Shown here: in pieces, positions 1 to 64,000 of the stretch
Numbering within the stretch: the first letter of the stretch is position 1
How the letters are laid out: each line of letters opens with the position of its first letter
NCBI RefSeq assembly: GCF_024362485.1
Contig: NZ_CP101456.1
Span: forward strand, 2,542,001-2,606,000
Origin: Natronobeatus ordinarius
GTDB lineage: Archaea; Halobacteriota; Halobacteria; Halobacteriales; Natrialbaceae
DNA length: 64,000 nt
Reading direction: 5' to 3'
Program-made: the position numbers and the translations under genes
Notes under the pieces: model-generated
Told to the model about the DNA's origin: nothing
Database searches by the model: none
What the model saw: the letters and a program-made list of their open reading frames with translations, nothing else

Positions 1-68
1 CGTGACCACGCCGACTGCTAATCGCCGTGATAGACCAAAAAAGACCGCGGTAGTCGGGTTCGGCGTAG

Positions 69-1451
69 TTACAGCAGGTGCAGGGCAGCCTGCTCGTCGT
101 CCTCGTCGTCCACTACGTCGTCCTCGTCGTCCACTACGTCGTCCTCGTCGTCCACTACGTCGTCCTCGTCGTCCACTACGTCGTCCTCGTCGTCCACTAC
201 GTCGTCCTCGTCGTCCACTACGTCGTCCTCGTCGTCCACTACGTCGTCCTCGTCGTCAACTTCGTCATCCACGATCTCGTCCTCTTCGGTCAGTTCAATG
301 AACGCGACCTGACCGAACTCGTCGGTGAGCACCATGTGGACGAACTCGCCGGCCTCGAGTCCGGTCGTGTCGACCTCGAACGTCACGTCGTCAGTCTCAC
401 CGGCGTCCAGCGTCACCGACTGGGAGTCGATGAGATCCCCCTCGAGCCGGAATTGAACGTCCTGGGTTGCCTCTTCGTCACCGGGATTCGTCACGGTCGC
501 AGTGACGTCGATCGTCTCCCCGAGCTCTGCGGTCTCAGGTGCATCGAGTTCATCGACGGTGAACGACTCTGCTGGCTCCTCGTCGGGTTCTTCAGGTTCC
601 TCCTCGTCGGGGACCTCAGGCTCCTCTTCGTCGGGGACTTCAGGTTCCTCATCGGGTTCTTCAGGCTCCTCTTCGTCGGGGACTTCAGGTTCCTCCTCGT
701 CGGGGACCTCAGGCTCCTCCTCGTCGGGGACCTCAGGCTCCTCCTCGTCGGGGACCTCAGGCTCCTCCTCGTCGGGGACCTCAGGCTCCTCCTCAACGGG
801 CGGCTCTTCGGGCGCCACGTCATCGAGGACCACGAAGACAGTGACCCGCTCGATGGTAACCTGGACCGTGGCATCATCGTCGACCGGCATTTCCTCGTCA
901 TCGACGTCGTTCTCGACCGGCATTTCCTCGTCATCGACGTCGTTCTCGAGGGGTTCTTCCTCCTCGTTATTGTCGACCGGCATCTCTTCGTCATCGTCGA
1001 CCGGCATCTCTTCGTCGATGATCTCGTCTAGATCGTCGAGGAATACGACGACGCTGACGTGCTCGATCGTGATCCCGTCACGGTCGTCGATGTGTTCCTC
1101 CTCAACGTCGTCCTCCTCGTCGGGGTACTCTTCGTCATCCTCGACCGGCATCTCCTCGTCGACCATCTCGTGGCCGTCGATCAGGAAGACGTTCAGCTCT
1201 TCGATGTGGACGGTTATCGTGACCTCCTCTATCGGCGCTTCTTCGGTTGGTTCGTCGATCGGTTCCTCTTCGGGCTCGTCAACTTCCTCGTCCGGTGTGT
1301 CGGGTTCGTCCTCGCCGGGTGCGTCGGGGTCGTCGTCGTGCTCGTCTACGCTCGTGGCTGCTGGCGCTGCCGTCGCCGCCATCGCCACCCCACTCGAGCA
1401 CACGAGCATCAGCGAAATGACCACGACGAGTAGCTGATTGCGTGCGTTCAT
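69..1451 (-). CDS. Secreted, highly acidic repeat protein with CARDB-like domain
   Basis: The start at 1451 is chosen because it places a signal peptide (MNARNQLLVVVISLMLVCSS, then AMA) at the very N-terminus; a start 18 codons earlier would add a polar lead. The mature protein has four parts. First come three short segments that look alike (ITVHIEELNVFLID, ITIEHVSVVVFLDD, VQVTIERVTVFVVLDD), separated by Asp/Glu/Pro linkers with DDEEMPVEND-type repeats. Next is a run of PEVPDEEE repeats, then a roughly 95-residue domain with the look of CARDB (VTATVTNPGDEEA, VTLDAGETDDVTFEVD), and finally seven DDVVDDE repeats. There is no C-terminal membrane anchor, so it is probably released or held by ionic contacts. 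The function is unknown; a cell-surface or matrix protein is an inference. Confidence 0.75.
   Translation of the reverse strand: MNARNQLLVVVISLMLVCSSGVAMAATAAPAATSVDEHDDDPDAPGEDEPDTPDEEVDEPEEEPIDEPTEEAPIEEVTITVHIEELNVFLIDGHEMVDEEMPVEDDEEYPDEEDDVEEEHIDDRDGITIEHVSVVVFLDDLDEIIDEEMPVDDDEEMPVDNNEEEEPLENDVDDEEMPVENDVDDEEMPVDDDATVQVTIERVTVFVVLDDVAPEEPPVEEEPEVPDEEEPEVPDEEEPEVPDEEEPEVPDEEEPEVPDEEEPEEPDEEPEVPDEEEPEVPDEEEPEEPDEEPAESFTVDELDAPETAELGETIDVTATVTNPGDEEATQDVQFRLEGDLIDSQSVTLDAGETDDVTFEVDTTGLEAGEFVHMVLTDEFGQVAFIELTEEDEIVDDEVDDEDDVVDDEDDVVDDEDDVVDDEDDVVDDEDDVVDDEDDVVDDEDDVVDDEDDEQAALHLL
96..260. repeat. Tandem 21-bp repeat, seven units plus partial
   Basis: The unit gtcgtcctcgtcgtccacta + c repeats seven times from 96 to 242, followed by a diverged partial copy to about 260. 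It lies in the 3' end of the acidic secreted protein gene and encodes DDVVDDE on the minus strand. The units look identical, which suggests recent slippage or unequal crossing-over and likely length variation between strains. Confidence 0.85.
590..800. repeat. Tandem ~24-bp coding repeat (PEVPDEEE)
   Basis: Imperfect 24-bp units such as tcctcgtcggggacctcagg follow one another and encode PEVPDEEE or PEEPDEE on the minus strand, inside the same secreted acidic protein. The units differ slightly in length and sequence, so this array is older or more diverged than the 21-bp array nearer the 3' end. Confidence 0.75.
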
Positions 1452-1611
1452 GTTGTGCCGTGAAGGCATAGGCTCATCGTGGTTTTGGCGCATAAACCGA
1501 CACAACCATTACGGAGAGAAAGGAAATAATGCCACTCACTGAAGACGATTACAGTCGTTCGTTCGGATCCGTAAACGTCTATTGGCGATCACTCACCAAC
1601 ACGAAAACAGG

Positions 1612-2100
1612 TCACTCGCTTTCCGCCCCATCCGAGGACTTCGACGCCGGCGGTTCCTGTCCCTGGAGACAGATTAGATTCTCACGTCCCAGTCGTAACT
1701 TCGTGATCTCACCGTCGTCCTCTAAATCAGCTAACAACCGGCTCACCTTGGCCTTTGACCAGTCGACTGAGTCGACGATTGCCGACTGTTTCATCCGCCC
1801 GCCGTTCGACCTGACGAGGTGTCGTATCTTCTCCTGATCCGTCATGAACTCTTCGCGAGCCACCGACTGCGTTTCCGCTATCGACGAGCTCGACTCGTCG
1901 AACCGATTTCGAATCAGTAACCCACCGCCGAGGAGGGCGAGCGCGACAATGCCGAGGAGGGCAACCAGGTGCGGACCTAACTCGAGCGCGAGGATCGAAC
2001 TCCACCCGATGCCACACGGAACGGACGCCACCGCCGATTCGATCACCTGGCCGAGAGTGCCAATCGAGCTGTCGATCGACGGGGTGGCGACGTTATACAT
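1612..2100 (-). CDS. Membrane-anchored winged-helix transcriptional regulator
   Basis: This 162-residue protein has an N-terminal region with one clear transmembrane helix (LVALLGIVALALLGGGLLI, about residues 45-63). A polar linker and a C-terminal winged helix-turn-helix domain follow (about residues 88-150: KIRHLVRSNGGRMKQSAIVD, then SKAKVSRLLADLEDDGEITK). This arrangement is common in haloarchaeal regulators that are tethered to the membrane, with the DNA-binding domain in the cytoplasm. The first about 40 residues are mildly hydrophobic and contain one Cys, so they could be an extracellular sensor or a second helix. The gene lies downstream of, and on the same strand as, a small lipoprotein gene. 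Target genes are unknown. Confidence 0.75.
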   Translation of the reverse strand: MYNVATPSIDSSIGTLGQVIESAVASVPCGIGWSSILALELGPHLVALLGIVALALLGGGLLIRNRFDESSSSIAETQSVAREEFMTDQEKIRHLVRSNGGRMKQSAIVDSVDWSKAKVSRLLADLEDDGEITKLRLGRENLICLQGQEPPASKSSDGAESE

Positions 2101-2183
2101 AATTTGGACTCATAATCGGCCTCTCCTCCAGTCTGCTGTGCCAGTATTCGTTCTCGACGCTACCCCGCCACAAAGCATTTTTG

Positions 2184-2214
2184 TAAAGATAATATTGATA
2201 TTGTTTTATCTTTA
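2184..2214. promoter_or_regulatory. Perfect 9-bp inverted repeat in AT-rich spacer
   Basis: The arms taaagataa (2184-2192) and ttatcttta (2206-2214) are perfect inverted copies around a 13-base AT-rich spacer. The site lies between a small lipoprotein gene and the start of the membrane-anchored regulator at 2100, both on the minus strand. It could be an operator for the regulator gene, possibly autoregulatory. On the minus strand no T-run follows the hairpin, so it does not look like a terminator for the lipoprotein gene. Confidence 0.4.
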
Positions 2215-2258
2215 AGTCATCACGAATATCAGGTCGTTCGATCGGCACACTTTCGGCC

Positions 2259-2465
2259 TCAGATAACTGCCAGTGACGTCAGGCTACTGTGGCCGATCGA
2301 CGGGACCTCATCGTCTCTTTCGTCTGGATCGTCGGGACCTTCTTCAGCGGGGTCGCCGGGGTCTTCCTCCGGTAGGTCCTCGTCTTCCGGTGCGTCTCCT
2401 GGGCCGCCGCAGCCGGCTACCAGCACTGTGAGTGCGACGACGATGACGATGATCGTGCGATTCAT
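2259..2465 (-). CDS. Small acidic lipoprotein
   Basis: This 68-residue protein has a short signal sequence (MNRTIIVIVVALTVLV) that ends in a clear lipobox (LVAGC). The mature part is Asp/Glu/Pro-rich (DAPEDEDLPEEDPGDPAEEG). It is therefore predicted to be anchored outside the cell by a lipid on the Cys. No domain can be recognised, and the function is unknown. The downstream neighbour on the same strand is the membrane-anchored regulator at 1612-2100, separated by about 160 bases that contain an inverted repeat. Confidence 0.6.
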   Translation of the reverse strand: MNRTIIVIVVALTVLVAGCGGPGDAPEDEDLPEEDPGDPAEEGPDDPDERDDEVPSIGHSSLTSLAVI

Positions 2466-2711
2466 GCACTGTCGTCTGACACCTTCTCCCCGAATAAACA
2501 GCGCTGGACGTTTGTGACGATTATCCCAAATCTGTCCGCGTTCTAGCCAGTAAGTATAGAATTAGAGAAATATCCCGTTTACCGGCACTCAATTTTTGGC
2601 AGCTGTGTGCAAAATCCTTATCATCGAAGAGGGCCGATACCGTATCGACGTACCATTCCAGGGAGAATCGCCCGTCGACGATTTCGGCTCCACGTGGTAC
2701 GCGACAGACAG

Positions 2712-3350
2712 ATGACCCCGCTCACACACACGCTCAGAGCTTGGAACCGGGCATCAGATCACGCCGTCTCGAGTATGCTTGAGGCTAATCGGGCGACGCT
2801 CGCTGCGCTCGGCGTTCCCGAAGAGTCCGTCGACGACTCCGAATCGGAGCTCGAGGACGGCGGCACCGTCGATCGATCGATCCAGCACGAACACGAGCGG
2901 TGGGAGTACGACCGGACGGTCGACGAGCCTACCGCGATCGACGTTGGTGACGTCGTCACGTTCTCGAAAACGATCTCCGAGGAGGACGTCCGAGCGTTCG
3001 CCCACGCCAGCGGTGATACCAACCGGCTCCACCTCGACGACGCGTTTGCCACAGAAACGCGCTTCGGCGGGCGAATCGTTCACGGAACGCTCGTTTCCGG
3101 CCTCATCAGCGCTGCACTCGCGCGCATACCTGGGCTCACGGTGTACCTCAGTCAGGATCTCGAGTTCGTCGCCCCCGTCTCCATCGGCGAAGAACTCACC
3201 GCGAGAGTCGAGGTCGTCGAGAGCCTCGGTGGCGACCGATACCGACTCGAGACGATCGTCGAGAACGAAGCCGACGTCGTCGTCAACGGGGAGGCGGTCG
3301 TTATGGTCGACGACGCCCCCGAGACCGACTCGGGATACAGTACTCGTTAA
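2712..3350 (+). CDS. MaoC-family (R)-specific enoyl-CoA hydratase with N-terminal extension
   Basis: The hot-dog fold MaoC domain covers about residues 75-205. The hydratase signature FAHASGDTNRLHLDD is present, with the catalytic Asp and His of the family, followed by FGGRIVHGTLVSGLISAAL. Such enzymes hydrate trans-2-enoyl-CoA to (R)-3-hydroxyacyl-CoA and often feed polyhydroxyalkanoate synthesis. About 70 residues precede the domain; they contain a helical segment (NRASDHAVSSMLEANRATLA) that resembles small PHA-granule or phasin-like proteins, which is an inference. The start at 2712 is the first Met that keeps this helix. The last codons (TAC AGT ACT CGT TAA) lie inside a palindromic mobile element, so the C-terminus may have been altered by its insertion. 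Confidence 0.8.
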   Translation: MTPLTHTLRAWNRASDHAVSSMLEANRATLAALGVPEESVDDSESELEDGGTVDRSIQHEHERWEYDRTVDEPTAIDVGDVVTFSKTISEEDVRAFAHASGDTNRLHLDDAFATETRFGGRIVHGTLVSGLISAALARIPGLTVYLSQDLEFVAPVSIGEELTARVEVVESLGGDRYRLETIVENEADVVVNGEAVVMVDDAPETDSGYSTR

Positions 3351-3461
3351 CACGAGTTGCACCCGGTCACAGCCGAGCAGTCGGCCTCGACCTCGTCGAC
3401 GAGGATGACCGTCGACGGTCGTGATCGGCTGTGCACTGTCGTTCAACGGTTCCGATAGCTA
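3336..3461. mobile_element. Palindromic MITE-like element, family A, copy 1
   Basis: The segment begins tacagtactcgttaacacga and continues through gttgcacccggtcacagccg, a centre with local hairpins, and gtcgttcaacggttccgata near the right end. Compared with the reverse complement of the element at 5869-5990, it shares the ordered blocks AGTACTCGTT, ACGAGTT-CACCCGGTCACAGCCGAG and GTTCAACG. It fills almost exactly the gap between two converging genes. Its left end holds the stop codon of the MaoC gene (3348-3350), and its right end overlaps the stop of the dodecin gene (3459-3461). No transposase is encoded. Confidence 0.6.
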
Positions 3462-3665
3462 TTCGCCGTGGACCGGGAACGCGACGTGAACGGTCGTTTT
3501 GAATTCGACGATCTCGGCGTCTTCGACGTCCGCGGTCTTGGATTCGACTTCGATTCCGGTGATGTCGTCGATCGTCTCGCTCGCGGTCGCTACCGCCTCG
3601 GCAGCGGCGTCTTCCCAGGATTCTTCCGACGTTCCCATTACTTTGATCACTTTGACTGTGGTCAT
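3459..3665 (-). CDS. Dodecin-family protein
   Basis: This 68-residue protein matches the dodecin fold and length: a first strand (TTVKVIKVMGTSEESWEDA), one long helix (AAAEAVATASETIDDI), and two strands (GIEVESKTADVEDAEIVEFK and TTVHVAFPVHGE). Dodecins form hollow dodecamers that store flavin, mainly riboflavin or lumichrome in halophilic archaea. The residue that stacks on the flavin in Halobacterium dodecin is a Trp just after the helix; here that position is Gly37 (DDITGIEV), so canonical flavin binding is doubtful. It converges on the MaoC gene with a palindromic element between them. Confidence 0.85.
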   Translation of the reverse strand: MTTVKVIKVMGTSEESWEDAAAEAVATASETIDDITGIEVESKTADVEDAEIVEFKTTVHVAFPVHGE

Positions 3666-3771
3666 TACGTATCACTGGTCGTTCGGACCGTCTCTCGAGA
3701 CGAGGGTGCGTGAAAAAAGCCTCGGCAGTCGTTGCGACCGCCAGTGTGACGTTGTCGCCCGAAAGTGCTCG

Positions 3772-4131
3772 CTACACGCCCGGGACGCCCACGGCGTCGA
3801 ACGCCGTAAGTCCAGCGAGGGCGAGCACGTACAGGACGATCAACACGGCGATCCAGGCGACGAGGGTGATTCCGATCGCCTCCGTCCAGCCGCCAGGGTA
3901 TCGGGCGTTTATCACTGCGAGGTACGCGAGGAACACCAGCAACGGCCCGAGCAGCGGGATCCATCCCAGGAAGAACCCGACGACCCCCCACACGACCGCG
4001 CCGATCAGCGCGGTGACGATCGCGTACGTGTAATCCTGCGCGTCGACGAGAAGGTTCGCCCCGACGTAAATGCCGAGCGCGCCGATCAGGAGGCTCACGA
4101 CGAAGACCACGATGCTATCGATGAGCGCCAT
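3772..4131 (-). CDS. Small four-helix membrane protein
   Basis: The start at 4131 (MALIDSIVVFVVSLLIGAL) places a hydrophobic helix at the N-terminus. Three more hydrophobic stretches follow (AIVTALIGAVVWGVVGFFLG, LLGPLLVFLAYLAVI and ITLVAWIAVLIVLYVLALAG), giving a 119-residue integral membrane protein. It resembles small haloarchaeal membrane proteins of unknown function. It lies on the same strand as the dodecin gene, about 100 bases upstream of it, but I see no evidence that they share a role. Confidence 0.7.
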   Translation of the reverse strand: MALIDSIVVFVVSLLIGALGIYVGANLLVDAQDYTYAIVTALIGAVVWGVVGFFLGWIPLLGPLLVFLAYLAVINARYPGGWTEAIGITLVAWIAVLIVLYVLALAGLTAFDAVGVPGV

Positions 4132-4524
4132 GGCTGAACGAACGACGAGCATACCGTTAGTTATCGGCGGCATACACCATCCAGCCGGCGATCCACGAAC
4201 GGCCGGAGATACCGGCTGTGCGACGCCAGTCTGGATAACGGTTCGTGAGCGACGGTAAACGATCCACTCCCCTCGTGGAAACGCAATCGTTCGACGTGAC
4301 GGAGCCGACGACCGTCACGAGTCCGTGCCGTCTCTGCTACGTCCCCGATACCGTTCTCGAAACCTGAACGGCGTCGGTCACTCGCGCAGACTCACTCGAG
4401 TCGTCACCGAACCAGCTGTCGGCAATCGGAAAGCACTATCCGAGAGACCGTACGATACCCTGCACATGAGCGGACGCGTCCGTCACGTTGCCAGGCGAAG
4501 TCGATTCCGGAGGGGAAGGCGTTC
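4132..4524. other. Intergenic region with no recognised gene
   Basis: This spacer of about 390 bases separates the divergent genes for the small membrane protein and the MFS transporter. Short reading frames cross it, but none has a recognisable domain or a haloarchaeal acidic composition. A GGAGGGG stretch just before 4525 is a plausible Shine-Dalgarno site for the transporter. No repeat or convincing TATA box was seen. Confidence 0.5.
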
Positions 4525-5802
4525 ATGAACGACAACGACCGATCGATCGTCGGATTCACGATGGTCGGCCACGCGATGGTTCACACCTACGAGCTGTCGA
4601 TCCCGATCCTGATGACGATCTGGTTGCTCGAATTCGGGACGACGGAGGCGGTGCTCGGGATCGCCGTGGCGATCGGGTACGGGTTGTTCGGCGTCGGCGC
4701 ACTCCCCGGTGGAATTCTCGTCGACAAGTACGGTTCACGCGCGTTGATCTCTGCCTGTCTCGCCGGGATGGGCGTCTCCTTTCTCCTGTTGAGCATCGCA
4801 GACGGCATTCTCTCGATCAGCCTCGCGCTGGCCGTCTGGGGAATCGCTGCGAGTGTGTACCACCCGGCCGGACTCACCCTGATCAGCAACGGCGTCACCG
4901 AACACGGTCGTGCCTTCGGATACCACGGCATGGCCGGCAACGTCGGCATCGCGCTCGGTCCGCTCGTGACGGCGCTGTTGTTACTGGCGTTCGACTGGCG
5001 GTTCGTTGCCGGCGTGCTGGCGGTGCCGGCGCTGATCGCCGCGATCGTCGGGGTGTTCATCAGCTTCGACGAAACCGCAGCCGTCGGGACTGGCGGTGGG
5101 CGTGAGTTTACCTCGAAGGGCCGGTCGATCGCGGACGTCGTCGGCGACACGCGTCGACTGTTCACGATCGCCTTTCTCACCGTCTTCGTCGTCGTCGCGC
5201 TCAACGGCCTCTACTACCGCGGGATGTTGACGTTCCTTCCCGACCTCCTCGGCGGCTTTCTCGAGACGGCGATCGGTGACGTCGAACCCGGCGTCTTCGA
5301 TCCGGAGAGTCCACTGGCCGAGGCGTTCGACCTGGCACAGTACCTCTACGCGGGGCTGTTGATGGTCGGGATCGGCGGTCAGTACGTCGGGGGTCGACTC
5401 GTGGATTCGATCGAACCCGACCGCGGGCTGGTCATCATGCTCTCGGTGCTGACAGTCATTGCGCTCGTGTTCGCCCCCGTCGCCAGCGCCGGCCTCTGGC
5501 AACTGGTGTTGATGAGCGTCGCCCTCGGGTTCTCACTGTTTGCGATGCAGCCGCTCACGCAGGCGACGATCGCGAAGTACTCGCCGCCGAAAGCGCGCGG
5601 CATCTCCTTCGGCTACACCTACCTCGCAATCTTCGGCATCGGTGCGCTGGGTGCGGCGATCGTCGGTACCGTCCTCACCCACGCTCCGTCGGTGTCGTAC
5701 GTGTTTGTCGTCCTCGCCGTCTTCGCGGCCACCGGCGGCCTGCTCGCGACGACGCTCTCCCGGCGACGTCCTCCGACGCCCCGGGCCGACCCGGCGGACT
5801 GA
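4525..5802 (+). CDS. Major facilitator superfamily transporter
   Basis: This 425-residue protein has about 12 hydrophobic helices in two sets of six with a longer central loop near residues 190-215, as expected of MFS carriers. Family features include the conserved loop between helices 2 and 3 (GGILVDKYGSRALI) and a related motif in the second half (YVGGRLVDSIEPDRGLVIM). The substrate cannot be told. Helix-rich stretches such as AVWGIAASVYHPAGLTLISN resemble the fosmidomycin-resistance/drug-export branch, where YHPAG is typical, so an exporter is most likely. The start is supported by an upstream GGAGGGG. The gene stands alone and converges on the epimerase gene, with a palindromic element between them. 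Confidence 0.88.
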   Translation: MNDNDRSIVGFTMVGHAMVHTYELSIPILMTIWLLEFGTTEAVLGIAVAIGYGLFGVGALPGGILVDKYGSRALISACLAGMGVSFLLLSIADGILSISLALAVWGIAASVYHPAGLTLISNGVTEHGRAFGYHGMAGNVGIALGPLVTALLLLAFDWRFVAGVLAVPALIAAIVGVFISFDETAAVGTGGGREFTSKGRSIADVVGDTRRLFTIAFLTVFVVVALNGLYYRGMLTFLPDLLGGFLETAIGDVEPGVFDPESPLAEAFDLAQYLYAGLLMVGIGGQYVGGRLVDSIEPDRGLVIMLSVLTVIALVFAPVASAGLWQLVLMSVALGFSLFAMQPLTQATIAKYSPPKARGISFGYTYLAIFGIGALGAAIVGTVLTHAPSVSYVFVVLAVFAATGGLLATTLSRRRPPTPRADPAD

Positions 5803-5822
5803 CGATCGCTATCGCGCTATCG

Positions 5823-5850
5823 GAGCCGCTGAACGTCACTGCCACCCGTC
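5823..5850. mobile_element. Truncated end of a family A palindromic element
   Basis: The stretch gagccgctgaacgtcactgc followed by cacccgtc matches the terminal part of the family A elements. The reverse complement of the right end of the copy at 16005-16127 reads TAGCCACTGAAAGTCATTGC. Only one end is present, and the complete copy at 5869 begins right after it, so this looks like a remnant of an earlier insertion at the same spot. Confidence 0.4.
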
Positions 5851-5868
5851 TGTCTATCTCGGTTCGAT

Positions 5869-5990
5869 TATAGTATACGTTGAACGTCATTGCACACCCA
5901 GTCACGAACGTCGGCGGCCAGCCTCGGCCTCGTTACCGAGGCTGGCCGCTCGGCTGTGACCGGGTGTAACTCGTTTCAACGAGTACTATA
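5869..5990. mobile_element. Palindromic MITE-like element, family A, copy 2
   Basis: This 122-bp element begins tatagtatacgttgaacgtc and ends gtttcaacgagtactata. The two ends are imperfect inverted repeats of about 30 bases (TATAGTA, GTTGAA and CACC in the same order). The centre has a perfect 12-bp hairpin: ggccagcctcgg (5916-5927) with ccgaggctggcc (5936-5947). It lies between two converging genes, about 65 bases after the MFS stop and 5 bases from the epimerase stop. It may double as a bidirectional transcription terminator, which is an inference. Confidence 0.75.
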
Positions 5991-5995
5991 GTACG

Positions 5996-6961
5996 CTATC
6001 CACGGCGGTCGTGAATCGCGGACGAGACGTCCCCCTCGAGTGACTCCCGACCCGCCAGATCGCGAATCCCTGACTCGAGGTCGATCGTCGGCTCGAATCC
6101 CAGTCGGTCCCTCGCCTTCGAGACGTCCGCCCGGCTGTGTCTGACGTCCCCCTCGCGCGGTTCGCGGTGGACGATCGGCACGTCCGCACCCGTGGCGTCA
6201 CGGATCGTCTCCGCTAGCTCCCGAATCGTCGTCGAGTCGCCGGTGCCGACGTTGTACGCCTCGCCCACGTGCTCGGTCGTCGCCGCGAGCAGGTTCGCCC
6301 GGACGACGTCCCTGACGTGGACGAAATCGCGCGTCTGCTCGCCGTCGCCTTCGATCGTGATCGGCTGGCCCGCCCCCGCCTGCTCGAGGAACGTCGAGAT
6401 GACGCCGCTGTAGGGGCCGCGCTGGCGTGGGCCGTACACATTGAAGTATCGAAGTGCCACGGTCGGCAGATCGTACAACGCTGCGTACACGCGCGCGTAC
6501 CGGTCGAGGGCGAGTTTCTGAACGCCGTACGGCGAGGTGGGCTCACTGACGGTCGACTCGGTCACCGGCAGCGCCTCGGGATGGCCGTAGATCGCCGCAC
6601 TCGAGGCTAACACGACCCGGGCGTCCTCGCGGCGGGCGTCCTCGAGGAGGTCGAGGCTGGCCTCGAGGTTCACGCGGTGTGTCCCCCGAGGGTTCTCGAC
6701 GCTTTCGGGAACGTCGACGATCGCCGCTTCGTGGAAGACGAGGTCGACGCCGGCCATCGCCCGGTCGCGGAACGACGGATCACTGACAGATCCCTCGATG
6801 AACGTCGCATCGTCGTGGACGTGCGTGCACTCGCCCGTCGAGAGATCGTCGAGGACGCGGACCTCGTTCTCTTCGACGAGCGCGTCGACGAGATGACTTC
6901 CGACGAAGCCAGCGCCACCGGTAACGAGCACCGTCCGATCGTGGACGGGTGGAACGGTCAT
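5996..6961 (-). CDS. NAD-dependent nucleotide-sugar epimerase/dehydratase (extended SDR)
   Basis: This 321-residue protein is a typical extended short-chain dehydrogenase. It has the NAD-binding Rossmann motif GGAGFVGS (residues 15-22), the acidic NAD ribose contact region VRVLDDLSTGE, the Ser in SSAAIYG (120-126), and the catalytic Tyr145 and Lys149 (YGVQK). The later segment RYFNVYGPRQ is characteristic of UDP-glucose 4-epimerase-like enzymes. It probably converts a UDP-sugar for glycan synthesis, such as S-layer or archaellin N-glycosylation, but the sugar is not determined. The reading frame stays open far upstream, but the Met at 6961 is the right start: it lies 9 residues before the first strand, and a TATA-like tttagtatca sits about 30 bases before it. 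Confidence 0.88.
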   Translation of the reverse strand: MTVPPVHDRTVLVTGGAGFVGSHLVDALVEENEVRVLDDLSTGECTHVHDDATFIEGSVSDPSFRDRAMAGVDLVFHEAAIVDVPESVENPRGTHRVNLEASLDLLEDARREDARVVLASSAAIYGHPEALPVTESTVSEPTSPYGVQKLALDRYARVYAALYDLPTVALRYFNVYGPRQRGPYSGVISTFLEQAGAGQPITIEGDGEQTRDFVHVRDVVRANLLAATTEHVGEAYNVGTGDSTTIRELAETIRDATGADVPIVHREPREGDVRHSRADVSKARDRLGFEPTIDLESGIRDLAGRESLEGDVSSAIHDRRG

Positions 6962-6987
6962 GCCCAGCGCTTCCAGCCCCCGGTCGT

Positions 6988-7098
6988 TTAGTATCACATC
7001 CGTACCCGATCCTATCGGGTGCTTACCGAGAACGCTCGGGCAGATCGATACAGACGACGAGCAGCCGACGGCGGATCGGCGGGCAACACAAGCTATAT
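6988..7098. promoter_or_regulatory. Divergent promoter region: epimerase (-) and amidohydrolase (+)
   Basis: Two TATA-like boxes point outward. The sequence tttagtatca at 6988-6997 lies about 30 bases before the epimerase start (minus strand). The sequence gctatatcc at 7090-7098 lies about 28 bases before the amidohydrolase ATG at 7124. These spacings are those of haloarchaeal leaderless transcripts, which supports both chosen starts. Confidence 0.45.
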
Positions 7099-7123
7099 CC
7101 GCGCCGCTCGGGAACCCCCGGCA

Positions 7124-8497
7124 ATGACCGCCGTCGACCTCGTCGTGTCGAACTGCACCGTCGTGACGCCTGCGGGGCGCGTCCCCGACGCCGGCGTCGC
7201 CGTCGAAGACGGGACCATCGTCGCCGTGGGCCGAAGCGATCGGCTTCCCGACGCCGACCGAACCCTCGACGCCGAGGGGAAGGTCCTGGTGCCGGGGATC
7301 GTCGACGCGCACATCCACAACCGCGAACCCGGCCTCGAGTACAAAGAAGACTGGGAGTCGGCGACGCGGGCGGCCGCAGCGGGCGGGGTCACGACCGTCG
7401 TCGGCATGCCGAACACCGACCCCGTGATCGACCGGCCCGAACACCTCGAGCGCAAGTTCGACCGCGGGGAGGCGAGCGCCCACGTCGACTTCGGGACGTT
7501 CGCCGTGATCACCTCCGAGAACCTCCACCGGATTCCGGCGCTCGACGAGGCGGGTGCGACCGGCTTCAAGATCTTCCTCGGCTCGACAGTGGGAGACGTT
7601 CCGGCGCCGACCGACGGCGAGGTGCTCGAGGCGATGGAGCGGGTCCGCGAAACGGGGAAGCGACTCGGCTTTCACGAGGAAAACGGCGAGATCATCGACT
7701 ACACCGAGGCGAAGTTCAGGGAGGAGGGTCGGAACGAACCGATCGACTTCGCCCACTCTCGGCCCGTAATCGCCGAACGCGAGGCGATCGAGCGGATGAT
7801 CACCTTCGCCGAGGAGACCGACGCGGCGGTCCACATGTACCACGTCTCCTCGGGGTCGGGTGCCGAAGCGGTGGCGCGGGGGAAAGCCCGCGGCGTCGAC
7901 GTCACCGCCGAGACCTGCCCCCACTACCTCTGGTTCACCGAGGAGGTGCTCCGGGAGAAAGGCAACGTCGCGCGCATCCAGCCGCCCATCCGCGACGCCG
8001 AAGAGCGAGCGCGGCTGTGGCGCGCCTTCGAGGACGGCGCGATCGACTGCATCGCGACCGACCACGCCCCCCACACCGACGATGAGAAGGGCGTCGACGA
8101 TCCGTTCGGAAACACCTGGGACTCCATCTCGGGGTTCGTCGGCCTCGAGACCGAGGTACCCGTCATGCTCAGCTTCGTGACCGAGGGGCGACTGACGCTC
8201 GAAGAGTGGGTCTACCACCACTCGACTCGGCCGGCCCAGGTCTGGGGCATGTATCCGCAGAAGGGGTCGCTGCAGGTCGGCACCGACGCCGACTTCACGA
8301 TTGTCGACCCCGACCACGAGTGGACGCTCGCGGATCGCCACGAACTCCACTCGAAGAGCACGGTGACGCCGTTCGAGGGCGAGACGTTCGTCGGGAAGGC
8401 GACGACGACCGTCGTCCGTGGGGAAGTGGTGTACGAAGAGGGCGAGGTCGTCGGCGAGTCGGGCTACGGGACACGGGTCTCGAGCGTCGAAGACTGA
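7124..8497 (+). CDS. Cyclic amidohydrolase (dihydroorotase/allantoinase family)
   Basis: This 457-residue protein has the metal-dependent amidohydrolase fold. The first metal ligands are in DAHIHNREPG (His63, His65), the bridging Lys expected to be carbamylated is Lys149 (GFKIFLGS), further metal His residues are His184 (GFHEENG) and His240 (MYHVSS), and the catalytic Asp is Asp313 (ATDHAPHT). Such enzymes hydrolyse cyclic amides such as dihydroorotate, allantoin or hydantoins. Sequence features (MPNTDPVIDRP, CPHYL, QPPIR) are shared by dihydroorotase and allantoinase, and I cannot separate these two by eye. Neighbouring genes give no pyrimidine or purine context. A TATA-like box 28 bases upstream supports the start. 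Confidence 0.85.
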   Translation: MTAVDLVVSNCTVVTPAGRVPDAGVAVEDGTIVAVGRSDRLPDADRTLDAEGKVLVPGIVDAHIHNREPGLEYKEDWESATRAAAAGGVTTVVGMPNTDPVIDRPEHLERKFDRGEASAHVDFGTFAVITSENLHRIPALDEAGATGFKIFLGSTVGDVPAPTDGEVLEAMERVRETGKRLGFHEENGEIIDYTEAKFREEGRNEPIDFAHSRPVIAEREAIERMITFAEETDAAVHMYHVSSGSGAEAVARGKARGVDVTAETCPHYLWFTEEVLREKGNVARIQPPIRDAEERARLWRAFEDGAIDCIATDHAPHTDDEKGVDDPFGNTWDSISGFVGLETEVPVMLSFVTEGRLTLEEWVYHHSTRPAQVWGMYPQKGSLQVGTDADFTIVDPDHEWTLADRHELHSKSTVTPFEGETFVGKATTTVVRGEVVYEEGEVVGESGYGTRVSSVED

Positions 8498-8580
8498 TAC
8501 AGTACCGCTATGTTTCGCATGGTGCAGGGCAGGTCCAGACGCGGGGTTCGGAGCGAGCCGATCAGACTCGGCGTCGGCTT

Positions 8581-8631
8581 CTGATCGGCGACTGCGTCTG
8601 ATCGGCGACTGCGTCTGACCGGCGACTGCGA
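8581..8631. repeat. 17-bp direct tandem repeat, three units
   Basis: The unit ctgatcggcgactgcgt is present at 8581-8597 and 8598-8614 without change, and at 8615-8631 with two changes. It lies in a non-coding stretch after the amidohydrolase gene. The head-to-tail arrangement could be slippage or an iterated binding site. Confidence 0.75.
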
Positions 8632-8832
8632 CTCGCCTCGAGTCGATCCCGCCGTTTCGGCCCAACTCCCCGCGTGACTCCCCTCCACACACCACCAGAA
8701 CAGATTAGTATCGGGTTCGCGAATTTCGTCCCGAGGTCCATGGAGACCACTTCTTTCCGCTAGGCCGGGCTCGCACCGACCGTCCGATCGTCGTGAGCGT
8801 CGCGATCAGCGTCGACCGATGGCGATCCGGAT

Positions 8833-8892
8833 GCCTGGTCCGTGATCGAATTGCCTGATTCGTGATCGAACCGCCCGGTCCGTATTCGACCA
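8833..8892. repeat. 20-bp direct tandem repeat, three units
   Basis: Three imperfect units follow one another: gcctggtccgtgatcgaatt (8833-8852), gcctgattcgtgatcgaacc (8853-8872) and gcccggtccgtattcgacca (8873-8892). They lie 70-130 bases before the hflX start codon, about two helical turns per unit, so a cooperative protein-binding site is possible. Confidence 0.65.
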
Positions 8893-8959
8893 CGCAGCCA
8901 CAGCACTCCCGAGCGAGTGCTGGCACCGAGTTCGAGTATCCACGAACGCAGCACACACA

Positions 8960-10273
8960 ATGTCAACATCGAGAACACGCGGTAGACGTACAGTCGCGGT
9001 GAGCAGATCGAAAGCGGCCCCCGTCGAGACCGACGAGATCCGGGATCTCGTCCGCACCGCCGGCGGGACCGTCGTCGCCGAAGTGACCCAGGTCGGTCCG
9101 GCCGAGCCGGGAACGTACGTCGGCGCCGGAAAACTCGACTCTCTCGCGGCGACCGTCGAGCGCCACGACGTGGCTCGCGTCGTCGTCGACGACGAACTCA
9201 CGCCGGCACAGCACCACGCGATCGCGTCGGCGATGCCCGAGGGAACGGCCGTCGTCGATCGATACCGGCTCGTCCTCGAGATTTTCGAGCGAGGGGCCGG
9301 CTCACGTCGGGCGCAGCTCCAGGTCGAACTGGCCACGCTGCGCTATGAACTCCCGCGGCTGATCGAGTCAGCGGACGAGGGGCTGCTCAACAAACGCACC
9401 GAGAAGGGATCGCCCGTGTACGACGTCCGCGACCGAATCGCCCGCCTCGAGCGGACGCTCGCCGAACTCCCGGACCCGACCGAGCAGTTCCGCGAACGGC
9501 GTCGCGAGGAGGGATTCGACCTCGTCACCATCGCCGGCTACACCAACGCCGGCAAGTCGACGCTGTTGCATCGGCTCGGAGACGACCTCTCGCTCGAGGC
9601 AATCGACTCGAAGCCGGTGGACAGCTCACAAAAGGATGCCACCGCGTCGATCGCTGATCGCCTGTTCGAGACCCTCGAGACGACGACGCGACGGGCCACG
9701 ATCGGCGGTCGTCCCGTTCTCGTGACGGATACGGTCGGATTCGTCGACGACCTGCCACACGACCTCGTCGAGTCGTTCAGCTCGACGCTGTCGGAGGCGG
9801 CCGTAGCGGACGTCGTCGTCCTCGTCGTCGACGCGAGCGATCCACCGGAGCCGTTCCGCGAGCGCCTCACGGTCGCACTCGAGGTCCTGGCCGCCCAGGA
9901 CGTCGACGACGAGCGGCTGGTGACAGTCCTGAACAAGGTGGATCGGCTCTCCTCGAGCGAGCTGGCTCGCCGTCACTCGATCGCCGAGTCGCTCGTTCCG
10001 GACGATGCACAGGATCCCATCCCGGTGAGCGTACTCGAGGGGACGAACCTCGAGGCGCTCTCGGCGGCAATCCAATCCCGACTCCCGGAAGCGCGGGTGA
10101 CGCTCAGCCTTCCCAACTGCGACGAGGCGATGGCGCTTCTCTCGCGGGCGTACGATCGAGCGATCGTCGACGCCGTGGCGTACGAGGGTGACGAGGTCAC
10201 CATCGAGTGTCGCGGCCGGCCGTCGGTACTCGAGCGGTTACGGGCGACGGCCGAGTCCGTCGACCCGGTATGA
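8960..10273 (+). CDS. hflX: GTPase HflX
   Basis: This 437-residue protein has the HflX architecture. The N-terminal domain contains the glycine-rich signature (about residues 30-90: TAGGTVVAEVTQVGP, TYVGAGKLD, VVVDDELTPAQ) and a helical linker (SRRAQLQVELATLRYELPRL). The GTPase domain follows, with G1 GYTNAGKST at 193-201, G3 DTVGFVDDLP and G4 NKVD. HflX binds the large ribosomal subunit and splits or rescues stalled ribosomes, mainly under stress in bacteria; the archaeal role is less clear. The gene converges on the GMP synthase subunit gene with a spacer of about 195 bases that has no recognised feature. Confidence 0.93.
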   Translation: MSTSRTRGRRTVAVSRSKAAPVETDEIRDLVRTAGGTVVAEVTQVGPAEPGTYVGAGKLDSLAATVERHDVARVVVDDELTPAQHHAIASAMPEGTAVVDRYRLVLEIFERGAGSRRAQLQVELATLRYELPRLIESADEGLLNKRTEKGSPVYDVRDRIARLERTLAELPDPTEQFRERRREEGFDLVTIAGYTNAGKSTLLHRLGDDLSLEAIDSKPVDSSQKDATASIADRLFETLETTTRRATIGGRPVLVTDTVGFVDDLPHDLVESFSSTLSEAAVADVVVLVVDASDPPEPFRERLTVALEVLAAQDVDDERLVTVLNKVDRLSSSELARRHSIAESLVPDDAQDPIPVSVLEGTNLEALSAAIQSRLPEARVTLSLPNCDEAMALLSRAYDRAIVDAVAYEGDEVTIECRGRPSVLERLRATAESVDPV

Positions 10274-10467
10274 CCCAGTGCAGATCCCGTGCGTTTCGAC
10301 TACGGGTACGCGACGCATCGACACGTCGTCGCGAGCCGAGATCGAACGCACCGGTGACGCACCACGATCGGTCGCGATGGGATCCACAGGGACAGAAGAC
10401 GGATGGTTCGGACAGACGGGAGCCGAAGTTCGGAGAAAACGCGATTCCGGCGTGTCGCCGCTCGTCG

Positions 10468-11022
10468 TTACGCGGATTCGCAGATCTCGAGGAAGTTCTC
10501 GAAGACCGCCTCACCCTCCTCGGTGTGGGCGACTTCGGGGTGCCACTGGACGCCGTAGCGATGTCGATCGGTATCGCTCATCGCTTCGACGCCGCAGACG
10601 TCGCTGCTCGCGGTGAGTGTGAACCCCTCGGGGAGTTCCTTGACTTCGTCGGCGTGACTCGCCCAGACGCGGGTCTCGGGGGCGAGCGAGCCGATCAGCG
10701 GGTCCTCGGGATCGCGGATTTCGACGGTGACGTCGGCGTAGCCCCCGTAGTCGCCGCTGCCGACGCGGCCGCCGAGTTCTTCGGCCATGAGCTGCATTCC
10801 CAGACAGATGCCGAGGACGGGACGGCCGTCCTCGAGATACTCGGCCGAGCGGCCGACCCGGTCCATGTCGGGACCGCCGGAGAGGATGACGCCGTCGGCG
10901 TCGACCGCTTCGGGTGGGGTGTCGTTGTCGATCAACTCGGCGTCGACGCCGAGGTCGCGAAGTGCCCGGTGCTCGAGGTGGGTGAACTGTCCGTGGTTGT
11001 CCACCACGACGATCTTCGTCAT
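10468..11022 (-). CDS. guaAA: GMP synthase subunit A (glutamine amidotransferase)
   Basis: This 184-residue class I glutamine amidotransferase has the catalytic triad Cys73 (GICLGMQ), His161 and Glu163 (WHPEVAHTEEGE). Length and sequence (VVDNHGQFTHLEHRALRDLG, SGGPDMDR) match the archaeal stand-alone subunit that hydrolyses glutamine and passes ammonia to the separate ATP-pyrophosphatase subunit, converting XMP to GMP. The partner subunit is not in this window, which is usual for haloarchaea. A TATA-like tttttatc on the minus strand (11046-11053) lies about 28 bases before the start, consistent with a leaderless transcript. Confidence 0.93.
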   Translation of the reverse strand: MTKIVVVDNHGQFTHLEHRALRDLGVDAELIDNDTPPEAVDADGVILSGGPDMDRVGRSAEYLEDGRPVLGICLGMQLMAEELGGRVGSGDYGGYADVTVEIRDPEDPLIGSLAPETRVWASHADEVKELPEGFTLTASSDVCGVEAMSDTDRHRYGVQWHPEVAHTEEGEAVFENFLEICESA

Positions 11023-11157
11023 TGACGGCCTGTAGCGACCCAGCCGATAAAAACGGCCCGGACCGCGCCGTCGTGTACACGCTGGCGAGCGTGAAGGGCT
11101 GCCTGCACTAGGCGGCGAATCGTCGACTCCACTCGCCCGGTAAACAAGTAGATTGAA

Positions 11158-11165
11158 GTTATAAC
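11158..11165 (+). promoter_or_regulatory. TATA-like box for the SUMT gene
   Basis: The AT-rich gttataac lies about 22 bases before the ATG at 11184 in a GC-rich surrounding. The spacing predicts transcription starting at or near the start codon. The divergent guaAA gene has its own box at 11046-11053. Confidence 0.4.
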
Positions 11166-11183
11166 AACTTAGCCTTACTACCG

Positions 11184-12044
11184 ATGGAGGACGACAGTGG
11201 TTTTGGATCGAGCGGAACTCGGGCGAGAGTACTGGATCGTGGTTCGTCGCCGTCGGTTCCCGACCGGTCTCGTGCGTCGTCCGGGACGGTCTACCTCGTC
11301 GGGGCTGGCCCGGGCGATCCCGACCTGCTCACCGTCCGAGCCCGGCTGTTGATCGAAACCGCCGACGTGATCCTTCACGACGCGCTGGTCCGAAAGGCGA
11401 TGGTCGAGAGTCTGCCCTCGAGTGCCGAAGTCGTCGACGTGGGCAAACGCGTCGAGTACAAGACGCCCCAGTCGGAGATCAACGAACTGCTGGTCGAGTA
11501 CGCCCGGGCGGGCAACGCCGTCGTCCGGCTGAAAGGCGGCGATCCGTTCGTCTTCGGCCGCGGCGGGGAGGAAGCCCAGCATCTAACCGATCACGGCGTT
11601 CCCTTCCAGGTCGTCCCCGGCGTCTCGAGCGTCCTCGCTGCCCCTGGCGTCTCCGGCATTCCGCTCACCCACCGGGACGTCTCCTCGCGCTTTACCGTCA
11701 TCACGGGCCACGAAACCCCCGCGAAAGACGAGAGCGCGCTCGACTGGGACGCCATCTCGGCGGCCGTCGAGAGCGGCGCCACGTTAGTCATTCTCATGGG
11801 TGTGCGGACCCTCGAGCGAAACGTGAACGCATTGCGTTCACACGGGGTCGACGGCAGGAAACCGGTCGCGCTCGTCCAGAAAGCCACCTGGGCGGACCAG
11901 CACGTCGTCTGCGGGACGCTCGAGACGATCGTCGACGTGGTCGAGGAGGAGTCGGTGAAACCGCCCGCGACGGCGATCGTCGGCGACGTGGCTGCGCTCC
12001 GGGACCAGATCGAGGCACAGCTCGTCCCCTTCGAACCCGCCTGA
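11184..12044 (+). CDS. cobA: Uroporphyrinogen-III C-methyltransferase (SUMT)
   Basis: This 286-residue protein uses SAM to methylate uroporphyrinogen III at C2 and C7, giving precorrin-2, the branch point to siroheme and cobalamin. Family motifs are clear: YLVGAGPGDPDLLTVRA near residue 37, VRLKGGDPFVFGRGGEEA in the middle, and VPGVSSVLAAPGVSGIPLTH. The first about 34 residues are a polar, Ser-rich extension not usual in the family; the TATA box position supports the start used here. It overlaps the next gene (precorrin-2 dehydrogenase) by one base, so the two are very probably co-transcribed. Confidence 0.95.
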   Translation: MEDDSGFGSSGTRARVLDRGSSPSVPDRSRASSGTVYLVGAGPGDPDLLTVRARLLIETADVILHDALVRKAMVESLPSSAEVVDVGKRVEYKTPQSEINELLVEYARAGNAVVRLKGGDPFVFGRGGEEAQHLTDHGVPFQVVPGVSSVLAAPGVSGIPLTHRDVSSRFTVITGHETPAKDESALDWDAISAAVESGATLVILMGVRTLERNVNALRSHGVDGRKPVALVQKATWADQHVVCGTLETIVDVVEEESVKPPATAIVGDVAALRDQIEAQLVPFEPA

Positions 12045-12667
12045 TGCTCCCGCTCTTTCACGACTTCGAGGGGCGTGCGATAGTCGTCGTCGGCGGCGGC
12101 CCCGTCGCCCACCGGAAAGCACGGACGTTCGCCGAGGTGGCCGACGTAACGGTCGTTGCGTCCGAGTTCGTCGACAGGTTCGAGGATCTCGAGTGTACGC
12201 TGGTCCGTCGAACGCTCGAGCCCGCCGAAGCCCCCGAGGTCGTCGCCGGCGCCTCCCTCGTCGTGCCAGCGACGGACGATCAACGGCTCAACGACGCCCT
12301 CGCGGCGGCCGCACGCGAGGCCGGCTGTCTGGTCAACCGGGTCGACGAACGCGGCGACGTCGTGACGCCGAGCCGGGCCGAATCCGATCGAGTGACGGTC
12401 GCGATTTCTACCGACGGGGCGAGCCCTGCCATGTCGAAGTACCTCCGAAAGCGGCTCGAGCCGCTGCTCGAGCGTGCCGATCCGATGGTCGCCCTGCAGG
12501 CGGAGCTTCGCGAGGAGTTGCAGGCAGCCGACGAGGTACCGACAGCGAAGCGCCGTGAAGCCCTCTGGTCGGTCCTCGAGGACGATCGGACGTGGGCGTT
12601 ACTCGAGGACGGCCGCGAGGAGGCGGCTCGAGAACGGGCGTGGGAGTTGATCGACGACCTCGAGTAA
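12044..12667 (+). CDS. Precorrin-2 dehydrogenase (siroheme synthase N-terminal type)
   Basis: This 207-residue protein begins with a Rossmann fold (VVVGGGPVAHRKARTFAEVA) like the CysG/Met8p N-terminal domain. It contains the CysG-like segment VNRVDERGDVVTPSRAESDR and ends with the central helical domain (MSKYLRKRLEPLLERADPMV). It oxidises precorrin-2 to sirohydrochlorin with NAD+; some members also chelate iron. With SUMT directly upstream and CbiX elsewhere in the window, it supplies sirohydrochlorin for cobalt insertion or for siroheme. The start overlaps the SUMT stop codon (TGATG). Confidence 0.92.
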   Translation: MLPLFHDFEGRAIVVVGGGPVAHRKARTFAEVADVTVVASEFVDRFEDLECTLVRRTLEPAEAPEVVAGASLVVPATDDQRLNDALAAAAREAGCLVNRVDERGDVVTPSRAESDRVTVAISTDGASPAMSKYLRKRLEPLLERADPMVALQAELREELQAADEVPTAKRREALWSVLEDDRTWALLEDGREEAARERAWELIDDLE

Positions 12668-12716
12668 GCCATCGGGAGTGTTAGCCCAAACAGTGAAAAC
12701 CTGCTTTCGATAGCAC

Positions 12717-12734
12717 AAACAAAATTGTTTTTAA
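12717..12734 (+). promoter_or_regulatory. TATA-like box with overlapping palindrome before cbiT
   Basis: A perfect inverted repeat, aaacaa (12717-12722) and ttgttt (12725-12730) with an AA centre, overlaps the TATA-like tttttaag (12727-12734). The box lies about 27 bases before the cbiT ATG at 12758, as in leaderless haloarchaeal transcripts. A protein bound to the palindrome would block the promoter, so this is a candidate repressor site for cobalamin genes. Confidence 0.45.
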
Positions 12735-12757
12735 GCATCGGTCGAAGGGTACGGATA

Positions 12758-13315
12758 ATGCCCCAGGTAGCCCTGCCACACGACGCGAAAGCCGGACCGA
12801 CGAAGCCGGAGGTCCGGGCGGTGACACTCGAGAAACTCGCGTTGGAACCGCCGGACCACTTCGTCGACGTCGGCTCCTGTACCGGCTCGATCACCATCGA
12901 GGCGGCTCGCCGGGTCGAGCGCGTGACTGCGATCGAGCGCAACCCCGAACGCCTCGAGGTCACGGAGAAGAACCTTGCGGCCAACGAGTACGACGCCGAC
13001 GTAACGGTGCGTGCAGCCGAGGCGCCCGAGGGCCTGCCCGAAGACGCCGACGCCATGTTCCTCGGCGGCAGTCGCAACTTCGAGGCCGTGCTTGACCACG
13101 CCGTCGAGACCGACGTCGACCGGATCGTGATGAACGTCGCCCGTCTGGAGGTCGCCGGCCGGGCCGTCGAGGCCTTCCGCGAGCGCGGTATTCTCGAGGG
13201 GGTCGTCCAGTTGCAGGTGAGCCACGGCTACGAACTCGTCGGCGCGACGAGTTTCGATTCACAGAACCCGGTCTACATGGTCGTCGGCCGCCGGGACGCG
13301 GAGGGATTGGCGTGA
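12758..13315 (+). CDS. cbiT: Cobalt-precorrin-6B/7 C15-methyltransferase (decarboxylating)
   Basis: This 185-residue SAM-dependent methyltransferase has a class I Rossmann fold with the SAM loop DVGSCTGSITIEAAR and the following acidic strand VTAIERNPERLEV. The N-terminal PHDAKAGPTKPEVRAVTLEK matches the CbiT family. It methylates C15 and decarboxylates the acetate side chain at C12 of the corrin ring. It opens a tightly overlapping operon with cbiL and cbiF. The start was placed at the Met preceded by a TATA-like box at the right distance; an earlier in-frame start would lie on the box itself. Confidence 0.93.
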   Translation: MPQVALPHDAKAGPTKPEVRAVTLEKLALEPPDHFVDVGSCTGSITIEAARRVERVTAIERNPERLEVTEKNLAANEYDADVTVRAAEAPEGLPEDADAMFLGGSRNFEAVLDHAVETDVDRIVMNVARLEVAGRAVEAFRERGILEGVVQLQVSHGYELVGATSFDSQNPVYMVVGRRDAEGLA

Positions 13316-14052
13316 CCGTCTACGGTGTGGGGCTTGGCCCCGGCGACGGCGAACTGGTGACCGTCAAGGGTAAGCGCGTCCTCAAGGACGCCGAGATCGT
13401 CTACTCGCCCGGTCGCCTCTCGCGGTCGGTTGCACTCGAGTACGTCGACGAATCGAAGATCGGCGACCTCGATTTCCCGATGACTCGCGATCCAGAGGAG
13501 TTGCGAAGTGCCTGGAAGGAGGCCGCCGAAGCGGTCGCAGCACAGGCGCGCGAGAAGGACGTTGCGTTCGTCACGCTCGGCGACCCCAACGTCTACTCGA
13601 CGTTCGGCCACCTTCGCCGGACGCTGGATACCTTCCACCCCGACGTGGACCTCGAGGTCGTCCCCGGCGTGAGCGCGATGACCGCCTTCGCGACGGCGCT
13701 GGGCGTCGAGATCGAGTCCGGGACGGGGCTGGCACTCCGGGAGGCTGCCAACGGAGCAGCACCGACGGGCCCCGACAGGATGGTCCTGTTCAAGGTCACC
13801 GACGCACCGACCACGTACGAGAAACTGACCGAAGCGGGCTACGACGTTCGCTTCGGTCGGCGACTGTTCATGGAACAGGGCGAGACGATCGTCACCGATG
13901 ATCCCGAAGAGATCGACGAGCGAGACTACTACACGCTCGCGTATGCGGAGCGGGACGGCCTCGAGCGCGACCTCGCGACGGTGAAGTTCGACGTCGACGA
14001 GGGAGCGGAGACGGACGGAGACGCAGCCGCCGAATCGGAGGGCTCGGCATGA
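13312..14052 (+). CDS. cbiL: Cobalt-factor II / precorrin-2 C20-methyltransferase
   Basis: This 246-residue protein belongs to the tetrapyrrole methylase superfamily. It has the N-terminal VYGVGLGPGDGELVTVKGKR, the FVTLGDPNVYSTFGHL loop and VVPGVSAMTAFATALG. The pattern with SPGRLSRS and EDP-like segments is that of CbiL/CobI, which adds the methyl group at C20. It starts with GTG and overlaps the cbiT stop codon by four bases (GTGA), and its end overlaps cbiF in the same way. The C-terminal about 25 residues form a disordered acidic tail, common in halophilic proteins. Confidence 0.93.
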   Translation: MTVYGVGLGPGDGELVTVKGKRVLKDAEIVYSPGRLSRSVALEYVDESKIGDLDFPMTRDPEELRSAWKEAAEAVAAQAREKDVAFVTLGDPNVYSTFGHLRRTLDTFHPDVDLEVVPGVSAMTAFATALGVEIESGTGLALREAANGAAPTGPDRMVLFKVTDAPTTYEKLTEAGYDVRFGRRLFMEQGETIVTDDPEEIDERDYYTLAYAERDGLERDLATVKFDVDEGAETDGDAAAESEGSA

Positions 14053-14852
14053 GCGACGACGCGGAATCCAGTGACGGTGAGACCCAGTACACCGCGGGTG
14101 ACGTCCGCGAGGGGATCCCCTTCGTCGGTGCGGGCCCCGGCGATCCGGGTCTGCTGACCGTCACGGGCAAGGGGCTGCTCGAGGCCGCAGACCTCGTCGT
14201 CCACGCCGGCTCGCTGGTCAACAGCGAGCTGCTGGACGAATACTGTGCGGATGCCGAACTGGTCAACTCCGTCGGCAAGGATCTCGAGGAACTGATCCCG
14301 CTGATGGCGACTGCCTACCACGAGAGTCGGGAGGTCGTTCGCCTCCACAGCGGCGACCCCGCGATCTACGGGGCCGCACTCGAGCAGATGGACGCCCTCG
14401 AAGCCGAGGACGTGCCGACCTACTTCGTCCCCGGCGTCACCTCCTCCTTCGCGGCGAGTGCCACCCTCGGGACGCAACTGACGCTGAACGAGGTCGCCAA
14501 CCACGTGGCGTTCACCCGCCCGCAGGGCAAGACCCTGACCGAGGAGGAAGACCACATCAGCGACTTCGTCGGGATGGGCGACGTGACGACCTGCATCTAC
14601 CTGGGCACCCACGCGGTTCGCGACACGATGGATCGGCTGCTCGAGGACGGTCACGACCCCGAGACTCCCGTGGCAGTCGTCTACCACGCCTCCTGGCCCG
14701 ACGAGGACGTGATGACCGGGACGATCGAGACGATCGCCGACACGGTCGAGGGGGCCGGCTATCGCGCCTCCGCGCTGGTCCTGATCGGCGAGGCCGTAAC
14801 GGGTGCGGGCTACGAACGGTCCTACCTCTACGGCGAGTGGGCGAACCGCTGA
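14049..14852 (+). CDS. cbiF: Cobalt-precorrin-4 C11-methyltransferase
   Basis: This 267-residue tetrapyrrole methylase has IPFVGAGPGDPGLLTVTGKG, the segment VVHAGSLVNSELL typical of CbiF/CobM, VRLHSGDPAIYGA, and PTYFVPGVTSSFAASATLG. It transfers a methyl group to C11 of cobalt-precorrin-4. It is the last gene of the cbiTLF block. In the cobalamin clusters I know from haloarchaea, cbiG would follow directly, but here cbiG lies 23 kb further on. Confidence 0.93.
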   Translation: MSDDAESSDGETQYTAGDVREGIPFVGAGPGDPGLLTVTGKGLLEAADLVVHAGSLVNSELLDEYCADAELVNSVGKDLEELIPLMATAYHESREVVRLHSGDPAIYGAALEQMDALEAEDVPTYFVPGVTSSFAASATLGTQLTLNEVANHVAFTRPQGKTLTEEEDHISDFVGMGDVTTCIYLGTHAVRDTMDRLLEDGHDPETPVAVVYHASWPDEDVMTGTIETIADTVEGAGYRASALVLIGEAVTGAGYERSYLYGEWANR

Positions 14853-15089
14853 TCGCCGAGAGCCGACACTGGTACACCGAGTCGACCACGCGTCGGCTAC
14901 GACCGTTGCCGTGTCCGGAACCGACGCCGGGTGATCGCTGCCCCGTTCGAACGACCACCGGTAACACGGAACAGCGATCCGTATCAAGCCCCCGTTCCAT
15001 TGGCCGCAAACTGTCTACCGATAATCCATAACAGGTGTAATTATATACAGCCAGTAATTACCGTCTATTAGCACCGGAAATTCGATCAT
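14853..15089 (+). promoter_or_regulatory. Spacer with TATA-like region before tfb
   Basis: The end of this spacer is much more AT-rich than the rest. The TATA-like aattatata lies about 50 bases before the first possible start codon of the TFB gene (15090). The AT-rich boundary immediately after cbiF marks the left side of the block that separates the two cobalamin gene groups. Confidence 0.35.
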
Positions 15090-16019
15090 ATGGATAATAT
15101 AATGAGTGAACTTAATCCTTGTGCCGAATCTACCGATGATTGTACAGCAGCGGACACCTGCGAAGCGTGTGGGGGTTCACTCCAGACGGTCGACGGCGAG
15201 AAAGTCTGCTCCGAGTGCGGCCTTGTCGACACTGTCGACCAACTCGACCGCGGCCCGGAGTGGCGGCGTTCGGAATCGGAGACGAACGTTCGACGGACGG
15301 GTGCACCAGTGGATCGCTCACGGCACGACAATGGGCTGACGACACGGATCGGCTTCGGTCCGGACAGCGACGTGAGCGGCCCGAATGCACGCCAGCTGGT
15401 ACGCATGCGTCGGCTGCACAACCGTGCACGATTCGCCTCGAAAGCCGAGCGAAACAAAGCGTACGGCTTCACGGAAATTCGACGAATCGTCTCGGCGCTG
15501 TCGCTGCCGACGACCGTCAAAGATCAGTCCTGTTCGCTCTTCGATTCGGCACAGACCGAAAACCTGCTCTGTGGCCGATCAATCGAAGGATTCTCGGCCG
15601 GCGCGGTGTACGCGGCCTGTCGCGTTCAGTCGATCGCCCGGACGATCGAAGAGGTCGTGACGGTCGCACGAGCCGACCGAGACGAACTGCTCGTGGCCTA
15701 CGACGCACTCAACCAGGAACTCGGCCTCCCTGTGGGACCGATCTCGCCGCTCGAGTACCTGCCTCGATATGCCACGGCGCTCGGCCTCGACAGCGAGTGT
15801 GAGGCGCGCGCCCGGGAGTACGCAAAAGCGTTCGTCGAGTCGGAGTCCCTGGGCGGGAAGAACCCAAGCGGCGTCGCCGCAGCCTGTCTGTACGTCGCCG
15901 CCTCCGAGCAGGGCGTCGACGTGAGACAGGCCGATGCGGCCGACGTAGCCGACGTCTCGCGGATGACGATCCACTCGAGGATATCGGAGCTAAAGCAGCT
16001 TCGCTATAGTAACAACTGA
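15090..16019 (+). CDS. Transcription initiation factor IIB (TFB) paralogue
   Basis: This 309-residue protein has the full TFB layout. A zinc ribbon has two CxxC pairs (CEACGG and CSECGL, about residues 28-50), the B-finger has LDRGPEWRR, and two cyclin-fold repeats follow (about 110-200 and 205-305, with GRSIEGFSAGAVYAACR and LGGKNPSGVAAACLYVAASE). TFB recruits RNA polymerase to TATA/TBP promoters and recognises BRE. Haloarchaea carry many TFB copies with distinct target sets. The C-terminal recognition helix (VADVSRMTIHSRISELKQLR) differs from the common TFB form (TEVTIRNRYKEL), so a specialised promoter set is plausible. A second Met at 15102 is an alternative start. The last codons (TAT AGT AAC AAC TGA) lie in a palindromic element. 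Confidence 0.93.
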   Translation: MDNIMSELNPCAESTDDCTAADTCEACGGSLQTVDGEKVCSECGLVDTVDQLDRGPEWRRSESETNVRRTGAPVDRSRHDNGLTTRIGFGPDSDVSGPNARQLVRMRRLHNRARFASKAERNKAYGFTEIRRIVSALSLPTTVKDQSCSLFDSAQTENLLCGRSIEGFSAGAVYAACRVQSIARTIEEVVTVARADRDELLVAYDALNQELGLPVGPISPLEYLPRYATALGLDSECEARAREYAKAFVESESLGGKNPSGVAAACLYVAASEQGVDVRQADAADVADVSRMTIHSRISELKQLRYSNN

Positions 16020-16127
16020 AACGATTTACACACTGCTCGCAGCAGAGCGGCCAGTACTGACGGAATCTCGCCAGTACTGGCCGCTGAGTCGCGAGCAGGT
16101 GTGCAATGACTTTCAGTGGCTACTATA
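16005..16127. mobile_element. Palindromic MITE-like element, family A, copy 3
   Basis: This 123-bp element begins tatagtaacaactgaaacga and ends ctttcagtggctactata. The outer ends pair as imperfect inverted repeats (TATAGTA, ACTGAAA and CACAC in the same order). Inner stems are tgctcgc (16034-16040) with gcgagca (16091-16097), and gcggccagtactg (16047-16059) with cagtactggccgc (16072-16084), so almost the whole element can fold into one hairpin. Its left end carries the last four sense codons and the stop codon of the TFB gene. No transposase is encoded, so a transposase in trans would be needed for movement. Confidence 0.78.
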
Positions 16128-16234
16128 ACTTGTTCGGCTTCCGTCGGTGAGTCGGCCACTGCTGAGCGTCAGGTGGGCCACTCGAGGCCCCGCTGCTGCC
16201 TAACTTCAAAAGGGAAGAAGGGAACAATAGCGGC

Positions 16235-17533
16235 ATGATCGCCATCGCTGGATCGAAAGGGGGGTGTGGAACGTCGACGGTAACGCTCGGACTCGCCGAA
16301 GCGTTCGCCCGTGCGGACACGCCAGCGCTCGCCATCGATGCGGATAGACAGCTCCCGAACCTCCACGTAATGGCTGGTCTCGATCGGGAGCCGACGCTCG
16401 CCGAAATCGACGACGGCGTCGATCTTCGTGAGGTCGCCCAACCACACCCGCGATCGCCGACTGTCGGCGTCGTCCCCGCGCCGAAGCCGTCCGATCCGTT
16501 CGAATTCGACTCACTCGACGATTACCTCGACGCCGATGGGACACAGGTGTTGATCGACTGCCCCTCCGGTGCCGGCCCGGACGTCGTCGATCCGTTGCGT
16601 CAGGCAGCGGGGGTAATCGTCGTCGGTGCAGACACCGAGCGGAGCCTCGAGGCCGCAGAAACGACGATCGAGATGGCTCGTCGACTCGGCGTCCCCGTCT
16701 ACGGGGCCGTTCTGAACCGCCGTTCAGAAATCCCATCGCGGGCGACCCGCTGGGAGGGCGTCCCACTGTTAGGCTGTGTTCCCGATCGGACATCGCCACT
16801 GGTGAACGACGAGGTCACAGCGGCGTTCGACGAAATCGTCGAGCGACTGTCTGCCCAGTCGCCGGTCGACCGAGCACCACCGGCGTTCGCCGGCGATCGA
16901 CTGCCCACCGGGACGAACGAACTCGACCGCCGACTCGGTGGCGGGATCCCTGCCGGATCCGTCGTTGCACTCGTAGCCGATCCGGCCAGCCAGGCAGAAC
17001 AGCTCCTCTATCGCGCCACCGACGTCCGCGGAACGCTCTACCTCTCGACGGAACGATCGCGCAACGGCGTCCGTCGCGCGATGGAGTCTGCGTCGGTCAC
17101 ATCGGGTGCCCCTACGATCAGGAGTGTAACCGGTGAAGACGCGCTCGAGGAGGCGACCGCGCTGATCGAGAAGCTCCCGGACGCGGCGAATCTGATCGTC
17201 GACCCGATCGACGGGTTAGAGAGACGAAACAGGTCGGCGTACGTCTCGTTCCTCGACGCGCTTACGGCGCGGATAGACGAGACCGACGGCCTCGCTATCT
17301 TGCACTGTCTCGACGACTCCCCGAATCGATCGGCAACGCTCCGCGCCGCCGATGCGGTGTTCGAACTCGAGGCCGTTGCGCCCGGCGTCGGCACCGACGT
17401 CGAACACTACCTGACGGTGCCCAAGTACCGTCCGGACGCGGGATTCACCGAAACGATCGAACTCGAGTTCGCCGACCGAAACGGCGTGGCGCCGATCGAA
17501 TCACCGCCGAACCCGAACGAAGAGAACCGATGA
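16235..17533 (+). CDS. MinD-like / KaiC-like fusion protein with degenerate P-loops
   Basis: This 432-residue protein has two ATPase-like domains. Residues 1-210 resemble MinD/ParA (MIAIAGSKGGCGTSTVTLGL, ALAIDADRQLPNLHVM, LIDCPSGAGPDVVDPLRQA), but the second Walker A lysine is replaced (KGGCGTST instead of KGGxGKST). Residues 220-430 resemble the KaiC/RadA superfamily entry (LPTGTNELDRRLGGGIPAGS), but the P-loop region (VADPASQAEQ) has no GxxxxGK[ST]. So ATP hydrolysis is doubtful in both halves, and a regulatory or scaffold role is more likely. It overlaps the next gene by four bases and forms a likely operon with two membrane RCK_C-type proteins. The function is unknown. Confidence 0.8.
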   Translation: MIAIAGSKGGCGTSTVTLGLAEAFARADTPALAIDADRQLPNLHVMAGLDREPTLAEIDDGVDLREVAQPHPRSPTVGVVPAPKPSDPFEFDSLDDYLDADGTQVLIDCPSGAGPDVVDPLRQAAGVIVVGADTERSLEAAETTIEMARRLGVPVYGAVLNRRSEIPSRATRWEGVPLLGCVPDRTSPLVNDEVTAAFDEIVERLSAQSPVDRAPPAFAGDRLPTGTNELDRRLGGGIPAGSVVALVADPASQAEQLLYRATDVRGTLYLSTERSRNGVRRAMESASVTSGAPTIRSVTGEDALEEATALIEKLPDAANLIVDPIDGLERRNRSAYVSFLDALTARIDETDGLAILHCLDDSPNRSATLRAADAVFELEAVAPGVGTDVEHYLTVPKYRPDAGFTETIELEFADRNGVAPIESPPNPNEENR

Positions 17534-18681
17534 CCGAGCTTCCATACGAGTCACTGGTCGGCGTTTCGTACGGCCTGCTGACTGGATTCGTTCCCGCCAT
17601 ACTAGTCGGACTGACCGCGATCGGCGCGACCGTCTTTCGGAACCGTCCGCTTCCCGCCGGTGCCGGCGTCGTCACCGTCCCGGTCGCGGTCGCACTCACC
17701 GTCGCGATGGGCGTCATCGACCCAGGAGCGGGCCTCTCACACGGGTATCGGTTCTCGATGGTGGCGATCGTCACCGGCCTGCTCGGCGTCGTCGCGGTGA
17801 GCTACGGTAACCGGATCGCCACCGAATTTCCACAGGACCGGACGGTTCCGATCGTCAGGGGACAGGTCCTCTCGGCGGACGCGATCGACGCCGTCGACGC
17901 GATGGGGCACGTGACGATCCGTCCGACCGGTTCGATCCGCGAGTTCGAGGGCTACCCGCCGTTACCCCCCGCGCTGCGCACCGCCCTCGAGGACGGTGCC
18001 TGGCGGTTCCCGGCCGACCTCCAGCTCTCGGAACTGGAGCGTCGGCTCGAGTGTCGTCTCGAGGCCGAGTACGACCTCTCGCTCGTCGGGGTCTCGATCG
18101 ACGGACGCGGCCGGGCGACGATCGCTGCTGCCCCACCGGCCAAAGGTGTGGCCACGACGCTCCCGGCGGGAACCCGGGCGGTGACGGTGTCCGGACTCCT
18201 CCCGACCGGGATCGAACCCGGCGACACCGTCGCGGTCGAGACCGGTGAAACTGCCGTCCGCGCGACGGTGCTCTCGGTCGGGACGGAGGTCGACGGGTCG
18301 GATCCGGCCGAGGAGCGTCGATCGGACGCCGACACCCTCGCGACGACCCATCGAACCGCGGATCTCGGTTTCGACGGTGGAGAGGGGCAACTCACGGTCG
18401 CCGTCGAGACGTCCGACGCCGGACGGTTGCTCGAGGGAACGAGACACCGTATCGCAGTCCTGCCGAATGGTGACAACCACGAGTTCGAGGTGGCAGCGCT
18501 CCTTGAAGCGGCCGGTCAGCCCGTAACCGTGATCGACGGTCCCGATGCCGATTCGATCACATCCATGGAGGTGCTCGGGGTGCACGACGACGAGGGGTGG
18601 CAGTTCGCCGTCGGTGACGAACACGCAACCGGGGGAGATCGGGCGTTCGTCGCAGGACCCAAGCAGGTGGTGAGCGAGTGA
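17530..18681 (+). CDS. Membrane protein with RCK_C (TrkA-C)-like domains, paralogue 1
   Basis: This 383-residue protein starts with three hydrophobic helices (about residues 10-35, 40-63 and 75-95), then a soluble region. The soluble part includes a segment conserved with the next gene (ECRLEAEYDLSLVGVSIDGR), a domain (AVTVSGLLPTGIEPGDTVAV) and a C-terminal domain whose end (FAVGDEHATGGDRAFVAGP) resembles the final strands of RCK_C ligand-binding domains of K+ channels and transporters. No pore or TrkH-like partner is present, so it is not itself a transporter. It overlaps both neighbours by about four bases, which indicates translational coupling. Confidence 0.7.
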   Translation: MTELPYESLVGVSYGLLTGFVPAILVGLTAIGATVFRNRPLPAGAGVVTVPVAVALTVAMGVIDPGAGLSHGYRFSMVAIVTGLLGVVAVSYGNRIATEFPQDRTVPIVRGQVLSADAIDAVDAMGHVTIRPTGSIREFEGYPPLPPALRTALEDGAWRFPADLQLSELERRLECRLEAEYDLSLVGVSIDGRGRATIAAAPPAKGVATTLPAGTRAVTVSGLLPTGIEPGDTVAVETGETAVRATVLSVGTEVDGSDPAEERRSDADTLATTHRTADLGFDGGEGQLTVAVETSDAGRLLEGTRHRIAVLPNGDNHEFEVAALLEAAGQPVTVIDGPDADSITSMEVLGVHDDEGWQFAVGDEHATGGDRAFVAGPKQVVSE

Positions 18682-19832
18682 TGCTCGACCGTCTGGACCT
18701 CATCGGGCTGTTGCGAGAGGCCGCAATCGGCGTCGCCGGCACGACGCTGGTAGCGGCAGTCGTCGGCCTGCTTGTGGCAGCGGGATACCGGTGGATGACG
18801 ACCAGGGCATCCCCGGACGGGATGCCAGTTCTGGTCGGCCTCTCGGTAGTTACCGGCTACCTCTGGTACGTCGTTCTCGGCTCGAGCACCCTCGTCGGAG
18901 ACGTTCCCCTCGATCACCAGTTCAGCGCTGGCTATCTGCTCGCGGTGTTCGCGAGTAGTGGGTTCGTCGCGTCAGCCAGTGGCCGCCTCGGCGACCGAAT
19001 CGCCTGTCAGGTCGTCGACCTCACGAGAATCGACGAACGCGGTGAGGCGGCCGACGCGGTTCGATCCGCGAGGCTCGCCATCGACGTCGGGCTTCCCGAG
19101 ACCATCGAAGACGCGGACGGCTATCGGCCGATCGATGCGTCGGTGCGTCGATCGCTGTCCGGAACGACCGTCAGGCTACCACACGGACTCGCCGTCTCGG
19201 AGCAATCCAACCGGATCGAACGCCACCTCGAGCGCGACTACGACGTCGGGTACGCCAACGTCACGATGGCAGACGATGGAACCGTCGACCGCGTCCTCGT
19301 CGGCCACCGACCCACCGGCCTGGGTTCGATGCTTCCGCCACGGACCGTCGCGCTCGCGATCAGCGCCGATCCCGCACACGACGCGACCCTCGGCGATCCA
19401 GTCGAGATCTGGTCGGCCGAGGAGGAGAGCCGACTGGTCGCGACCGGGACACTCCGGAGCGCCAACGGTTCGATCGCGACGGTCATCGTCGACGCCGACG
19501 CCGCAGCTTCGCTCTCGGCCGACGAACGCTACCGACTGGTCACCCGTCCCGACGATCCAACCGACGGGTACGAATTCGCCTCGACACTCCGGACGGTCGA
19601 CGAGACGGTCGATGCAACGACCGTCGAACCCGACGGACCACTCGATGGCGAGTTCGCCGGCTGGTTACCCGGACAGGTGCTCGTTATCGACCGCGACGGC
19701 GACCTCCTCACCCTCCCCGACGACAGCGAAACGCTGACCGCGGGTGATGAGCTCTGGCTCCTCGCCTCTCCGGACGACCTGGAAGCGTTCGACGGCGCGC
19801 CGGCCGACGGAGAGCCGACCGGATCGGTGTAG
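18681..19832 (+). CDS. Membrane protein with RCK_C (TrkA-C)-like domains, paralogue 2
   Basis: This roughly 383-residue protein has the same plan as the gene before it: N-terminal helices (about residues 12-35, 50-70 and 80-98), then the shared segment ERHLERDYDVGYANVTMADD, a barrel-like part (PPRTVALAISADPAHDA), and a C-terminal RCK_C-like end (LPDDSETLTAGDELWLLASP, then DDLEAF). RCK_C domains bind small ligands, such as cyclic dinucleotides or ions, in other proteins. A GTG at 18678 is an alternative start; the ATG at 18681 overlaps the previous stop codon by one base. The two paralogues may form a heteromer in the membrane, which is an inference. Confidence 0.7.
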   Translation: MLDRLDLIGLLREAAIGVAGTTLVAAVVGLLVAAGYRWMTTRASPDGMPVLVGLSVVTGYLWYVVLGSSTLVGDVPLDHQFSAGYLLAVFASSGFVASASGRLGDRIACQVVDLTRIDERGEAADAVRSARLAIDVGLPETIEDADGYRPIDASVRRSLSGTTVRLPHGLAVSEQSNRIERHLERDYDVGYANVTMADDGTVDRVLVGHRPTGLGSMLPPRTVALAISADPAHDATLGDPVEIWSAEEESRLVATGTLRSANGSIATVIVDADAAASLSADERYRLVTRPDDPTDGYEFASTLRTVDETVDATTVEPDGPLDGEFAGWLPGQVLVIDRDGDLLTLPDDSETLTAGDELWLLASPDDLEAFDGAPADGEPTGSV

Positions 19833-19835
19833 AAG

Positions 19836-19843
19836 TTTAAATT
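19836..19843 (+). promoter_or_regulatory. TATA-like box before the 121-residue protein and minD
   Basis: The sequence tttaaatt stands in a GC-rich region, about 26 bases before the ATG at 19866. The spacing fits a leaderless transcript. It suggests that the last two genes of the MinD/RCK_C block can be transcribed separately from the first three. Confidence 0.45.
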
Positions 19844-19865
19844 TCGGTACGATCACAGTAGCAGT

Positions 19866-20231
19866 ATGGTGGAGGTCGAGACGAACGCCGAACGGACGAG
19901 GGAGGTTACGAGAGTCGCGGTCGTGGTCAGGAACACGCAGTCGACGCCACAGACCGTCCGTCTGCGAAGCCTGCTCGACGGCCCCGTCTGGCCGCCACGC
20001 CGTAACGGCGTCGTCGATCCACGGTGGAACGACGGCGTCTGGGAGACGACGATTCGACCGGATCGCAGCCGCGGCATCGGTTTCGCCAGCCCGGCGCAGC
20101 CGGTCGATCCCGCAGTCGAGGTCGTCTCGAGTGACCGCCGCGTGGCCGTCGGCGATCGGACACCGGAGACGGTGCTCGCCGACCTCGACGACTGGCGCCC
20201 GACGAACGAGGTGCTCGAACGAGAGCGATGA
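19866..20231 (+). CDS. Conserved-looking hypothetical protein next to MinD
   Basis: This 121-residue soluble protein has no recognised catalytic motif. Its sequence suggests a beta-sandwich: VAVVVRNTQSTPQTVRLRSL near residue 18, then PVWPPRRNGVVDPRWNDGVW and IRPDRSRGIGFASPAQP. This resembles extracellular or accessory beta-domains, but there is no signal peptide. It overlaps the intact MinD gene by four bases (ATGA), so the two proteins are probably made in fixed proportion and may act together. I recall similar small genes beside minD in other haloarchaea, but I could not check this. Confidence 0.65.
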   Translation: MVEVETNAERTREVTRVAVVVRNTQSTPQTVRLRSLLDGPVWPPRRNGVVDPRWNDGVWETTIRPDRSRGIGFASPAQPVDPAVEVVSSDRRVAVGDRTPETVLADLDDWRPTNEVLERER

Positions 20232-20926
20232 TCGTCGCCGTCTCGGGAGGAAAAGGCGGCGTCGGCAAATCGACGACGGCGTGGAACCTCGGCCGCGAAC
20301 TCGACGCCGTCGTCGTCGACGCCGATCTGGCGACCGCCGACCTCCCACCAGGTACTGGCCCCGACCTCCACGACGTCCTCGCCGGCCGCGTCGAGCCGGT
20401 CGACGCGATCGAAGACGTCGGTCCGGTGACGCTCCTCCCCTGTGGGCGAACGCTCTCTGGAGCCCGTGCGTCGAACCTCGAGGAACTCGGTCGGGTACTC
20501 CGACGCGTCGAACGGGAGTGGGGGCGCGTCGTCGTCGACTGTCCCGCGGGACTCGCCCGTGACGTCGGAATCGAACTCCGGAACGCCGACCTCGCAGTGC
20601 TCGTCACGACGCCGAACGAGGCAGCACTGGTCGACGCGTTCCGGGCGTACAGACTCACAGAAGCGCTCCAGACGCCGGTCGCATCCGCCGTTCTGAACAA
20701 GACCGACCGCGAGGCCCACGAGGAGGTCGCTGACCGACTCGGTCGAGCACTCGGCGTCGAGATAACGCGCGTCGATCGTCAACAGGCGGTCGCCGACGCA
20801 CAGGCCCGGTGGATGCCAGTCCGCGATCACGCGCCCGACGCACAGGCAGTCGAGGCGTTCCGATCGGTCGCGGACCGACTCGAACGAGCACAGGCACGGC
20901 TCTCCGGACGCTCCACTTCCGGCTGA
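20228..20926 (+). CDS. MinD/ParA-family ATPase
   Basis: This 232-residue protein has an intact deviant Walker A motif (VSGGKGGVGKSTTAWNLG, residues 4-21), a switch I-like Asp (VVDADLATADLP), Walker B (VVVDCPAGLARD) and the conserved VLVTTPNEAALVDAFRAYRL and SAVLNKTDRE segments of MinD. Such ATPases cycle between membrane-bound ATP dimers and free monomers to position cell components. Haloarchaeal MinD paralogues have roles in placing motility and chemotaxis structures. Here the context is two membrane RCK_C-like proteins and a degenerate MinD-KaiC fusion. The next gene block encodes a pilus-like system, but a link is only a guess. Confidence 0.85.
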   Translation: MIVAVSGGKGGVGKSTTAWNLGRELDAVVVDADLATADLPPGTGPDLHDVLAGRVEPVDAIEDVGPVTLLPCGRTLSGARASNLEELGRVLRRVEREWGRVVVDCPAGLARDVGIELRNADLAVLVTTPNEAALVDAFRAYRLTEALQTPVASAVLNKTDREAHEEVADRLGRALGVEITRVDRQQAVADAQARWMPVRDHAPDAQAVEAFRSVADRLERAQARLSGRSTSG

Positions 20927-20954
20927 ACACAATCCTGAGAGACTGTAGAACTCA

Positions 20955-21063
20955 TACTACTGGACAACAGTCAGTGAACACTCGATCGCGCCGTGACCGG
21001 CCATCGGACTCGCTGACGGCCGGTCGCGTGCGATCGATGGGTGAACCGTTTTCTCCGGCAGTA
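20955..21063. mobile_element. Palindromic MITE-like element, family B, copy 1
   Basis: This 109-bp element starts tactactggacaacagtcag and ends accgttttctccggcagta. The two ends are imperfect inverted repeats, and the centre has a stem (gaccggcc with ggccggtc). The reverse complement of 23665-23773 aligns with it along its whole length without gaps, with 9 mismatches by my hand count. The two copies lie in opposite orientation on either side of the GLUG-motif surface protein gene. Confidence 0.85.
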
Positions 21064-21136
21064 TCAGTACAGCAGTCCGGAGGCGCTCAGTTTTCGAGCG
21101 ACTCGAGCAAGCGCTCCGACGTCACCTCGCCGTCGT

Positions 21137-23452
21137 TCACCGGCGCCGAGCGACGGCGGCGAGCGCGAGCGCAACCGCGAGGACGGCAGCAACGGCGGTG
21201 AGTCCAGGGATACTGTCGTCGTCGGCGCCGGCATCGTCACCGGTTGCCATCGCAGCGCTGTCGCCAGCCGCTTCGACGGCGACACTGACCTCACGCTCGT
21301 CGTCCGGCGACGCGATTCCGACGGTGACGTCGCCGTCGGTGTCGAACGTGACGTCGAACTGGATGGGTTCGGAATCGCCCGAATCCAGCGTGACTGTCTG
21401 CGTGTCCTGAACCTCGCCGTCGATCCTGAGCTCGAGTTCGGCGTCGTCCTCGCCGCCGCCGACGTTCGTCACCGTTGCCGAAACCGTCTCCTGCTCACCC
21501 TCCTCGACCGACTCGGGGGCGTCGAGGTCCTCGATTTCGAATTCGGCCGGCTCGAGAATCTCGACGATACCAGTCTCCGTCTCGTTGTGCCGTTCGACGA
21601 CGTGCGTCGCCGTGCCCTGCTCGTCGTGTGCGTAGCTGATCGGGTCGGCCGAGCCGTCGGCGTCGATCTCGACGACCTCCGTCGCGACGCGGTCGCCGTC
21701 GACGCGGAGTTCGACGGTCTCGAGGACAGGCGTGTCGAGGTCGGTCGCGAACTCGAGGCCGATCTCGTACTCGCTGCCTTCGGCGGCTTCGTCGGGGAGT
21801 TCGATCGCCTCGAGGGAGACGTTTTCGGCGTCGACGACGGTCAGTTCACCGTAAGGCTCGTCGTCGACCGTCACGGTTCCGGACTCGGCTGCGGTCCACT
21901 CGATTGACTCGGTCGTTTTTTCGTCGGCCCCGAGCTGGAGCTGCGTCGAGGTGACGTCTTCGTCACCCACCGCAACGCTGACGCGTTCGGAGCCGGGACC
22001 GCCGGTGTTCTCGTAGGTCGCATCGAGGCCGACGGTCGTGCCCTCGACGGCAGCCTCGACGTCGAACTCGGCGTCGACGAACGCGATGTTCGGCGGCTCG
22101 AGCACTTCGACGGTAACGGTATCGCTCTCGCCAGCGACGGTCGCCGTGATCTCGGTCTCACCGACCGAGTTCGCCTCGAGCACCCCCTCCGAGACGGACG
22201 CGACGGCTGCTTCGGAGTCGTAGTCGGCGACCTCCGAAGCGGTAACCGTCGAGCCGTCGTCGAGCGTGAGTTCGACGGTGACGGGAGTCGTTTCGCCCTC
22301 GCCGATGGCGGATTGGGAGACCGACAGGTCGACGGCTTCGACCTGCCACTCGAGGACCGGATACTCGTCGGTGGCCGTCCAGAAGTTGTCGAAGTCGAAG
22401 TCCACGTTCCGTTCGGCGTCGGCACCCGTCAGTTCGGTGGTTCGAAGACCGGTTCCGAAGTCGCTATCTTCACCGGTCGAGTCGAGAGCGGAGCGCCTCG
22501 TGTCGTAATAGACGTTCGAGACGGTCCCATCACTCACGTACCTGGAATGGTATTCGGCGCCGACCAACGCCCCGGTCGTATCATCGCCAGTGACGTCCAC
22601 GGCGACGTATCCGTCGCTGACGGGACCGGCGAACCAGCCGACCAGACCGCCGACCTCACTCTCTCCCGAGACGGTGCCAGTTACGTAGCTGTTTCTCACT
22701 CCGTCGTCTGCATTGTTCCACCCGATTAGTCCGCCCACTCGATCGTTCCCTTCCACAGTCACAGTTGCGTACGAGTGGACGATCGATTGCTCGCTGTTGT
22801 CGCCGACCAGTCCACCGACATACTCGTCGCCGGTCACCTCGACGTCGGCCATCGACCGTTCGATCGTGGCGCCCTCATCTCCGCGAGCGACGAGACCTGC
22901 CGTCCAGCGGTCCTGTCCCTCGACGGACCCGGTCACCGAGACTGACTTGATCGTGCCGTGGTTGTCTGCAACGGCGCCGGCAACGTTGCGATCACTGCTG
23001 AACACATCGACGTTCTCGAACCGAACGTTCTTGATTGTGCCATCGTTCTCACCGAACGGGGCCACGTGAGATTCGCCGGGTCGGTCGATAGCGAGGTCAG
23101 TGATGGTGTGACCCTGTCCATCGAACGTGCCACTGAACGGCGTTCTCGTTCGATCCCCGTACTCGCCATCGCCGATCGGTTCGAAGCCAGCGCCAGCGTT
23201 CCAGCGGTCGGTTTCACTGGCGTCGATATCGTTCCCGAGAACGTAGTGGGCCTCGAGATCCTGGTTCATCGCCTGTAACTCTTCGACAGTGGTTATGACG
23301 TAGGGGTCGTCTTCGGTACCGTCACCGTCCAGCGATTCCAGTTCAGCGGCCTCGTCGGCGGCTGCCGAGCCGGCGAGGACGAGACCGATCCCGAGTGCGA
23401 CGACTACGAGAGCCACCAGTCGCGTCCCGTCGTCCGTAATCAGCGGGGCCAT
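21137..23452 (-). CDS. GLUG-motif surface protein with PGF-CTERM-like anchor
   Basis: This roughly 771-residue secreted protein has several parts. An N-terminal signal sequence (LVALVVVALGIGLVLAGSAA) is followed by a beta-helix-like region with GLUG motifs (EYVGGLVGDN, DRVGGLIGWNN, EVGGLVGWFAG) at about residues 85-320. Ig-like or bacterial Ig-2-like modules come next (about 370-450, SVSQSAIGEGETTPVTVELT). CARDB-like modules follow at about 450-540 and 650-730, and the protein ends in a Thr-poor linker, a PGLTAVAAVLAVALALAAVA helix and RRR. The last part resembles the PGF-CTERM signal processed by archaeosortase A, with Leu instead of Phe. It is probably a cell-surface adhesin or matrix protein. 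The start at 23452 lies about 26 bases after a TATA-like acaataag on the minus strand. Inverted mobile elements flank the gene. Confidence 0.83.
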   Translation of the reverse strand: MAPLITDDGTRLVALVVVALGIGLVLAGSAAADEAAELESLDGDGTEDDPYVITTVEELQAMNQDLEAHYVLGNDIDASETDRWNAGAGFEPIGDGEYGDRTRTPFSGTFDGQGHTITDLAIDRPGESHVAPFGENDGTIKNVRFENVDVFSSDRNVAGAVADNHGTIKSVSVTGSVEGQDRWTAGLVARGDEGATIERSMADVEVTGDEYVGGLVGDNSEQSIVHSYATVTVEGNDRVGGLIGWNNADDGVRNSYVTGTVSGESEVGGLVGWFAGPVSDGYVAVDVTGDDTTGALVGAEYHSRYVSDGTVSNVYYDTRRSALDSTGEDSDFGTGLRTTELTGADAERNVDFDFDNFWTATDEYPVLEWQVEAVDLSVSQSAIGEGETTPVTVELTLDDGSTVTASEVADYDSEAAVASVSEGVLEANSVGETEITATVAGESDTVTVEVLEPPNIAFVDAEFDVEAAVEGTTVGLDATYENTGGPGSERVSVAVGDEDVTSTQLQLGADEKTTESIEWTAAESGTVTVDDEPYGELTVVDAENVSLEAIELPDEAAEGSEYEIGLEFATDLDTPVLETVELRVDGDRVATEVVEIDADGSADPISYAHDEQGTATHVVERHNETETGIVEILEPAEFEIEDLDAPESVEEGEQETVSATVTNVGGGEDDAELELRIDGEVQDTQTVTLDSGDSEPIQFDVTFDTDGDVTVGIASPDDEREVSVAVEAAGDSAAMATGDDAGADDDSIPGLTAVAAVLAVALALAAVARRR

Positions 23453-23561
23453 CACCCGGTTTGATTCCCGACCGTACTTATTGTTTTACGGCAATGATTG
23501 CCACGGAGTAACAGTAATCATGGCTGATCCTGGTCGCCAGTTACTGCCGTGACGACAAGCG

Positions 23562-23660
23562 GAGCCACTGAACGCCACCGCACCCCTGCTCGCACCAGTA
23601 CGCCTCACAGTAGTCGTCGGTGAACGTCAGTTCGGTGTCACTCGTTTCGACGGCCACGAT
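23562..23660. mobile_element. Degenerate family A palindromic element
   Basis: The left part gccactgaacgccaccgcac, followed by ccctgctcgc, closely matches the reverse complement of the right end of copy 3 (GCCACTGAAAGTCATTGCAC, ACCTGCTCGC). The right part ggtgtcactcgtttcgac resembles the right end of copy 2 (GGTGTAACTCGTTTCAAC). The centre has drifted and no longer forms a strong hairpin. It lies directly beside family B copy 2, so this spot has received at least two insertions. Confidence 0.45.
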
Positions 23661-23664
23661 CTCG

Positions 23665-23773
23665 TACTACCGGACAAAACGGTTCACCCATCGATCGCAC
23701 GCGACCGGCCGTCAGCGAGTCCGACGGCCGGCCACAGCCCGATCGAGTGGGTACTGACTGTTGTCCAGTAGTA
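23665..23773. mobile_element. Palindromic MITE-like element, family B, copy 2
   Basis: This 109-bp element starts tactaccggacaaaacggtt and ends gactgttgtccagtagta. It is the inverted counterpart of the element at 20955-21063, with 9 mismatches over 109 bases by hand count. Together the two copies bracket 2.6 kb containing the GLUG-motif surface gene, an arrangement that would allow inversion by recombination or joint mobilisation. Confidence 0.85.
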
Positions 23774-23809
23774 TCAGCTCCCGACGCGCTCGCGAACTCG
23801 GTTCGTCCG

Positions 23810-24301
23810 CTACGTCGAGGACACGAAGCCGTCGGTCTCCGGCGGCTCGACGACCACGACCGGCTCACCGTTTTCGTCCGGCAAGAGCACCAGCCTGAGA
23901 CGCTGCGTCCCGGTACCGCCGAGTTCCGTCGTCCGGTTGTCCGTCGGGTCACGGTAGACGATTCGCTGATCGACGAGCTCCTCGTTCGTGGTCCCGTCGT
24001 CCAGGACGTATCTGGCGATACTCGCGTCTGCCTCCTCGAGCGGCTCGATCTCGACGTGTGAGACGCCTTCGGTCGTGAGCGACCGCGCCGGGATCGACAC
24101 CTCGACGACCCGCTGTGGATCCGGGTGTCCCGTCGGCGAAAGTTCCTCGTGCTCCGCTAACGCGACGGCGTTCCGCTCGATGTCGGCAATCGCCGTCTGC
24201 ACCTGCCGTTCGGTGTTGTCGCTTCCACCGGCGTCGATCGCGACCGCGGCGAGCGACAGGATTGCCACCGTGAGTAAGGCTGCCAGCACGTAGCGGATCA
24301 T
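23810..24301 (-). CDS. Single-helix extracytoplasmic protein of the pilus-like cluster
   Basis: This 163-residue protein starts with a hydrophobic helix (YVLAALLTVAILSLAAVAID, residues 4-23), then a conserved-looking soluble part (DNTERQVQTAIADIERNAVA, EVSIPARSLTTEGVSHVEI, TQRLRLVLLPDENGEPVVVV). The N-terminal helix followed by an outside domain resembles pilin-like subunits, but there is no clear class III signal peptidase site. It overlaps the upstream coiled-coil gene by four bases. I infer that it is a minor subunit or assembly factor of the TadA/TadC system encoded nearby on the other strand. Confidence 0.6.
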   Translation of the reverse strand: MIRYVLAALLTVAILSLAAVAIDAGGSDNTERQVQTAIADIERNAVALAEHEELSPTGHPDPQRVVEVSIPARSLTTEGVSHVEIEPLEEADASIARYVLDDGTTNEELVDQRIVYRDPTDNRTTELGGTGTQRLRLVLLPDENGEPVVVVEPPETDGFVSST

Positions 24302-24951
24302 GAAAGCCGGGACCGGAGTGCGTCGAGCAAGCCGTCGTTCGTTCCGCCATCACCCTCCGAACGGGCTGGTTCAGACGGCTCGTCCTCCTCGAGTGCTGAG
24401 TCGACTGCCGACTGGTTCGCGGTGGACGACGGTCTGTCTACACCGTCGTCGACGGTCGCTCGTGACCCGCGATCCGAGCCGAAGAGCTCGCTCACTGACT
24501 GCTCCGGCGTCGGTTTCCCGGCCTCGCCTGCCTCGAACCCGAGCGTGACGCTCTCGTCGCGTTCGGTACCGACAGACCCGTTGCGTTCAGCGACGGTCTC
24601 TTCGTCACGTTCTCGCTCGCCCTCGAGAATCCCGCCCTGAAGGTCGTCGAGTTCGACCTCGAGCGCCTCCATCCGACGCTCGAGTCGGTCGACCGTCGCG
24701 ACCGCCGTGGCTGCCTGTCGCTCCACGTCGTCGTTGATCGACTCGACGTTCCCGACGTATCCCTCGATCGACTGGACCGCGGCCTCGAGATCGGCGAGTC
24801 GGCGCTCGTGCTCCTCGAGACGCGTTTCGAGTGTCGAGACAGTCTCCGACAGTGAGGCCAGCGTCGCCAGTTCGTCGAGCGCCACGTCGCCGTCGACGAC
24901 GACGCGCTCGACGGCCGACAGACGCTGCTCGAGCCGATCGACGTCGGTCAT
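24298..24951 (-). CDS. Coiled-coil protein of the pilus-like cluster
   Basis: This 217-residue soluble protein has a long coiled coil over about residues 1-115 (VDRLEQRLSAVERVVVDGDV, TLETRLEEHERRLADLEAAV, ATVDRLERRMEALEVELDDL), followed by an acidic disordered tail ending in a short amphipathic segment (NDGLLDALRSRLS). No enzyme motif is present. It sits between the HerA-like ATPase gene and the single-helix protein gene on the same strand, so a scaffolding role for the membrane machinery is possible. A TATA-like tttaaat on the minus strand lies about 26 bases before the start. Confidence 0.65.
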   Translation of the reverse strand: MTDVDRLEQRLSAVERVVVDGDVALDELATLASLSETVSTLETRLEEHERRLADLEAAVQSIEGYVGNVESINDDVERQAATAVATVDRLERRMEALEVELDDLQGGILEGERERDEETVAERNGSVGTERDESVTLGFEAGEAGKPTPEQSVSELFGSDRGSRATVDDGVDRPSSTANQSAVDSALEEDEPSEPARSEGDGGTNDGLLDALRSRLS

Positions 24952-24971
24952 ATCCCTGCTTTCTGCTCGAT

Positions 24972-24981
24972 CACATTTAAA
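24972..24981 (-). promoter_or_regulatory. TATA-like box for the coiled-coil gene
   Basis: On the minus strand the sequence reads gtttaaatgt in a GC-rich surrounding, about 26 bases before the ATG at 24951. The spacing matches leaderless haloarchaeal promoters, so this gene pair can be expressed apart from the HerA-like gene upstream. Confidence 0.45.
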
Positions 24982-25049
24982 CCTCGACAGCGCCGCGATC
25001 CGACGTCGACGTCAACCGATTCGGTGATATCGACGTCGGTGTCCGACCG

Positions 25050-26105
25050 TCACTCGAGTCCTGCCACTTCGCGTGCACTCGGGCTTCCTCCACCGTGTGG
25101 CGTATCACGGAACCGGATCTGTGCGGCGTGGATCGTCTCGGTTGCGTCGTCGATCACGACCACCTCCCCGGGATCGGTCGGCAGTCGCTCGTCGAGCGAG
25201 TCGTTCATGTACGTCGGCTGGGCGGTCGACAGCGCCTCGAGGTCTGCCTGTGCGGTCAGGCGGTGAGAGATCAACACGTCGGACTGTGAGATCGCGATCT
25301 CGGAGACAGCGCTCGGTCGCTGGGTCGCGAGCACGAGGCTGACTCCCGGGGCGCGACCGCGCGTGAGGATCGTGTGCAGCGCCGACTCCGCGACGCCGTC
25401 GAAGAACGTGTGGGCCTCGTCGATCAGGAGCCACGGGAGCCGATCGATCGTCTCGTCAACCCGCGCACGGTAGAGCGCTTCACCGATGCCGCGACAGACC
25501 GCGTTCATCGGTGCCGTGTCGAGTCCGGAGACGTCCACGACGGAGACGGCCGTGCTGGCCAGAGTTTCGGCATCGAGGCCGTCGGGATCGAACACCCCCC
25601 ACGACTGGGCTAGCGAGACGTGGTTGCTCGCCGCCCGTCTGTCGACGTCCGGTGCATCGGCCTCCTCGATGTGCACCTGCATCTCCTCGAGCGTTCGCGT
25701 TTCCTGTGCTGCCTGCCAGACGAGCCCGCCAGCGCCGCTCTCGGGTGACAGACCGAGCAGTGCACACCACGACCGGGGATCGAGCACGTCGGCCGAGATC
25801 GCCGGCTCCGTGATGAGCTCGACGGGAACCGGTTCTCCGTCTGCTGGATCGTCGAGCGTCGAGAAGACGCCCATCGGGTCGACGATCACCGGTGCGACCC
25901 CTGGTGCGCGCGCGAGTTCCTCCGCTACGACACCCAGCGTGAACGACTTGCCGTAGCCGCGTTTGCCGACGATCAGCATCGCGTGGGGTCCGTCCAGGTC
26001 GACGTACAACTCGGCACCTTCGCTGCCGTCGAGTGCGCGATACCGGCCCAGATGTCCCACCTGCGTCGGTTCGGCGTCGACCCCCCGACCGATGACAAAG
26101 CTCAT
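25050..26105 (-). CDS. HerA-like P-loop ATPase
   Basis: This 351-residue ATPase, counted from the Met at 26105, has Walker A GKRGYGKS (47-54), Walker B WLLIDEAHTFFD, and a sensor region LVLATQRPSAVSEIAISQSD (then ISHRLTAQADLEAL) that is typical of HerA/FtsK-like ATPases. Such enzymes form hexamers that move DNA, or peptides in secretion contexts. The gene is divergent from the pilus-like operon and next to genes for coiled-coil and single-helix proteins. I infer that it is a membrane-machinery ATPase rather than the HerA-NurA repair protein; no nurA is near. The start at 26105 is preferred to one 14 codons upstream because a TATA-like box occupies the upstream part. Confidence 0.82.
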   Translation of the reverse strand: MSFVIGRGVDAEPTQVGHLGRYRALDGSEGAELYVDLDGPHAMLIVGKRGYGKSFTLGVVAEELARAPGVAPVIVDPMGVFSTLDDPADGEPVPVELITEPAISADVLDPRSWCALLGLSPESGAGGLVWQAAQETRTLEEMQVHIEEADAPDVDRRAASNHVSLAQSWGVFDPDGLDAETLASTAVSVVDVSGLDTAPMNAVCRGIGEALYRARVDETIDRLPWLLIDEAHTFFDGVAESALHTILTRGRAPGVSLVLATQRPSAVSEIAISQSDVLISHRLTAQADLEALSTAQPTYMNDSLDERLPTDPGEVVVIDDATETIHAAQIRFRDTPHGGGSPSAREVAGLE

Positions 26106-26179
26106 ACCGATGCTTGCCCCGCGGTCGTACTTTAACTTTTGAGTCAAAATTTAAGTTAGATGGTGGGACCAACTGGGGC
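26106..26179. promoter_or_regulatory. Divergent promoters: HerA-like (-) and pilin-like gene (+)
   Basis: This 74-base spacer holds two AT-rich boxes in a GC-rich region. The sequence ctttaactttt at 26130-26140 lies about 30 bases before the HerA-like start on the minus strand. The sequence aaaatttaag at 26146-26155 lies about 29 bases before the ATG at 26180 on the plus strand. Both starts would be leaderless. Confidence 0.5.
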
Positions 26180-26692
26180 ATGGGTACTGATCAACGAACT
26201 GAACCGACGAACCGCTCGCCCAGATTCAGCCGATCGTTAGCCGACGACGACCGTGCGATCGAAGGGTTGCCGATCAGACTCGTGATCGCGTTGATCGTCG
26301 GTGTAGTCTCACTCGGGATCATGATGCAGATCCTGGGTGGAATCGATACGTTCGAAAGCGATACCGAAGTAGAGGTCGAGTTCGAAAGCGCGGAGCTCGA
26401 CCTTTCTGACGGCGACGATACGAGCGCCTTCAGCGTGTACGTCGTCGACGAAGACGGGAACAACGTCACCGATGCGAGAGTCATCGCGACGGCGGGCGAC
26501 GCGCGGATGGACGGCGCGATAGTAGAACACACTGGAGAGGATTCTAACGAAGCAGAGTTCACGTTCGCAGACGAGAACATCCGACTCGCACCAGATCAGG
26601 CCGTTGGCACCATCGAATTCGAAGTTCGGCCACCCACGGGCACGGACTGGACGGACGACGAAGCAAACGACGAGCTACTGGTGGTCGAATAA
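26180..26692 (+). CDS. Pilin-like single-helix surface protein
   Basis: This 170-residue protein has a polar charged N-terminus (about 35 residues, ending SLADDDRAIEG), one long hydrophobic helix (LPIRLVIALIVGVVSLGIMM, then QILGGI) and an extracytoplasmic beta-rich domain (VEVEFESAELDLSDGDD, AFSVYVVDEDGNNVTDARVI). This is the layout of archaeal type IV pilin-like proteins, although the usual cleavage site is not obvious. It leads the gene group with the TadA-like ATPase and TadC-like membrane protein that follows. The upstream TATA-like box supports the start. Confidence 0.65.
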   Translation: MGTDQRTEPTNRSPRFSRSLADDDRAIEGLPIRLVIALIVGVVSLGIMMQILGGIDTFESDTEVEVEFESAELDLSDGDDTSAFSVYVVDEDGNNVTDARVIATAGDARMDGAIVEHTGEDSNEAEFTFADENIRLAPDQAVGTIEFEVRPPTGTDWTDDEANDELLVVE

Positions 26693-26881
26693 CGGTCGTC
26701 GTGAGGCGGGATCAGGACACCGTGAACCGTCTCGCGGCCCCATCGGGGTCGCAGTCTCGCCAGACGTGACCGACGGCGACCGGAGCACCGCTCCACCTCG
26801 CGTCGATGCGTACCGTCGACGACCACATTTTTGAGAGGCAGGGGTCGTGAAGACTGTCGCATCGCCTCTCGTACTGGTGTA

Positions 26882-26893
26882 TAATTTTAAACC
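26882..26893 (+). promoter_or_regulatory. TATA-like box before the TadA-like ATPase gene
   Basis: The sequence aattttaaacca is AT-rich in a GC-rich surrounding, and lies about 27 bases before the ATG at 26916. It predicts a leaderless transcript starting the ATPase and membrane protein genes. The upstream spacer (26693-26880) has no recognised gene. Confidence 0.5.
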
Positions 26894-26915
26894 AGAGACC
26901 GATCCCAGATAGAGC

Positions 26916-28835
26916 ATGTCACTGGAGGGGGGCGCCCGTTCGATTCACGACTTCCTCTCGACGATCGGTCTCGACGGCCTGCTCGGCGACGACGATTCGA
27001 CTGGACACTGTGACTGTGAGCTAGCGTTCGACGACCGCACGCTCCTCGTCGACGCCTCGGCGTGTAGCGGCGATCTCGTCCAGTCGGCGGACTGTCGCCA
27101 GTCCGTCGTCGAGGCACTCACAGCGCGCGAGGCGGAGGCGATCGTCGTCCATTCGAACGGGTTGAAACACCGATACGACGGCGACGGGGCGTCGATTCTC
27201 GGCGCAGCCGGCCGATTCGTCGAACTGCTCGGGGACCGAGACGACGTCCTCGCACGCGACGTCGCCCGGGACCCCCTCGGTGCGGCCAGAGGACTCGAGT
27301 CGAGAGTCGACGTGATTGGTGACGTGGCCGTCGAGTCCGGACTGCTCGAGGCCGTCGGCACGGCCACGGACTATCCCGACGCGTTCTCCCCGCTCGTCGG
27401 GTTAGCGATCGCGTACTACTACGTCGATCGATCGATCGACGAGACGGCCAGGCTCGTCGACGTTAGGGAGCTCGAATCCGGGAGTACGGTCCGAGTCTAC
27501 GAACGTGAGGGGCAACTCCCGTTGTACGCACTCGACGTCGTCGACCTCACGCTGTCGCCGGAACGACACGAGCTGCTCGTCGACGGCTACGAGGCGATCG
27601 CCGAGGGATGGGTCGACGGCGACCGGGCGCCGTCGCGGGCGATCGAGTACGTCTCGGAGGAGCCGGTCGACCCGACGGTGACGTCGATACTCGAGAAACA
27701 CACCGACGGCTACGGTATTTTAGAGGATCTGTTCGCCGATCCGGACGTGACCGACGTCTACGTCACCTCGCCGGTGGCGGCGAACCCGCTGCGGGTCGAA
27801 CTCGACGGGATGGCGATGGAGACGAACGTCCACCTCACCGAAACCGGAGCGAAGGCGCTCGCCTCGCGGGTCAGGCGGACCAGCGGTCGGGCGTTCTCAC
27901 GGGCGAAGCCGACGATCGACGCGACCGCGTCGCTGGCGAACGGCCGAGGACTCCGGATCGCTGGCGTCACGGATCCGGTCGCCGCGGGTATCGGCTTCGC
28001 CTTCCGTGAACAGTCGGACGACCGCTTCACGTTGCCGGCGCTCGTCGCCAACGACACGATGCCGCCCGAGGTGGCGGGCTTCCTCTCGACGGCGATCGAG
28101 CGGAACGCGGCCGCGCTGATCGCCGGCACCCGTGGCGCCGGGAAGACGACGCTGCTCGGGACGTTGCTCTACGAGGTACCGCCGGAGACGCGAACGGTGA
28201 TCATCGAGGACACGCCGGAGCTGCCGGTCGGGCCGCTCCAGTCGGTCGGTCGAGACGTCCAGGCACTCCGGACGGGCACCGGCGACGGTCCGGAGATCAG
28301 TCCGGCGGACGCGCTCCGAACAGCCCTCCGCCTGGGCGACGGTGCACTGGTCGTCGGTGAGATCCGTGGTGAAGAAGCGCGCGTGCTCTACGAGGCGATG
28401 CGCGTCGGTGCAAACGCGAACGCCGTCCTCGGAACGATCCACGGCGACGGTGCCGCCGACGTCTACGAGCGCGTCGTCTCTGATCTGAAAGTCGAGCCGT
28501 CGTCGTTCGGTGCCACCGATCTCGTCGTCACCGTCCAGGCGTACCGGACGCCCGAGGGACGCAGCCGACGCGTCGCCCGCGTCGAGGAAGTGCTCGGAAA
28601 CGGCGACGAGATCTGGTTCGAGCCGCTCTACGAACTCGACGGAACGCGAGCGGCGCCGACCGGACGGATCGATCGAGGGGAGAGCCAATTCGTGAACGCG
28701 ATGGCCGGTCCAACCGAGGCGTACGCCGACGTCAGGCGAGCGATCGCCGAGCGAACGGAGCTGATGGAAACGCTCGCAGCGGACGGACGAATCACACCGG
28801 CGGAGGTCGCCGCCGAGTACACCACCCGGAGGTGA
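26916..28835 (+). CDS. Type IV pilus / TadA-family secretion ATPase
   Basis: This 639-residue protein has the VirB11/PilB/TadA features: Walker A GTRGAGKTT (404-412), the Asp box TVIIEDTPELP, Walker B ALVVGEIRGEE and the His box GTIHGDG. The N-terminal about 240 residues form a separate domain with several Cys (CDCELAF, ASACSG, ADCRQS), which could bind a metal; this is seen in some archaeal pilus ATPases. It powers pilus or secretion assembly at the inner face of the membrane. It overlaps the next gene by four bases, as expected of an ATPase and platform pair. Confidence 0.9.
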   Translation: MSLEGGARSIHDFLSTIGLDGLLGDDDSTGHCDCELAFDDRTLLVDASACSGDLVQSADCRQSVVEALTAREAEAIVVHSNGLKHRYDGDGASILGAAGRFVELLGDRDDVLARDVARDPLGAARGLESRVDVIGDVAVESGLLEAVGTATDYPDAFSPLVGLAIAYYYVDRSIDETARLVDVRELESGSTVRVYEREGQLPLYALDVVDLTLSPERHELLVDGYEAIAEGWVDGDRAPSRAIEYVSEEPVDPTVTSILEKHTDGYGILEDLFADPDVTDVYVTSPVAANPLRVELDGMAMETNVHLTETGAKALASRVRRTSGRAFSRAKPTIDATASLANGRGLRIAGVTDPVAAGIGFAFREQSDDRFTLPALVANDTMPPEVAGFLSTAIERNAAALIAGTRGAGKTTLLGTLLYEVPPETRTVIIEDTPELPVGPLQSVGRDVQALRTGTGDGPEISPADALRTALRLGDGALVVGEIRGEEARVLYEAMRVGANANAVLGTIHGDGAADVYERVVSDLKVEPSSFGATDLVVTVQAYRTPEGRSRRVARVEEVLGNGDEIWFEPLYELDGTRAAPTGRIDRGESQFVNAMAGPTEAYADVRRAIAERTELMETLAADGRITPAEVAAEYTTRR

Positions 28836-30571
28836 CGACTGTGTCACTCACGACGACGGCCGTACACGTCCTCGCCAGGTTGTATCCCTACGACGTGGAG
28901 GCCAGCGACGAACTCGTCGAATCGATCCGGTTCATCGAGGCCCCGTACGAGGCCGAGACGATCGTCAGGGCGGGGTACGGTGCCGGAGTGGTCGGTGCAC
29001 TCGTGCCGCTTCCCCTGCTGTTGTACGACGTTCAGGTATTCTTCGTCGCGGTGTTCGTCCTCACCGGATCGCTCGCAGCGGTCCACGCCGTCCACTCGTG
29101 GCCACACCTGGCAGCGGCGTTTCGCCGGACTGAAGCGCTGGGGGAGACGCCGAACCTCATCGGCCGTGCGGTGTTACGGATGCAGATCCAGCCGTCGCTC
29201 GAGAACGCCGTGCGGTTCGCCGCGCGAACCGGCAACGGACCACTCTCACGGAGTCTCGGCGCCCATTTCAATCGAGCGAAGGGGACCCCCCACGCCGGAC
29301 TGCTGTCGTTCGCCGAAGAGTGGGCGGAGTACTTTCCGGCGCTCCGGCGGTCGTCGACGCTTCTCGCGACTGCACAGGACGCTCCAGAGGGCGAACGCGG
29401 TCGCACGCTCGACCGGTCGCTGTCCGCGATTCTCGATGGGACCCGCAGCCAGATGGCCGAGTTCACGGCGTCGATCCGGGCGCCGACGACCATGCTCTTC
29501 GCGTTCGGCATCCTGCTACCGCTCGCGCTCATCGCGCTCGTGCCCGCAGCCCCGCTGGCCGGAGTCAACCTCAACATCTGGATGTTCGTCCTCCTCTACA
29601 ACATCGTGTTACCGCTCTCGCTGATCGGCGCGGCACTGTGGCTGCTCGTCCGCCGGCCGGTCGCGTTCCCGCCGCCGAAAATCGACCGGGACCATCCGGC
29701 GCTACCGAACCGACTCTGGCTGCGATCCGGATGGGGGATCGTCGCCGGTGGCGTCGTCTACGTCACGGTAGCGGCGTTCGGCCCAGCGTATCTCTCGACG
29801 GTCGTCGCGTTCGGTGTCGGCCTCGGAGTCGCGTTACTTTCGGTTTACAGCCCGATCCTCACACTGCGTCACTACGTCAGAGACGTCGAAGAACACCTGA
29901 CGGACGCCCTGTACATCGTCGGGCGACAGGTCGCCGAGGGAGAATCCGTCGAATCAGCGATTGAACTGGCCGCCGACCGCGTTCCCGCAGAAACCGGCGA
30001 GGTATTCACCCACGCCGCCGGTGTCCAGCGTCGGCTTCACACGAGCGTCGAGGAAGCGTTCCTCGGAACGTACGGGGCGCTTCGGGACGTCCCCAGTCAG
30101 CGAGCACACAGCATGGCGGCGCTCCTCGCAATCGCCGGCGACGAGGGGAAGCCAGCCGGTCGAGCGATCGTCTCGATGGCCGACCACCTGGAAGAACTCG
30201 AGGAAGTCGAGGCGGAGACGAAACGCGCACTCGTGCAGGTGACGAGCACGCTCGACAACACCGCCGCCTATTTCGGACCGATGGTCGGCGGTGCGACCGT
30301 CGGAATGGCAGGGATGCTTACCGAGGAGAGTTTCAGCATGGCCGATGGGTTCGAGGACGCAACGACGCTGGCGGTCGACGGACTCGGGATCGTCGTGGCC
30401 GTCTACTTGATCCTCCTGGCGTTCATCATGACACCACTGTCGTACGCGCTTCGACACGGAATGGACCGGACGCTGTTCGGCTATCACATCGGTCGAACCC
30501 TGGTATCGTCGATGATCCTGTTCACGCTGACCGTCGCGCTGATCGACGTCGCCATCGTCGATATCGGTTGA
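28832..30571 (+). CDS. TadC/PilC-type integral membrane platform protein
   Basis: This 579-residue protein has two repeats of the type II secretion F domain, each with cytosolic helices followed by membrane helices. The first covers about residues 95-285 (MQIQPSLENAVRFAARTGN, MLFAFGILLPLALIALVPAA) and the second about 340-575 (YIVGRQVAEGESVESAIELA, VGGATVGMAGMLTE, GIVVAVYLILLAFIMTPLSY). It is the membrane platform on which the TadA-like ATPase acts. Translation starts at a GTG that overlaps the ATPase stop. The partner subunits are presumably the pilin-like genes that follow. Confidence 0.88.
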   Translation: MTTVSLTTTAVHVLARLYPYDVEASDELVESIRFIEAPYEAETIVRAGYGAGVVGALVPLPLLLYDVQVFFVAVFVLTGSLAAVHAVHSWPHLAAAFRRTEALGETPNLIGRAVLRMQIQPSLENAVRFAARTGNGPLSRSLGAHFNRAKGTPHAGLLSFAEEWAEYFPALRRSSTLLATAQDAPEGERGRTLDRSLSAILDGTRSQMAEFTASIRAPTTMLFAFGILLPLALIALVPAAPLAGVNLNIWMFVLLYNIVLPLSLIGAALWLLVRRPVAFPPPKIDRDHPALPNRLWLRSGWGIVAGGVVYVTVAAFGPAYLSTVVAFGVGLGVALLSVYSPILTLRHYVRDVEEHLTDALYIVGRQVAEGESVESAIELAADRVPAETGEVFTHAAGVQRRLHTSVEEAFLGTYGALRDVPSQRAHSMAALLAIAGDEGKPAGRAIVSMADHLEELEEVEAETKRALVQVTSTLDNTAAYFGPMVGGATVGMAGMLTEESFSMADGFEDATTLAVDGLGIVVAVYLILLAFIMTPLSYALRHGMDRTLFGYHIGRTLVSSMILFTLTVALIDVAIVDIG

Positions 30572-30666
30572 TCGTGCCCAACAGGGTGGCGATTTTATCT
30601 GAAGATGTCGAATGGACCTAGTTCCCAGCTGTTTGAATTTATATACGAACGGGAATCAAACCCGGT

Positions 30667-31611
30667 ATGGATCTGGAGGCACCAGCCGACGCGTGGTACG
30701 TCTACGTCGCAGTAGCGATCGTCAGTATCGCGCTCGCTGGCCTCGCGCTGGGAGTCTCGACGGGACCTCCCCCAGACGCAGAACAGGCAGCGAACACCAT
30801 CGAAGGAGCAACCGCGAGTGAACTCACAGCCAGCGCCTCTTACGACCACGATGCGGACGTGGTCACGATCAACCGCCAGACCATCACCATGGAGAACGAC
30901 CACGGAACGTCACACGCGAGTTTCTCGTACGGAATCGTCGTCCCAGTGAACGGTGACGAACGGTTGGAGAACCTCGTCCACGGTGCGGAATTTGCAGACG
31001 AGTACGAGACGGAACTTCAGGACGGTGATACGCACGCGTTCGCCGTATTCAAACAGGACGTCGAAGCAGCGTTCGACGAGAACACCGGCAACGCCCTCCA
31101 GGCGAACGGCGAACTCCACGCCCGACAGCTCACGATCGACGCCGGAATCGACGAACTCGAGCCGTTGTCGGAGTCTGCCGAAGTGGAGGTCACAGAGACC
31201 GATAGCTTGCCGGGCGAAGGCGAGATCAGAGACAACGTTCGGGAAGTGACGTTGCGATACGATGGCGTCGAAGGCCGAGACGTTCACTTCGAGGTGACAG
31301 GCGACTACGCCGGCTCCGGCGAGTTCGAGGAATCGGACAGCGAACGATTCACGACCGGTTCGGGGGAGATCCCGATCGAGATCAGCTCCTCGAACCTCCG
31401 CCAGCCTGGCGACGAACCCGTCACGTTCAGCGTTACGTTCGAGGAAGACGGCGAACTGACCGAAGAGACGTGGGAGGACGACGACCTGGAGATCGACGAT
31501 CTGGAGGTATGGGAAAACGAAATCGAACGAGAAGTCGAGTTCGATCACGACCACCTGCTAATCGGCCTCAACGACGGAGGGAACTACTATGTCACACTCG
31601 TCATCGTCTAG
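30667..31611 (+). CDS. Pilin-like extracytoplasmic protein, first of four
   Basis: This 314-residue protein has one N-terminal hydrophobic helix (YVYVAVAIVSIALAGLALGV, residues 11-30) and an extracytoplasmic, acidic, mainly beta-domain (ASYDHDADVVTINRQTITME, then VREVTLRYDGVEGRDVHFEV). No enzyme motif is seen. A TATA-like atttatatac lies about 30 bases before the start. The 3' end overlaps the next gene in a different frame by about 23 bases. I infer that it is a structural subunit of the pilus-like system. Confidence 0.65.
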   Translation: MDLEAPADAWYVYVAVAIVSIALAGLALGVSTGPPPDAEQAANTIEGATASELTASASYDHDADVVTINRQTITMENDHGTSHASFSYGIVVPVNGDERLENLVHGAEFADEYETELQDGDTHAFAVFKQDVEAAFDENTGNALQANGELHARQLTIDAGIDELEPLSESAEVEVTETDSLPGEGEIRDNVREVTLRYDGVEGRDVHFEVTGDYAGSGEFEESDSERFTTGSGEIPIEISSSNLRQPGDEPVTFSVTFEEDGELTEETWEDDDLEIDDLEVWENEIEREVEFDHDHLLIGLNDGGNYYVTLVIV

Positions 31612-32086
31612 AGCCCAGACCGAGCCGATCGCGGCGATCGTCGCCGTGTCGATGCTCGTCGTCGGTATCGGCATCTACGCGGTGTACGTTCAGGTCACCC
31701 TTCCCGGTACGTCGGAATCTACGACCGCCGACCGGGCGATCGATCGTATCTGGGACGAGATCGAAGAAGACGGTGTCTTTCACGCCACCCACGACGGTGA
31801 CGCCAAACTCTACGATAGAGTCACCGACCAGTCGCTTCCGGCCGGCGCGACCGTCTACGTTCGCGTGACCGCAATCGACGGGGGCGAGGAACGGACGGTC
31901 GCGGAGGCCGCCTTCCCGTCGGGATATCCACACGAGACGAGACCGGCAGAGGTCGCCGAACTCGAGCGCTACCTCGAGTCGGAGGGACCACCCGAGGACG
32001 CGTCCGTCGCCACGAGAACGATCCCGGTCGCCGTCGTCAGCTCGGCCGAGGTCCGGTCGGGGACGCTCGAGGTGTCGGTATGGTGA
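31589..32086 (+). CDS. Pilin-like protein, second of four
   Basis: This 165-residue protein begins with a short polar leader and a hydrophobic helix (RAQTEPIAAIVAVSMLVVGI, then GIYAVYVQVT). The sequence QTEPIAAIVAV is reminiscent of class III signal sequences of archaeal pilins and TadE-like proteins. The rest is a small soluble domain (TADRAIDRIWDEIEEDGVFH, GATVYVRVTAIDGGEERTVA). It overlaps both neighbours, so it is very likely co-translated with them. Confidence 0.68.
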   Translation: MSHSSSSRAQTEPIAAIVAVSMLVVGIGIYAVYVQVTLPGTSESTTADRAIDRIWDEIEEDGVFHATHDGDAKLYDRVTDQSLPAGATVYVRVTAIDGGEERTVAEAAFPSGYPHETRPAEVAELERYLESEGPPEDASVATRTIPVAVVSSAEVRSGTLEVSVW

Positions 32087-33138
32087 CCGACGATCGGGCG
32101 ATCTCGACGGTGATGGACGTCGCACTGGCGCTGCTGATCGTCAGCACGAGCGTGTTACTGATCGGCGTCTACCTCCACAGCGACGACGAGTCGATCGGCG
32201 GGGACCGCGGTGATCACGCAATCCAGACGCTGTCCGGTTCGACGGTGACGATCACGTACGATTTGCGAGCCGAGAACGAGGCTGGCAACGCGACGACCGA
32301 CAGCAAACACTACGACCACCCGGACCTCGACCCCGACGAAATCGGCGAACTCTACCAGATCACGACCTACGGCTCGGCGGCGGATCTGCTCGGCGAGGCT
32401 GCGCTGGTGAACCTCCAGATAAACGATACCAAGCCCTTCGCCTACGGGTACGACGTCGAACGGTCGGTCGACGCGGCGATCCGCGATCGGCTGGTCGGCA
32501 GTGAGGGCCGAACCTACGCAATTGCAACCTGGGAACCCTACGAAGGAGCGTCGATCAACGGCACGGCCACCGCCGGCGACCGACCACCGCGCACCGCCGA
32601 CGTTTCGAGTTCGACGATGGCGGTCTCGAGCACCGTTCCTCCGGTCGAGGCGAAGACGCTTGCCGAGTCGTTCGTCGACGGGCAAGAGCGCAGTGCCAGC
32701 CGGAGCGGCATCGAAGACGGCTTCGACCTCGTCGGCGAGGACATCGCCCACGCCACGGTCGAGGGCTACTTCCCGCCCGAGGCAACGCAGTACACCCTCG
32801 AGTCGACGCTCACCGAGAACTCAATGACGCTGTACAACTACCGAACGCTCGCCGACGCCACCGGGGCCGACGTCGAAGACCACGTGACCGGAACGTCACC
32901 CAACGCCATCGCGGCGAACGAAGCACTCGCAGGGACCGCAGGCGACGACGAGGGACTCGCCGCAGTGATCGCCGACGACATGCGCGACAGTCCGGCTGGC
33001 GAGCAAATCGAGGAGGCGTACGCCGAACTCGACGACGACGTTCCGACCGAGGAAAAGGTGGAAGCGCTCGAGTCTGAGTTCGACGCGGTCGTCTCGACCG
33101 GAACGATCAAGATCACCGTACAAACCTGGGATCGATAA
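32080..33138 (+). CDS. Pilin-like protein, third of four
   Basis: This 352-residue protein starts MVTDDRAISTVMDVALALLI, followed by VSTSVLLIGVYL. The motif RAISTVMDVA resembles archaeal class III signal peptides, where the cut comes before a hydrophobic assembly helix. The remainder is a large extracytoplasmic domain with Thr-rich stretches (TYDLRAENEAGNATTDSKHY) and a long acidic helix near the C-terminus. It overlaps the previous gene by seven bases. The function is inferred from context: surface subunit of the TadA/TadC system. Confidence 0.68.
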   Translation: MVTDDRAISTVMDVALALLIVSTSVLLIGVYLHSDDESIGGDRGDHAIQTLSGSTVTITYDLRAENEAGNATTDSKHYDHPDLDPDEIGELYQITTYGSAADLLGEAALVNLQINDTKPFAYGYDVERSVDAAIRDRLVGSEGRTYAIATWEPYEGASINGTATAGDRPPRTADVSSSTMAVSSTVPPVEAKTLAESFVDGQERSASRSGIEDGFDLVGEDIAHATVEGYFPPEATQYTLESTLTENSMTLYNYRTLADATGADVEDHVTGTSPNAIAANEALAGTAGDDEGLAAVIADDMRDSPAGEQIEEAYAELDDDVPTEEKVEALESEFDAVVSTGTIKITVQTWDR

Positions 33139-33201
33139 TATGAACGTGAACAGTCACCGCTGGCAACCGAACGGAGCCGTACAGGGCCCGAAATAGAACC
33201 G

Positions 33202-36200
33202 ATGACAGGCCGTAACCGACCGAATCGGAGCATATCGATTGCAGATGACGACCGCGCACGCATTCCGTTCGCGATGATCGCGGTGTTGTTACTCGTTTCG
33301 AGCGTCGGGATCATCGCCGTGCTCGAACAGCGCCCCGATCCGGTGATCGACCGTGACGCTGAACTCGTGCTCGACCGGAGCGTGACCGCCGCACAAAGTG
33401 AGCTTCGCACCGCGGTACTCGATGCGACGCACCAGGCGGGCGCAGCACCGATCAACACGACGGCCGGCAGCGATATCGATGCGATTTCGGCTGCCGACGA
33501 CGACCGTGAGGCGTTCCGAAAGTACGTCAAACTGCTCGTCTACCTCGAAGCCGCCGATCGGTTGCCTGCCGCCGGCCAGTCCGTCGGCCCGGACGCCGAG
33601 TCGACAGTGTCACTCCCGCCAGTCTCGAGCGACCCCGGCGACGGCGAGATCGATCCAGACGAGGCCATCGACCGGGTCGACCTCGAGATCGGCTACTTCG
33701 ACGAGGACGTCGAGCAGGGAACGATTCACGCGACCGTCCACGGCGTCGAATTCGACGGCGTCGTCGGCGGAGAAGAACTCCCGACGGAGACGCGATCGCT
33801 CAGCGTCAGCGCAGGCTCGCCGGTCTTCGAACTGCACGAACGGATGACGGAGTACGAAGCACAACTCAACAAAGGATTTTTCGACAGCGAAGGAGCACCC
33901 GATGCGACCGACCCCGACGGACTCGGCCAGGAGCTCGCCCTTCGACTGTATCCGATGGCGTACCTGAAAGCGAGCTGGGACCGATTCGGCGAGGAGACTA
34001 CCAGACCCGAAGATCACGCCTTCGAGGAGGTCATCGATACCGACCACACCGAAGTGCTCGCCAACCACGCTATCTTCTCGGTCCAGGAGGACGTCTTCGG
34101 CACCCGCGATCCACACGCCGATCGAACGATGCGTCCCCAGTACGTCTGTACGAGCCTCGACCTCGCCACGACGATCAGCGACGTCGAACTCGAGGCAGAC
34201 CTGAACGACATGGTTCCGAGCGACAACGTCACGTTCGAAGACGACCTCGAGGAGATCGTCGAACGCGACGAAAACGACACGATAATCGGCTTCAACGAGG
34301 AGGTCGACTTCGAAGAGCAGGTGTGTGACGACGGCGGCTTGATCAACGACTGGGTGTTCGGTGACGAAGCGACTGGCGACCTCCCGGACGTGCCACCACT
34401 CTCTGACCTCATCCAGGACGGCATCGAGAGCATGGACGCGGCAACCTACGAAATCGAGGTCCCGGTCGATATGGTCGCCAAGGCCACGCTACTCGAGTAC
34501 CAGGGCGAGAACGTCGTCGACTACCTCGAAGCGGAGGCCGAGCAGATCGAATCCGAGATGGAAGACAGGGAGATGCCGGATGAGTACATGTACGACGTCC
34601 CCGACGGCGAGTACGAACGGAGCCCGGGAGACATCGTCGACGAACTCTATCGAATCGACGTGACGACCGACCAGAGCACTTCGTCCGGCCAGCTACCCAC
34701 GCCCAGCCCACCCGATGGAAGTGACTGGGAACGCGACCGGGATAGCGACTCCGAGTCAGTTCGCGGCGTTGCGAGTGTAGACGTCGATCACACGCCGATC
34801 CGAGCGGGCGACAGTTACGATCGAACGATTCACAAACTCTCCGGAACGGCCGCCGTCGAGGTGCGCGTCGTCCACGGCTACAAGGACACCACCGGAAACG
34901 AGACGGAATACACGACCGTCTCCACCACCGACACCGTCGACGTCGAGGTGGAGACGACGATCGATGGCTCGTACGGCTTCGACGCAGGGGGCGAGTACTA
35001 CACCGGAACCAACGAGTTCCCAGTCGCATCGAACCCGATCGAGACCGACTACGGCCACCACGACGACGTGACCTTCGAGACGGGATTCGAGAACGCGCTC
35101 GTCGAAGTGACGAGCGCGGAGTCCTACGACACTGCAGAGCGTGACATCGAGAGCGAACTGACCTCTGCACTCGAGTCGAGCGATCCAGACGGCCTCGAAT
35201 CCGCGGCCGAAGAGAGCGTTCTCGAGCAGTCGAGCACGGTGCTCGAGTCGGACGACGTCATCCCGGGTGAACGGCAGGCCGTGATCGACGCGCTGACCGA
35301 AGAGCTCGAAACCGTGCACGGAAATTTCACCGCCGAGTGGAACGACGACCCGCTCCGCGTCGAGGTCGCCGAACTAACCGACGGGGAGACGCCACCGAAG
35401 CAGGCAATCGAGGACATTCAGGCCCGATTCGAGGACCAGTACGTCGACGACGGGGGACCGTACGAGACGCCCGAAGAGAAGGCGAAAGCCCAGATTCGGA
35501 AGGCGTACTTCGATCGTATCTACTACTGGCTCGGGGAGTTCGACGACGAGTACGACGAGCAACTGGACGCCGTCGAATCCGAACTCGACGATATCGGTGA
35601 CGGGGCCGGACTCGGCTATCTCGACGACGCACTCGACTTCGTGCAGGGATTCGCGAACGCCGACTTCGATCCCGAGCCGATCGACCTCGAGGGCTCACCA
35701 GTACTCGACGACGCCCAGTACGAAGTCTCCGGCTCGCCGACGTACCTGACGACGACCTCGATCAATCGCGAACGTGATTCAGCGATCAGACCGGAAGACG
35801 CAGGCGTCCTCGACCTCGAGTTCGACGAGGACGTCCACCACGATCCGATGGCGGTGCAGACGGACAATCGCATGCCGTGGCCGGGACTGCCGGTCGTGTT
35901 CGCAATACCGAATAAGTGGTACGCGACGATCAACACCTGGTCCGTCGACGTCAGGGGCGAGTACTCTCGGTTCGAAGTCAGTTCGACCATCGGCGACCCT
36001 GCTGACAGCGATCGGCTCACCTACGTCGCCGAACATCGTCCGATAACGGTCGAACTCTCCGACGGCGAAACGGTGCAGGTCGGGAAGAACGAGGCGATCG
36101 ACTTCGAGACGGAGACGGAAGTGATCGTCGTGATGCCCGGAGCCGTCGTTCAGCGCGGTGGGCCGGTGCCTGCGGTTGCTGATGGCCAGGGATCGCTAGA

Positions 36201-36288
36201 TGGAACCACATTCTGTTCCGAGACCTGGGAAGATGTTGGCCCGAACGCAGAGTCCGATACTTCTATGTGTGATGACCCTCATAGCTGA
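33202..36288 (+). CDS. Very large single-helix surface protein of the pilus-like system
   Basis: This 1028-residue protein has one N-terminal hydrophobic helix (IPFAMIAVLLLVSSVGIIAV, about residues 21-40) after a polar leader (NRSISIADDDRAR). A very long extracytoplasmic region follows. It contains helical acidic segments (EEIVERDENDTIIGFNEEVD, YLEAEAEQIESEMEDREMPD), a Ser/Pro linker (TSSGQLPTPSPPDGSDWE), beta-rich parts (HKLSGTAAVEVRVVHGYKDT), and a C-terminal domain near a hydrophobic patch (MPWPGLPVVFAIPNKWYATI). No enzyme motif is recognised. It may be an adhesive tip or stalk, which is an inference from size, topology and position at the end of the pilus-like gene group. Confidence 0.7.
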   Translation: MTGRNRPNRSISIADDDRARIPFAMIAVLLLVSSVGIIAVLEQRPDPVIDRDAELVLDRSVTAAQSELRTAVLDATHQAGAAPINTTAGSDIDAISAADDDREAFRKYVKLLVYLEAADRLPAAGQSVGPDAESTVSLPPVSSDPGDGEIDPDEAIDRVDLEIGYFDEDVEQGTIHATVHGVEFDGVVGGEELPTETRSLSVSAGSPVFELHERMTEYEAQLNKGFFDSEGAPDATDPDGLGQELALRLYPMAYLKASWDRFGEETTRPEDHAFEEVIDTDHTEVLANHAIFSVQEDVFGTRDPHADRTMRPQYVCTSLDLATTISDVELEADLNDMVPSDNVTFEDDLEEIVERDENDTIIGFNEEVDFEEQVCDDGGLINDWVFGDEATGDLPDVPPLSDLIQDGIESMDAATYEIEVPVDMVAKATLLEYQGENVVDYLEAEAEQIESEMEDREMPDEYMYDVPDGEYERSPGDIVDELYRIDVTTDQSTSSGQLPTPSPPDGSDWERDRDSDSESVRGVASVDVDHTPIRAGDSYDRTIHKLSGTAAVEVRVVHGYKDTTGNETEYTTVSTTDTVDVEVETTIDGSYGFDAGGEYYTGTNEFPVASNPIETDYGHHDDVTFETGFENALVEVTSAESYDTAERDIESELTSALESSDPDGLESAAEESVLEQSSTVLESDDVIPGERQAVIDALTEELETVHGNFTAEWNDDPLRVEVAELTDGETPPKQAIEDIQARFEDQYVDDGGPYETPEEKAKAQIRKAYFDRIYYWLGEFDDEYDEQLDAVESELDDIGDGAGLGYLDDALDFVQGFANADFDPEPIDLEGSPVLDDAQYEVSGSPTYLTTTSINRERDSAIRPEDAGVLDLEFDEDVHHDPMAVQTDNRMPWPGLPVVFAIPNKWYATINTWSVDVRGEYSRFEVSSTIGDPADSDRLTYVAEHRPITVELSDGETVQVGKNEAIDFETETEVIVVMPGAVVQRGGPVPAVADGQGSLDGTTFCSETWEDVGPNAESDTSMCDDPHS

Positions 36289-36359
36289 TCTTCATACCCA
36301 CCTTTCCCGAACAATTTTAACCCTTTAGGGCATATATACTGGTATGAAAACAAAAAGTA

Positions 36360-37568
36360 TTAGCCAAATGCTACAATTCCTGGATCATCAATTGATAAAA
36401 GGATGAGTTCGTTTAGGACCACCGGAAAATGAGCCTCGTCTAATTCTGGTGGTTGGGCTTCCCAATTAACAGCTCCCGTTTCGTATTCTACTGACGTAAT
36501 ATCTGGTGGTGCCGAAAAACTCGTACTTCGTATGGTGTAGACCGAATCTCCTGCGACTACAACAGGATAAGTAGTGTTTATTTCAGGGTCCCACGTAGGT
36601 GACTTCCGACCTTGGTTAAAATCATATGCTACTAATTCGTCTATCCGAATATAAGCACAGTCGTCATGTATAGTGGGTCGATTCCACGAAGACTGTTCGA
36701 ATTCAGCAACTGTTTGTAATTCGCCACTTTCCCCATTGATCGAGATAAGCGATTCACGATCAACAGTATACACTAATCCATCAACAAGTGGGAATGTTTT
36801 GGTCAGACGATCATCGAACCACTGTTGTGCGTGAAAGATTTCGTGTTCCCAAATCGAATCACCAGTGTCGAGATCATACGCAGCTATCACAAAGTCGTCT
36901 TCATCCAGGTCTGGACGAGATCGAACGTAAACACGTTCGTCGTCAACCGCAAGCGACTGAACCGTCTCAGTGACGTCGATCTCGAGTCGTTCCTCACCGG
37001 TTTCGTCGAGGACGATGACACGGTCTTCGAGGCCAGCGTAGAGCAGGTCGTCGTAGATCCGGAGTGATTCGACCGATTCGTCGTGGCCGGTGTTCCAGAG
37101 AACGTCACCGTCGTCGTGATCGAGCGCTTCGACACCGTCACCGGCGACGAAGACGGCCGCATCCGAGACGGCGGGCGTGCCTCGCTCGCCCGTTTCGTGT
37201 TCCCAGACGGTATCGCCGCGTTCGGTGAGATCGAGGGCGGTGTAGAAGCCACTTCCGTGACTGACGTACGCGACGTCGTCGTACACGACTGGTGGACTTA
37301 CGGTCCCCTCGAGTTCGGCAGTCCAGAGAATTTCGGGTTCGCCGTCGAGGCCGTCGTGGGGGACCGAGAGTCGATTGGCAGCGTTGTAGTGGATCATCGG
37401 CCAGCTGCCGTAGTCGCTGTCGTCGTCGGCGACGCCGGGGTCGTCCTCCGGTGGGGATGTGTCGGGGTCGTCCGAACCGCCGGTGCAGCCGGCGAGAGTA
37501 GCCATCGCGGCGGTCGATCCGACACACGTCGCGAGCCACTGGCGGCGCGTCTGTCTGCGCTTGGACAT
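36360..37568 (-). CDS. Tat-exported lipoprotein with PQQ-like beta-propeller; mosaic base composition
   Basis: This 402-residue protein has a Tat motif and lipobox (TRRQWLATCVGSTAAMATLA, then GC) followed by an acidic linker and repeated beta-propeller blades of the PQQ/BamB type (DVAYVSHGSGFYTALDLTE, GDVLWNTGHDESVESLRIYD, GDSIWEHEIFHAQQW). Such lipoproteins sit outside the membrane; their roles are mostly unknown. The 5' half of the gene (about 36900-37568) has the usual high GC of this genome, while the 3' half (36360-36900) is clearly AT-rich, as if two gene sources were joined within the frame. An aggaggt stretch upstream may act as a ribosome-binding site. Confidence 0.8.
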   Translation of the reverse strand: MSKRRQTRRQWLATCVGSTAAMATLAGCTGGSDDPDTSPPEDDPGVADDDSDYGSWPMIHYNAANRLSVPHDGLDGEPEILWTAELEGTVSPPVVYDDVAYVSHGSGFYTALDLTERGDTVWEHETGERGTPAVSDAAVFVAGDGVEALDHDDGDVLWNTGHDESVESLRIYDDLLYAGLEDRVIVLDETGEERLEIDVTETVQSLAVDDERVYVRSRPDLDEDDFVIAAYDLDTGDSIWEHEIFHAQQWFDDRLTKTFPLVDGLVYTVDRESLISINGESGELQTVAEFEQSSWNRPTIHDDCAYIRIDELVAYDFNQGRKSPTWDPEINTTYPVVVAGDSVYTIRSTSFSAPPDITSVEYETGAVNWEAQPPELDEAHFPVVLNELILLSIDDPGIVAFG

Positions 37569-37885
37569 GTGGTTGCTTGCTACCTCCTAACCTATAATGA
37601 AAATTTCGAAAGTTGTAATACCAAGACTGATTGGGTGAGAGATCACGAATAGGGCAGCGAGACGGCCACTCGAGTCCGTTCGTCGAACTGGCTGTCGGCG
37701 ACCTCGAGTCATCGGGGTGCAACTGGAACAGTCACCGACGAGGGAGTGAAACACAGCTTGGGCCTAGGAAACAACGCTTTTCCTAAACTCAACTTGTTAA
37801 TTAGAAACGTAGATTGTATTAGTGAGCACTGTCTGCTGTCGAGCATGAGCGTTCGAACGAGAACCGTTCCCAGCCGAGGGGCACG
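37569..37885. promoter_or_regulatory. Regulatory spacer before cbiG with 7-bp inverted repeat
   Basis: This 317-base spacer lies between the divergent lipoprotein gene and cbiG, and holds no reading frame of note. A perfect inverted repeat, taggaaa (37765-37771) and tttccta (37779-37785), is separated by 7 bases. A TATA-like ttaattag lies at about 37797-37804, about 15 bases after the repeat and about 85 bases before the cbiG ATG. The palindrome position, just upstream of the box, fits an activator or repressor site for the second cobalamin gene block. Confidence 0.4.
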
Positions 37886-38851
37886 ATGAGTTCGGAATCA
37901 GACCGCGACGGCGGTCACTGTTCGACCCCCGACAGCGACGGCGAGGTCGCCGAGGAGATCGCCATCATCGCCTTCAAGCGGAAGATGGACACCGCCGAGG
38001 AAATCGTCGAGGGCATCGACGATCGCTACGACTCGGTGGACATCCTCGAGTATCACTCAGACGTCTTCGAGGAGTACTGGGGCGAGTACGACTGTTTCGT
38101 CGGGCTGATGGCGAGCGGCATCGCGATGCGAAAGACCGCCCACTTACTCGAGGACAAGTGGGACGACCCGGCGATCGTCGTCATCGACGAAGAACTGACC
38201 TGGGCGATCCCGATCACGGGTGGCCACCACGGTGCGAACCAGGTCGCGAAGGATCTCGCGACGATGGGTGCGATCCCGGCGATGACCACCGCGAGCGAGG
38301 CGGCGGGTAAGCAGGGCGTCGAGGCCCGCGCGAAGGCGATGGACGCCCACGTCGTCAACGGCGATTCGACCGTGGCGACGAACCTCGCCGTCCTCGACGA
38401 CGAACTCGGTCCCGTCGCACGACTCGACGGCCCGAAGGCGGTGCTGGTCGGCGACGACGTTACGGTCCTCAAGCGCAACAAGGACGATGGCGTCGTCGTC
38501 GGCACCGGAAGTGTCTCCGGGGCGAAGAAAGAGACGTTCCTGGAAGCCTGGGAGACCGCCCTCGAGCGAACGGAGTACGAGATAGCGGACGTCGAGTTCG
38601 TCGCGACGGCGACCCGGAAAGAAGACGAGGAGGGGTTGCTCGCCGCGGCCGACGAACTCGGCCTCGGCGTCGTCGCCTTCGAGAAGGGGACGCTGCTCGA
38701 GCACGAGGGACCGACCCCCTCGAAGTCGAAGGAACTGATCGGCTGGCCGGGCGTCTCGGAGGCGTCAGCCATCGCCGGTGGCCGTGAGAACGAACTCGTA
38801 CTCGAGAAGATCGGCTACGAGGACGAGGTAACGGTGGCGATCGGCCGATGA
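37886..38851 (+). CDS. cbiG: Cobalt-precorrin-5A hydrolase
   Basis: This 321-residue protein has both CbiG domains. The N-terminal domain (YDCFVGLMASGIAMRKTAHL, then ITGGHHGANQVAKDLA) is followed by the central AIPAMTTASEAAGKQGVEA and a C-terminal domain (VEFVATATRKEDEEGLLAAA, GVSEASAIAGG). CbiG opens the delta-lactone ring of cobalt-precorrin-5A and releases acetaldehyde, the ring-contraction step of the anaerobic pathway. It overlaps cbiH1 by four bases (ATGA). It heads the second cobalamin gene block. Confidence 0.94.
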   Translation: MSSESDRDGGHCSTPDSDGEVAEEIAIIAFKRKMDTAEEIVEGIDDRYDSVDILEYHSDVFEEYWGEYDCFVGLMASGIAMRKTAHLLEDKWDDPAIVVIDEELTWAIPITGGHHGANQVAKDLATMGAIPAMTTASEAAGKQGVEARAKAMDAHVVNGDSTVATNLAVLDDELGPVARLDGPKAVLVGDDVTVLKRNKDDGVVVGTGSVSGAKKETFLEAWETALERTEYEIADVEFVATATRKEDEEGLLAAADELGLGVVAFEKGTLLEHEGPTPSKSKELIGWPGVSEASAIAGGRENELVLEKIGYEDEVTVAIGR

Positions 38852-39747
38852 GTTCGGGCAACGAATCTGCCGGCACTCCCGACGAGTACGGCACCCTCTA
38901 CGTCGTCGGCATCGGCCCCGGCCTGCCCGACCACATGACCAAGCGAGCCAAAGAGGTCATCGAGACGGCCGACTGCGTGATCGCCTCGAATCTTTACCAG
39001 TCGTTCCTCCGTGAGGACGGAACGTTGCCACCTGAGGACGAGGTGGATGACGACGGGTTCGTCACTCGAGACGCTGACACCGCAGCGCGAGACGAAGGCG
39101 ATCGCGAGGACGGCCACGAACAGCAGATCGTCCGGTCGTCGATGGGACGCCAGATCGAACTGGCGAAGGAGGCGTTCAAGCGCGTTCGCGCGGGCGAGGA
39201 CGTCGCCCACGTTTCGGGTGGCGACCCCTCCGTCTACGGCAAGTCCGACCTCCTCTTTCTGATGGCCGAAGAGGAGGAAGCGACGGACATTCCAATCGAG
39301 ATCGTCCCCGGCGTGACCGCCGCACTCGGCGGGTCGGCGATGGTCGGTGCACCCCTGTGTAACGACTTCTGTACCGTCTCGCTGTCCGATAAGTGGCGTG
39401 GCTGGGACGAGATCGAGGAGAAACTGCGTGCCGCGGCGATTTCCGACTTCGTGATCGTCCTCTACAACTGCTGGCGCAACTACGAGAAGGCCGTCGAGAT
39501 CGTCCGCGAGGAACGCACCGACGACGCCTACGTGGCGATCGTCAACGACGCGGGCCGGGAAGACGCCGGCCGCAACGGCGAGGGTCACTTCGTCACGACG
39601 CTTGGCGACGCTGTGAATCACGACGACAAAGTCTCGGGAATGGGCACCTCGCTCATCATCGGCAACCACGAGACGAAAACCTGGAGCAACGACGATCGAA
39701 CGTACCTGGTCACCCCGCGTGGCGGGCGTGACGTCGACGATTTCTGA
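38848..39747 (+). CDS. cbiH1: Cobalt-precorrin-3 C17-methyltransferase, paralogue 1
   Basis: This 299-residue tetrapyrrole methylase has LYVVGIGPGLPDHMTKRAKE, VAHVSGGDPSVYGKSDL, VPGVTAALGGSAMVGAPLCN, and FVIVLYNCWRNYEKAVEIV, which match CbiH/CobJ. CbiH methylates C17 and contracts the macrocycle. An acidic insertion of about 45 residues (residues 56-100, EVDDDGFVTRDADTAARDEG) interrupts the N-terminal domain. A second cbiH follows within five bases; keeping two cbiH copies in tandem is, from memory, a haloarchaeal habit. Confidence 0.92.
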   Translation: MSSGNESAGTPDEYGTLYVVGIGPGLPDHMTKRAKEVIETADCVIASNLYQSFLREDGTLPPEDEVDDDGFVTRDADTAARDEGDREDGHEQQIVRSSMGRQIELAKEAFKRVRAGEDVAHVSGGDPSVYGKSDLLFLMAEEEEATDIPIEIVPGVTAALGGSAMVGAPLCNDFCTVSLSDKWRGWDEIEEKLRAAAISDFVIVLYNCWRNYEKAVEIVREERTDDAYVAIVNDAGREDAGRNGEGHFVTTLGDAVNHDDKVSGMGTSLIIGNHETKTWSNDDRTYLVTPRGGRDVDDF

Positions 39748-39752
39748 TAACC

Positions 39753-40790
39753 ATGACTGACACCAACACCGACTCCGACGAATCGACCTCGAAGTGTGGC
39801 GCGAAAACCGACGGCGGCGAGACCTCGAGTTCCGCTTCGGGCTCGAAGTGCGGCGCGTCGAAGAGCGACGACTCGAGCTCGTCCTCGGAATCGAAATGCG
39901 GGGCCTCAGGTTCGAGCTCGAGCGACTCGAGCAGTTCGGGATCGAAGTGTGGGGCCTCGAGCAAGAAAGAGAGCACCGAGGAGAAAGTCGGCGCGACCGT
40001 CGACGACTTCGACGGCGAGCCCGGCCAGCTGATGGCTGTCGGCCTCGGCCCCGGCCATCCGGAGGGGATGACCCAGCGTGCGAAAGACGCACTGCTCGAG
40101 GCCGAGCACATCGTCGGCTACACGACCTACATCGAGCTCCTGCCCGACGAGATCGTCGAGCAGGCCGACGACATCTACGACACGCCGATGTGTGGCGAGG
40201 TCTCCCGGACAGAGGAATCGGTCGACCGCACGCTCGCGGGCAACGACGTGGCGATCGTCGGCAGCGGCGACCCGAACGTCTACGCGCTCGCGGGGCTGGC
40301 ACTCGAGATCCTCGAGTCGAAGGGTGCGACGGCCTCGATGGTCGACTTCGAGGTTATCCCGGGCGTCCCCGCCGCACAGTCGTGTGCGGCCCGTCTGGGT
40401 GCCCCCCTCGTGAACGACACCGTCTCAGTCTCGCTGTCCGATCACCTCGTGCCGATGCCCGAGATCGAGTCCCGGCTGCACTCGGTCGCAAAGGAGAGTT
40501 TCATCATCACGATCTACAACCCCTGGAGCCGCAAGCGTCGGGAGAACTTCGAGAAGTGCTGTGAGATTCTCCTCACGCACCGCGATCCCGGCACGCCCGT
40601 GGGCATCGTTCACGGTGCCGGCCGCGAGGACGAGCAGGTGATGATCACCGAACTCGGCGAACTCGAAGAGCTCGGTGAAAGCGAGATCATCGACATGACG
40701 ACGACCATCGTCGTCGGCAACGAGGAAACGTACGTCTGGGACGACCGGATGGTCACCCCGCGTGGCTACGAGACGAAATACGACTACTGA
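39753..40790 (+). CDS. cbiH2: Cobalt-precorrin-3 C17-methyltransferase, paralogue 2, with Cys-repeat N-terminus
   Basis: Residues about 85-340 form a normal CbiH/CobJ tetrapyrrole methylase (AVGLGPGHPEGMTQRAKDAL, VAIVGSGDPNVYALAGLALE, VIPGVPAAQSCAARLGAPLV, FIITIYNPWSRKRRENFEKC). The first about 80 residues are an unusual disordered Ser-rich extension with four copies of SKCGA, whose Cys are at 15, 33, 49 and 66 (spacing 16-18). This region has no match in typical bacterial CbiH. Four regularly spaced thiols on a flexible arm could hold cobalt or an iron-sulfur cluster, which is an inference. The gene follows cbiH1 by five bases and is followed by a ferredoxin gene. Confidence 0.92.
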   Translation: MTDTNTDSDESTSKCGAKTDGGETSSSASGSKCGASKSDDSSSSSESKCGASGSSSSDSSSSGSKCGASSKKESTEEKVGATVDDFDGEPGQLMAVGLGPGHPEGMTQRAKDALLEAEHIVGYTTYIELLPDEIVEQADDIYDTPMCGEVSRTEESVDRTLAGNDVAIVGSGDPNVYALAGLALEILESKGATASMVDFEVIPGVPAAQSCAARLGAPLVNDTVSVSLSDHLVPMPEIESRLHSVAKESFIITIYNPWSRKRRENFEKCCEILLTHRDPGTPVGIVHGAGREDEQVMITELGELEELGESEIIDMTTTIVVGNEETYVWDDRMVTPRGYETKYDY

Positions 40791-40818
40791 GGACCCGACC
40801 ACGAACCCAACACACCAC

Positions 40819-41091
40819 ATGCCAAAATACGAAGTCACCCTCGAGAAGGACGCCTGTGACGGCATCTTCGCCTGCCTGACCCGCGATCCGCGATTCGTCG
40901 AGGACGAAGACGGCCTGGCGACGGTCGACCCCGACGCCGACCCGATCTACGACGCGACGGGCGAGGAGACCGTCACGGTCGAAGACGGTCGGGTCGTCGC
41001 CACTTTCGACGACGACCGGATCGAGGACACGAAAAAGGCCGCCCAGGCCTGTCCCGTCGACGCGATCGAGGTTCGGGAGGTGGACGAATGA
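40819..41091 (+). CDS. Small ferredoxin, likely 3Fe-4S
   Basis: This 90-residue protein has CDGIFAC near residue 13 and CPVDAI near the C-terminus. The spacing is CxxIxxC ... CP, i.e. the middle Cys of the usual CxxCxxC motif is replaced by Ile, which is typical of 3Fe-4S ferredoxins. An acidic segment of about 50 residues lies between the motifs. The Met at 40819 is chosen because it gives the standard short N-terminus (MPKYEVTLEKDACDG). It sits between cbiH2 and an orphan gene (four-base overlap), so it probably passes electrons to a step of cobalamin synthesis. Confidence 0.85.
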   Translation: MPKYEVTLEKDACDGIFACLTRDPRFVEDEDGLATVDPDADPIYDATGEETVTVEDGRVVATFDDDRIEDTKKAAQACPVDAIEVREVDE

Positions 41092-41771
41092 GTCGTGAGG
41101 GAGGGGTCGCCCTCGATCCCCCTGCCGACCTGCTTGCCGGCCACCCCGCGACAGCGTACCTCTGGGGCCACGTCGCCGGCAGCGGCGCAGTCACCGCGAA
41201 GGGCCTCGAGGTCGTCACGAACGACGAGGAGAGCGCGGCTGTCCTCGCGGCCATCGCAGGCGGCGACTTTGCCGACCTCGCACACGAGACGACCACCCGC
41301 GAGTACGCCCACGACACCTCGATCACCCGGACCGAAGAGGAGTACACGGTCTCGATCGACGGCTCGGACCTCTACGGCGCGAGTGGTCCCCTCGGCCTCC
41401 CGGTCGACGGCCGCGGGAACTACCGCTTTAGCGCTTTCTCGGCTCACAAGCGTGAACTGCTCCGGGGACTGCTCGAGGGCTGTGGCACGGTTTGTTTCAA
41501 GTCCTCGAGTGGCACCGTCGGAATCTCGTTCGTCGCCGACGACCGAGCGTTGCTCGAGGTCATCGACGACCTTCTCGAGAGCTGTCCCGTGGAAGCCCCA
41601 ACGGGCGAGATAAGCGAGACCTCCTCCGGGGGCTACTGGTTCGGGCTCGAGGATTCGGCCGCCCCCGATTTTGGAACCTGGGTGTACGACGAGAGCGACG
41701 AAACGGGACTGTACGCACCGAGTCGCCGACGGAAGCTCCAGCGAAGTCTCGAGCAGGCTGAAAACGTATGA
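41088..41771 (+). CDS. Orphan cobalamin-operon protein with LAGLIDADG-like repeats lacking catalytic residues
   Basis: This 227-residue protein is not a known cobalamin enzyme. Two segments resemble the LAGLIDADG motif and its following strands: AYLWGHVAGSGAVTAKGLEV (residues 23-42) and ELLRGLLEGCGTVCFKSSSG (residues 122-141), followed by SFVADDRALLEVIDDLLES. In each, the acidic residue that binds the catalytic metal is replaced (Ser and Cys). It would be a non-cleaving member of the homing-endonuclease or WhiA-like fold, possibly a regulator or a protein-binding module. It overlaps the ferredoxin gene before it and cbiX after it by four bases each, so it belongs to the operon. Confidence 0.7.
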   Translation: MSREGGVALDPPADLLAGHPATAYLWGHVAGSGAVTAKGLEVVTNDEESAAVLAAIAGGDFADLAHETTTREYAHDTSITRTEEEYTVSIDGSDLYGASGPLGLPVDGRGNYRFSAFSAHKRELLRGLLEGCGTVCFKSSSGTVGISFVADDRALLEVIDDLLESCPVEAPTGEISETSSGGYWFGLEDSAAPDFGTWVYDESDETGLYAPSRRRKLQRSLEQAENV

Positions 41772-43000
41772 GCACCGAGAACAGCGGACAGGTGGTCGGG
41801 GACACACTCGAGGACGACGCCGTCCTCGTCGTCGGCCACGGCTCGCGGCGGGAGAAGTCAAACGAGCAGGTCCGCGAGTTAGCGGCGATGCTCGAGGATC
41901 GGGTCGAGGTTCCGGTCGACGTCGCCTACCTCGAACTCGCGGAGCCGTCGATCCCCAAGGCGATCGAGGGGCTCGCGCCGACCTGCGAGCACCTCTCGGT
42001 CGTCCCCCTGTCGCTGTTCGGGGCGAGCCACGTCAAAAACGACGTGCCACTGGCGGTCCAGACCGCTCGAGCGAAATACGATGAGCTGGCGCTTCACTGC
42101 GGGGCCCACCTGGGCGTCCACCCCGCACTCGTCGAGTTGCTCGACGAACGGGCTCGCGCCGTCGAGGAGGATCTCGGCGTCGACCGCGAGGACGACGACG
42201 TCGCGGTCGTCGTCTGTGCCCGGGGCTCGAGCGATCCGGACGCCAACGCCGACGCGCACAAACTCTCCCGGCTGCTCTACGAGGGCCGGGAGTTCTCCCG
42301 CGTGGAGACGGCCTTCATCGGGGTCACGGAGCCCCGACTCGAGGACGCCCTTCACACCGTCGCGAAGGGGCGCCCCGACGCGGTGGTCGTCCTGCCGTAC
42401 ATGCTGGGCGACGGCGTGTTGACCCAGCGGATCCGGGACGGGGCGGCAGACTTCGACGCGGAGTACCCCTACGTCGCCGCGGGGGCGGGCGATCCGCTTG
42501 GCACGGACGAGCGCATCGTGAAGGTGCTCGCCGATCGTTTCCGGGAGGCTCGCGCCGACGGCGTCGAGATGTCCTGTGACACCTGCAAGTACAAGGTCGA
42601 ACTCGACGGCTACGAGGACGACCAGGGTGGCGCTCGCGCAATGCTTCGCTCGCTCGTCCACCAGGCCGAACACGCCGACCGCGAGAACGTCGGAGACGAC
42701 CCACACGTCCACGACGCCCCCGAGAACCACGTCGCCGTCTGCACCAACCAGACCTGTGCGGCCAGTGGCGCGGCGACCGTCCTCGAGCGCCTGCGCCAGG
42801 AGGCCCGCGACGCCGAGGAGTGTGACGTCCATATCACCCGGAGCTCCTGTCTCGGCCAGTGTGGCGAGGGGCCGATGGTCGCCGTCTATCCCGACGGGAT
42901 CTGGTACGGCGGCGTCACCCCCGAGGACACTGAACGCATCGTTTCGTCCCACCTCGAACGGGACCGCATCGTTTCCGATCTGGTCCAGCAGACGCTGTGA
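41768..43000 (+). CDS. cbiX: Sirohydrochlorin cobaltochelatase fused to a 2Fe-2S ferredoxin domain
   Basis: This 410-residue protein has two CbiX halves. The first (about residues 18-130) has VVGHGSRREKSNEQ with His24 and LFGASHVKNDVP, the metal-binding His pair. The second (about 145-260) has CARGSSDPDANADAHKL and LPYMLGDGVLTQRIRDGA. A Cys-pair linker (MSCDTCKYKVE) and a C-terminal thioredoxin-like 2Fe-2S ferredoxin domain follow (CTNQTCAASGA, SSCLGQCGEGPMVAVYPDG). CbiX inserts cobalt into sirohydrochlorin, starting the anaerobic cobalamin route. Fusion with a ferredoxin is known in haloarchaea and some bacteria; the cluster is of unclear use. Confidence 0.92.
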   Translation: MSTENSGQVVGDTLEDDAVLVVGHGSRREKSNEQVRELAAMLEDRVEVPVDVAYLELAEPSIPKAIEGLAPTCEHLSVVPLSLFGASHVKNDVPLAVQTARAKYDELALHCGAHLGVHPALVELLDERARAVEEDLGVDREDDDVAVVVCARGSSDPDANADAHKLSRLLYEGREFSRVETAFIGVTEPRLEDALHTVAKGRPDAVVVLPYMLGDGVLTQRIRDGAADFDAEYPYVAAGAGDPLGTDERIVKVLADRFREARADGVEMSCDTCKYKVELDGYEDDQGGARAMLRSLVHQAEHADRENVGDDPHVHDAPENHVAVCTNQTCAASGAATVLERLRQEARDAEECDVHITRSSCLGQCGEGPMVAVYPDGIWYGGVTPEDTERIVSSHLERDRIVSDLVQQTL

Positions 43001-43032
43001 CCGAGCAGACGACATAACACACTAACAGAACA

Positions 43033-43410
43033 ATGGCTTGCGCAGAACTCGAAGCACTGAGACTCGCACTAATGAACGTCAACGGCACCGTCGACGAACA
43101 CGTCAAACAACACGCCGAAGCCGAGATCGGCGACGCCTTGGAGGAAAACGGCCCGATCGCAGCGCTGGCGAACGCCGAAACGTTAGACGAGATCCAGCGT
43201 CACCTCGACGCGGCGCTGGTCGATCTCGAGGAGAAAGCCTCGGATGCCGACTCAACTGACCCACACGGCGCCTACCTCCGCGGCCGGGTCGTCGCCGTCC
43301 GGGATGCCGAACAGCGAATCCGACGGCTCCGCGAACGAACCGACGGCCTCCTCGAGGATCTGGGTGAAACCCACCACACCCTCCACGAGGCGTTCCCGAT
43401 CGAGGAGTGA
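43033..43410 (+). CDS. Small helical protein of the cobalamin operon (DUF3209-like)
   Basis: This 125-residue, mainly helical protein (MACAELEALRLALMNVNGTV, DEHVKQHAEAEIGDALEENG) has a lone N-terminal Cys and no known catalytic motif. I recall this family as DUF3209, seen in haloarchaeal cobalamin clusters next to CbiX. It follows cbiX by about 30 bases and overlaps the beta-propeller gene start. The function is unknown; a chaperone or metal-related role is conceivable. Confidence 0.75.
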   Translation: MACAELEALRLALMNVNGTVDEHVKQHAEAEIGDALEENGPIAALANAETLDEIQRHLDAALVDLEEKASDADSTDPHGAYLRGRVVAVRDAEQRIRRLRERTDGLLEDLGETHHTLHEAFPIEE

Positions 43411-44696
43411 TGAGCGTGAACGAACCGCCGCGTGCCGACGACAGTGACGACGATGGCGTCCTCGAGGCAGAGACGTGCCTCTCTCTGGGCGACCTCGGCC
43501 CGGCCGCGAGCAGACACAACTGGCGTCGCTCGGCGGTCGCCGTCGACGGGGAGACCGTCTTCGCTGGTCTCGCCGGCGGGCGTGTAATCGCCACCGACCT
43601 CGCCGAGGGCAAGGCAGAAGAGCGGTGGTCAGTCGAGGGCGACGACGAGCGCTACGTCGTCTCGATGGACGTCGACGACGGCATCCTCGTAACCGGCGAA
43701 CGCGGTCCCGAGGGACGAATTTGCGTCCTCTCGACCGAGACCGGCGACCTCCTGTGGGAGTACGTCACGGCCGAGGACGTCGGTTCGCCCGCGGACGAGA
43801 CGTTCTTCGCCCAACCGTTCGTCGTCGACGTGCAGGTTGCCGGCGAAACGATCGTCGCCGCCGCCCGCCGCTACGAACGCGACGGCGACGTCCAGGAGTG
43901 GTCGAGCGTCGTCTACGGCTTCGACCGCGAGGGCGACCTCGAGTGGACCTTCGACGTCCGGGCCTCGCCGATCGCTTTCGACGTCGACGACGAACGGGTG
44001 GCCGTGGCGTACAACCGCTGTCCCGACAACCACGATCACGACCACGGCCTCGTCGTCCTCGACCTCGAGACCGGCGAGGAAGTGGCGAACTGGGACCCCG
44101 GCACGCCGGGCGAGCGTCGCGTCGGCGACGTGGCCTTCACCGAGGCGGGCATCGCTGTCGCCAGCCACGGCGACAAATACGGCTACCACCTCGACGAGAA
44201 CTGTGGAGAGATCTGGCGCGTCGACCTCGCGAGTGAACGCGACCTCGAGGGCGAGACGGTCTACGCCTACCCGAACCACGCCGTCGCCGCCGACGGCACG
44301 GCCGTCTTCGTCACTGGAAACACCTTCGCCGAGGAGACCCGCGATCCCGACGGCCGCCATCCGAACGAACACACCGCAGTTGGGGTCGACCCCGAGTCCG
44401 GCGAGGTCTCCTGGTCACACGACGTCCGTGGCTTCGCCCGCTATGTCTTCGCCTCCGGTGAGTTCGTGGCGATCCCCTCCGCACAGAACTTCCGCGAGCG
44501 CGACGCCGAGACCCACGCCGTGCATCTACTCGAGGCCCAGTCGGGGCCACTCGAGACCCACCCGATCGAGGGGATCTCGAGTGCCGGCGACCTCGCCGGG
44601 GATCGACTCGCCGTGATCGAAGAACCCGTCGAGTACCACGACGAGGGGGTCACTCGAGGGGAGTATCGGCTCCACACGTGGCGACTCGAGCACTGA
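43410..44696 (+). CDS. Cytoplasmic PQQ-like beta-propeller protein of the cobalamin operon
   Basis: This 428-residue protein has no signal peptide and consists of repeated beta-propeller blades (DGETVFAGLAGGRVIATDLA, CVLSTETGDLLWEYVTAED, VYGFDREGDLEWTFDV, VVLDLETGEEVANWDPG, VGVDPESGEVSWSHDVRG). A His/Asp-rich loop (CPDNHDHDHG) in the middle could bind metal. Its position at the end of the cbiG-to-cbiX operon, with four-base coupling to the previous gene, suggests a role in cobalamin synthesis or cobalt handling. The ATG at 43410 overlaps the previous stop; a GTG three bases earlier is possible. It converges on chlID, with a T-rich stretch (attttta) after the stop that may terminate transcription. 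Confidence 0.78.
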   Translation: MSVNEPPRADDSDDDGVLEAETCLSLGDLGPAASRHNWRRSAVAVDGETVFAGLAGGRVIATDLAEGKAEERWSVEGDDERYVVSMDVDDGILVTGERGPEGRICVLSTETGDLLWEYVTAEDVGSPADETFFAQPFVVDVQVAGETIVAAARRYERDGDVQEWSSVVYGFDREGDLEWTFDVRASPIAFDVDDERVAVAYNRCPDNHDHDHGLVVLDLETGEEVANWDPGTPGERRVGDVAFTEAGIAVASHGDKYGYHLDENCGEIWRVDLASERDLEGETVYAYPNHAVAADGTAVFVTGNTFAEETRDPDGRHPNEHTAVGVDPESGEVSWSHDVRGFARYVFASGEFVAIPSAQNFRERDAETHAVHLLEAQSGPLETHPIEGISSAGDLAGDRLAVIEEPVEYHDEGVTRGEYRLHTWRLEH

Positions 44697-44736
44697 TCGG
44701 CGGACGCGAGACCGTCTAGAAGAACTCGATTTTTAG

Positions 44737-46875
44737 TTATTCGCCGTGTTCGACGGCTGCAGCCGTCTCGGCTACCCGTTCGGCCGACAGCTCCGAAAGC
44801 GGGATTCGTCGACCGCCGATCTCGCCCTCGAGGACGCCGATCAGTCCCGTCCGATCGCCATCGTCACTCGCGTCGACGACGACGGTCTCGCAGTCGGCTC
44901 GAGCGAGCCGACGGGCCGCCTCCCGCGTTTTTACCGTCGGGCTCCCCTCGGCGACGTTCGCCCGGCCGTCGGTCACGACGACCACGAGGCTCGCGTCGGC
45001 GTCGGCTCGCGTGACGATCCGGGTGGCTTCCTCGAGACCTGATGGAAGCGGCGTCCGGTCTCCGGTGGGGAGTTCTTTCAGGTGACGAGCGGCGAGGGTG
45101 ACGCTGTCGGTCGGCGGCAGGACGACCTCGGCTTGCTCGCCCGCGACGGCCACGAACGCCACCCCGTCGCGTTGCTCGTAGGCGTCCTGGAGCAAGCTCA
45201 TGACCGTCCCCTTGGCGTCGGCCATCGCCGGACGCATGGAGGCGCTGGCGTCGACGACGAAGACGATCAGCGTGCCCGCTCGAGACCGCCTGACTGACTT
45301 GCGCAGGTCACCTTCCTCGACGCGCGTTCGGCCGTCTGCCGCGGCGGCTCGGATCGAGGCGGCCGCGTCGGCGGCCTCGTCTGCGGTTGCGCGTTCGGTC
45401 CGAACCCGTGCGCCACGGCCCCGGTCAGATGCCTCGACCCGAGCGCGAGAGCCGTCACTCGAGGCAGCTGTTTCAGCCTCGAGGTCCTCGATGGGTGGGC
45501 TTCCCGAATTGCCGATCTCGGCTCGTCGCTGACCCGGGACCAAGGGCGTCGCCTCCTCTTCGTCGTCGCCTTCGCCGGGAGAGTCCTCGTCGTTATCCGG
45601 CCCGTCGTCCCCTTCTCCGTCGTCGTCGGCAGGGGATTCGCTCGAGGACCCGCTCGATCCACTGCCCCCGCCCCCGCCACCGCCGGAGCCACTCGAGTCG
45701 TCGTCACCGTCGCCGGGATCATCCCCGTCGTCCTCGTCGTCTCCTCGAGTGTCGTCCTCCGTGCGCTCGTCGGTTTCCGCTTCGTCGTCACCATCTGCGT
45801 CCGCCGGCTCATCGGCCTCAGCCTCACCGTCGTCGTTTCCCCCCTCGTCCTCCTGATCGTCCTCGTCGTCGAAGTGATCCTCGAGGACGTCCTCCGGATC
45901 GGGGGCGTCCTCGAACGGGCGGCTCTGCATCCGGTGGGGAAGTGCCAGCCGGGCGGCCTCCTCGACGTCGGGCTGGATCACCTTCCCTCGGCCGTCGAGG
46001 GCGGCAAGCGTCCGGGCGGTGCGGGCGATGGCGATGTCGGCGCGGTGGCCGTCGACGCCCGCCTCGAGACAGAGCTCGGCGATGTCGCGTTTGAAATCGG
46101 CGGGGAGAGAAACGTCCTCGAGGAGTGTCCGGGCCTCGAGCAATTCCTCGGCGAGGGCGGCGGTCTCCTCGTCGTACTCCCCGACGAACGTCTCCGGGTC
46201 CTCGTTTCGCTCGAGGGCGCGGTCGATGACCTCGATCCGATCCTCGAGGTCGCGACAGCCGACGACGGTTGCCTGGAGGGCGAAGCGGTCCCGAAGCTGT
46301 GGGCGCAGGTCTCCCTCTTCGGGGTTCATCGTTCCGACGAGGGTGAACTCGGCGGGGTGGGAGACACTCACGCCGTCGCGTTCGACGCGGTTGACCCCGC
46401 TCGCGGCCGCATCGAGGATGACGTCCACGAGGTGATCTTCGAGCAGATTGACCTCGTCGACGTAGAGGATGCCCCGGTTGGCGCGGGCGAGCAGGCCGGG
46501 GTCGAACTCGGCCTCGCCCTCCAGCGCGTCAGCCACCGAGAGGGTCCCGACGACGCGTTCGCGGGTCGCCCCGAGCGGAAGCGTCACCAGCGGGACGGGA
46601 CGGGTCTCGACCTCGAGATCCGCGGGATCACGCGATCGGCAGGACTCACACTGGCCGGCCGGATCGTCGGGCGGACAGCCGTAGGGGCAGTCCGCGACGG
46701 CTTCCTGTTCGGGCAGTAGGTCCACGAGTCCACGGACGGCCGTCGATTTGGCGGTCCCTTTCTCCCCCTGGACGAGCAGCCCGTCGAGCGCGTCGTTGGC
46801 CGCGACGGCCAACAGCGCCCGCTTCAGTTCCTCCTGTCCGACGATCGCCGGAAACGGCGTTCGGTGACGCTCCAT
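44737..46875 (-). CDS. chlID: Fused ChlI/ChlD-type chelatase AAA+ and VWA subunit
   Basis: This 712-residue protein joins two chelatase subunits. The N-terminal AAA+ part is ChlI/BchI-like (IVGQEELKRALLAVAANDAL, Walker A GEKGTAKST, Walker B ILYVDEVNLL, TMNPEEGDLRPQLRDRF). A long acidic, Gly/Ser-rich linker (about residues 330-480) and a C-terminal VWA domain follow, with the metal-ion-dependent adhesion motif VVDASASM. In haloarchaea it is taken to act with CobN to insert cobalt, replacing CobS and CobT. A small Cys group (CPYGCPPDDPAGQCESCRS) near residue 65 may bind zinc. It lies back to back with cobN and shares a 48-base promoter region. Confidence 0.92.
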   Translation of the reverse strand: MERHRTPFPAIVGQEELKRALLAVAANDALDGLLVQGEKGTAKSTAVRGLVDLLPEQEAVADCPYGCPPDDPAGQCESCRSRDPADLEVETRPVPLVTLPLGATRERVVGTLSVADALEGEAEFDPGLLARANRGILYVDEVNLLEDHLVDVILDAAASGVNRVERDGVSVSHPAEFTLVGTMNPEEGDLRPQLRDRFALQATVVGCRDLEDRIEVIDRALERNEDPETFVGEYDEETAALAEELLEARTLLEDVSLPADFKRDIAELCLEAGVDGHRADIAIARTARTLAALDGRGKVIQPDVEEAARLALPHRMQSRPFEDAPDPEDVLEDHFDDEDDQEDEGGNDDGEAEADEPADADGDDEAETDERTEDDTRGDDEDDGDDPGDGDDDSSGSGGGGGGGSGSSGSSSESPADDDGEGDDGPDNDEDSPGEGDDEEEATPLVPGQRRAEIGNSGSPPIEDLEAETAASSDGSRARVEASDRGRGARVRTERATADEAADAAASIRAAAADGRTRVEEGDLRKSVRRSRAGTLIVFVVDASASMRPAMADAKGTVMSLLQDAYEQRDGVAFVAVAGEQAEVVLPPTDSVTLAARHLKELPTGDRTPLPSGLEEATRIVTRADADASLVVVVTDGRANVAEGSPTVKTREAARRLARADCETVVVDASDDGDRTGLIGVLEGEIGGRRIPLSELSAERVAETAAAVEHGE

Positions 46876-46923
46876 GTCGATGTGAAACCTTATTTGTAGT
46901 ACCGAAATAATGCTTTACTATCG
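46876..46923. promoter_or_regulatory. Compact divergent promoter chlID/cobN
   Basis: Only 48 bases separate the two start codons. The AT-rich core ccttatttgtag is nearly central and serves as a TATA-like box for both strands (caaataagg on the minus strand), at about 20-30 bases from each start. Both genes would have leaderless transcripts and would compete for, or share, the same promoter DNA, so their chelatase subunits are likely to be co-regulated. Confidence 0.5.
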
Positions 46924-49900
46924 ATGCCGACGATCGGGCTATACACTGCGACGGAAAACGAGTTGGGCGCGCTACAGGAGGCTGCGACCCGACTCGAGGG
47001 AATCGACCTGGTGGTTCGCTCCGAGAGCGACCTCGAAGACGAAGCCGAACTCGAGGCCTACCTCGACGCACTCGAGTCGGTCGACGCCGCGGTCTTCTGG
47101 CTCCACGGGGCTGAAGACAGCATGCCGGGCTACGACCTGGCGACCGACCGCCTCGAGGAGGCTGGCGTCCCGCTGGTCGTGAAAGCGACGGGTGACGCGT
47201 ACGCACTCGAGGACACGACGGTTTCCGAGGACGACCGCGAGCAGGTCTACGAGTACTTAGAGCGGGGTGGCGTGGTCAACCTCGAGCACTGCTGTCGCTA
47301 TCTCGCCGGCGAGTACGGCGAGTACGACGGCGAGGTCGACGACCCCGTCGAACTGCCGACGGAGGGCGTCTACCACCCTGACTACCCCGCCGTCGAGTAC
47401 GAGGAGTTACTCGAGACCCACGATTCCGACAAACCGACGGTGGGCGTCTGGTTCTACGAGTCCCACTGGACCCACGCCAACACCCGCTACGTGGACGCGC
47501 TCGTCCGCGCACTCGAGGAAAAGGGCGTGAACGTCCTGCCCGCCTTCTGTAATCCCGCGACCGACGAGAAGGGTCAAGAGAACGCCGAGTGGGTCGCCAA
47601 GAACTGGTTCAGCGACGAGGACGGACCGATCGTCGATGCTGTCGTCAGCTCCTTTATGTTCTCGCTGGGGATGAGCGAGCGCGGTCGGTCGGCGAGCGAC
47701 GAGGGAGGAACGGAGGACATCTTCTTAGAGGAACTGGGCGTTCCCGTCCTGCAGGCGATCACGACGATGCGCTCGCGGTCGCGCTACGAGGCGAGTGACA
47801 CGGGCGTGATGGGCTTCGAACTCGCCCTCTCGGTGGCGCTGCCGGAGTTCGACGGCAACGTCATCACCCATCCGATCAGCGGGAAAGAGCGCATGGACGA
47901 CGAGGCCGGCGTCGGCAGCGTGCCCAAACAGCACTTCCCGATCGAAGATCGGGTCGAGCACGTCGCCTCCCTGGCGGTCAACTGGGCACAGCTTCGACAC
48001 ACCCCGAACGAGGACAAGAAGGTCGCCGTCGTCCTCCACAACTACCCGCCGAGTGACGACGGCATCGGGACCGCGTTCGGACTGGACAGCCCCGAGAGCA
48101 CGATCAACTTACTGGAAGAACTCGAGGCCCGCGGCTACGATCTCGAGGACCGCCCCGACGACGGCCAGGCGTTGATCGAGGAGCTGACCTCCCAGCTCAC
48201 CCTCGAGGACCGCTGGGTCGCCCCCGAGGACGTCCGCGAGCTGAGCGTCGACGTCGTCTCCCCCGACCAGTACGCCGAGTGGTTCGCCGACGCCGACGAG
48301 CGTTTCCAGGAACACATTATCGAGGAGTGGGGCGAGCCACCGGAACGACCGTTCGCCATCCCCGGCATGGAGTGTGGCAACGTTCTCGTGACCGTTCAGC
48401 CCCCGCGTGGCTTCGGGATGGACCCCTCGAAGGTCTACCACGACTCAGATCTGCAGCCCCCACACGACTACTACGCCTTCTACGCCTGGCTGCGCGAGCA
48501 CTACGAGGCCGACGCCGTCGTCCACCTGGGCACCCACGGCAGCCTCGAGTGGCTTCCCGGAAAGACCGTCGGGCTCAACGGCGAGAGCGCCCCCGACGCC
48601 CTGGTCTCCGACCTGCCGAACGTCTACCCCTACATCGTCAACAACCCCGGCGAGGGGACCCAGGCCAAACGGCGATCCTACGCCGCCATCGTCGACTACC
48701 TCACACCCGTCATGCGGGCGGCAGGGACCTACGACGACCTGGCCGAACTCGAGGAACTGGCGAGTGAGTACCGCCAGGCCGGGATGGAAGACGCCCGAAG
48801 CGACGATGGTGAGCACCTCGAGGCCCTCCTCCGGGAGAAAGTCGAAGAACTGGACCTCGCGGTGGAACTCGGCATCGCTGGTACCATAGACGAGAAGGCA
48901 GACGTCCGCGGACCCGACGAGGCCGGCTCGAGTCTGGCAGAGGGAGACGTCGAAGGTGACGAGGTCGACATCGACGAACTCGTCGAGCGCATCCACGAGT
49001 ACCTCACCGACGTCAAGACAACCCAAATCCGGATGGGCTTACACACGATGAGCGAGCCGCCGGAGGGTGAGCGACTGGTCGAGTACCTCGTCGCGCTCAC
49101 GCGCCTCGAGAATCCCGGCGCGCCGAGTCTCCGTGAGAGTGTGGCGGGCGCACTCGGCGTCGACTACGAGACCATGCTCTCCTCGCCGGGAACCTACGAC
49201 GAGGATCTCGGCATGACCTACGCCGAGGCCGCCGATATCGTCTACGAGCAAAGCGTCGAACTGATCGAGACGCTCGCCGAACACGACTTCGACGTTCCCG
49301 TCTCCGAGTTGGAGGGGGGCCCCGACGATGAAGTGAACATCAACCTGCTCATCGTCGACCTCGAGACCATCGGCGACGCGAAGGCCAAACCGGGCGCACA
49401 CGACGACCTGCGGAAGGCGCTGGCGTTCATCTGTGAGGAAGCTCAGCCCCGCGTCCAGGGAGCCGCCGAGGAAATCCCACAGACTGCGGACGCCCTCGAG
49501 GGCGAGTACGTCCCGCCAGGAGGGTCGGGCGCACCGACCCGCGGCGGCGTCGACCTGCTGCCGACCGCGCGGAACTTCTACACGCTCGACCCCCGCAAGG
49601 TGCCGGCGAAAGCCGCCTGGCAAGTTGGAAAAGAGGTGGCAGAGGGCGTCCTCGAGCGCCACTACAACGAGAACGACGAATATCCAGAAGAGATCGGCGT
49701 CGTCGCCTGGGGAACCCCCACGATCCGCACCCGTGGAGAGACCATTGCTCAGGTACTCGCAATGATGGGCGTCGAGCCGGTCTGGACCGACGCGGGCCGG
49801 ATCGACGACGTCGAGCCGATCCCACTCGAGGAACTCGACCGACCGCGGATCGACGTGACGACCCGGGTTTCGGGACTGTTCCGGGACGCCTTCCCCGCCG

Positions 49901-50805
49901 CGGCTGGGGTTATCCACGACGCCGTCGACGCGGTGGTCGACCTCGACGAGCCCCACGAGATGAACTACGTCAAGAAACACGTCGAGGAAGAGGCGGCCGA
50001 ACTCGAAGAGGAGGAAGACCTCGAGGGCGACGAGGCCCGCGACGCCGTCATGGACCGGGTCTTCACGACGAAACCCGGCGGCTACGGAGCCGGGACGAAC
50101 AAGGCCATCGACGAAGGTAACTGGGACGATCGGTCGGATCTCGCGAGCGTCTACGTCCAGTGGGGCGGCTACGCGATGGGCTCGCGCGGCCGGGTCTCTG
50201 ATGCCCACGATTCGTTCGAGCGGCGACTTTCGAGCGTCGACGCCACGGTCAAGCTCGAGGACACGATGGAACAGGACGAGTTCGACTCCTCGGACTGGTA
50301 CGCCTTCCACGGCGGCTTCATTTCGGCTGTGTCGGAAGTTTCGGGCGAAGAGCCGGCGTCGTACGTCGGCGACTCGAGCGATCCCGACAACGTGGACGTC
50401 TACACCAACGAGGAGAAAGTCCGCAAGTCGATGCGCGCTCGCGTGCTCAACCCCGACTGGCTCGAGTCGATGGAAGAACACGGCTACAAGGCCGCGGGCG
50501 ACCTCTCGACGACGGTCGACGTCACGCTGGGCTGGGACGCCACGACGGGCGTCATCAGCGACCGTCTCTGGGAGGACGTCGCCGAGGCCTACGCCTTCGA
50601 CGAGGATCGCCAGGAATGGATGAAAGACGTCAATCCGTGGGCCCTCGAGTCCATCACGGCGACGTTACTCGAGGCCATCGACCGGGATCTCTGGGACGCG
50701 AACGAAGAGATCGAGGACAGACTCCGGGACATCAACCTCTCCGTGGAGGGTGACCTGGAAGCACGAACGACAAACGAAGTTGCAGGAGTGACTAACGATG
50801 ACTGA
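46924..50805 (+). CDS. cobN: Cobaltochelatase large subunit CobN
   Basis: This 1293-residue protein has the CobN/BchH core (about residues 60-1270). Recognisable blocks are GVWFYESHWTHANTRYVDAL, ISGKERMDDEAGVGSVPKQH, VVLHNYPPSDDGIGTAFGLD, VHLGTHGSLEWLPGKTVGLN, GVDLLPTARNFYTLDPRKVP and KPGGYGAGTNKAIDEGNWDD. It binds the corrin or tetrapyrrole substrate and inserts cobalt using ATP from an AAA+ partner, here probably the fused ChlID next door. The length is typical. It overlaps cbiC by eight bases and heads the cobN-cbiC-cbiE-cbiA operon. CobN usually acts on hydrogenobyrinic acid diamide of the aerobic route, while this pathway is anaerobic and has CbiX, so its substrate here is uncertain. Confidence 0.95.
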   Translation: MPTIGLYTATENELGALQEAATRLEGIDLVVRSESDLEDEAELEAYLDALESVDAAVFWLHGAEDSMPGYDLATDRLEEAGVPLVVKATGDAYALEDTTVSEDDREQVYEYLERGGVVNLEHCCRYLAGEYGEYDGEVDDPVELPTEGVYHPDYPAVEYEELLETHDSDKPTVGVWFYESHWTHANTRYVDALVRALEEKGVNVLPAFCNPATDEKGQENAEWVAKNWFSDEDGPIVDAVVSSFMFSLGMSERGRSASDEGGTEDIFLEELGVPVLQAITTMRSRSRYEASDTGVMGFELALSVALPEFDGNVITHPISGKERMDDEAGVGSVPKQHFPIEDRVEHVASLAVNWAQLRHTPNEDKKVAVVLHNYPPSDDGIGTAFGLDSPESTINLLEELEARGYDLEDRPDDGQALIEELTSQLTLEDRWVAPEDVRELSVDVVSPDQYAEWFADADERFQEHIIEEWGEPPERPFAIPGMECGNVLVTVQPPRGFGMDPSKVYHDSDLQPPHDYYAFYAWLREHYEADAVVHLGTHGSLEWLPGKTVGLNGESAPDALVSDLPNVYPYIVNNPGEGTQAKRRSYAAIVDYLTPVMRAAGTYDDLAELEELASEYRQAGMEDARSDDGEHLEALLREKVEELDLAVELGIAGTIDEKADVRGPDEAGSSLAEGDVEGDEVDIDELVERIHEYLTDVKTTQIRMGLHTMSEPPEGERLVEYLVALTRLENPGAPSLRESVAGALGVDYETMLSSPGTYDEDLGMTYAEAADIVYEQSVELIETLAEHDFDVPVSELEGGPDDEVNINLLIVDLETIGDAKAKPGAHDDLRKALAFICEEAQPRVQGAAEEIPQTADALEGEYVPPGGSGAPTRGGVDLLPTARNFYTLDPRKVPAKAAWQVGKEVAEGVLERHYNENDEYPEEIGVVAWGTPTIRTRGETIAQVLAMMGVEPVWTDAGRIDDVEPIPLEELDRPRIDVTTRVSGLFRDAFPAAAGVIHDAVDAVVDLDEPHEMNYVKKHVEEEAAELEEEEDLEGDEARDAVMDRVFTTKPGGYGAGTNKAIDEGNWDDRSDLASVYVQWGGYAMGSRGRVSDAHDSFERRLSSVDATVKLEDTMEQDEFDSSDWYAFHGGFISAVSEVSGEEPASYVGDSSDPDNVDVYTNEEKVRKSMRARVLNPDWLESMEEHGYKAAGDLSTTVDVTLGWDATTGVISDRLWEDVAEAYAFDEDRQEWMKDVNPWALESITATLLEAIDRDLWDANEEIEDRLRDINLSVEGDLEARTTNEVAGVTNDD

Positions 50806-51556
50806 AACCGACGGTGAATACGAGAATGAGTACGCGGATCTGGGCGCAACGACACAGGAGGCGATGGACATCGCCGAGACGAGCATGGACATCGTCCGGC
50901 AGTTCGTCCCCGACGAGACGCTCGCAGACCGGATCCGGCAGAAATCGGTCCACTCGATGGGCGACATCGAGTTCCAGCACCTGATCCGCTTTACCGGCGG
51001 GGACGACCTCGGAGACGACGAGGACGCTCCCGTCCGCGCGGGTGCAAGAGCCATCCTCGAGGGAGCGAACATCGTCACGGACATCACAATGGCCCAGGCA
51101 GGCATCACCGGCCGCGGCCACGACTGTGAGAAGCACAAGGCGATCGGCCACGGGGCCGAGCTCGCGAAAGAGACGGGGATGACCCGGACCGCCTCGGGGG
51201 TGTTCGAGCTCGACAAGGAAGGCGTCTACGACGGCTCGATCGCGACGGTGGGCAACGCCCCGACGGCCGCCTTCGCACTCGCGGACTGCATCGAGAACGG
51301 CACCCGTCCGGCCGTGATCGTCGCGACCCCCGTTGGCTTCGTCAAGGCCGAGGAGAGCCGCCAGCGGATTCGTGAGGTCAGTGAGGAGTACGGTGTTCCG
51401 GCGATTACGAACGTCGGCCGGCGCGGTGGTAGCGGCCTCGCAGCCGCGCTGACGAACGAACTGATCCACGTCGCGAAAGACGTCCGGACGGACGAACTCG
51501 ACCTCGAGTTGACGGCTGAGGTGCGGGCGAGCGAGGATGTGGAGGAAGCGCGATGA
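50798..51556 (+). CDS. cbiC: Cobalt-precorrin-8 methylmutase
   Basis: This 252-residue protein has the CbiC/CobH fold. The active-site region RQKSVHSMGDIEFQHLIRF includes the conserved His that moves the methyl group. ITMAQAGITGRGHDCEKHKA, SIATVGNAPTAAFALADCIE and TNVGRRGGSGLAAALTNELI are other conserved blocks. It moves a methyl group from C11 to C12 to give cobyrinic acid. It overlaps cobN and cbiE, which indicates translational coupling in the operon. Confidence 0.93.
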   Translation: MTETDGEYENEYADLGATTQEAMDIAETSMDIVRQFVPDETLADRIRQKSVHSMGDIEFQHLIRFTGGDDLGDDEDAPVRAGARAILEGANIVTDITMAQAGITGRGHDCEKHKAIGHGAELAKETGMTRTASGVFELDKEGVYDGSIATVGNAPTAAFALADCIENGTRPAVIVATPVGFVKAEESRQRIREVSEEYGVPAITNVGRRGGSGLAAALTNELIHVAKDVRTDELDLELTAEVRASEDVEEAR

Positions 51557-52347
51557 GCGGTGAGTACGACCTCGAGTCAGGCCCCGACCCGGCGACGTTC
51601 GCTGCTGCGGCGGCGGAGCCGGATATCGACGAAGCGACGGACGATCCCGTCTACGCCGTGGGCGTCGGACCGGGCAACCTCGAGTACCTGACCCCACGTG
51701 GCGAGCGCGCCATCCGCGAGGCGGACGTCGTCGTCGGCTTTACGACCGTCGTCGAGTTCGTTTCCGAGTGTACCGACGCCGACCTGATGACCTGTGGTTA
51801 TAAAGACGAGGCCGAGGCCCTCGAGGAGTTCGCCGAACGGGTCGCTGCCGGCGAGTCGGGCACTGCCGTCGCGATGGGCGACCCCAACCACTCGGGCTAT
51901 CAGTTCGTCGGGAAGGTCCAGGACGCCGTCGAACGCGAGGATCCCGACGTTCCGGTACGGATGATCCCCGGCATCTCCTCGATTCAACTCGCGGCGAGTC
52001 GCGCCCGCACACCCAAGGAGGATTCGGAGTTCGTCACCCTCCACAAGCGTGGCGACGTCTCCAGTGATATGGATCGTCTCGCCGAAGCCGTCGGCCAGCG
52101 CCACCTGCTCGTGCTCCCCCGGCCCTACGACATCATGCCCGGGGACATCGCCGAGTTCCTGCTCGAGGCCGGCGCGGACCCGGACCTCGAGGCGCTGGTA
52201 CTCGAGAAACTGACCCACGACGACGAACAGATCCACCGCTCTACGCTCGGGGAGCTCTCCGAGCACGCAGGTGGCGACGGAAAGGACGACACGCCCTTTT
52301 CTGACCTGGTCGTGCTCGCGGTTCGCCGGGAGGTCGCGATCGAATGA
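51553..52347 (+). CDS. cbiE: Cobalt-precorrin-7 C5-methyltransferase
   Basis: This 264-residue tetrapyrrole methylase has VYAVGVGPGNLEYLTPRGER, VAMGDPNHSGYQFVGKVQD and VRMIPGISSIQLAASRARTP, followed by the CbiE-specific HKRGDVSSDMDRLAEAV and DIMPGDIAEFLLEAG. It methylates C5 of the corrin ring and works with CbiT. Here the two activities are encoded by separate genes (cbiT at 12758), whereas in CobL they are fused. Four-base overlaps link it to cbiC and cbiA. Confidence 0.93.
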   Translation: MSGEYDLESGPDPATFAAAAAEPDIDEATDDPVYAVGVGPGNLEYLTPRGERAIREADVVVGFTTVVEFVSECTDADLMTCGYKDEAEALEEFAERVAAGESGTAVAMGDPNHSGYQFVGKVQDAVEREDPDVPVRMIPGISSIQLAASRARTPKEDSEFVTLHKRGDVSSDMDRLAEAVGQRHLLVLPRPYDIMPGDIAEFLLEAGADPDLEALVLEKLTHDDEQIHRSTLGELSEHAGGDGKDDTPFSDLVVLAVRREVAIE

Positions 52348-53663
52348 CCGGAGCAGGTGGCCCGCCGGGGTTCGTCCTCGGTGGCGTCAGCTCCGGCGTC
52401 GGCAAGACCGTCACGACGCTGGCGATCGTGCGGGCACTCGAGGACGCGGGCCACTCCGTCCAGCCCGCAAAGGCCGGGCCGGACTTCATCGATCCGAGCC
52501 ACCACGAGGCGATCGCCGGCCGGCCCTCTCGTACCCTCGACCTGTGGCTCTGTGGTGAGGAGGGCGTCCGGCGCAACTACGCCCGCGGCGAGGGCGACGT
52601 CTGTGTCGTCGAGGGCGTGATGGGACTGTACGACGGCGACGGCTCGAGTACGGCGATGGTCGCCGAGGCCCTCGGTCTCCCGGTCGTCCTCGTCGTCGAC
52701 GCGAAAGCCGGCATGGAGAGCGTGGCAGCGACTGCACTCGGCTTTCAGGCCTACGCCGAGGAGATCGGCCGTAACGTCGAGGTCGCCGGCATCGTCGCCC
52801 AGCGCGCCCACGGTGGCCGACACGAGGAGGGGATCCGCGACGCCCTGCCCGACGACCTCGAGTACTTCGGCCGAATTCCACCGAAACCGGACCTCGAGAT
52901 CCCCGACCGTCACCTCGGCTTGCACATGGGCGAGGAGGCCGCGCTTCCCGAGGAGGCACTGGCGGAGGCCGCCGAGACGCTCGAGGCAGAGCGCCTGGCC
53001 GGCGTGGCGAGCGAGCCGCCAGCGCCAGCCGCGAGCCCCGAACCCGGTCCCGCCGTCGACGCTCGAGTCGCTGTCGCCGACGACGCAGCCTTCTGTTTCC
53101 GGTATTCGGCGACCCTCGAGCGATTCCGCGAACGGGCGGAGCTGGTCACGTTCTCGCCGCTCGCGGGCGACCCCGTCCCCGACTGTGACGGTATCTACCT
53201 TCCGGGTGGCTATCCGGAACTGCACGCCGCGAAGTTGGAGTCGGCCGGCACACTCGAGGAACTCGGCCAGCGAGCGAGCGAGGGGCTTCCGGTCCTCGGG
53301 GAGTGTGGTGGCCTGATGGCGATGTCCCAGACGCTCACGACCGCAGAGGGGGGCACCCACACGATGGCTTCGATTTTGCCCGCCGACGTGACCATGCACG
53401 ACCGCTATCAGGCACTCGATCACGTCGAACTCGAGGCCGTGGACGGAACGCTGACCGCCGACGTGGGCGAGCGACTTCGGGGTCACGAGTTTCACTACTC
53501 GAGTGCCGACGTCGACGGCGACGCCCGTTTCGGCTTCGAGACCGTCCGCGGGAAGGGGATCGACGGCGACCACGACGGGCTGACCGAGTACGACTCGCTC
53601 GGAACGTACGTCCACGTCCACGCCGAGAGCGGGGCGTTCGATCGGTTCCTCGAGGGACTGTAA
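52344..53663 (+). CDS. cbiA: Cobyrinic acid a,c-diamide synthase
   Basis: This 439-residue protein amidates the a and c acetate groups of cobyrinic acid using glutamine and ATP. The N-terminal ATP-binding part has GGVSSGVGKTVTTLAIVRAL and KAGPDFIDPSHHEAIAGRPS; the C-terminal glutaminase part has the nucleophile in LGECGGLMAMSQ and the His of GHEFHYSSADVD. An Ala/Pro-rich linker near residues 220-240 joins the two parts. It overlaps cbiE by four bases and is followed by cobO about 30 bases later. Confidence 0.94.
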   Translation: MTGAGGPPGFVLGGVSSGVGKTVTTLAIVRALEDAGHSVQPAKAGPDFIDPSHHEAIAGRPSRTLDLWLCGEEGVRRNYARGEGDVCVVEGVMGLYDGDGSSTAMVAEALGLPVVLVVDAKAGMESVAATALGFQAYAEEIGRNVEVAGIVAQRAHGGRHEEGIRDALPDDLEYFGRIPPKPDLEIPDRHLGLHMGEEAALPEEALAEAAETLEAERLAGVASEPPAPAASPEPGPAVDARVAVADDAAFCFRYSATLERFRERAELVTFSPLAGDPVPDCDGIYLPGGYPELHAAKLESAGTLEELGQRASEGLPVLGECGGLMAMSQTLTTAEGGTHTMASILPADVTMHDRYQALDHVELEAVDGTLTADVGERLRGHEFHYSSADVDGDARFGFETVRGKGIDGDHDGLTEYDSLGTYVHVHAESGAFDRFLEGL

Positions 53664-53693
53664 CGACGAGACGAAGACGACCACCTACCAACG

Positions 53694-54389
53694 ATGACTA
53701 TGACCGACGACACCGACCCGAAAGACCCGATCGAACGAACGCCCGGTAAAGGACGGACCCCCGTTGCCAGGGAGATCGAACCCGACGCCCCCGACGAGTT
53801 CGGGCAGACCCAGGTCTGGTGGGGCGACGGCAAGGGGAAAACGACCGCCGCACTCGGGATGGCCATCCGTGCGGCCGGCCACGGCTACCGCGTCCACCTC
53901 CTGCAGTTCATGAAAGGCGGGGCCTCGAGCGTCGAGGACGTCCGTGGAGAGTACAATGCAATCGCAAAAATACCGGGACTGAGCTACGAGAACACTGGCA
54001 ACTACGGCTGGCACAGATTTGTAGATGGCTCCGACGACGACGAACACGAAGCGAAAGCGAAAGGCGGCCTCGAGCGCGCCCGCGAGATCGTCGACGGCGC
54101 GAGAGAGGTCGATCTCACGGCGCCACTGGACCTCGAAGCCGACCCCGAGGAGGGCGCCCACATGCTGATCCTCGATGAGATCCTCTATGCAGCCAACCGC
54201 GAGCTGATCGACCCCGAGGACGTCCTCGAGCTCGTTCGTGAGAAACCGGAGGGCCTCGAACTGGTGCTCACCGGCGGACACGAGCGACCAGCGTACGTCC
54301 TCGAAGACGCCGATCTGGTGACGAACGTCCGCAAGGAGAAACACCCGATCGACGCCGGGCAACGGGCACGAAAGGGAACCGAGTACTGA
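53694..54389 (+). CDS. cobO: Cob(I)yrinic acid a,c-diamide adenosyltransferase (CobO/BtuR type)
   Basis: This 231-residue protein has the CobA/CobO/BtuR P-loop (WWGDGKGKTTAALGMAIRAA), the conserved VHLLQFMKGGASSVEDVRGE, LILDEILYAANRELIDPEDV and LVLTGGHERPAYVLEDADL. It adds the adenosyl group to cobalt, giving the coenzyme form. An alternative start lies two codons downstream. The first about 35 residues are a disordered acidic lead. It is the last recognised cobalamin gene of the window; the remaining steps (cobyric acid to B12) must be encoded elsewhere. Confidence 0.94.
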   Translation: MTMTDDTDPKDPIERTPGKGRTPVAREIEPDAPDEFGQTQVWWGDGKGKTTAALGMAIRAAGHGYRVHLLQFMKGGASSVEDVRGEYNAIAKIPGLSYENTGNYGWHRFVDGSDDDEHEAKAKGGLERAREIVDGAREVDLTAPLDLEADPEEGAHMLILDEILYAANRELIDPEDVLELVREKPEGLELVLTGGHERPAYVLEDADLVTNVRKEKHPIDAGQRARKGTEY

Positions 54390-54505
54390 TCGGGTATCGT
54401 TCGGCCGGACGCCAGCTGGTCGTTCGTCACGACGGACTGCTGAATCGACCGGACGGCCGGGTAACAAACGTGTCGAGCTGACGCGCTCGGTGCGTCGGAA
54501 CGTCG

Positions 54506-55438
54506 CTACTCTTCGGCTCGAGCCAGTGCTGTCTCGAGCGCCTCGAGGACCTCCGTCGGGTGTTCGGCGTGGGGAAGCAGCGTCGCGTAGTCGACGACGA
54601 GCAGCTCGAGGTCGGCAGCTTCGGCGAGTTCCCGTCCTTTTCGAAGCGGTACGAGTTCGGCGTCACGGCCCCAGACGAGCGTCACCGGGATCTCGAGGGC
54701 GGCGAGCTCTGTCGCGAGGTCGAAGTCCGGATCGAGCAGCCCGGAGGCGAACGAGGCGGGGGCGAAACGAGCGCCGGACTGGTGGGCGCTGCGCCAGGCG
54801 TAGTCGACCTCCGCGTCGTCGACGTTCGAGCCGTCGTAGTAGCCGTCACGGGCGAGGAAGCGTCGGATCGACGGACCGCTCGAGAGCAGGTTGAACAGCG
54901 TCTGGCCGACGACGGGTGTCCGGACGAGCGTTCGCAACCAGGGTCGGTCGTCGGCCGTCTCGGCAGTCGGACAGATCAGGACGAGTGCGGCGACGTCGGT
55001 GTCGTGGGCTGCGGCGGTCGCGAACGACGCCGAGAGCGAGGAGGCGACGACGATCGGTTCGTCGGTCACGTCCGCGGCGAATTCGCTGACGAACTCCTCG
55101 TAGAGGTCGGCGGAGTAGACCAGCGGTGGGCGATCCGACCGGCCGAACCCGGGCAGATCGACTGCGATCACGTGATAGTTCTCGGCGAGGGCGGCGAAGA
55201 TCGGCTCGAACTCGTAGCTGCTCGCCGCCGCGTTGACGCCGTGGCACAGGAGCACGTCGGGGTCATCCGGGTCGCCAGCCGCCGTGTACGCGACGTTCAT
55301 TCCACGCCATCGATAGGTTCGCTCGACGCCCGGGAGTGGGTTTTCCAGGTCGCCAGCGCGTCGCCGCAGGACGCGGTCGCCGACGACGGCTGCACCGACT
55401 GCACCGACTGCGAGACCGAAGGCCGTTCGGAGCTTCAT
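54506..55438 (-). CDS. Alpha/beta-hydrolase fold protein
   Basis: This 310-residue protein begins with a short hydrophobic segment (AFGLAVGAVGAAVVGDRVL) that could anchor it in the membrane. An alpha/beta-hydrolase domain follows, with the oxyanion strand VLLCHGVNAAASSYEFEPIF, the VIAVDLPGFGRSDRPP strand, a nucleophile elbow, VTLVWGRDAELVPLRKGREL (acid Asp) and LLPHAEHPTEVLEALE (catalytic His). The nucleophile elbow reads VVASSLSASFATA instead of GxSxG, an unusual form. The substrate is unknown. It converges on cobO and lies near the meaB gene on the same strand. Confidence 0.83.
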   Translation of the reverse strand: MKLRTAFGLAVGAVGAAVVGDRVLRRRAGDLENPLPGVERTYRWRGMNVAYTAAGDPDDPDVLLCHGVNAAASSYEFEPIFAALAENYHVIAVDLPGFGRSDRPPLVYSADLYEEFVSEFAADVTDEPIVVASSLSASFATAAAHDTDVAALVLICPTAETADDRPWLRTLVRTPVVGQTLFNLLSSGPSIRRFLARDGYYDGSNVDDAEVDYAWRSAHQSGARFAPASFASGLLDPDFDLATELAALEIPVTLVWGRDAELVPLRKGRELAEAADLELLVVDYATLLPHAEHPTEVLEALETALARAEE

Positions 55439-55520
55439 ACCCCCGATTCGACGGCGATGGCTTTAGTCCTGCGGATGGCGACAGATCGACCCCGCCGAGG
55501 CGTTCACGCGCCGGTGGCGG

Positions 55521-56606
55521 CTACCGTGAGGTCCGCTCGAGCGGGCCGGACTCGAGGTCGCCGAGACACTCCTCGACGGGCTCGAGCGCCCGATTCGCGA
55601 TGGTGTACGGGTCGGTCTCGCCCTGCCGGACGGCCTCTGCGAGTTCGGCGACGCCGCCGGCGTGCTCGAGTTCGTCCTCGAGGAGGGCGTGGACGTCCTC
55701 GCGCAACAGGGTACGAATCTCCTCGGCGTAGCGCAGCCGCGTCCGTTCGGCGAGCCGTCCCGTCTCCTCGAGGAACGACCGGTGGGTGGCGAGTTCGCCG
55801 ATGAGCGTCTCGATTCCGTCGCCTTTCGTCGCGACCGTCTCGACGACCGGCGGCGTCCACGTCCCGTCGTCCGCGTCTTCGGCCGCGTCCTCATCGCCCC
55901 ACGAGTGGTCGGCCATCGCGTCGGCGCCGTGGTGGCCGACGTCGACGATGCCGGTCCCCTCGCCGAGTTCGATCATCTCTAGCAGCTCCTGAACCGTCCG
56001 ATCCGTACCGGGTCGGTCAGCCTTGTTGACGACGAAGACGTCGGCGATCTCGAGGATGCCCGCCTTGAGCGTCTGGATCGAGTCGCCCGAACCGGGCGGG
56101 ACGAGGACGGCGACGGTGTCGGCCGTGCGAACGATGTCGATCTCGTTCTGGCCAGCGCCGACGGTCTCGATGATGATCTTGTCCTTCCCGAAGGCGTCCA
56201 TCGCTTTCACGGCGTCGGCGGTCGCCGTCGATAGCCCCCCGAGGGTGCCGCGGGCGCTCATCGACCGCACGAAGACGTCCATGTCGCCGATCGTCGAGGC
56301 CATCCGAATGCGGTCGCCGAGAACCGCCCCACCGGTGAACGGCGACGAGGGGTCGATAGCGATGACACCGACCGTCTCGCCGCGCTCGCGGTAGGTTTCG
56401 GCGAGCTTGTCGACGAGTGTCGATTTCCCCGCCCCCGGACTACCGGTGATCCCGATGACGTCTGCCTCGCCGGTGTGTGCGTAGAGTTCGGAGACGAGGT
56501 CGCGATAACCCGGCGAACGGTTCTCGATCTTTGAGATCACTCGCGCCAGCGCCCGGTGGTTCCCCTCGAGGAGGTCCTCGAGGAGTGCTTCGTCGTCGGC
56601 GTTCAT
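55521..56606 (-). CDS. meaB: Methylmalonyl-CoA mutase-associated GTPase MeaB
   Basis: This 361-residue protein has the MeaB/ArgK G domain: Walker A GSPGAGKST (55-63), VIAIDPSSPFTGGAVLGDRI, a switch region, IIIETVGAGQNEIDIVRTAD and VVNKADRPG. The C-terminal helical dimerisation part follows (SFLEETGRLAERTRLRYAEE). MeaB protects and loads adenosylcobalamin on methylmalonyl-CoA mutase. An acidic insertion near residues 240-260 (HSWGDEDAAEDADDGTWTPP) is present. It overlaps the B12-binding subunit gene upstream by about four bases, forming a B12-enzyme operon right beside the cobalamin cluster. The frame stays open far upstream, but the Met at 56606 gives the family N-terminus. Confidence 0.93.
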   Translation of the reverse strand: MNADDEALLEDLLEGNHRALARVISKIENRSPGYRDLVSELYAHTGEADVIGITGSPGAGKSTLVDKLAETYRERGETVGVIAIDPSSPFTGGAVLGDRIRMASTIGDMDVFVRSMSARGTLGGLSTATADAVKAMDAFGKDKIIIETVGAGQNEIDIVRTADTVAVLVPPGSGDSIQTLKAGILEIADVFVVNKADRPGTDRTVQELLEMIELGEGTGIVDVGHHGADAMADHSWGDEDAAEDADDGTWTPPVVETVATKGDGIETLIGELATHRSFLEETGRLAERTRLRYAEEIRTLLREDVHALLEDELEHAGGVAELAEAVRQGETDPYTIANRALEPVEECLGDLESGPLERTSR

Positions 56607-57019
56607 CGCTCGGGGACGTTCTCCCGGACGAACTCGATGGTCTCCTCGATCGACGTTCCGGGGCCGAAGACGGCGGCGACGCCCTCTTCTTTGAGTCCCT
56701 CCTTGTCCTCGTCGGGGATGACGCCGCCGACGAGCACCAGTGTGTCTTCGGCTGCGCCGTACTCCTCGAGTCCCTCCATCACCTTGGGGACGAGGGTGTT
56801 GTGCGCGCCAGAGAGGATCGAGATGCCGAGGACGTCGACGTCCTCCTGGACCGTCGCCTGGACGATGTCCTCCGGGGCCTTGTGCAGCCCGGAGTAGATG
56901 ACCTCGAAGCCGGCGTCTCGAAACGCGCGTGCGATGACGTGGGCTCCGCGGTCGTGGCCGTCGAGGCCGACCTTGGCGACGAGACACCGGATGGACCGTT
57001 GCTCCTGTTCGCTGCTCAT
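56603..57019 (-). CDS. Methylmalonyl-CoA mutase B12-binding (small) subunit
   Basis: This 138-residue protein is the cobalamin-binding domain of methylmalonyl-CoA mutase, with the DxHxxG motif (KVGLDGHDRGAHVIA, Asp20, His22, Gly25), VDVLGISILSGAH and LVLVGGVIPDEDKEGLKEEG. In archaea this subunit is separate from the large catalytic one, which is not in the window. The start at 57019 gives the usual short lead before RCLVAKVGLDGHD. It precedes meaB, with overlapping stop and start. Confidence 0.94.
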   Translation of the reverse strand: MSSEQEQRSIRCLVAKVGLDGHDRGAHVIARAFRDAGFEVIYSGLHKAPEDIVQATVQEDVDVLGISILSGAHNTLVPKVMEGLEEYGAAEDTLVLVGGVIPDEDKEGLKEEGVAAVFGPGTSIEETIEFVRENVPER

Positions 57020-57236
57020 GTCACACCCTTTCGTGGCCGGTCGTTTGACTTTAACGGAAGTTTCTGAACCTGCCGAAACGGCCGAGTCGGCACTCGAGGA
57101 GTGATCGACGGGCCACCAACTCGACGACGAAACGCCGACGTCCCGGGCGGCGTGCGTCGGCCCAGGAGATGATCCAGCTCCTAACGCCACTCGATCAGGG
57201 ACAATCATTACAGTTACGAGGGTAGAATAGTCACCG

Positions 57237-57605
57237 ATGGCCGACGGACGAAACCACGGCGGGTCGAGCACGGCGGTCGACGCAATCGACGACGACCTCT
57301 TCGTCGCCCTCCGGAATCGTCACCGACGGTACGCGCTCTACTTCCTCCTCGAGCACGAGTCCGTCTCGACTACGGAACTCGCCGACGTGATCGCCGGCTG
57401 GACGCACCTCGAGGCAGGAATCGCGACCCGCGAAGACCGAGACGAACTCCACGCGGCCCTCGTTCACCAGCACCTCCCGCTCCTCGAGGACGTGGGCCTG
57501 ATCGACCGGGACGGGGAGTTCGTCACGCGTGCGAACTGGACGGACCCGGTCCCGTCGTTCGTTCGACGCGGACTCGAGTGGGAAACCAGCACGCATGGCT
57601 CCTGA
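57237..57605 (+). CDS. Small winged-helix DNA-binding protein
   Basis: This 122-residue protein resembles haloarchaeal HTH proteins of the DUF7344 type: LFVALRNRHRRYALYFLLEH, SVSTTELADVIAGW, and LHAALVHQHLPLLEDVGLID, followed by FVTRANWTDPVPSFVRRGLE. The first helix-turn-helix and the Arg-rich helix should bind DNA. It is followed 63 bases later by a DICT-domain gene on the same strand, so the pair may form a sensor-regulator unit. The DUF label is from memory. Confidence 0.8.
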   Translation: MADGRNHGGSSTAVDAIDDDLFVALRNRHRRYALYFLLEHESVSTTELADVIAGWTHLEAGIATREDRDELHAALVHQHLPLLEDVGLIDRDGEFVTRANWTDPVPSFVRRGLEWETSTHGS

Positions 57606-57668
57606 ATCTCTCGAACCGGACGACCGACGACCGTCGAGCCCGCGAACTCGCCAGTTCGCCACCTTCCG

Positions 57669-58376
57669 ATGACGTTCGAACAGTTCCGCGCCACGGTCGA
57701 GACGAGGCGCAAGCGGCTCACGGTCTACTCGAGCGACGACCCCGACGTCGAGGCGTACTTCGACGGCCGGAACGTGGCGGTCGAAACCCGATCGCTTCCG
57801 GGCGACGTCGACGGGTTCGTCGTCGTCCACGACCACGAGGGATTCGTCGGCGCCATCGCGATCGAGACGCTCCGCGAGCTCCTCGAGCCGCCGGTTCCAC
57901 GACCCTGGGACCCGGCGATTCTCTCCGAGGGCTATCGAACGCTGTTCGAGATCCTCGAGAACTCTGTGTTCGTCTCGCTCGACCGCAGCCAGCTCCTGTC
58001 GGCCTCGCGTGAGATCGAGAACCGCGCGTGGCGCGTCGGTCGAGGGACGCTCCTGGTTGGGTTTCAGCGGCCAGCGGCGTTCGAGAAGCAACGCCCGATC
58101 TACGACGCACTCGTCGACGACACCGCCCTCGAAGTCCACGTCTACGTCCGTGACGACAGCACCGTCCCGGAGCGCTCAGACGTCGCCGTCCACCTCGAGG
58201 ACGACGGCGAGATCGGAGACTACTGGTTCCTCGCGTTCGACGGCGACGGCGACGACGACCAGAAGTGTGCCCTGCTGGCCGAGGAGCGGTCGCAGGGGGA
58301 GTACGACGGCTTCTGGACGTACGACCCCGAACTGGTGGACGACCTCTCGGCGTACGTTCGGCGGACGTACGGTTGA
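57669..58376 (+). CDS. DICT sensory domain protein
   Basis: This 235-residue protein matches the DICT domain by its hallmark segment VFVSLDRSQLLSASREIENR, then AWRVGRGTLLVGFQ, followed by DALVDDTALEVHVYVRDDS and the strand EIGDYWFLAFDGDGDDDQKC. DICT domains are found with histidine kinases and diguanylate cyclases and may sense light or another signal. Here the domain stands alone, with an N-terminal part (FRATVETRRKRLTVYSSDDP) and no output domain, so it must act through a partner, possibly the HTH protein just upstream. Confidence 0.8.
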   Translation: MTFEQFRATVETRRKRLTVYSSDDPDVEAYFDGRNVAVETRSLPGDVDGFVVVHDHEGFVGAIAIETLRELLEPPVPRPWDPAILSEGYRTLFEILENSVFVSLDRSQLLSASREIENRAWRVGRGTLLVGFQRPAAFEKQRPIYDALVDDTALEVHVYVRDDSTVPERSDVAVHLEDDGEIGDYWFLAFDGDGDDDQKCALLAEERSQGEYDGFWTYDPELVDDLSAYVRRTYG

Positions 58377-58524
58377 TCCTGCTCGCGTTCAGCGCGGATG
58401 GGAGCGTCAGCAGTAAGACCGTCAGTCTATCCGGTATCTGCCAGGGGTTACATGCTGCATGTAGGGCAGGCACACGCCATTTGACATAAACAGCTATTTG
58501 CCGTTTGGGTGCTGAAGAGCAATA

Positions 58525-58944
58525 ATGCGCCGCCGACAAATGATGGTTCTTCTGGGTTGTAGTTCTGGCCTCTCTGGCTGCCTCAGTTGGCAGGACGAGC
58601 CAGAAGCGTTTGTGGATAATATCACTCTTCAAAACACATCAGATGAGCCTGTTGATCTGGAACTCTCAATCAGCGAGACGGGGTCAGATGTATTCACCGA
58701 AACCGTTTCCCTCTCGGAAAGATATGGTGAGAAAACAAATGTTGCCATATGGGAACCGGTTACCGATCCCGGCAGATACACAATTCGTGTAACTAATGAC
58801 GATAGAACTGTTGAAATCAATACTATCGGAGAGATCTCTAGAGACCAACCACGCGTATTTGCAATTATAAGGTGGTCAGGTGGAAGCGGTTTTGTCACTG
58901 ATGTTTATTCAAGCGAAGAAAAACATACTTCGTCTACAAAATAA
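58525..58944 (+). CDS. Small lipoprotein in AT-rich DNA
   Basis: This 139-residue protein has a twin-Arg lead (MRRRQMMVLLGCSSGLSGCL) with a lipobox (LSGC) and a short beta-rich domain (FVDNITLQNTSDEPVDLELS, RYTIRVTNDDRTVEINTIGE). The domain resembles the small Ig-like proteins found in haloarchaeal lipoproteins. The gene and its flanks (about 58480-58970) are noticeably AT-rich compared with the rest of the window, which suggests horizontal acquisition. The function is unknown. Confidence 0.7.
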   Translation: MRRRQMMVLLGCSSGLSGCLSWQDEPEAFVDNITLQNTSDEPVDLELSISETGSDVFTETVSLSERYGEKTNVAIWEPVTDPGRYTIRVTNDDRTVEINTIGEISRDQPRVFAIIRWSGGSGFVTDVYSSEEKHTSSTK

Positions 58945-59066
58945 TAGATGTCGGGGGTGATTATGGCCGGTCAGTCCGCGCTGTGTATCCAGCAGACTCT
59001 GGATGAACTTCCTGATGACTGTTAGAACCGACGTGACCGATTCAGAGGAGGAATGCCGCTTATCCG

Positions 59067-59336
59067 CTACGGTCTCAACGGAAGACTCGTTCTTCCGTTA
59101 GAGCGCATTACTTCTCTGTTGCGGTCGGGCCACACCAACAACCGCTCACGAAGCAACTCGCCGTCGGCTGTCTCCGGATCGTATCCGCTAATCTTGGCGG
59201 TGAGCGTCAAGACAATCCAGCCGCCGTACCCGAGAACGACAGTCACACCGGTCAGTACGACGATCGAAACGATCACCCTCACAAGACGCTTTCTGAATCG
59301 CACCTCTGAAGTACCCGATCCGTCTCCGGTTGTCAT
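59067..59336 (-). CDS. Small single-helix membrane protein
   Basis: This 89-residue protein has one hydrophobic helix (VRVIVSIVVLTGVTVVLGYG) after a charged lead (MTTGDGSGTSEVRFRKRL). Its C-terminus ends GELLRERLLVWPDRNREVMR. The start at 59336 is supported by a TATA-like ctatattttt about 28 bases upstream on the minus strand. No function is known; it could be a small regulator or stress protein. Confidence 0.6.
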   Translation of the reverse strand: MTTGDGSGTSEVRFRKRLVRVIVSIVVLTGVTVVLGYGGWIVLTLTAKISGYDPETADGELLRERLLVWPDRNREVMRSNGRTSLPLRP

Positions 59337-59452
59337 GCCTCTAACTATTCTGAGTACTGTCAAAAATATAGTGCTATTTCTCTTGCTGCTACAGTAGTGC
59401 ACTCGCGCCCCGTAGTCATCCTCCGCCCCCCTTCGAGCAGCCACGGGTTCGC

Positions 59453-59905
59453 TCACTCCTCGAGCGCGTCGGCCATCCGCCCGGAGAAGTCCCAGCCGTA
59501 GACCGTCTCGAGGTCGATCGTGATCGTCACCTCCTCGCGGTCGTCGGCGAGGAGTCGACGGGCGAACGGCGTCTCGGTCGATTCGAGGTAGCGCTCGAGC
59601 AACTCCCGCAGGACGACCTTCTCGGGATCTGGCTCGACAGTGGTCGTTCCGTTGCCGCGGACGCCCCGGTAGGGCGGATCGTTCGTCGACACCTCGAACG
59701 CGACGGCGGGATCGTGCTCGAGGAACGTGACGACGTCGGCGTCGGCGCCAGTGGCACACTGGAGCGTCCCGTCGCGGTAGCGAAACCACAGCGAGAGCAT
59801 CCAGAGCGAGCCGTCGGGCCGGTGGCAAGCCAGTCGCAGCGGGACCGCCGTCGACTCGAGGAACGATTCGACCGTCGACCGGGAGAGTGGGCCGCGGAGT
59901 TGCAC
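59453..59905 (-). CDS. Pyridoxamine 5'-phosphate oxidase-like FMN-binding protein
   Basis: This 150-residue protein has the FMN-binding split-barrel sequence pattern: VPLRLACHRPDGSLWMLSLW, FRYRDGTLQCATGADADVVT, PAVAFEVSTNDPPYRGVRGN and VVLRELLERYLESTETPFAR. Proteins of this fold bind FMN, F420 or heme and often act as reductases or storage proteins. The partner cofactor cannot be told. The gene lies between two small membrane protein genes on the same strand. Confidence 0.8.
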   Translation of the reverse strand: MQLRGPLSRSTVESFLESTAVPLRLACHRPDGSLWMLSLWFRYRDGTLQCATGADADVVTFLEHDPAVAFEVSTNDPPYRGVRGNGTTTVEPDPEKVVLRELLERYLESTETPFARRLLADDREEVTITIDLETVYGWDFSGRMADALEE

Positions 59906-59963
59906 GGGTTCACTGTCGCTCCGAGCCGTGATAACACTCTTCGTGTACGCGTCGACGAAGCCG

Positions 59964-60521
59964 TCACTCCTCGAGCGGTTCGGATGCGCCGCGGTCCCGG
60001 AGGTCGACTGTCACGGCGAAGACGAGTCCGAGGACGATCCCGAAGACGAAGTGGCCGAGCATGCTCTCGACGACGAGCGTCGGGAAGCCGCCGGCGGCCG
60101 CCGCGCCGAAGACCTCGACCCAGAGCGGGAGGATCGTCACCGGGAGGATCGCCCAGATCGCCAGCCCGTAGACGAAGCCGGCGGCGACGAGGCGAACCCA
60201 GTTCCCGCGGCCGGCGATGGCGTCGGTCTCGACGTCCGTTCTGAGGATGCCGAGGATGGGTCTGCGGGTGACCAGAAATCCGAAGAGCATGCCGAGGACC
60301 GCCCCGTGGACGAGGTGGATGAGCCAGCCGGTGATCCCCGTGGCCTCGATGCCGTAGATGCCGGGGATGGCGACCTCGACGAACTCTGGGTCGAACAGCC
60401 AGAGCAGGAGGCCGAACGCGGCGGCGCCGATCACCCCGCCCAGTGCGCCGCCGATCGGCCAGCCGTAGCGACTCTCGATTCCGAACCCCGTCGTCTGCTC
60501 TGTATCGGACTCGGCGCTCAT
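59964..60521 (-). CDS. Membrane protein of unknown function
   Basis: This 185-residue protein has about four hydrophobic helices (IGGALGGVIGAAAFGLLLWL, GWLIHLVHGAVLGMLFGFLV, LVAAGFVYGLAIWAILPVTI, MLGHFVFGIVLGLVFAVTVD). The His residues in the middle helices (LIHLVHG and GHFVF) are regularly placed and could bind a metal or quinone; this is only an observation. It resembles a haloarchaeal membrane family seen near small-molecule enzymes, but I cannot name it. Confidence 0.72.
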   Translation of the reverse strand: MSAESDTEQTTGFGIESRYGWPIGGALGGVIGAAAFGLLLWLFDPEFVEVAIPGIYGIEATGITGWLIHLVHGAVLGMLFGFLVTRRPILGILRTDVETDAIAGRGNWVRLVAAGFVYGLAIWAILPVTILPLWVEVFGAAAAGGFPTLVVESMLGHFVFGIVLGLVFAVTVDLRDRGASEPLEE

Positions 60522-60634
60522 GTGCTCGCCCTAGGACGAAGCGATGCAAAAGCGTTGGACCGGCACACCCCGGGTCGACGACGTGACCGCTTCGCGGGAT
60601 CGCGAACGGATCGGACGGGGACAGGCCGACGACC

Positions 60635-61222
60635 GTGAACGTTTACGGCGCCCCCGGCCGAACGACGCCCGTGGAGCACGAGATACTGGGCTGGCCGCCG
60701 GACGGACCGAAGCTCCGGCTCGATCACGAGCGCTTTAGCTACGCCGGCAAATTCGTGATGACGACCACCGGGAAAGCCGTTACCCGCGAGGACGGCGACG
60801 TCGTCGCTGCGGTCGCGTTCAACGAGGATCGAACCGACGAGACGACCCTCTGGCTCCGGTACGTCACCGTCGACCGCGACCGCCGCGGCGAAGGACTCGG
60901 CCCGGCGCTGCTGCGGTACGTCCGCGACCGCGCACTCGAGCGCGGCTACGAGCGTCTCCGAATCGCCGTCAACAACCCCTACGCCTACGAGGCCCTCCAC
61001 CGGTCCGGGTTCGCCTACACCGGAGAGACGACGGGCATCGCCGAACTCGTCCTCGAGTACGACGCCGACGGTGGCGACCGGGAGCCGTCGCCGACGGCGA
61101 GCGAGCGCTACCGCGCTGGGCTCGAGGAATTCCGCGGCCGGGATCTTACCGAAGCCGAACGGCAATTCCTCGAGCAGCGACTCGAGCGTGGGCCACCGGA
61201 ACCGACGGAATCCGGGGGCTAG
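60635..61222 (+). CDS. GNAT-family acetyltransferase
   Basis: This 195-residue protein has the GNAT acetyl-CoA motif (LWLRYVTVDRDRRGEGLGPA) with the R-x-x-G-x-G/A loop, and the C-terminal GNAT strand (IAVNNPYAYEALHRSGFAYT, then GETTGIAELVLEYD). It probably acetylates a small molecule or a protein N-terminus; the acceptor is unknown. It starts with a GTG at 60635. A C-terminal acidic-basic helix (SERYRAGLEEFRGRDLTEAE) extends it beyond the usual domain. Confidence 0.85.
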   Translation: MNVYGAPGRTTPVEHEILGWPPDGPKLRLDHERFSYAGKFVMTTTGKAVTREDGDVVAAVAFNEDRTDETTLWLRYVTVDRDRRGEGLGPALLRYVRDRALERGYERLRIAVNNPYAYEALHRSGFAYTGETTGIAELVLEYDADGGDREPSPTASERYRAGLEEFRGRDLTEAERQFLEQRLERGPPEPTESGG

Positions 61223-61293
61223 CGCCGCGTCAGTCGACACTGCCACTCAGACGTATGGCAATCCTTTTCCGGCGGGCGGCTGAAGTCGGAGTC

Positions 61294-61638
61294 ATGACCG
61301 ACGAAAACGACACCGGTGCGGACGAGGGGTCGAACGACGACGAGGAGAAGTCCTTCCGCGAGCGCGTCGAGGAGATCCGCGAGAAGCGCGCCGAGGAGGG
61401 CGACGACCGACCCGACGATCCGTTCGGCGGTGGCGGTGGTCCCGGCATGGGCGGCATGGGTGGCGGGAACCCCTTCGCGCAGATGATGGGCGGCATGATG
61501 GGTGGCGGCCCCGGCGGCGCAGCAGGACAGGAAGTCGGCAACGAGGAACTCGTCCGCGAGGTCCGACAGCTCCGCGACGAGGTCCGCGACGCCAACCGCG
61601 CCCTCCAGCGAATCGCCGACGCGCTCGAGGACGACTGA
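61294..61638 (+). CDS. Gly/Met-rich protein with C-terminal helix
   Basis: This 114-residue protein has an acidic N-terminus (MTDENDTGADEGSNDDEEKS), a charged helix (FRERVEEIREKRAEEG), a Gly/Met-rich middle (GPGMGGMGGGNPFAQMMGGM) and a C-terminal coiled helix (VREVRQLRDEVRDANRALQR). The arrangement recalls small proteins with a flexible Gly/Met linker between two helices, some of which associate with membranes or chaperones. The start at 61294 keeps the acidic N-terminus; an earlier start would overlap AT-rich promoter-like DNA. The function is unknown. Confidence 0.6.
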   Translation: MTDENDTGADEGSNDDEEKSFRERVEEIREKRAEEGDDRPDDPFGGGGGPGMGGMGGGNPFAQMMGGMMGGGPGGAAGQEVGNEELVREVRQLRDEVRDANRALQRIADALEDD

Positions 61639-61860
61639 TCGCCACTCGAGTCGCTCCCAGCGAGGAGAGCGCACGGCTCGTTTCCGACCGACCGCCGTTT
61701 TCGACGCGTCAATCCGTGAGAGCGACCGCATCGAGTGCAGATCGATGGCGGCCGTCCGCTGACCACAGACCCTCGTGTTCGAGTGCAATCGGTGCGACTC
61801 CCACCGCTTCCGGACAGTCACGAAATCGTGTATTAATAGTCTCGCATGTACACCCGATCG

Positions 61861-62217
61861 GTGATAGATTCGGACTCGGTACCGTCGATCAGGTACGATG
61901 GTGGGGCCGAACACTCCCACGGCGGACGACGGTCGAGCACGCGAGGTGGCCGACCAGTGAACGGACTGGACGACGAACGCGTGTACCGGGGATCGAACGG
62001 CCGGTACTACACCGGCTGGCAGGTCGAGCGACGGCTCCACACCGGGGCGTGGCGGCCGTGCATTCGTGAGACGACGACCGATCGCCGCCTCGTGGGGGTC
62101 GACGACGAGCTGGTGTTGCTCGAGCCGACGGGTTTCAACGACCTCCCAGACTGGATCCGGATCCGGCTCGACCGGGCGGGACCCCGCGCCGTCGACGTGC
62201 GGCGAACGGTCCCGTAG
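61861..62217 (+). CDS. Short hypothetical protein (GTG start favoured)
   Basis: This 118-residue protein has no recognised domain. Its sequence (NGLDDERVYRGSNGRYYTGW, QVERRLHTGAWRPCIRETTT) has a beta-strand-rich look and a high Arg and Asp content. A TATA-like tattaata at 61832-61839 lies about 26 bases before the GTG at 61861, so that codon is favoured over the ATG at 61846, which would lie too close to the box. The reading frame itself could still be spurious. Confidence 0.4.
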   Translation: MIDSDSVPSIRYDGGAEHSHGGRRSSTRGGRPVNGLDDERVYRGSNGRYYTGWQVERRLHTGAWRPCIRETTTDRRLVGVDDELVLLEPTGFNDLPDWIRIRLDRAGPRAVDVRRTVP

Positions 62218-62272
62218 GCCGACGCCGATAACGGCTGCGCATGTGAAGACGAACGTACTGGAGCGACGCCTC

Positions 62273-62281
62273 GGAAGGAGG
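62273..62281 (+). promoter_or_regulatory. Strong Shine-Dalgarno site for the metzincin-like gene
   Basis: The sequence ggaaggagg lies four bases before the GTG at 62286. This strong site decides in favour of the GTG start, since most genes here are leaderless or lack such a site. Confidence 0.6.
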
Positions 62282-62285
62282 ACGC

Positions 62286-63017
62286 GTGAACCGACGGACG
62301 TTCCTCGGCGCAGTCGGCGCAGTCGGCTCGCTGAGCGCGCTCGCGTACGCGACTCGAGCCCCCGTCGACGAGCTCGAGGTTCGATTCTGGCTCTCCGAGC
62401 GCGCCGCCGAGTACGACGTCGTCGAACGAATCGAAGCGTATCTCGCGTTTGCCCTCGACGTCGAGCGCTGGTCAGTCGACGTCTCCTACGGCGGTGTCGT
62501 CCCCGTCGAGATCGAACACGGCGCGTCGGTGACGATCCGTGGCGAGTGGCCCGCGCGGGTCGCTGCGGGAGCGACTGGGCTGGGAGGCGTCGACCCCGCC
62601 TCGGACGTCAATCTCCTCGTTACCGACGGCGACGTGCGCGACGCGCCGACGGGCTTCGGAATCCCTCACGTCGCGTCGGTCGGCGGCGCGCGATTTCTCG
62701 AGACGGTGTCGTTCCCGGACGGCCGTCCCGACCCGGTCCCGTACTCGAGGGCCGACCGGGTCATGCAGGTGCTCGTCCACGAGGTCGGCCACGCCCTGGG
62801 GTTGCGTCATGGACACGGGAGCGCCTACGAGCACGGCGACGCGGTCGTCGCGACGCCGATGCTCAGCGCGTACGCCTGGGACTCCGGCTACGACCATTGG
62901 TCGTGCTGTGGCGCGGTCCTGCCCGAGACGGCAGGCCGCGGCCGGAAGCTCACCTTCACGTTCTCCGACTGTGCGCACCGCGAACTCGAGGCGTACAGAG
63001 GTGGAATTACACCGTGA
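62286..63017 (+). CDS. Metzincin-like zinc protease with Tat signal
   Basis: This 243-residue protein begins with a Tat-type signal (MNRRTFLGAVGAVGSLSALA). The protease part has the zinc motif HEVGHALGLRHGH (His165, Glu166, His169, His175), which matches the metzincin pattern HExxHxxGxxH, and a Met-turn candidate (ATPMLSAYAW, Met192) 17 residues after the last His. It should be an exported zinc endopeptidase, in the matrixin-like or archaemetzincin-like group. The start is GTG with a strong Shine-Dalgarno site. No inhibitor or propeptide is recognised. Confidence 0.85.
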   Translation: MNRRTFLGAVGAVGSLSALAYATRAPVDELEVRFWLSERAAEYDVVERIEAYLAFALDVERWSVDVSYGGVVPVEIEHGASVTIRGEWPARVAAGATGLGGVDPASDVNLLVTDGDVRDAPTGFGIPHVASVGGARFLETVSFPDGRPDPVPYSRADRVMQVLVHEVGHALGLRHGHGSAYEHGDAVVATPMLSAYAWDSGYDHWSCCGAVLPETAGRGRKLTFTFSDCAHRELEAYRGGITP

Positions 63018-63199
63018 CTTGAGGTCGCGTAGGATTTCGCTGCACAACGATCGAATCCGCGTACGTTCTCCGTATCACGGCTCGAGGTTGCGTACGTCAC
63101 CCCTTCCGAACGATAGCCCGTCGCTACTCGTGTCCGTTCGCCGAACCCTCTCGTGGAACTGAAAAATGATTGATGCGTAGGGTCGTGCAACGCCGGGCC

Positions 63200-64000
63200 A
63201 TGTCGAACGTCGACCGGCGGCACTTCGTTCTCGCGACGGCGGCGGCAGTCACGGTCGGCCCGGTGGCCGGGTGCCTCACCGGGGCCGAGGATCAACCTGT
63301 CAGACAGGTCGAAGACCGAGCCGTCGAGGAGTGGGAGCTGACGGCCGACGAGGGGCCGTTCAACACGTACGCTGACGTCCGTACGACCGACGACGGCTCC
63401 CTCCTCGTCGGAACGGCCCGAGACGACACCGGGCCGGCGGTGGCGACGGCGACGAAGCTCACTCCCGGCGGCGACGTCGTCTGGGAACGGCGCTACCCCT
63501 CCCCCGACCAGCTCGAGGCACTCGAGGACGAGGTCGTCGGCCCGATCCCGGAGGACGGCTTCGCGTTTTCGCTGCCCGCCGACGACGGCTTCCTGCTCGT
63601 CGGCTGGACCTACTACGACGGCCCTGCCGTCTACGTCAGCCGGCTCGTCCGCGTCGACGAGCACGGCGAGGTACGCTGGGAGCGATCGTTCGCCAGCCTC
63701 GAGGACGCCTCCGCCTACAGCTACCTCGCCGACGGCGTCGTGACCGACGACGGCTACCTGCTCTGTGGCATCGAGTCCCCGGGGATCATGCTGGGCGGGG
63801 GCGGCTGGCTCGTCTCGGTCGCGGCCGACGGCTCGCTGAACTGGTTCGAGCGCATCCCGGCGACCGAGCGCGACCTCGCGGAGACGGTCAGACAGGACGT
63901 CTTCACCGGGATCGTGCCCGTCGACGACGGCTACGTGCTCTCGGGGCACTACGAGCCGCCAGAGGGTGGCTCGCGGGCCTGGGTCGTCGGCATCGACGAG
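63200..64000 (+). CDS. Lipoprotein with beta-propeller-like repeats (partial, runs off the end)
   Basis: The frame is open from the ATG at 63200 to the end of the window (267 codons), with no stop. It begins with a Tat-type lipoprotein signal (NVDRRHFVLATAAAVTVGPV, then AGC). Repeats of a beta-propeller kind follow (TDDGSLLVGTARDDTGPAVA, DDGFLLVGWTYYDGPAVYVS, TDDGYLLCGIESPGIMLGGG, DDGYVLSGHYEPPEGG). Such lipoproteins occur in haloarchaeal surface proteomes; the function is unknown. The complement frame 62888-63949 is a shadow and is not annotated. Confidence 0.75.
   Translation, partial: MSNVDRRHFVLATAAAVTVGPVAGCLTGAEDQPVRQVEDRAVEEWELTADEGPFNTYADVRTTDDGSLLVGTARDDTGPAVATATKLTPGGDVVWERRYPSPDQLEALEDEVVGPIPEDGFAFSLPADDGFLLVGWTYYDGPAVYVSRLVRVDEHGEVRWERSFASLEDASAYSYLADGVVTDDGYLLCGIESPGIMLGGGGWLVSVAADGSLNWFERIPATERDLAETVRQDVFTGIVPVDDGYVLSGHYEPPEGGSRAWVVGIDE

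Follow-up and report, generated by a model that had tools for sequence, protein, structure and literature searches.

What five closely packed haloarchaeal genes, encoding two MinD-like proteins, two membrane proteins and a small beta-rich protein, could do together is the question raised by this locus. Of the MinD paralogues in haloarchaea, only some have a known function (archaella, cell shape, CetZ1), and we know of no MinE-like partner of a haloarchaeal MinD.

Gene content of the module and the surrounding locus

Sequence inspection and gene calls confirmed five genes, P1 to P5, all on the plus strand at 16235-20926 of the window (the whole 64,000-nucleotide stretch analysed). The tight packing seen in the initial annotation was borne out by their coordinates, by 4-bp ATGA-type overlaps at P1/P2, P2/P3 and P4/P5, and by a gap of 33 bp between P3 and P4. 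Since this gap contains a TATA-like TTTAAAT about 26 bp upstream of the P4 start, P4-P5 may have a separate promoter. The five genes had been taken for one self-contained system, and this has to be abandoned: they make up three sub-modules (P1, P2-P3 and P4-P5) lying within a type IV pilus (T4P) locus, and in genomes outside Natrialbaceae P4-P5, the two P1 halves and P2-P3 occupy separate places.

P1 (16235..17533, 432 aa) is a fusion of a MinD-like N-terminal half with a KaiC-like DUF7125 half (1e-44 in a Pfam profile search). In the window copy the N-terminal half has lost the P-loop lysine, reading KGGCGTST where the deviant Walker A motif is KGGxGK[ST], and the DUF7125 half has no P-loop. 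The earlier description of P1 as a pseudo-ATPase therefore applies to the window copy but not to its relatives, in which the N-half lysine is intact wherever the motif is readable, and we rejected it for the family as a whole. The P1 counterparts in other families are two adjacent genes, MinD and DUF7125, with a stop codon between them. P1-type genes are also present in genomes without the T4P, and the tie of P1 to the pilus is seen solely where they are clustered.

P4 (19866..20231, 121 aa) belongs to DUF7857 (Pfam, 5.9e-22), has no transmembrane (TM) segment and lies directly upstream of a P5-type MinD in every P4 locus examined. Its predicted model is beta-only at low confidence (pLDDT 57), with fold matches that were not significant. 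P5 (20228..20926, 232 aa) is a MinD/ParA ATPase whose deviant Walker A, GGKGGVGKST, is intact and fits KGGxGK[ST]; the small beta-rich protein and the intact MinD of the first reading were both recovered. By inspection, an amphipathic helix is possible in the tail of P5, a candidate for membrane targeting. The GKGGVGK pattern derived from the P5 alignment proved too general and also draws in unrelated MinDs. P5 is probably of the Haloferax volcanii MinD1 type, because the synteny of DUF7857, MinD and a TFB (TFIIB-type transcription factor) matches that of HVO_0225 (MinD1) next to the TFB HVO_0226, a likeness judged by gene order.

The locus begins with a TFB gene (15090..16019, plus strand; Pfam TFIIB, 1.2e-30). 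Beyond the module the minus strand carries a GLUG/CARDB surface protein that has hydrophobic segments at both its N- and its C-terminus (21137..23455), kept in many module loci, a pilin-like DUF7311 protein with a single N-terminal TM segment (23810..24301; 1.9e-46), a DUF7310 coiled-coil protein belonging to the T4P operon (24298..24951; 1.3e-30) and a HerA/DUF87-like ATPase (25050..26147; 1.8e-6). On the plus strand follow a pilin-like DUF7382 protein with a conserved AIEGLPIRLVIAL signal (26114..26692), whose true start is probably further in, a PilB-type assembly ATPase (26916..28835; T2SSE, 2.2e-17) and, following PilB and overlapping its gene, a probable PilC-type platform protein with many TM segments (28832..30571; T2SSF, 0.0036, below the cut-off). 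The cysteine-rich N-terminus of PilB (CxC..C..C) is kept in nearly all homologues with a readable N-terminus. The plus strand continues with the pilin-like, single-TM proteins DUF7283 (30667..31611; 2.1e-46), DUF7285 (31589..32086; 3.5e-26), DUF7284 (32080..33138; 6.9e-77) and the large DUF7286 (33202..36288; 2e-111). Pilin-like proteins with one N-terminal TM segment account for six genes of the locus. This larger pilus locus lay outside the scope of the initial annotation. A rough, unvalidated pattern search found no CetZ near T4P loci, and no relative turned up in viral contigs. The literature searched does not name DUF7857, DUF7125, DUF7310, DUF7283 or DUF7286, in agreement with the earlier remark that no role had been described.

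Conservation and co-occurrence with the pilus

Conservation of gene order in relatives, on which the initial annotation had let the idea depend, was found: all five genes occur together in 17 sampled loci, 16 of them with T4P genes inside the same 19.5 kb, and the order is identical in seven loci, the window included. The P2-P3 and P4-P5 pairs persist despite rearrangement, and P2-P3 stays near pilus genes in differing gene orders.

The link of P4 to the T4P is well supported across Halobacteria. Among 194 genomes, P4 and DUF7286 are both present in 144, both absent in 41 and discordant in 9 (p=3e-32), and the comparison with DUF7310 gave 142/4/5/43 (both, two discordant classes, neither; p=1e-32); these are Fisher p-values from related genomes and thus overstate independence. 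The association with DUF7286 holds outside Natrialbaceae, where the loci are mostly unlinked (117/1/7/19 in the same order; p=5e-17). Speaking against a pilus role, P4 does not lie near DUF7310 in 8 of 26 Natrialbaceae genomes. P4 and the T4P also appear and disappear jointly within genera, one genus being concordant in all 14 of its genomes. Where P4 is absent and T4P genes are kept, DUF7286 is often damaged or matched in part, with an internal stop in G100 and partial or weak matches in G067, G012, G125 and G056. The archaellum gene ArlH, taken as a control trait, was scarcely associated with P4 (p=0.037 overall and p=0.77 in Natrialbaceae).

The membrane pair and alternative readings

The membrane proteins P2 (17530..18681, 383 aa) and P3 (18678..19832, 384 aa) are paralogous (hhalign E 1.5e-27), as had been proposed; P2 starts with about 3-4 TM segments followed by a cytoplasmic-type part, and P3 has TM segments at its N-terminus and carries a TrkA_C/RCK_C-like domain towards its C-terminus (Pfam TrkA_C, 4.2e-6, at the cut-off, residues 333-371). 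The RCK_C assignment survived profile searches for P3, with TrkA_C found in 21/21 homologues at E<=0.1, but was rejected for P2, where 0/20 homologues gave a match. Searching solved structures with the P2 and P3 profiles returned just weak beta-barrel and TrkA matches, and the AlphaFold prediction of P3 together with P2 was of low confidence (pLDDT 48 for P3), its fold matches not being significant. In domain searches, none of the locus genes lying in the window showed a pore or transporter domain. A role in K+ transport had been considered unlikely, and this dismissal now appears unsafe, since 10 of 11 loci of the sister clade, which holds the closest relatives, have the pair beside a K+ channel. 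These channels have a pore and TrkA_N and lack TrkA_C, which points to K+ channels in haloarchaea that appear to obtain their RCK_C half from separate membrane proteins. This genome retains such a channel (C1:74 kb, 67% identical, with the usual MoaD-like neighbour) and no P2-P3 pair beside it, the window pair being the only one in the genome. P2-P3 could then still be a K+ transport accessory serving that channel in trans, with its position in the pilus locus incidental, and P2-P3-type genes do occur in genomes without the T4P, their tie to the pilus being seen solely where they are clustered. We nevertheless consider this rather improbable, given that the pair remains near pilus genes across different gene orders and that T4P-linked P3 forms its own clade, apart from the channel-linked one, the context having switched a single time in 100% of bootstrap trees. 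This separation, together with genomes carrying both kinds of pair (G005 and G077), suggests that the T4P copy is specialised.

The module could also be regulatory rather than positional, its MinDs acting like FleN on pilus transcription or number, perhaps via TFB, with P2-P3 reporting membrane or ion state. In most families a TFB lies next to P1 or P4-P5, archaeal T4P loci commonly contain TFB homologues according to excerpted text of PMC4858521, and bacterial FleN is among the solved-structure relatives of P5, ranked after archaeal MinD and the site-determining proteins of bacteria. Against this, domain searches found no DNA-binding domain in P1-P5, and HVO_0226 serves as a constant reference mRNA (PMC7714728) and is thus not an obvious pilus-specific factor; we regard such control as possible, though unlikely. 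That the genes merely travel jointly in an island while doing separate jobs would fit a locus that interrupts a cobalamin gene cluster, as an inserted island would, and the presence of P1-type and P2-P3-type genes elsewhere without pili. Such hitch-hiking cannot account for the co-occurrence of P4 and T4P at unlinked loci, nor is it favoured by the survival of the P2-P3 and P4-P5 pairs through rearrangement, and we think it improbable. Finally, positioning of the archaellum and chemotaxis arrays, a task that MinD4 and MinD2 have in H. volcanii, where both affect archaella, is hardly credible here and was rejected, as this genome has no ArlH above the cut-off and P4 does not follow ArlH in Natrialbaceae.

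Proposed role and comparison with known systems

We favour, with a probability of roughly 0.6, a module that controls a distinct haloarchaeal T4P from the cytoplasm and the membrane, deciding on the site of pilus assembly, or on whether or when it happens; that it works through positioning or assembly control, P4-P5 contact and P2-P3 sensing is what we infer. A P5 dimer would bind the membrane in an ATP-dependent manner close to the PilB/PilC motor, and P4 would regulate or link P5, so that the two would set the place or occurrence of pilus assembly, by analogy with what CpaE/TadZ does around CpaF in the Tad pili of bacteria. P1 is a second MinD-type protein and, since both of its P-loops are degenerate in this genome, would be a scaffold or regulatory partner. 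The P2-P3 pair, probably recruited to the pilus as a channel-type sensor pair, would hold the complex at the membrane or relay a signal from an ion or nucleotide, and the earlier suggestion of a MinD acting at the membrane with membrane proteins remains plausible. More tentatively, and on balance doubtful, the RCK_C protein and its paralogue could be a channel-type sensor pair that was detached from its K+ channel and joined to MinD ATPases. A signal such as K+, c-di-AMP or a similar ion or nucleotide would then gate where or when a dedicated haloarchaeal pilus is assembled, with DUF7857 a new kind of MinD partner. A MinD that tracks one specific pilus with its constant partner DUF7857 through gains and losses across the class offers a testable job for a MinD1-type protein. 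Speaking against the proposed role, deletion of all four MinDs in H. volcanii left growth and division normal, according to excerpted literature.

With respect to H. volcanii, P1 resembles a MinD fused to its following gene, as in the pair MinD2-HVO_0596, and no pilus role is reported for MinD1 as far as excerpted text of PMC11588486 goes. For archaeal T4P in general, excerpts of PMC4858521 (Makarova et al. 2016) state that FleN/MinD-family (arCOG00589) and TFB genes accompany them, and our locus likewise has a MinD-family ATPase and TFB near PilB/PilC; the same excerpts present MinD as a regulator that is general and, for the most part, stand-alone, unlike the clustered module here, and their main text makes no mention of a DUF7857-MinD pair, a MinD-DUF7125 fusion or an RCK_C pair. 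The cysteine-rich PilB N-terminus and a coiled-coil partner, here DUF7310 beside PilB, recall subclade 4F of that excerpted source, a likeness drawn from these two described features. P3 and all its sampled homologues share TrkA_C with K+ channels and transporters, but here the domain sits on separate membrane proteins without a pore. CpaE/TadZ of bacterial Tad pili, for which PMC13170226 models CpaE dimers as a ring that encircles CpaF, is likewise an ATPase of MinD/ParA type serving a TadA/TadC-like pilus machine, in a family that includes atypical ATPases. The NCBIfam CpaE-homologue match to P1 is below the cut-off (9e-10), and domain profile searches found no receiver-like N-terminal domain of the CpaE/TadZ type in P1 or P5. 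Whereas CpaE/TadZ has a receiver domain and an amphipathic helix, here an N-terminal MinD half shares one protein with DUF7125, and P5 has DUF7857 as its partner.

The P1-P5 module within a type IV pilus locus

The five genes of the initial annotation are present as it described them, on one strand (+) and in tight order: P1 (16235-17533), with Pfam matches to MinD plus DUF7125; the membrane proteins P2 (17530-18681), with no Pfam domain match, and P3 (18678-19832), with TrkA_C; P4 (19866-20231; DUF7857); and P5 (20228-20926; MinD/ParA). There are 4-bp overlaps at P1/P2, P2/P3 and P4/P5, and a 33-bp gap ahead of P4. Inspection of the sequence shows a TATA-like TTTAAAT ~26 bp ahead of the P4 start; a separate transcript of P4-P5 is therefore possible as well.

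That annotation covered only part of a larger locus, a type IV pilus (T4P) locus. A TFB gene lies upstream, and downstream are genes for a GLUG/CARDB surface protein, DUF7311, the coiled-coil DUF7310, a HerA-like ATPase, a pilin-like protein whose signal reads AIEGLPIRLVIAL, PilB and a probable PilC, as well as DUF7283, DUF7285, DUF7284 and DUF7286, each of which has a single TM segment at its N-terminus. The PilB N-terminus is cysteine-rich, a trait kept in nearly all homologues with a readable N-terminus, and together with the coiled-coil gene it would fit subclade 4F of archaeal T4P, as defined in Makarova et al. (PMC4858521). Cobalamin biosynthesis genes (TP methylases, CbiG, CobO) occupy both flanks (11184-15000 and 37886-54400), giving the pilus/MinD locus the appearance of an insertion in a cobalamin cluster.

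Conservation and co-occurrence with the pilus

Window-gene profiles were searched against 19.5-kb loci of relatives, chosen by P3 or DUF7857 matches and not by pilus genes. All five genes were found in 17 loci, 16 of which also carry T4P genes; the sole exception is L066 of genome G182, whose T4P sits elsewhere (L129). Gene order is identical in the window and 6 of the 17 loci, and in the rearranged remainder the pairing of P2-P3 and of P4-P5 survives. By coordinates, DUF7857 is <=20 kb from DUF7310 in 18 of the 26 Natrialbaceae genomes with both. In other families P4-P5 is mostly distant from the core T4P operon, and its usual facing neighbour is a TFB gene; in one of these families (L091, genome G136) a pilin-like gene with the signal AIEGLPIRLVIAL adjoins P4-P5, apart from the main T4P operon.

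Though mostly unlinked outside Natrialbaceae, the core T4P operon and P4-P5 are gained and lost together. Among 194 genomes, DUF7857 and the pilus marker DUF7286 occur both in 144, singly in 2 and 7, and neither in 41 (p=3e-32), the corresponding counts outside Natrialbaceae being 117/1/7/19 (p=5e-17), with p-values that are too small because the genomes are related. The counts for DUF7857 and DUF7310 are 142/4/5/43, and within several genera the presence/absence switches of DUF7857 and DUF7286 are concordant. As a control, the archaellum marker ArlH gave p=0.037 against DUF7857 overall and 0.77 in Natrialbaceae; no ArlH above the cut-off was found in the window genome. Seven genomes have DUF7286 without DUF7857. 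In one of them, G100, DUF7286 is interrupted by an internal stop, and four others (G067, G012, G125 and G056) have only partial or weak matches, as if their pilus locus were decaying.

ATPase motifs and the P2-P3 family

P5 has an intact GGKGGVGKST. In the window P1, the P-loop lysine of the N-half is lost (KGGCGTST) and a P-loop is missing altogether from the DUF7125 half; the lysine is kept in P1 relatives with a readable N-half motif. The lysine is also lost in the P5 homologue of G182 (GGKGGVGTST; L066:11125-11703), where the module is apart from its pilus locus. In other families the P1 counterpart is two adjacent genes, MinD|DUF7125, with a stop codon between them, a pair conserved at L102-L107 and fused in P1. 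This pair is possibly equivalent to H. volcanii MinD2 (HVO_0595) and HVO_0596, the conserved gene downstream of it, for which contact is predicted (PMC11588486). From synteny with the TFB HVO_0226 (PMC7714728), we infer that P5 is of the MinD1 (HVO_0225; PMC11588486) type.

P2 and P3 are paralogues of each other; TrkA_C is present in 21/21 P3 homologues and 0/20 P2 homologues. A K+ channel adjoins the P2-P3-type pair in 10 of the 11 loci without pilus genes, and all 7 scanned partner channels from other genomes, like the own-genome channel, have a pore and TrkA_N and no TrkA_C. The P3 tree sets T4P-linked apart from channel-linked sequences by one change. At C1:73933-75090 of the own genome (L122, L127) the channel and a MoaD-like gene are kept and the pair that relatives have between them is absent; the window P2-P3 is the only such pair in this genome. 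Haloarchaeal K+ channels of this build (L095-L101, L134-L136, L122) and the adjoining TM-protein pair, one member with RCK_C, could form a split channel regulator. A further P2-P3-like pair, on a Natrinema sp. DC36 plasmid (L221), is near cation:proton antiporters, CBS and ion transporter genes.

A putative role at the pilus and its relation to known systems

At pili and flagella, MinD-family proteins position or gate the machinery. CpaE, for instance, has been modelled as a dimer ring encircling the CpaF motor (PMC13170226). In the simplest reading, P5 together with P4 would place or gate the haloarchaeal pilus machine, with P1 in an assisting role and P2-P3 as an anchor of the complex or an information source for it; the genomic associations are directly observed, and we infer all contacts and the signal. 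The names DUF7857, DUF7125, DUF7310, DUF7283 and DUF7286 appeared nowhere in the literature searched. That MinD is associated with T4P in archaea in general had already been proposed (PMC4858521); what is new here is the strict link of DUF7857 to the pilus, the set of five genes, and the relationship of P2-P3 to a channel-linked family.
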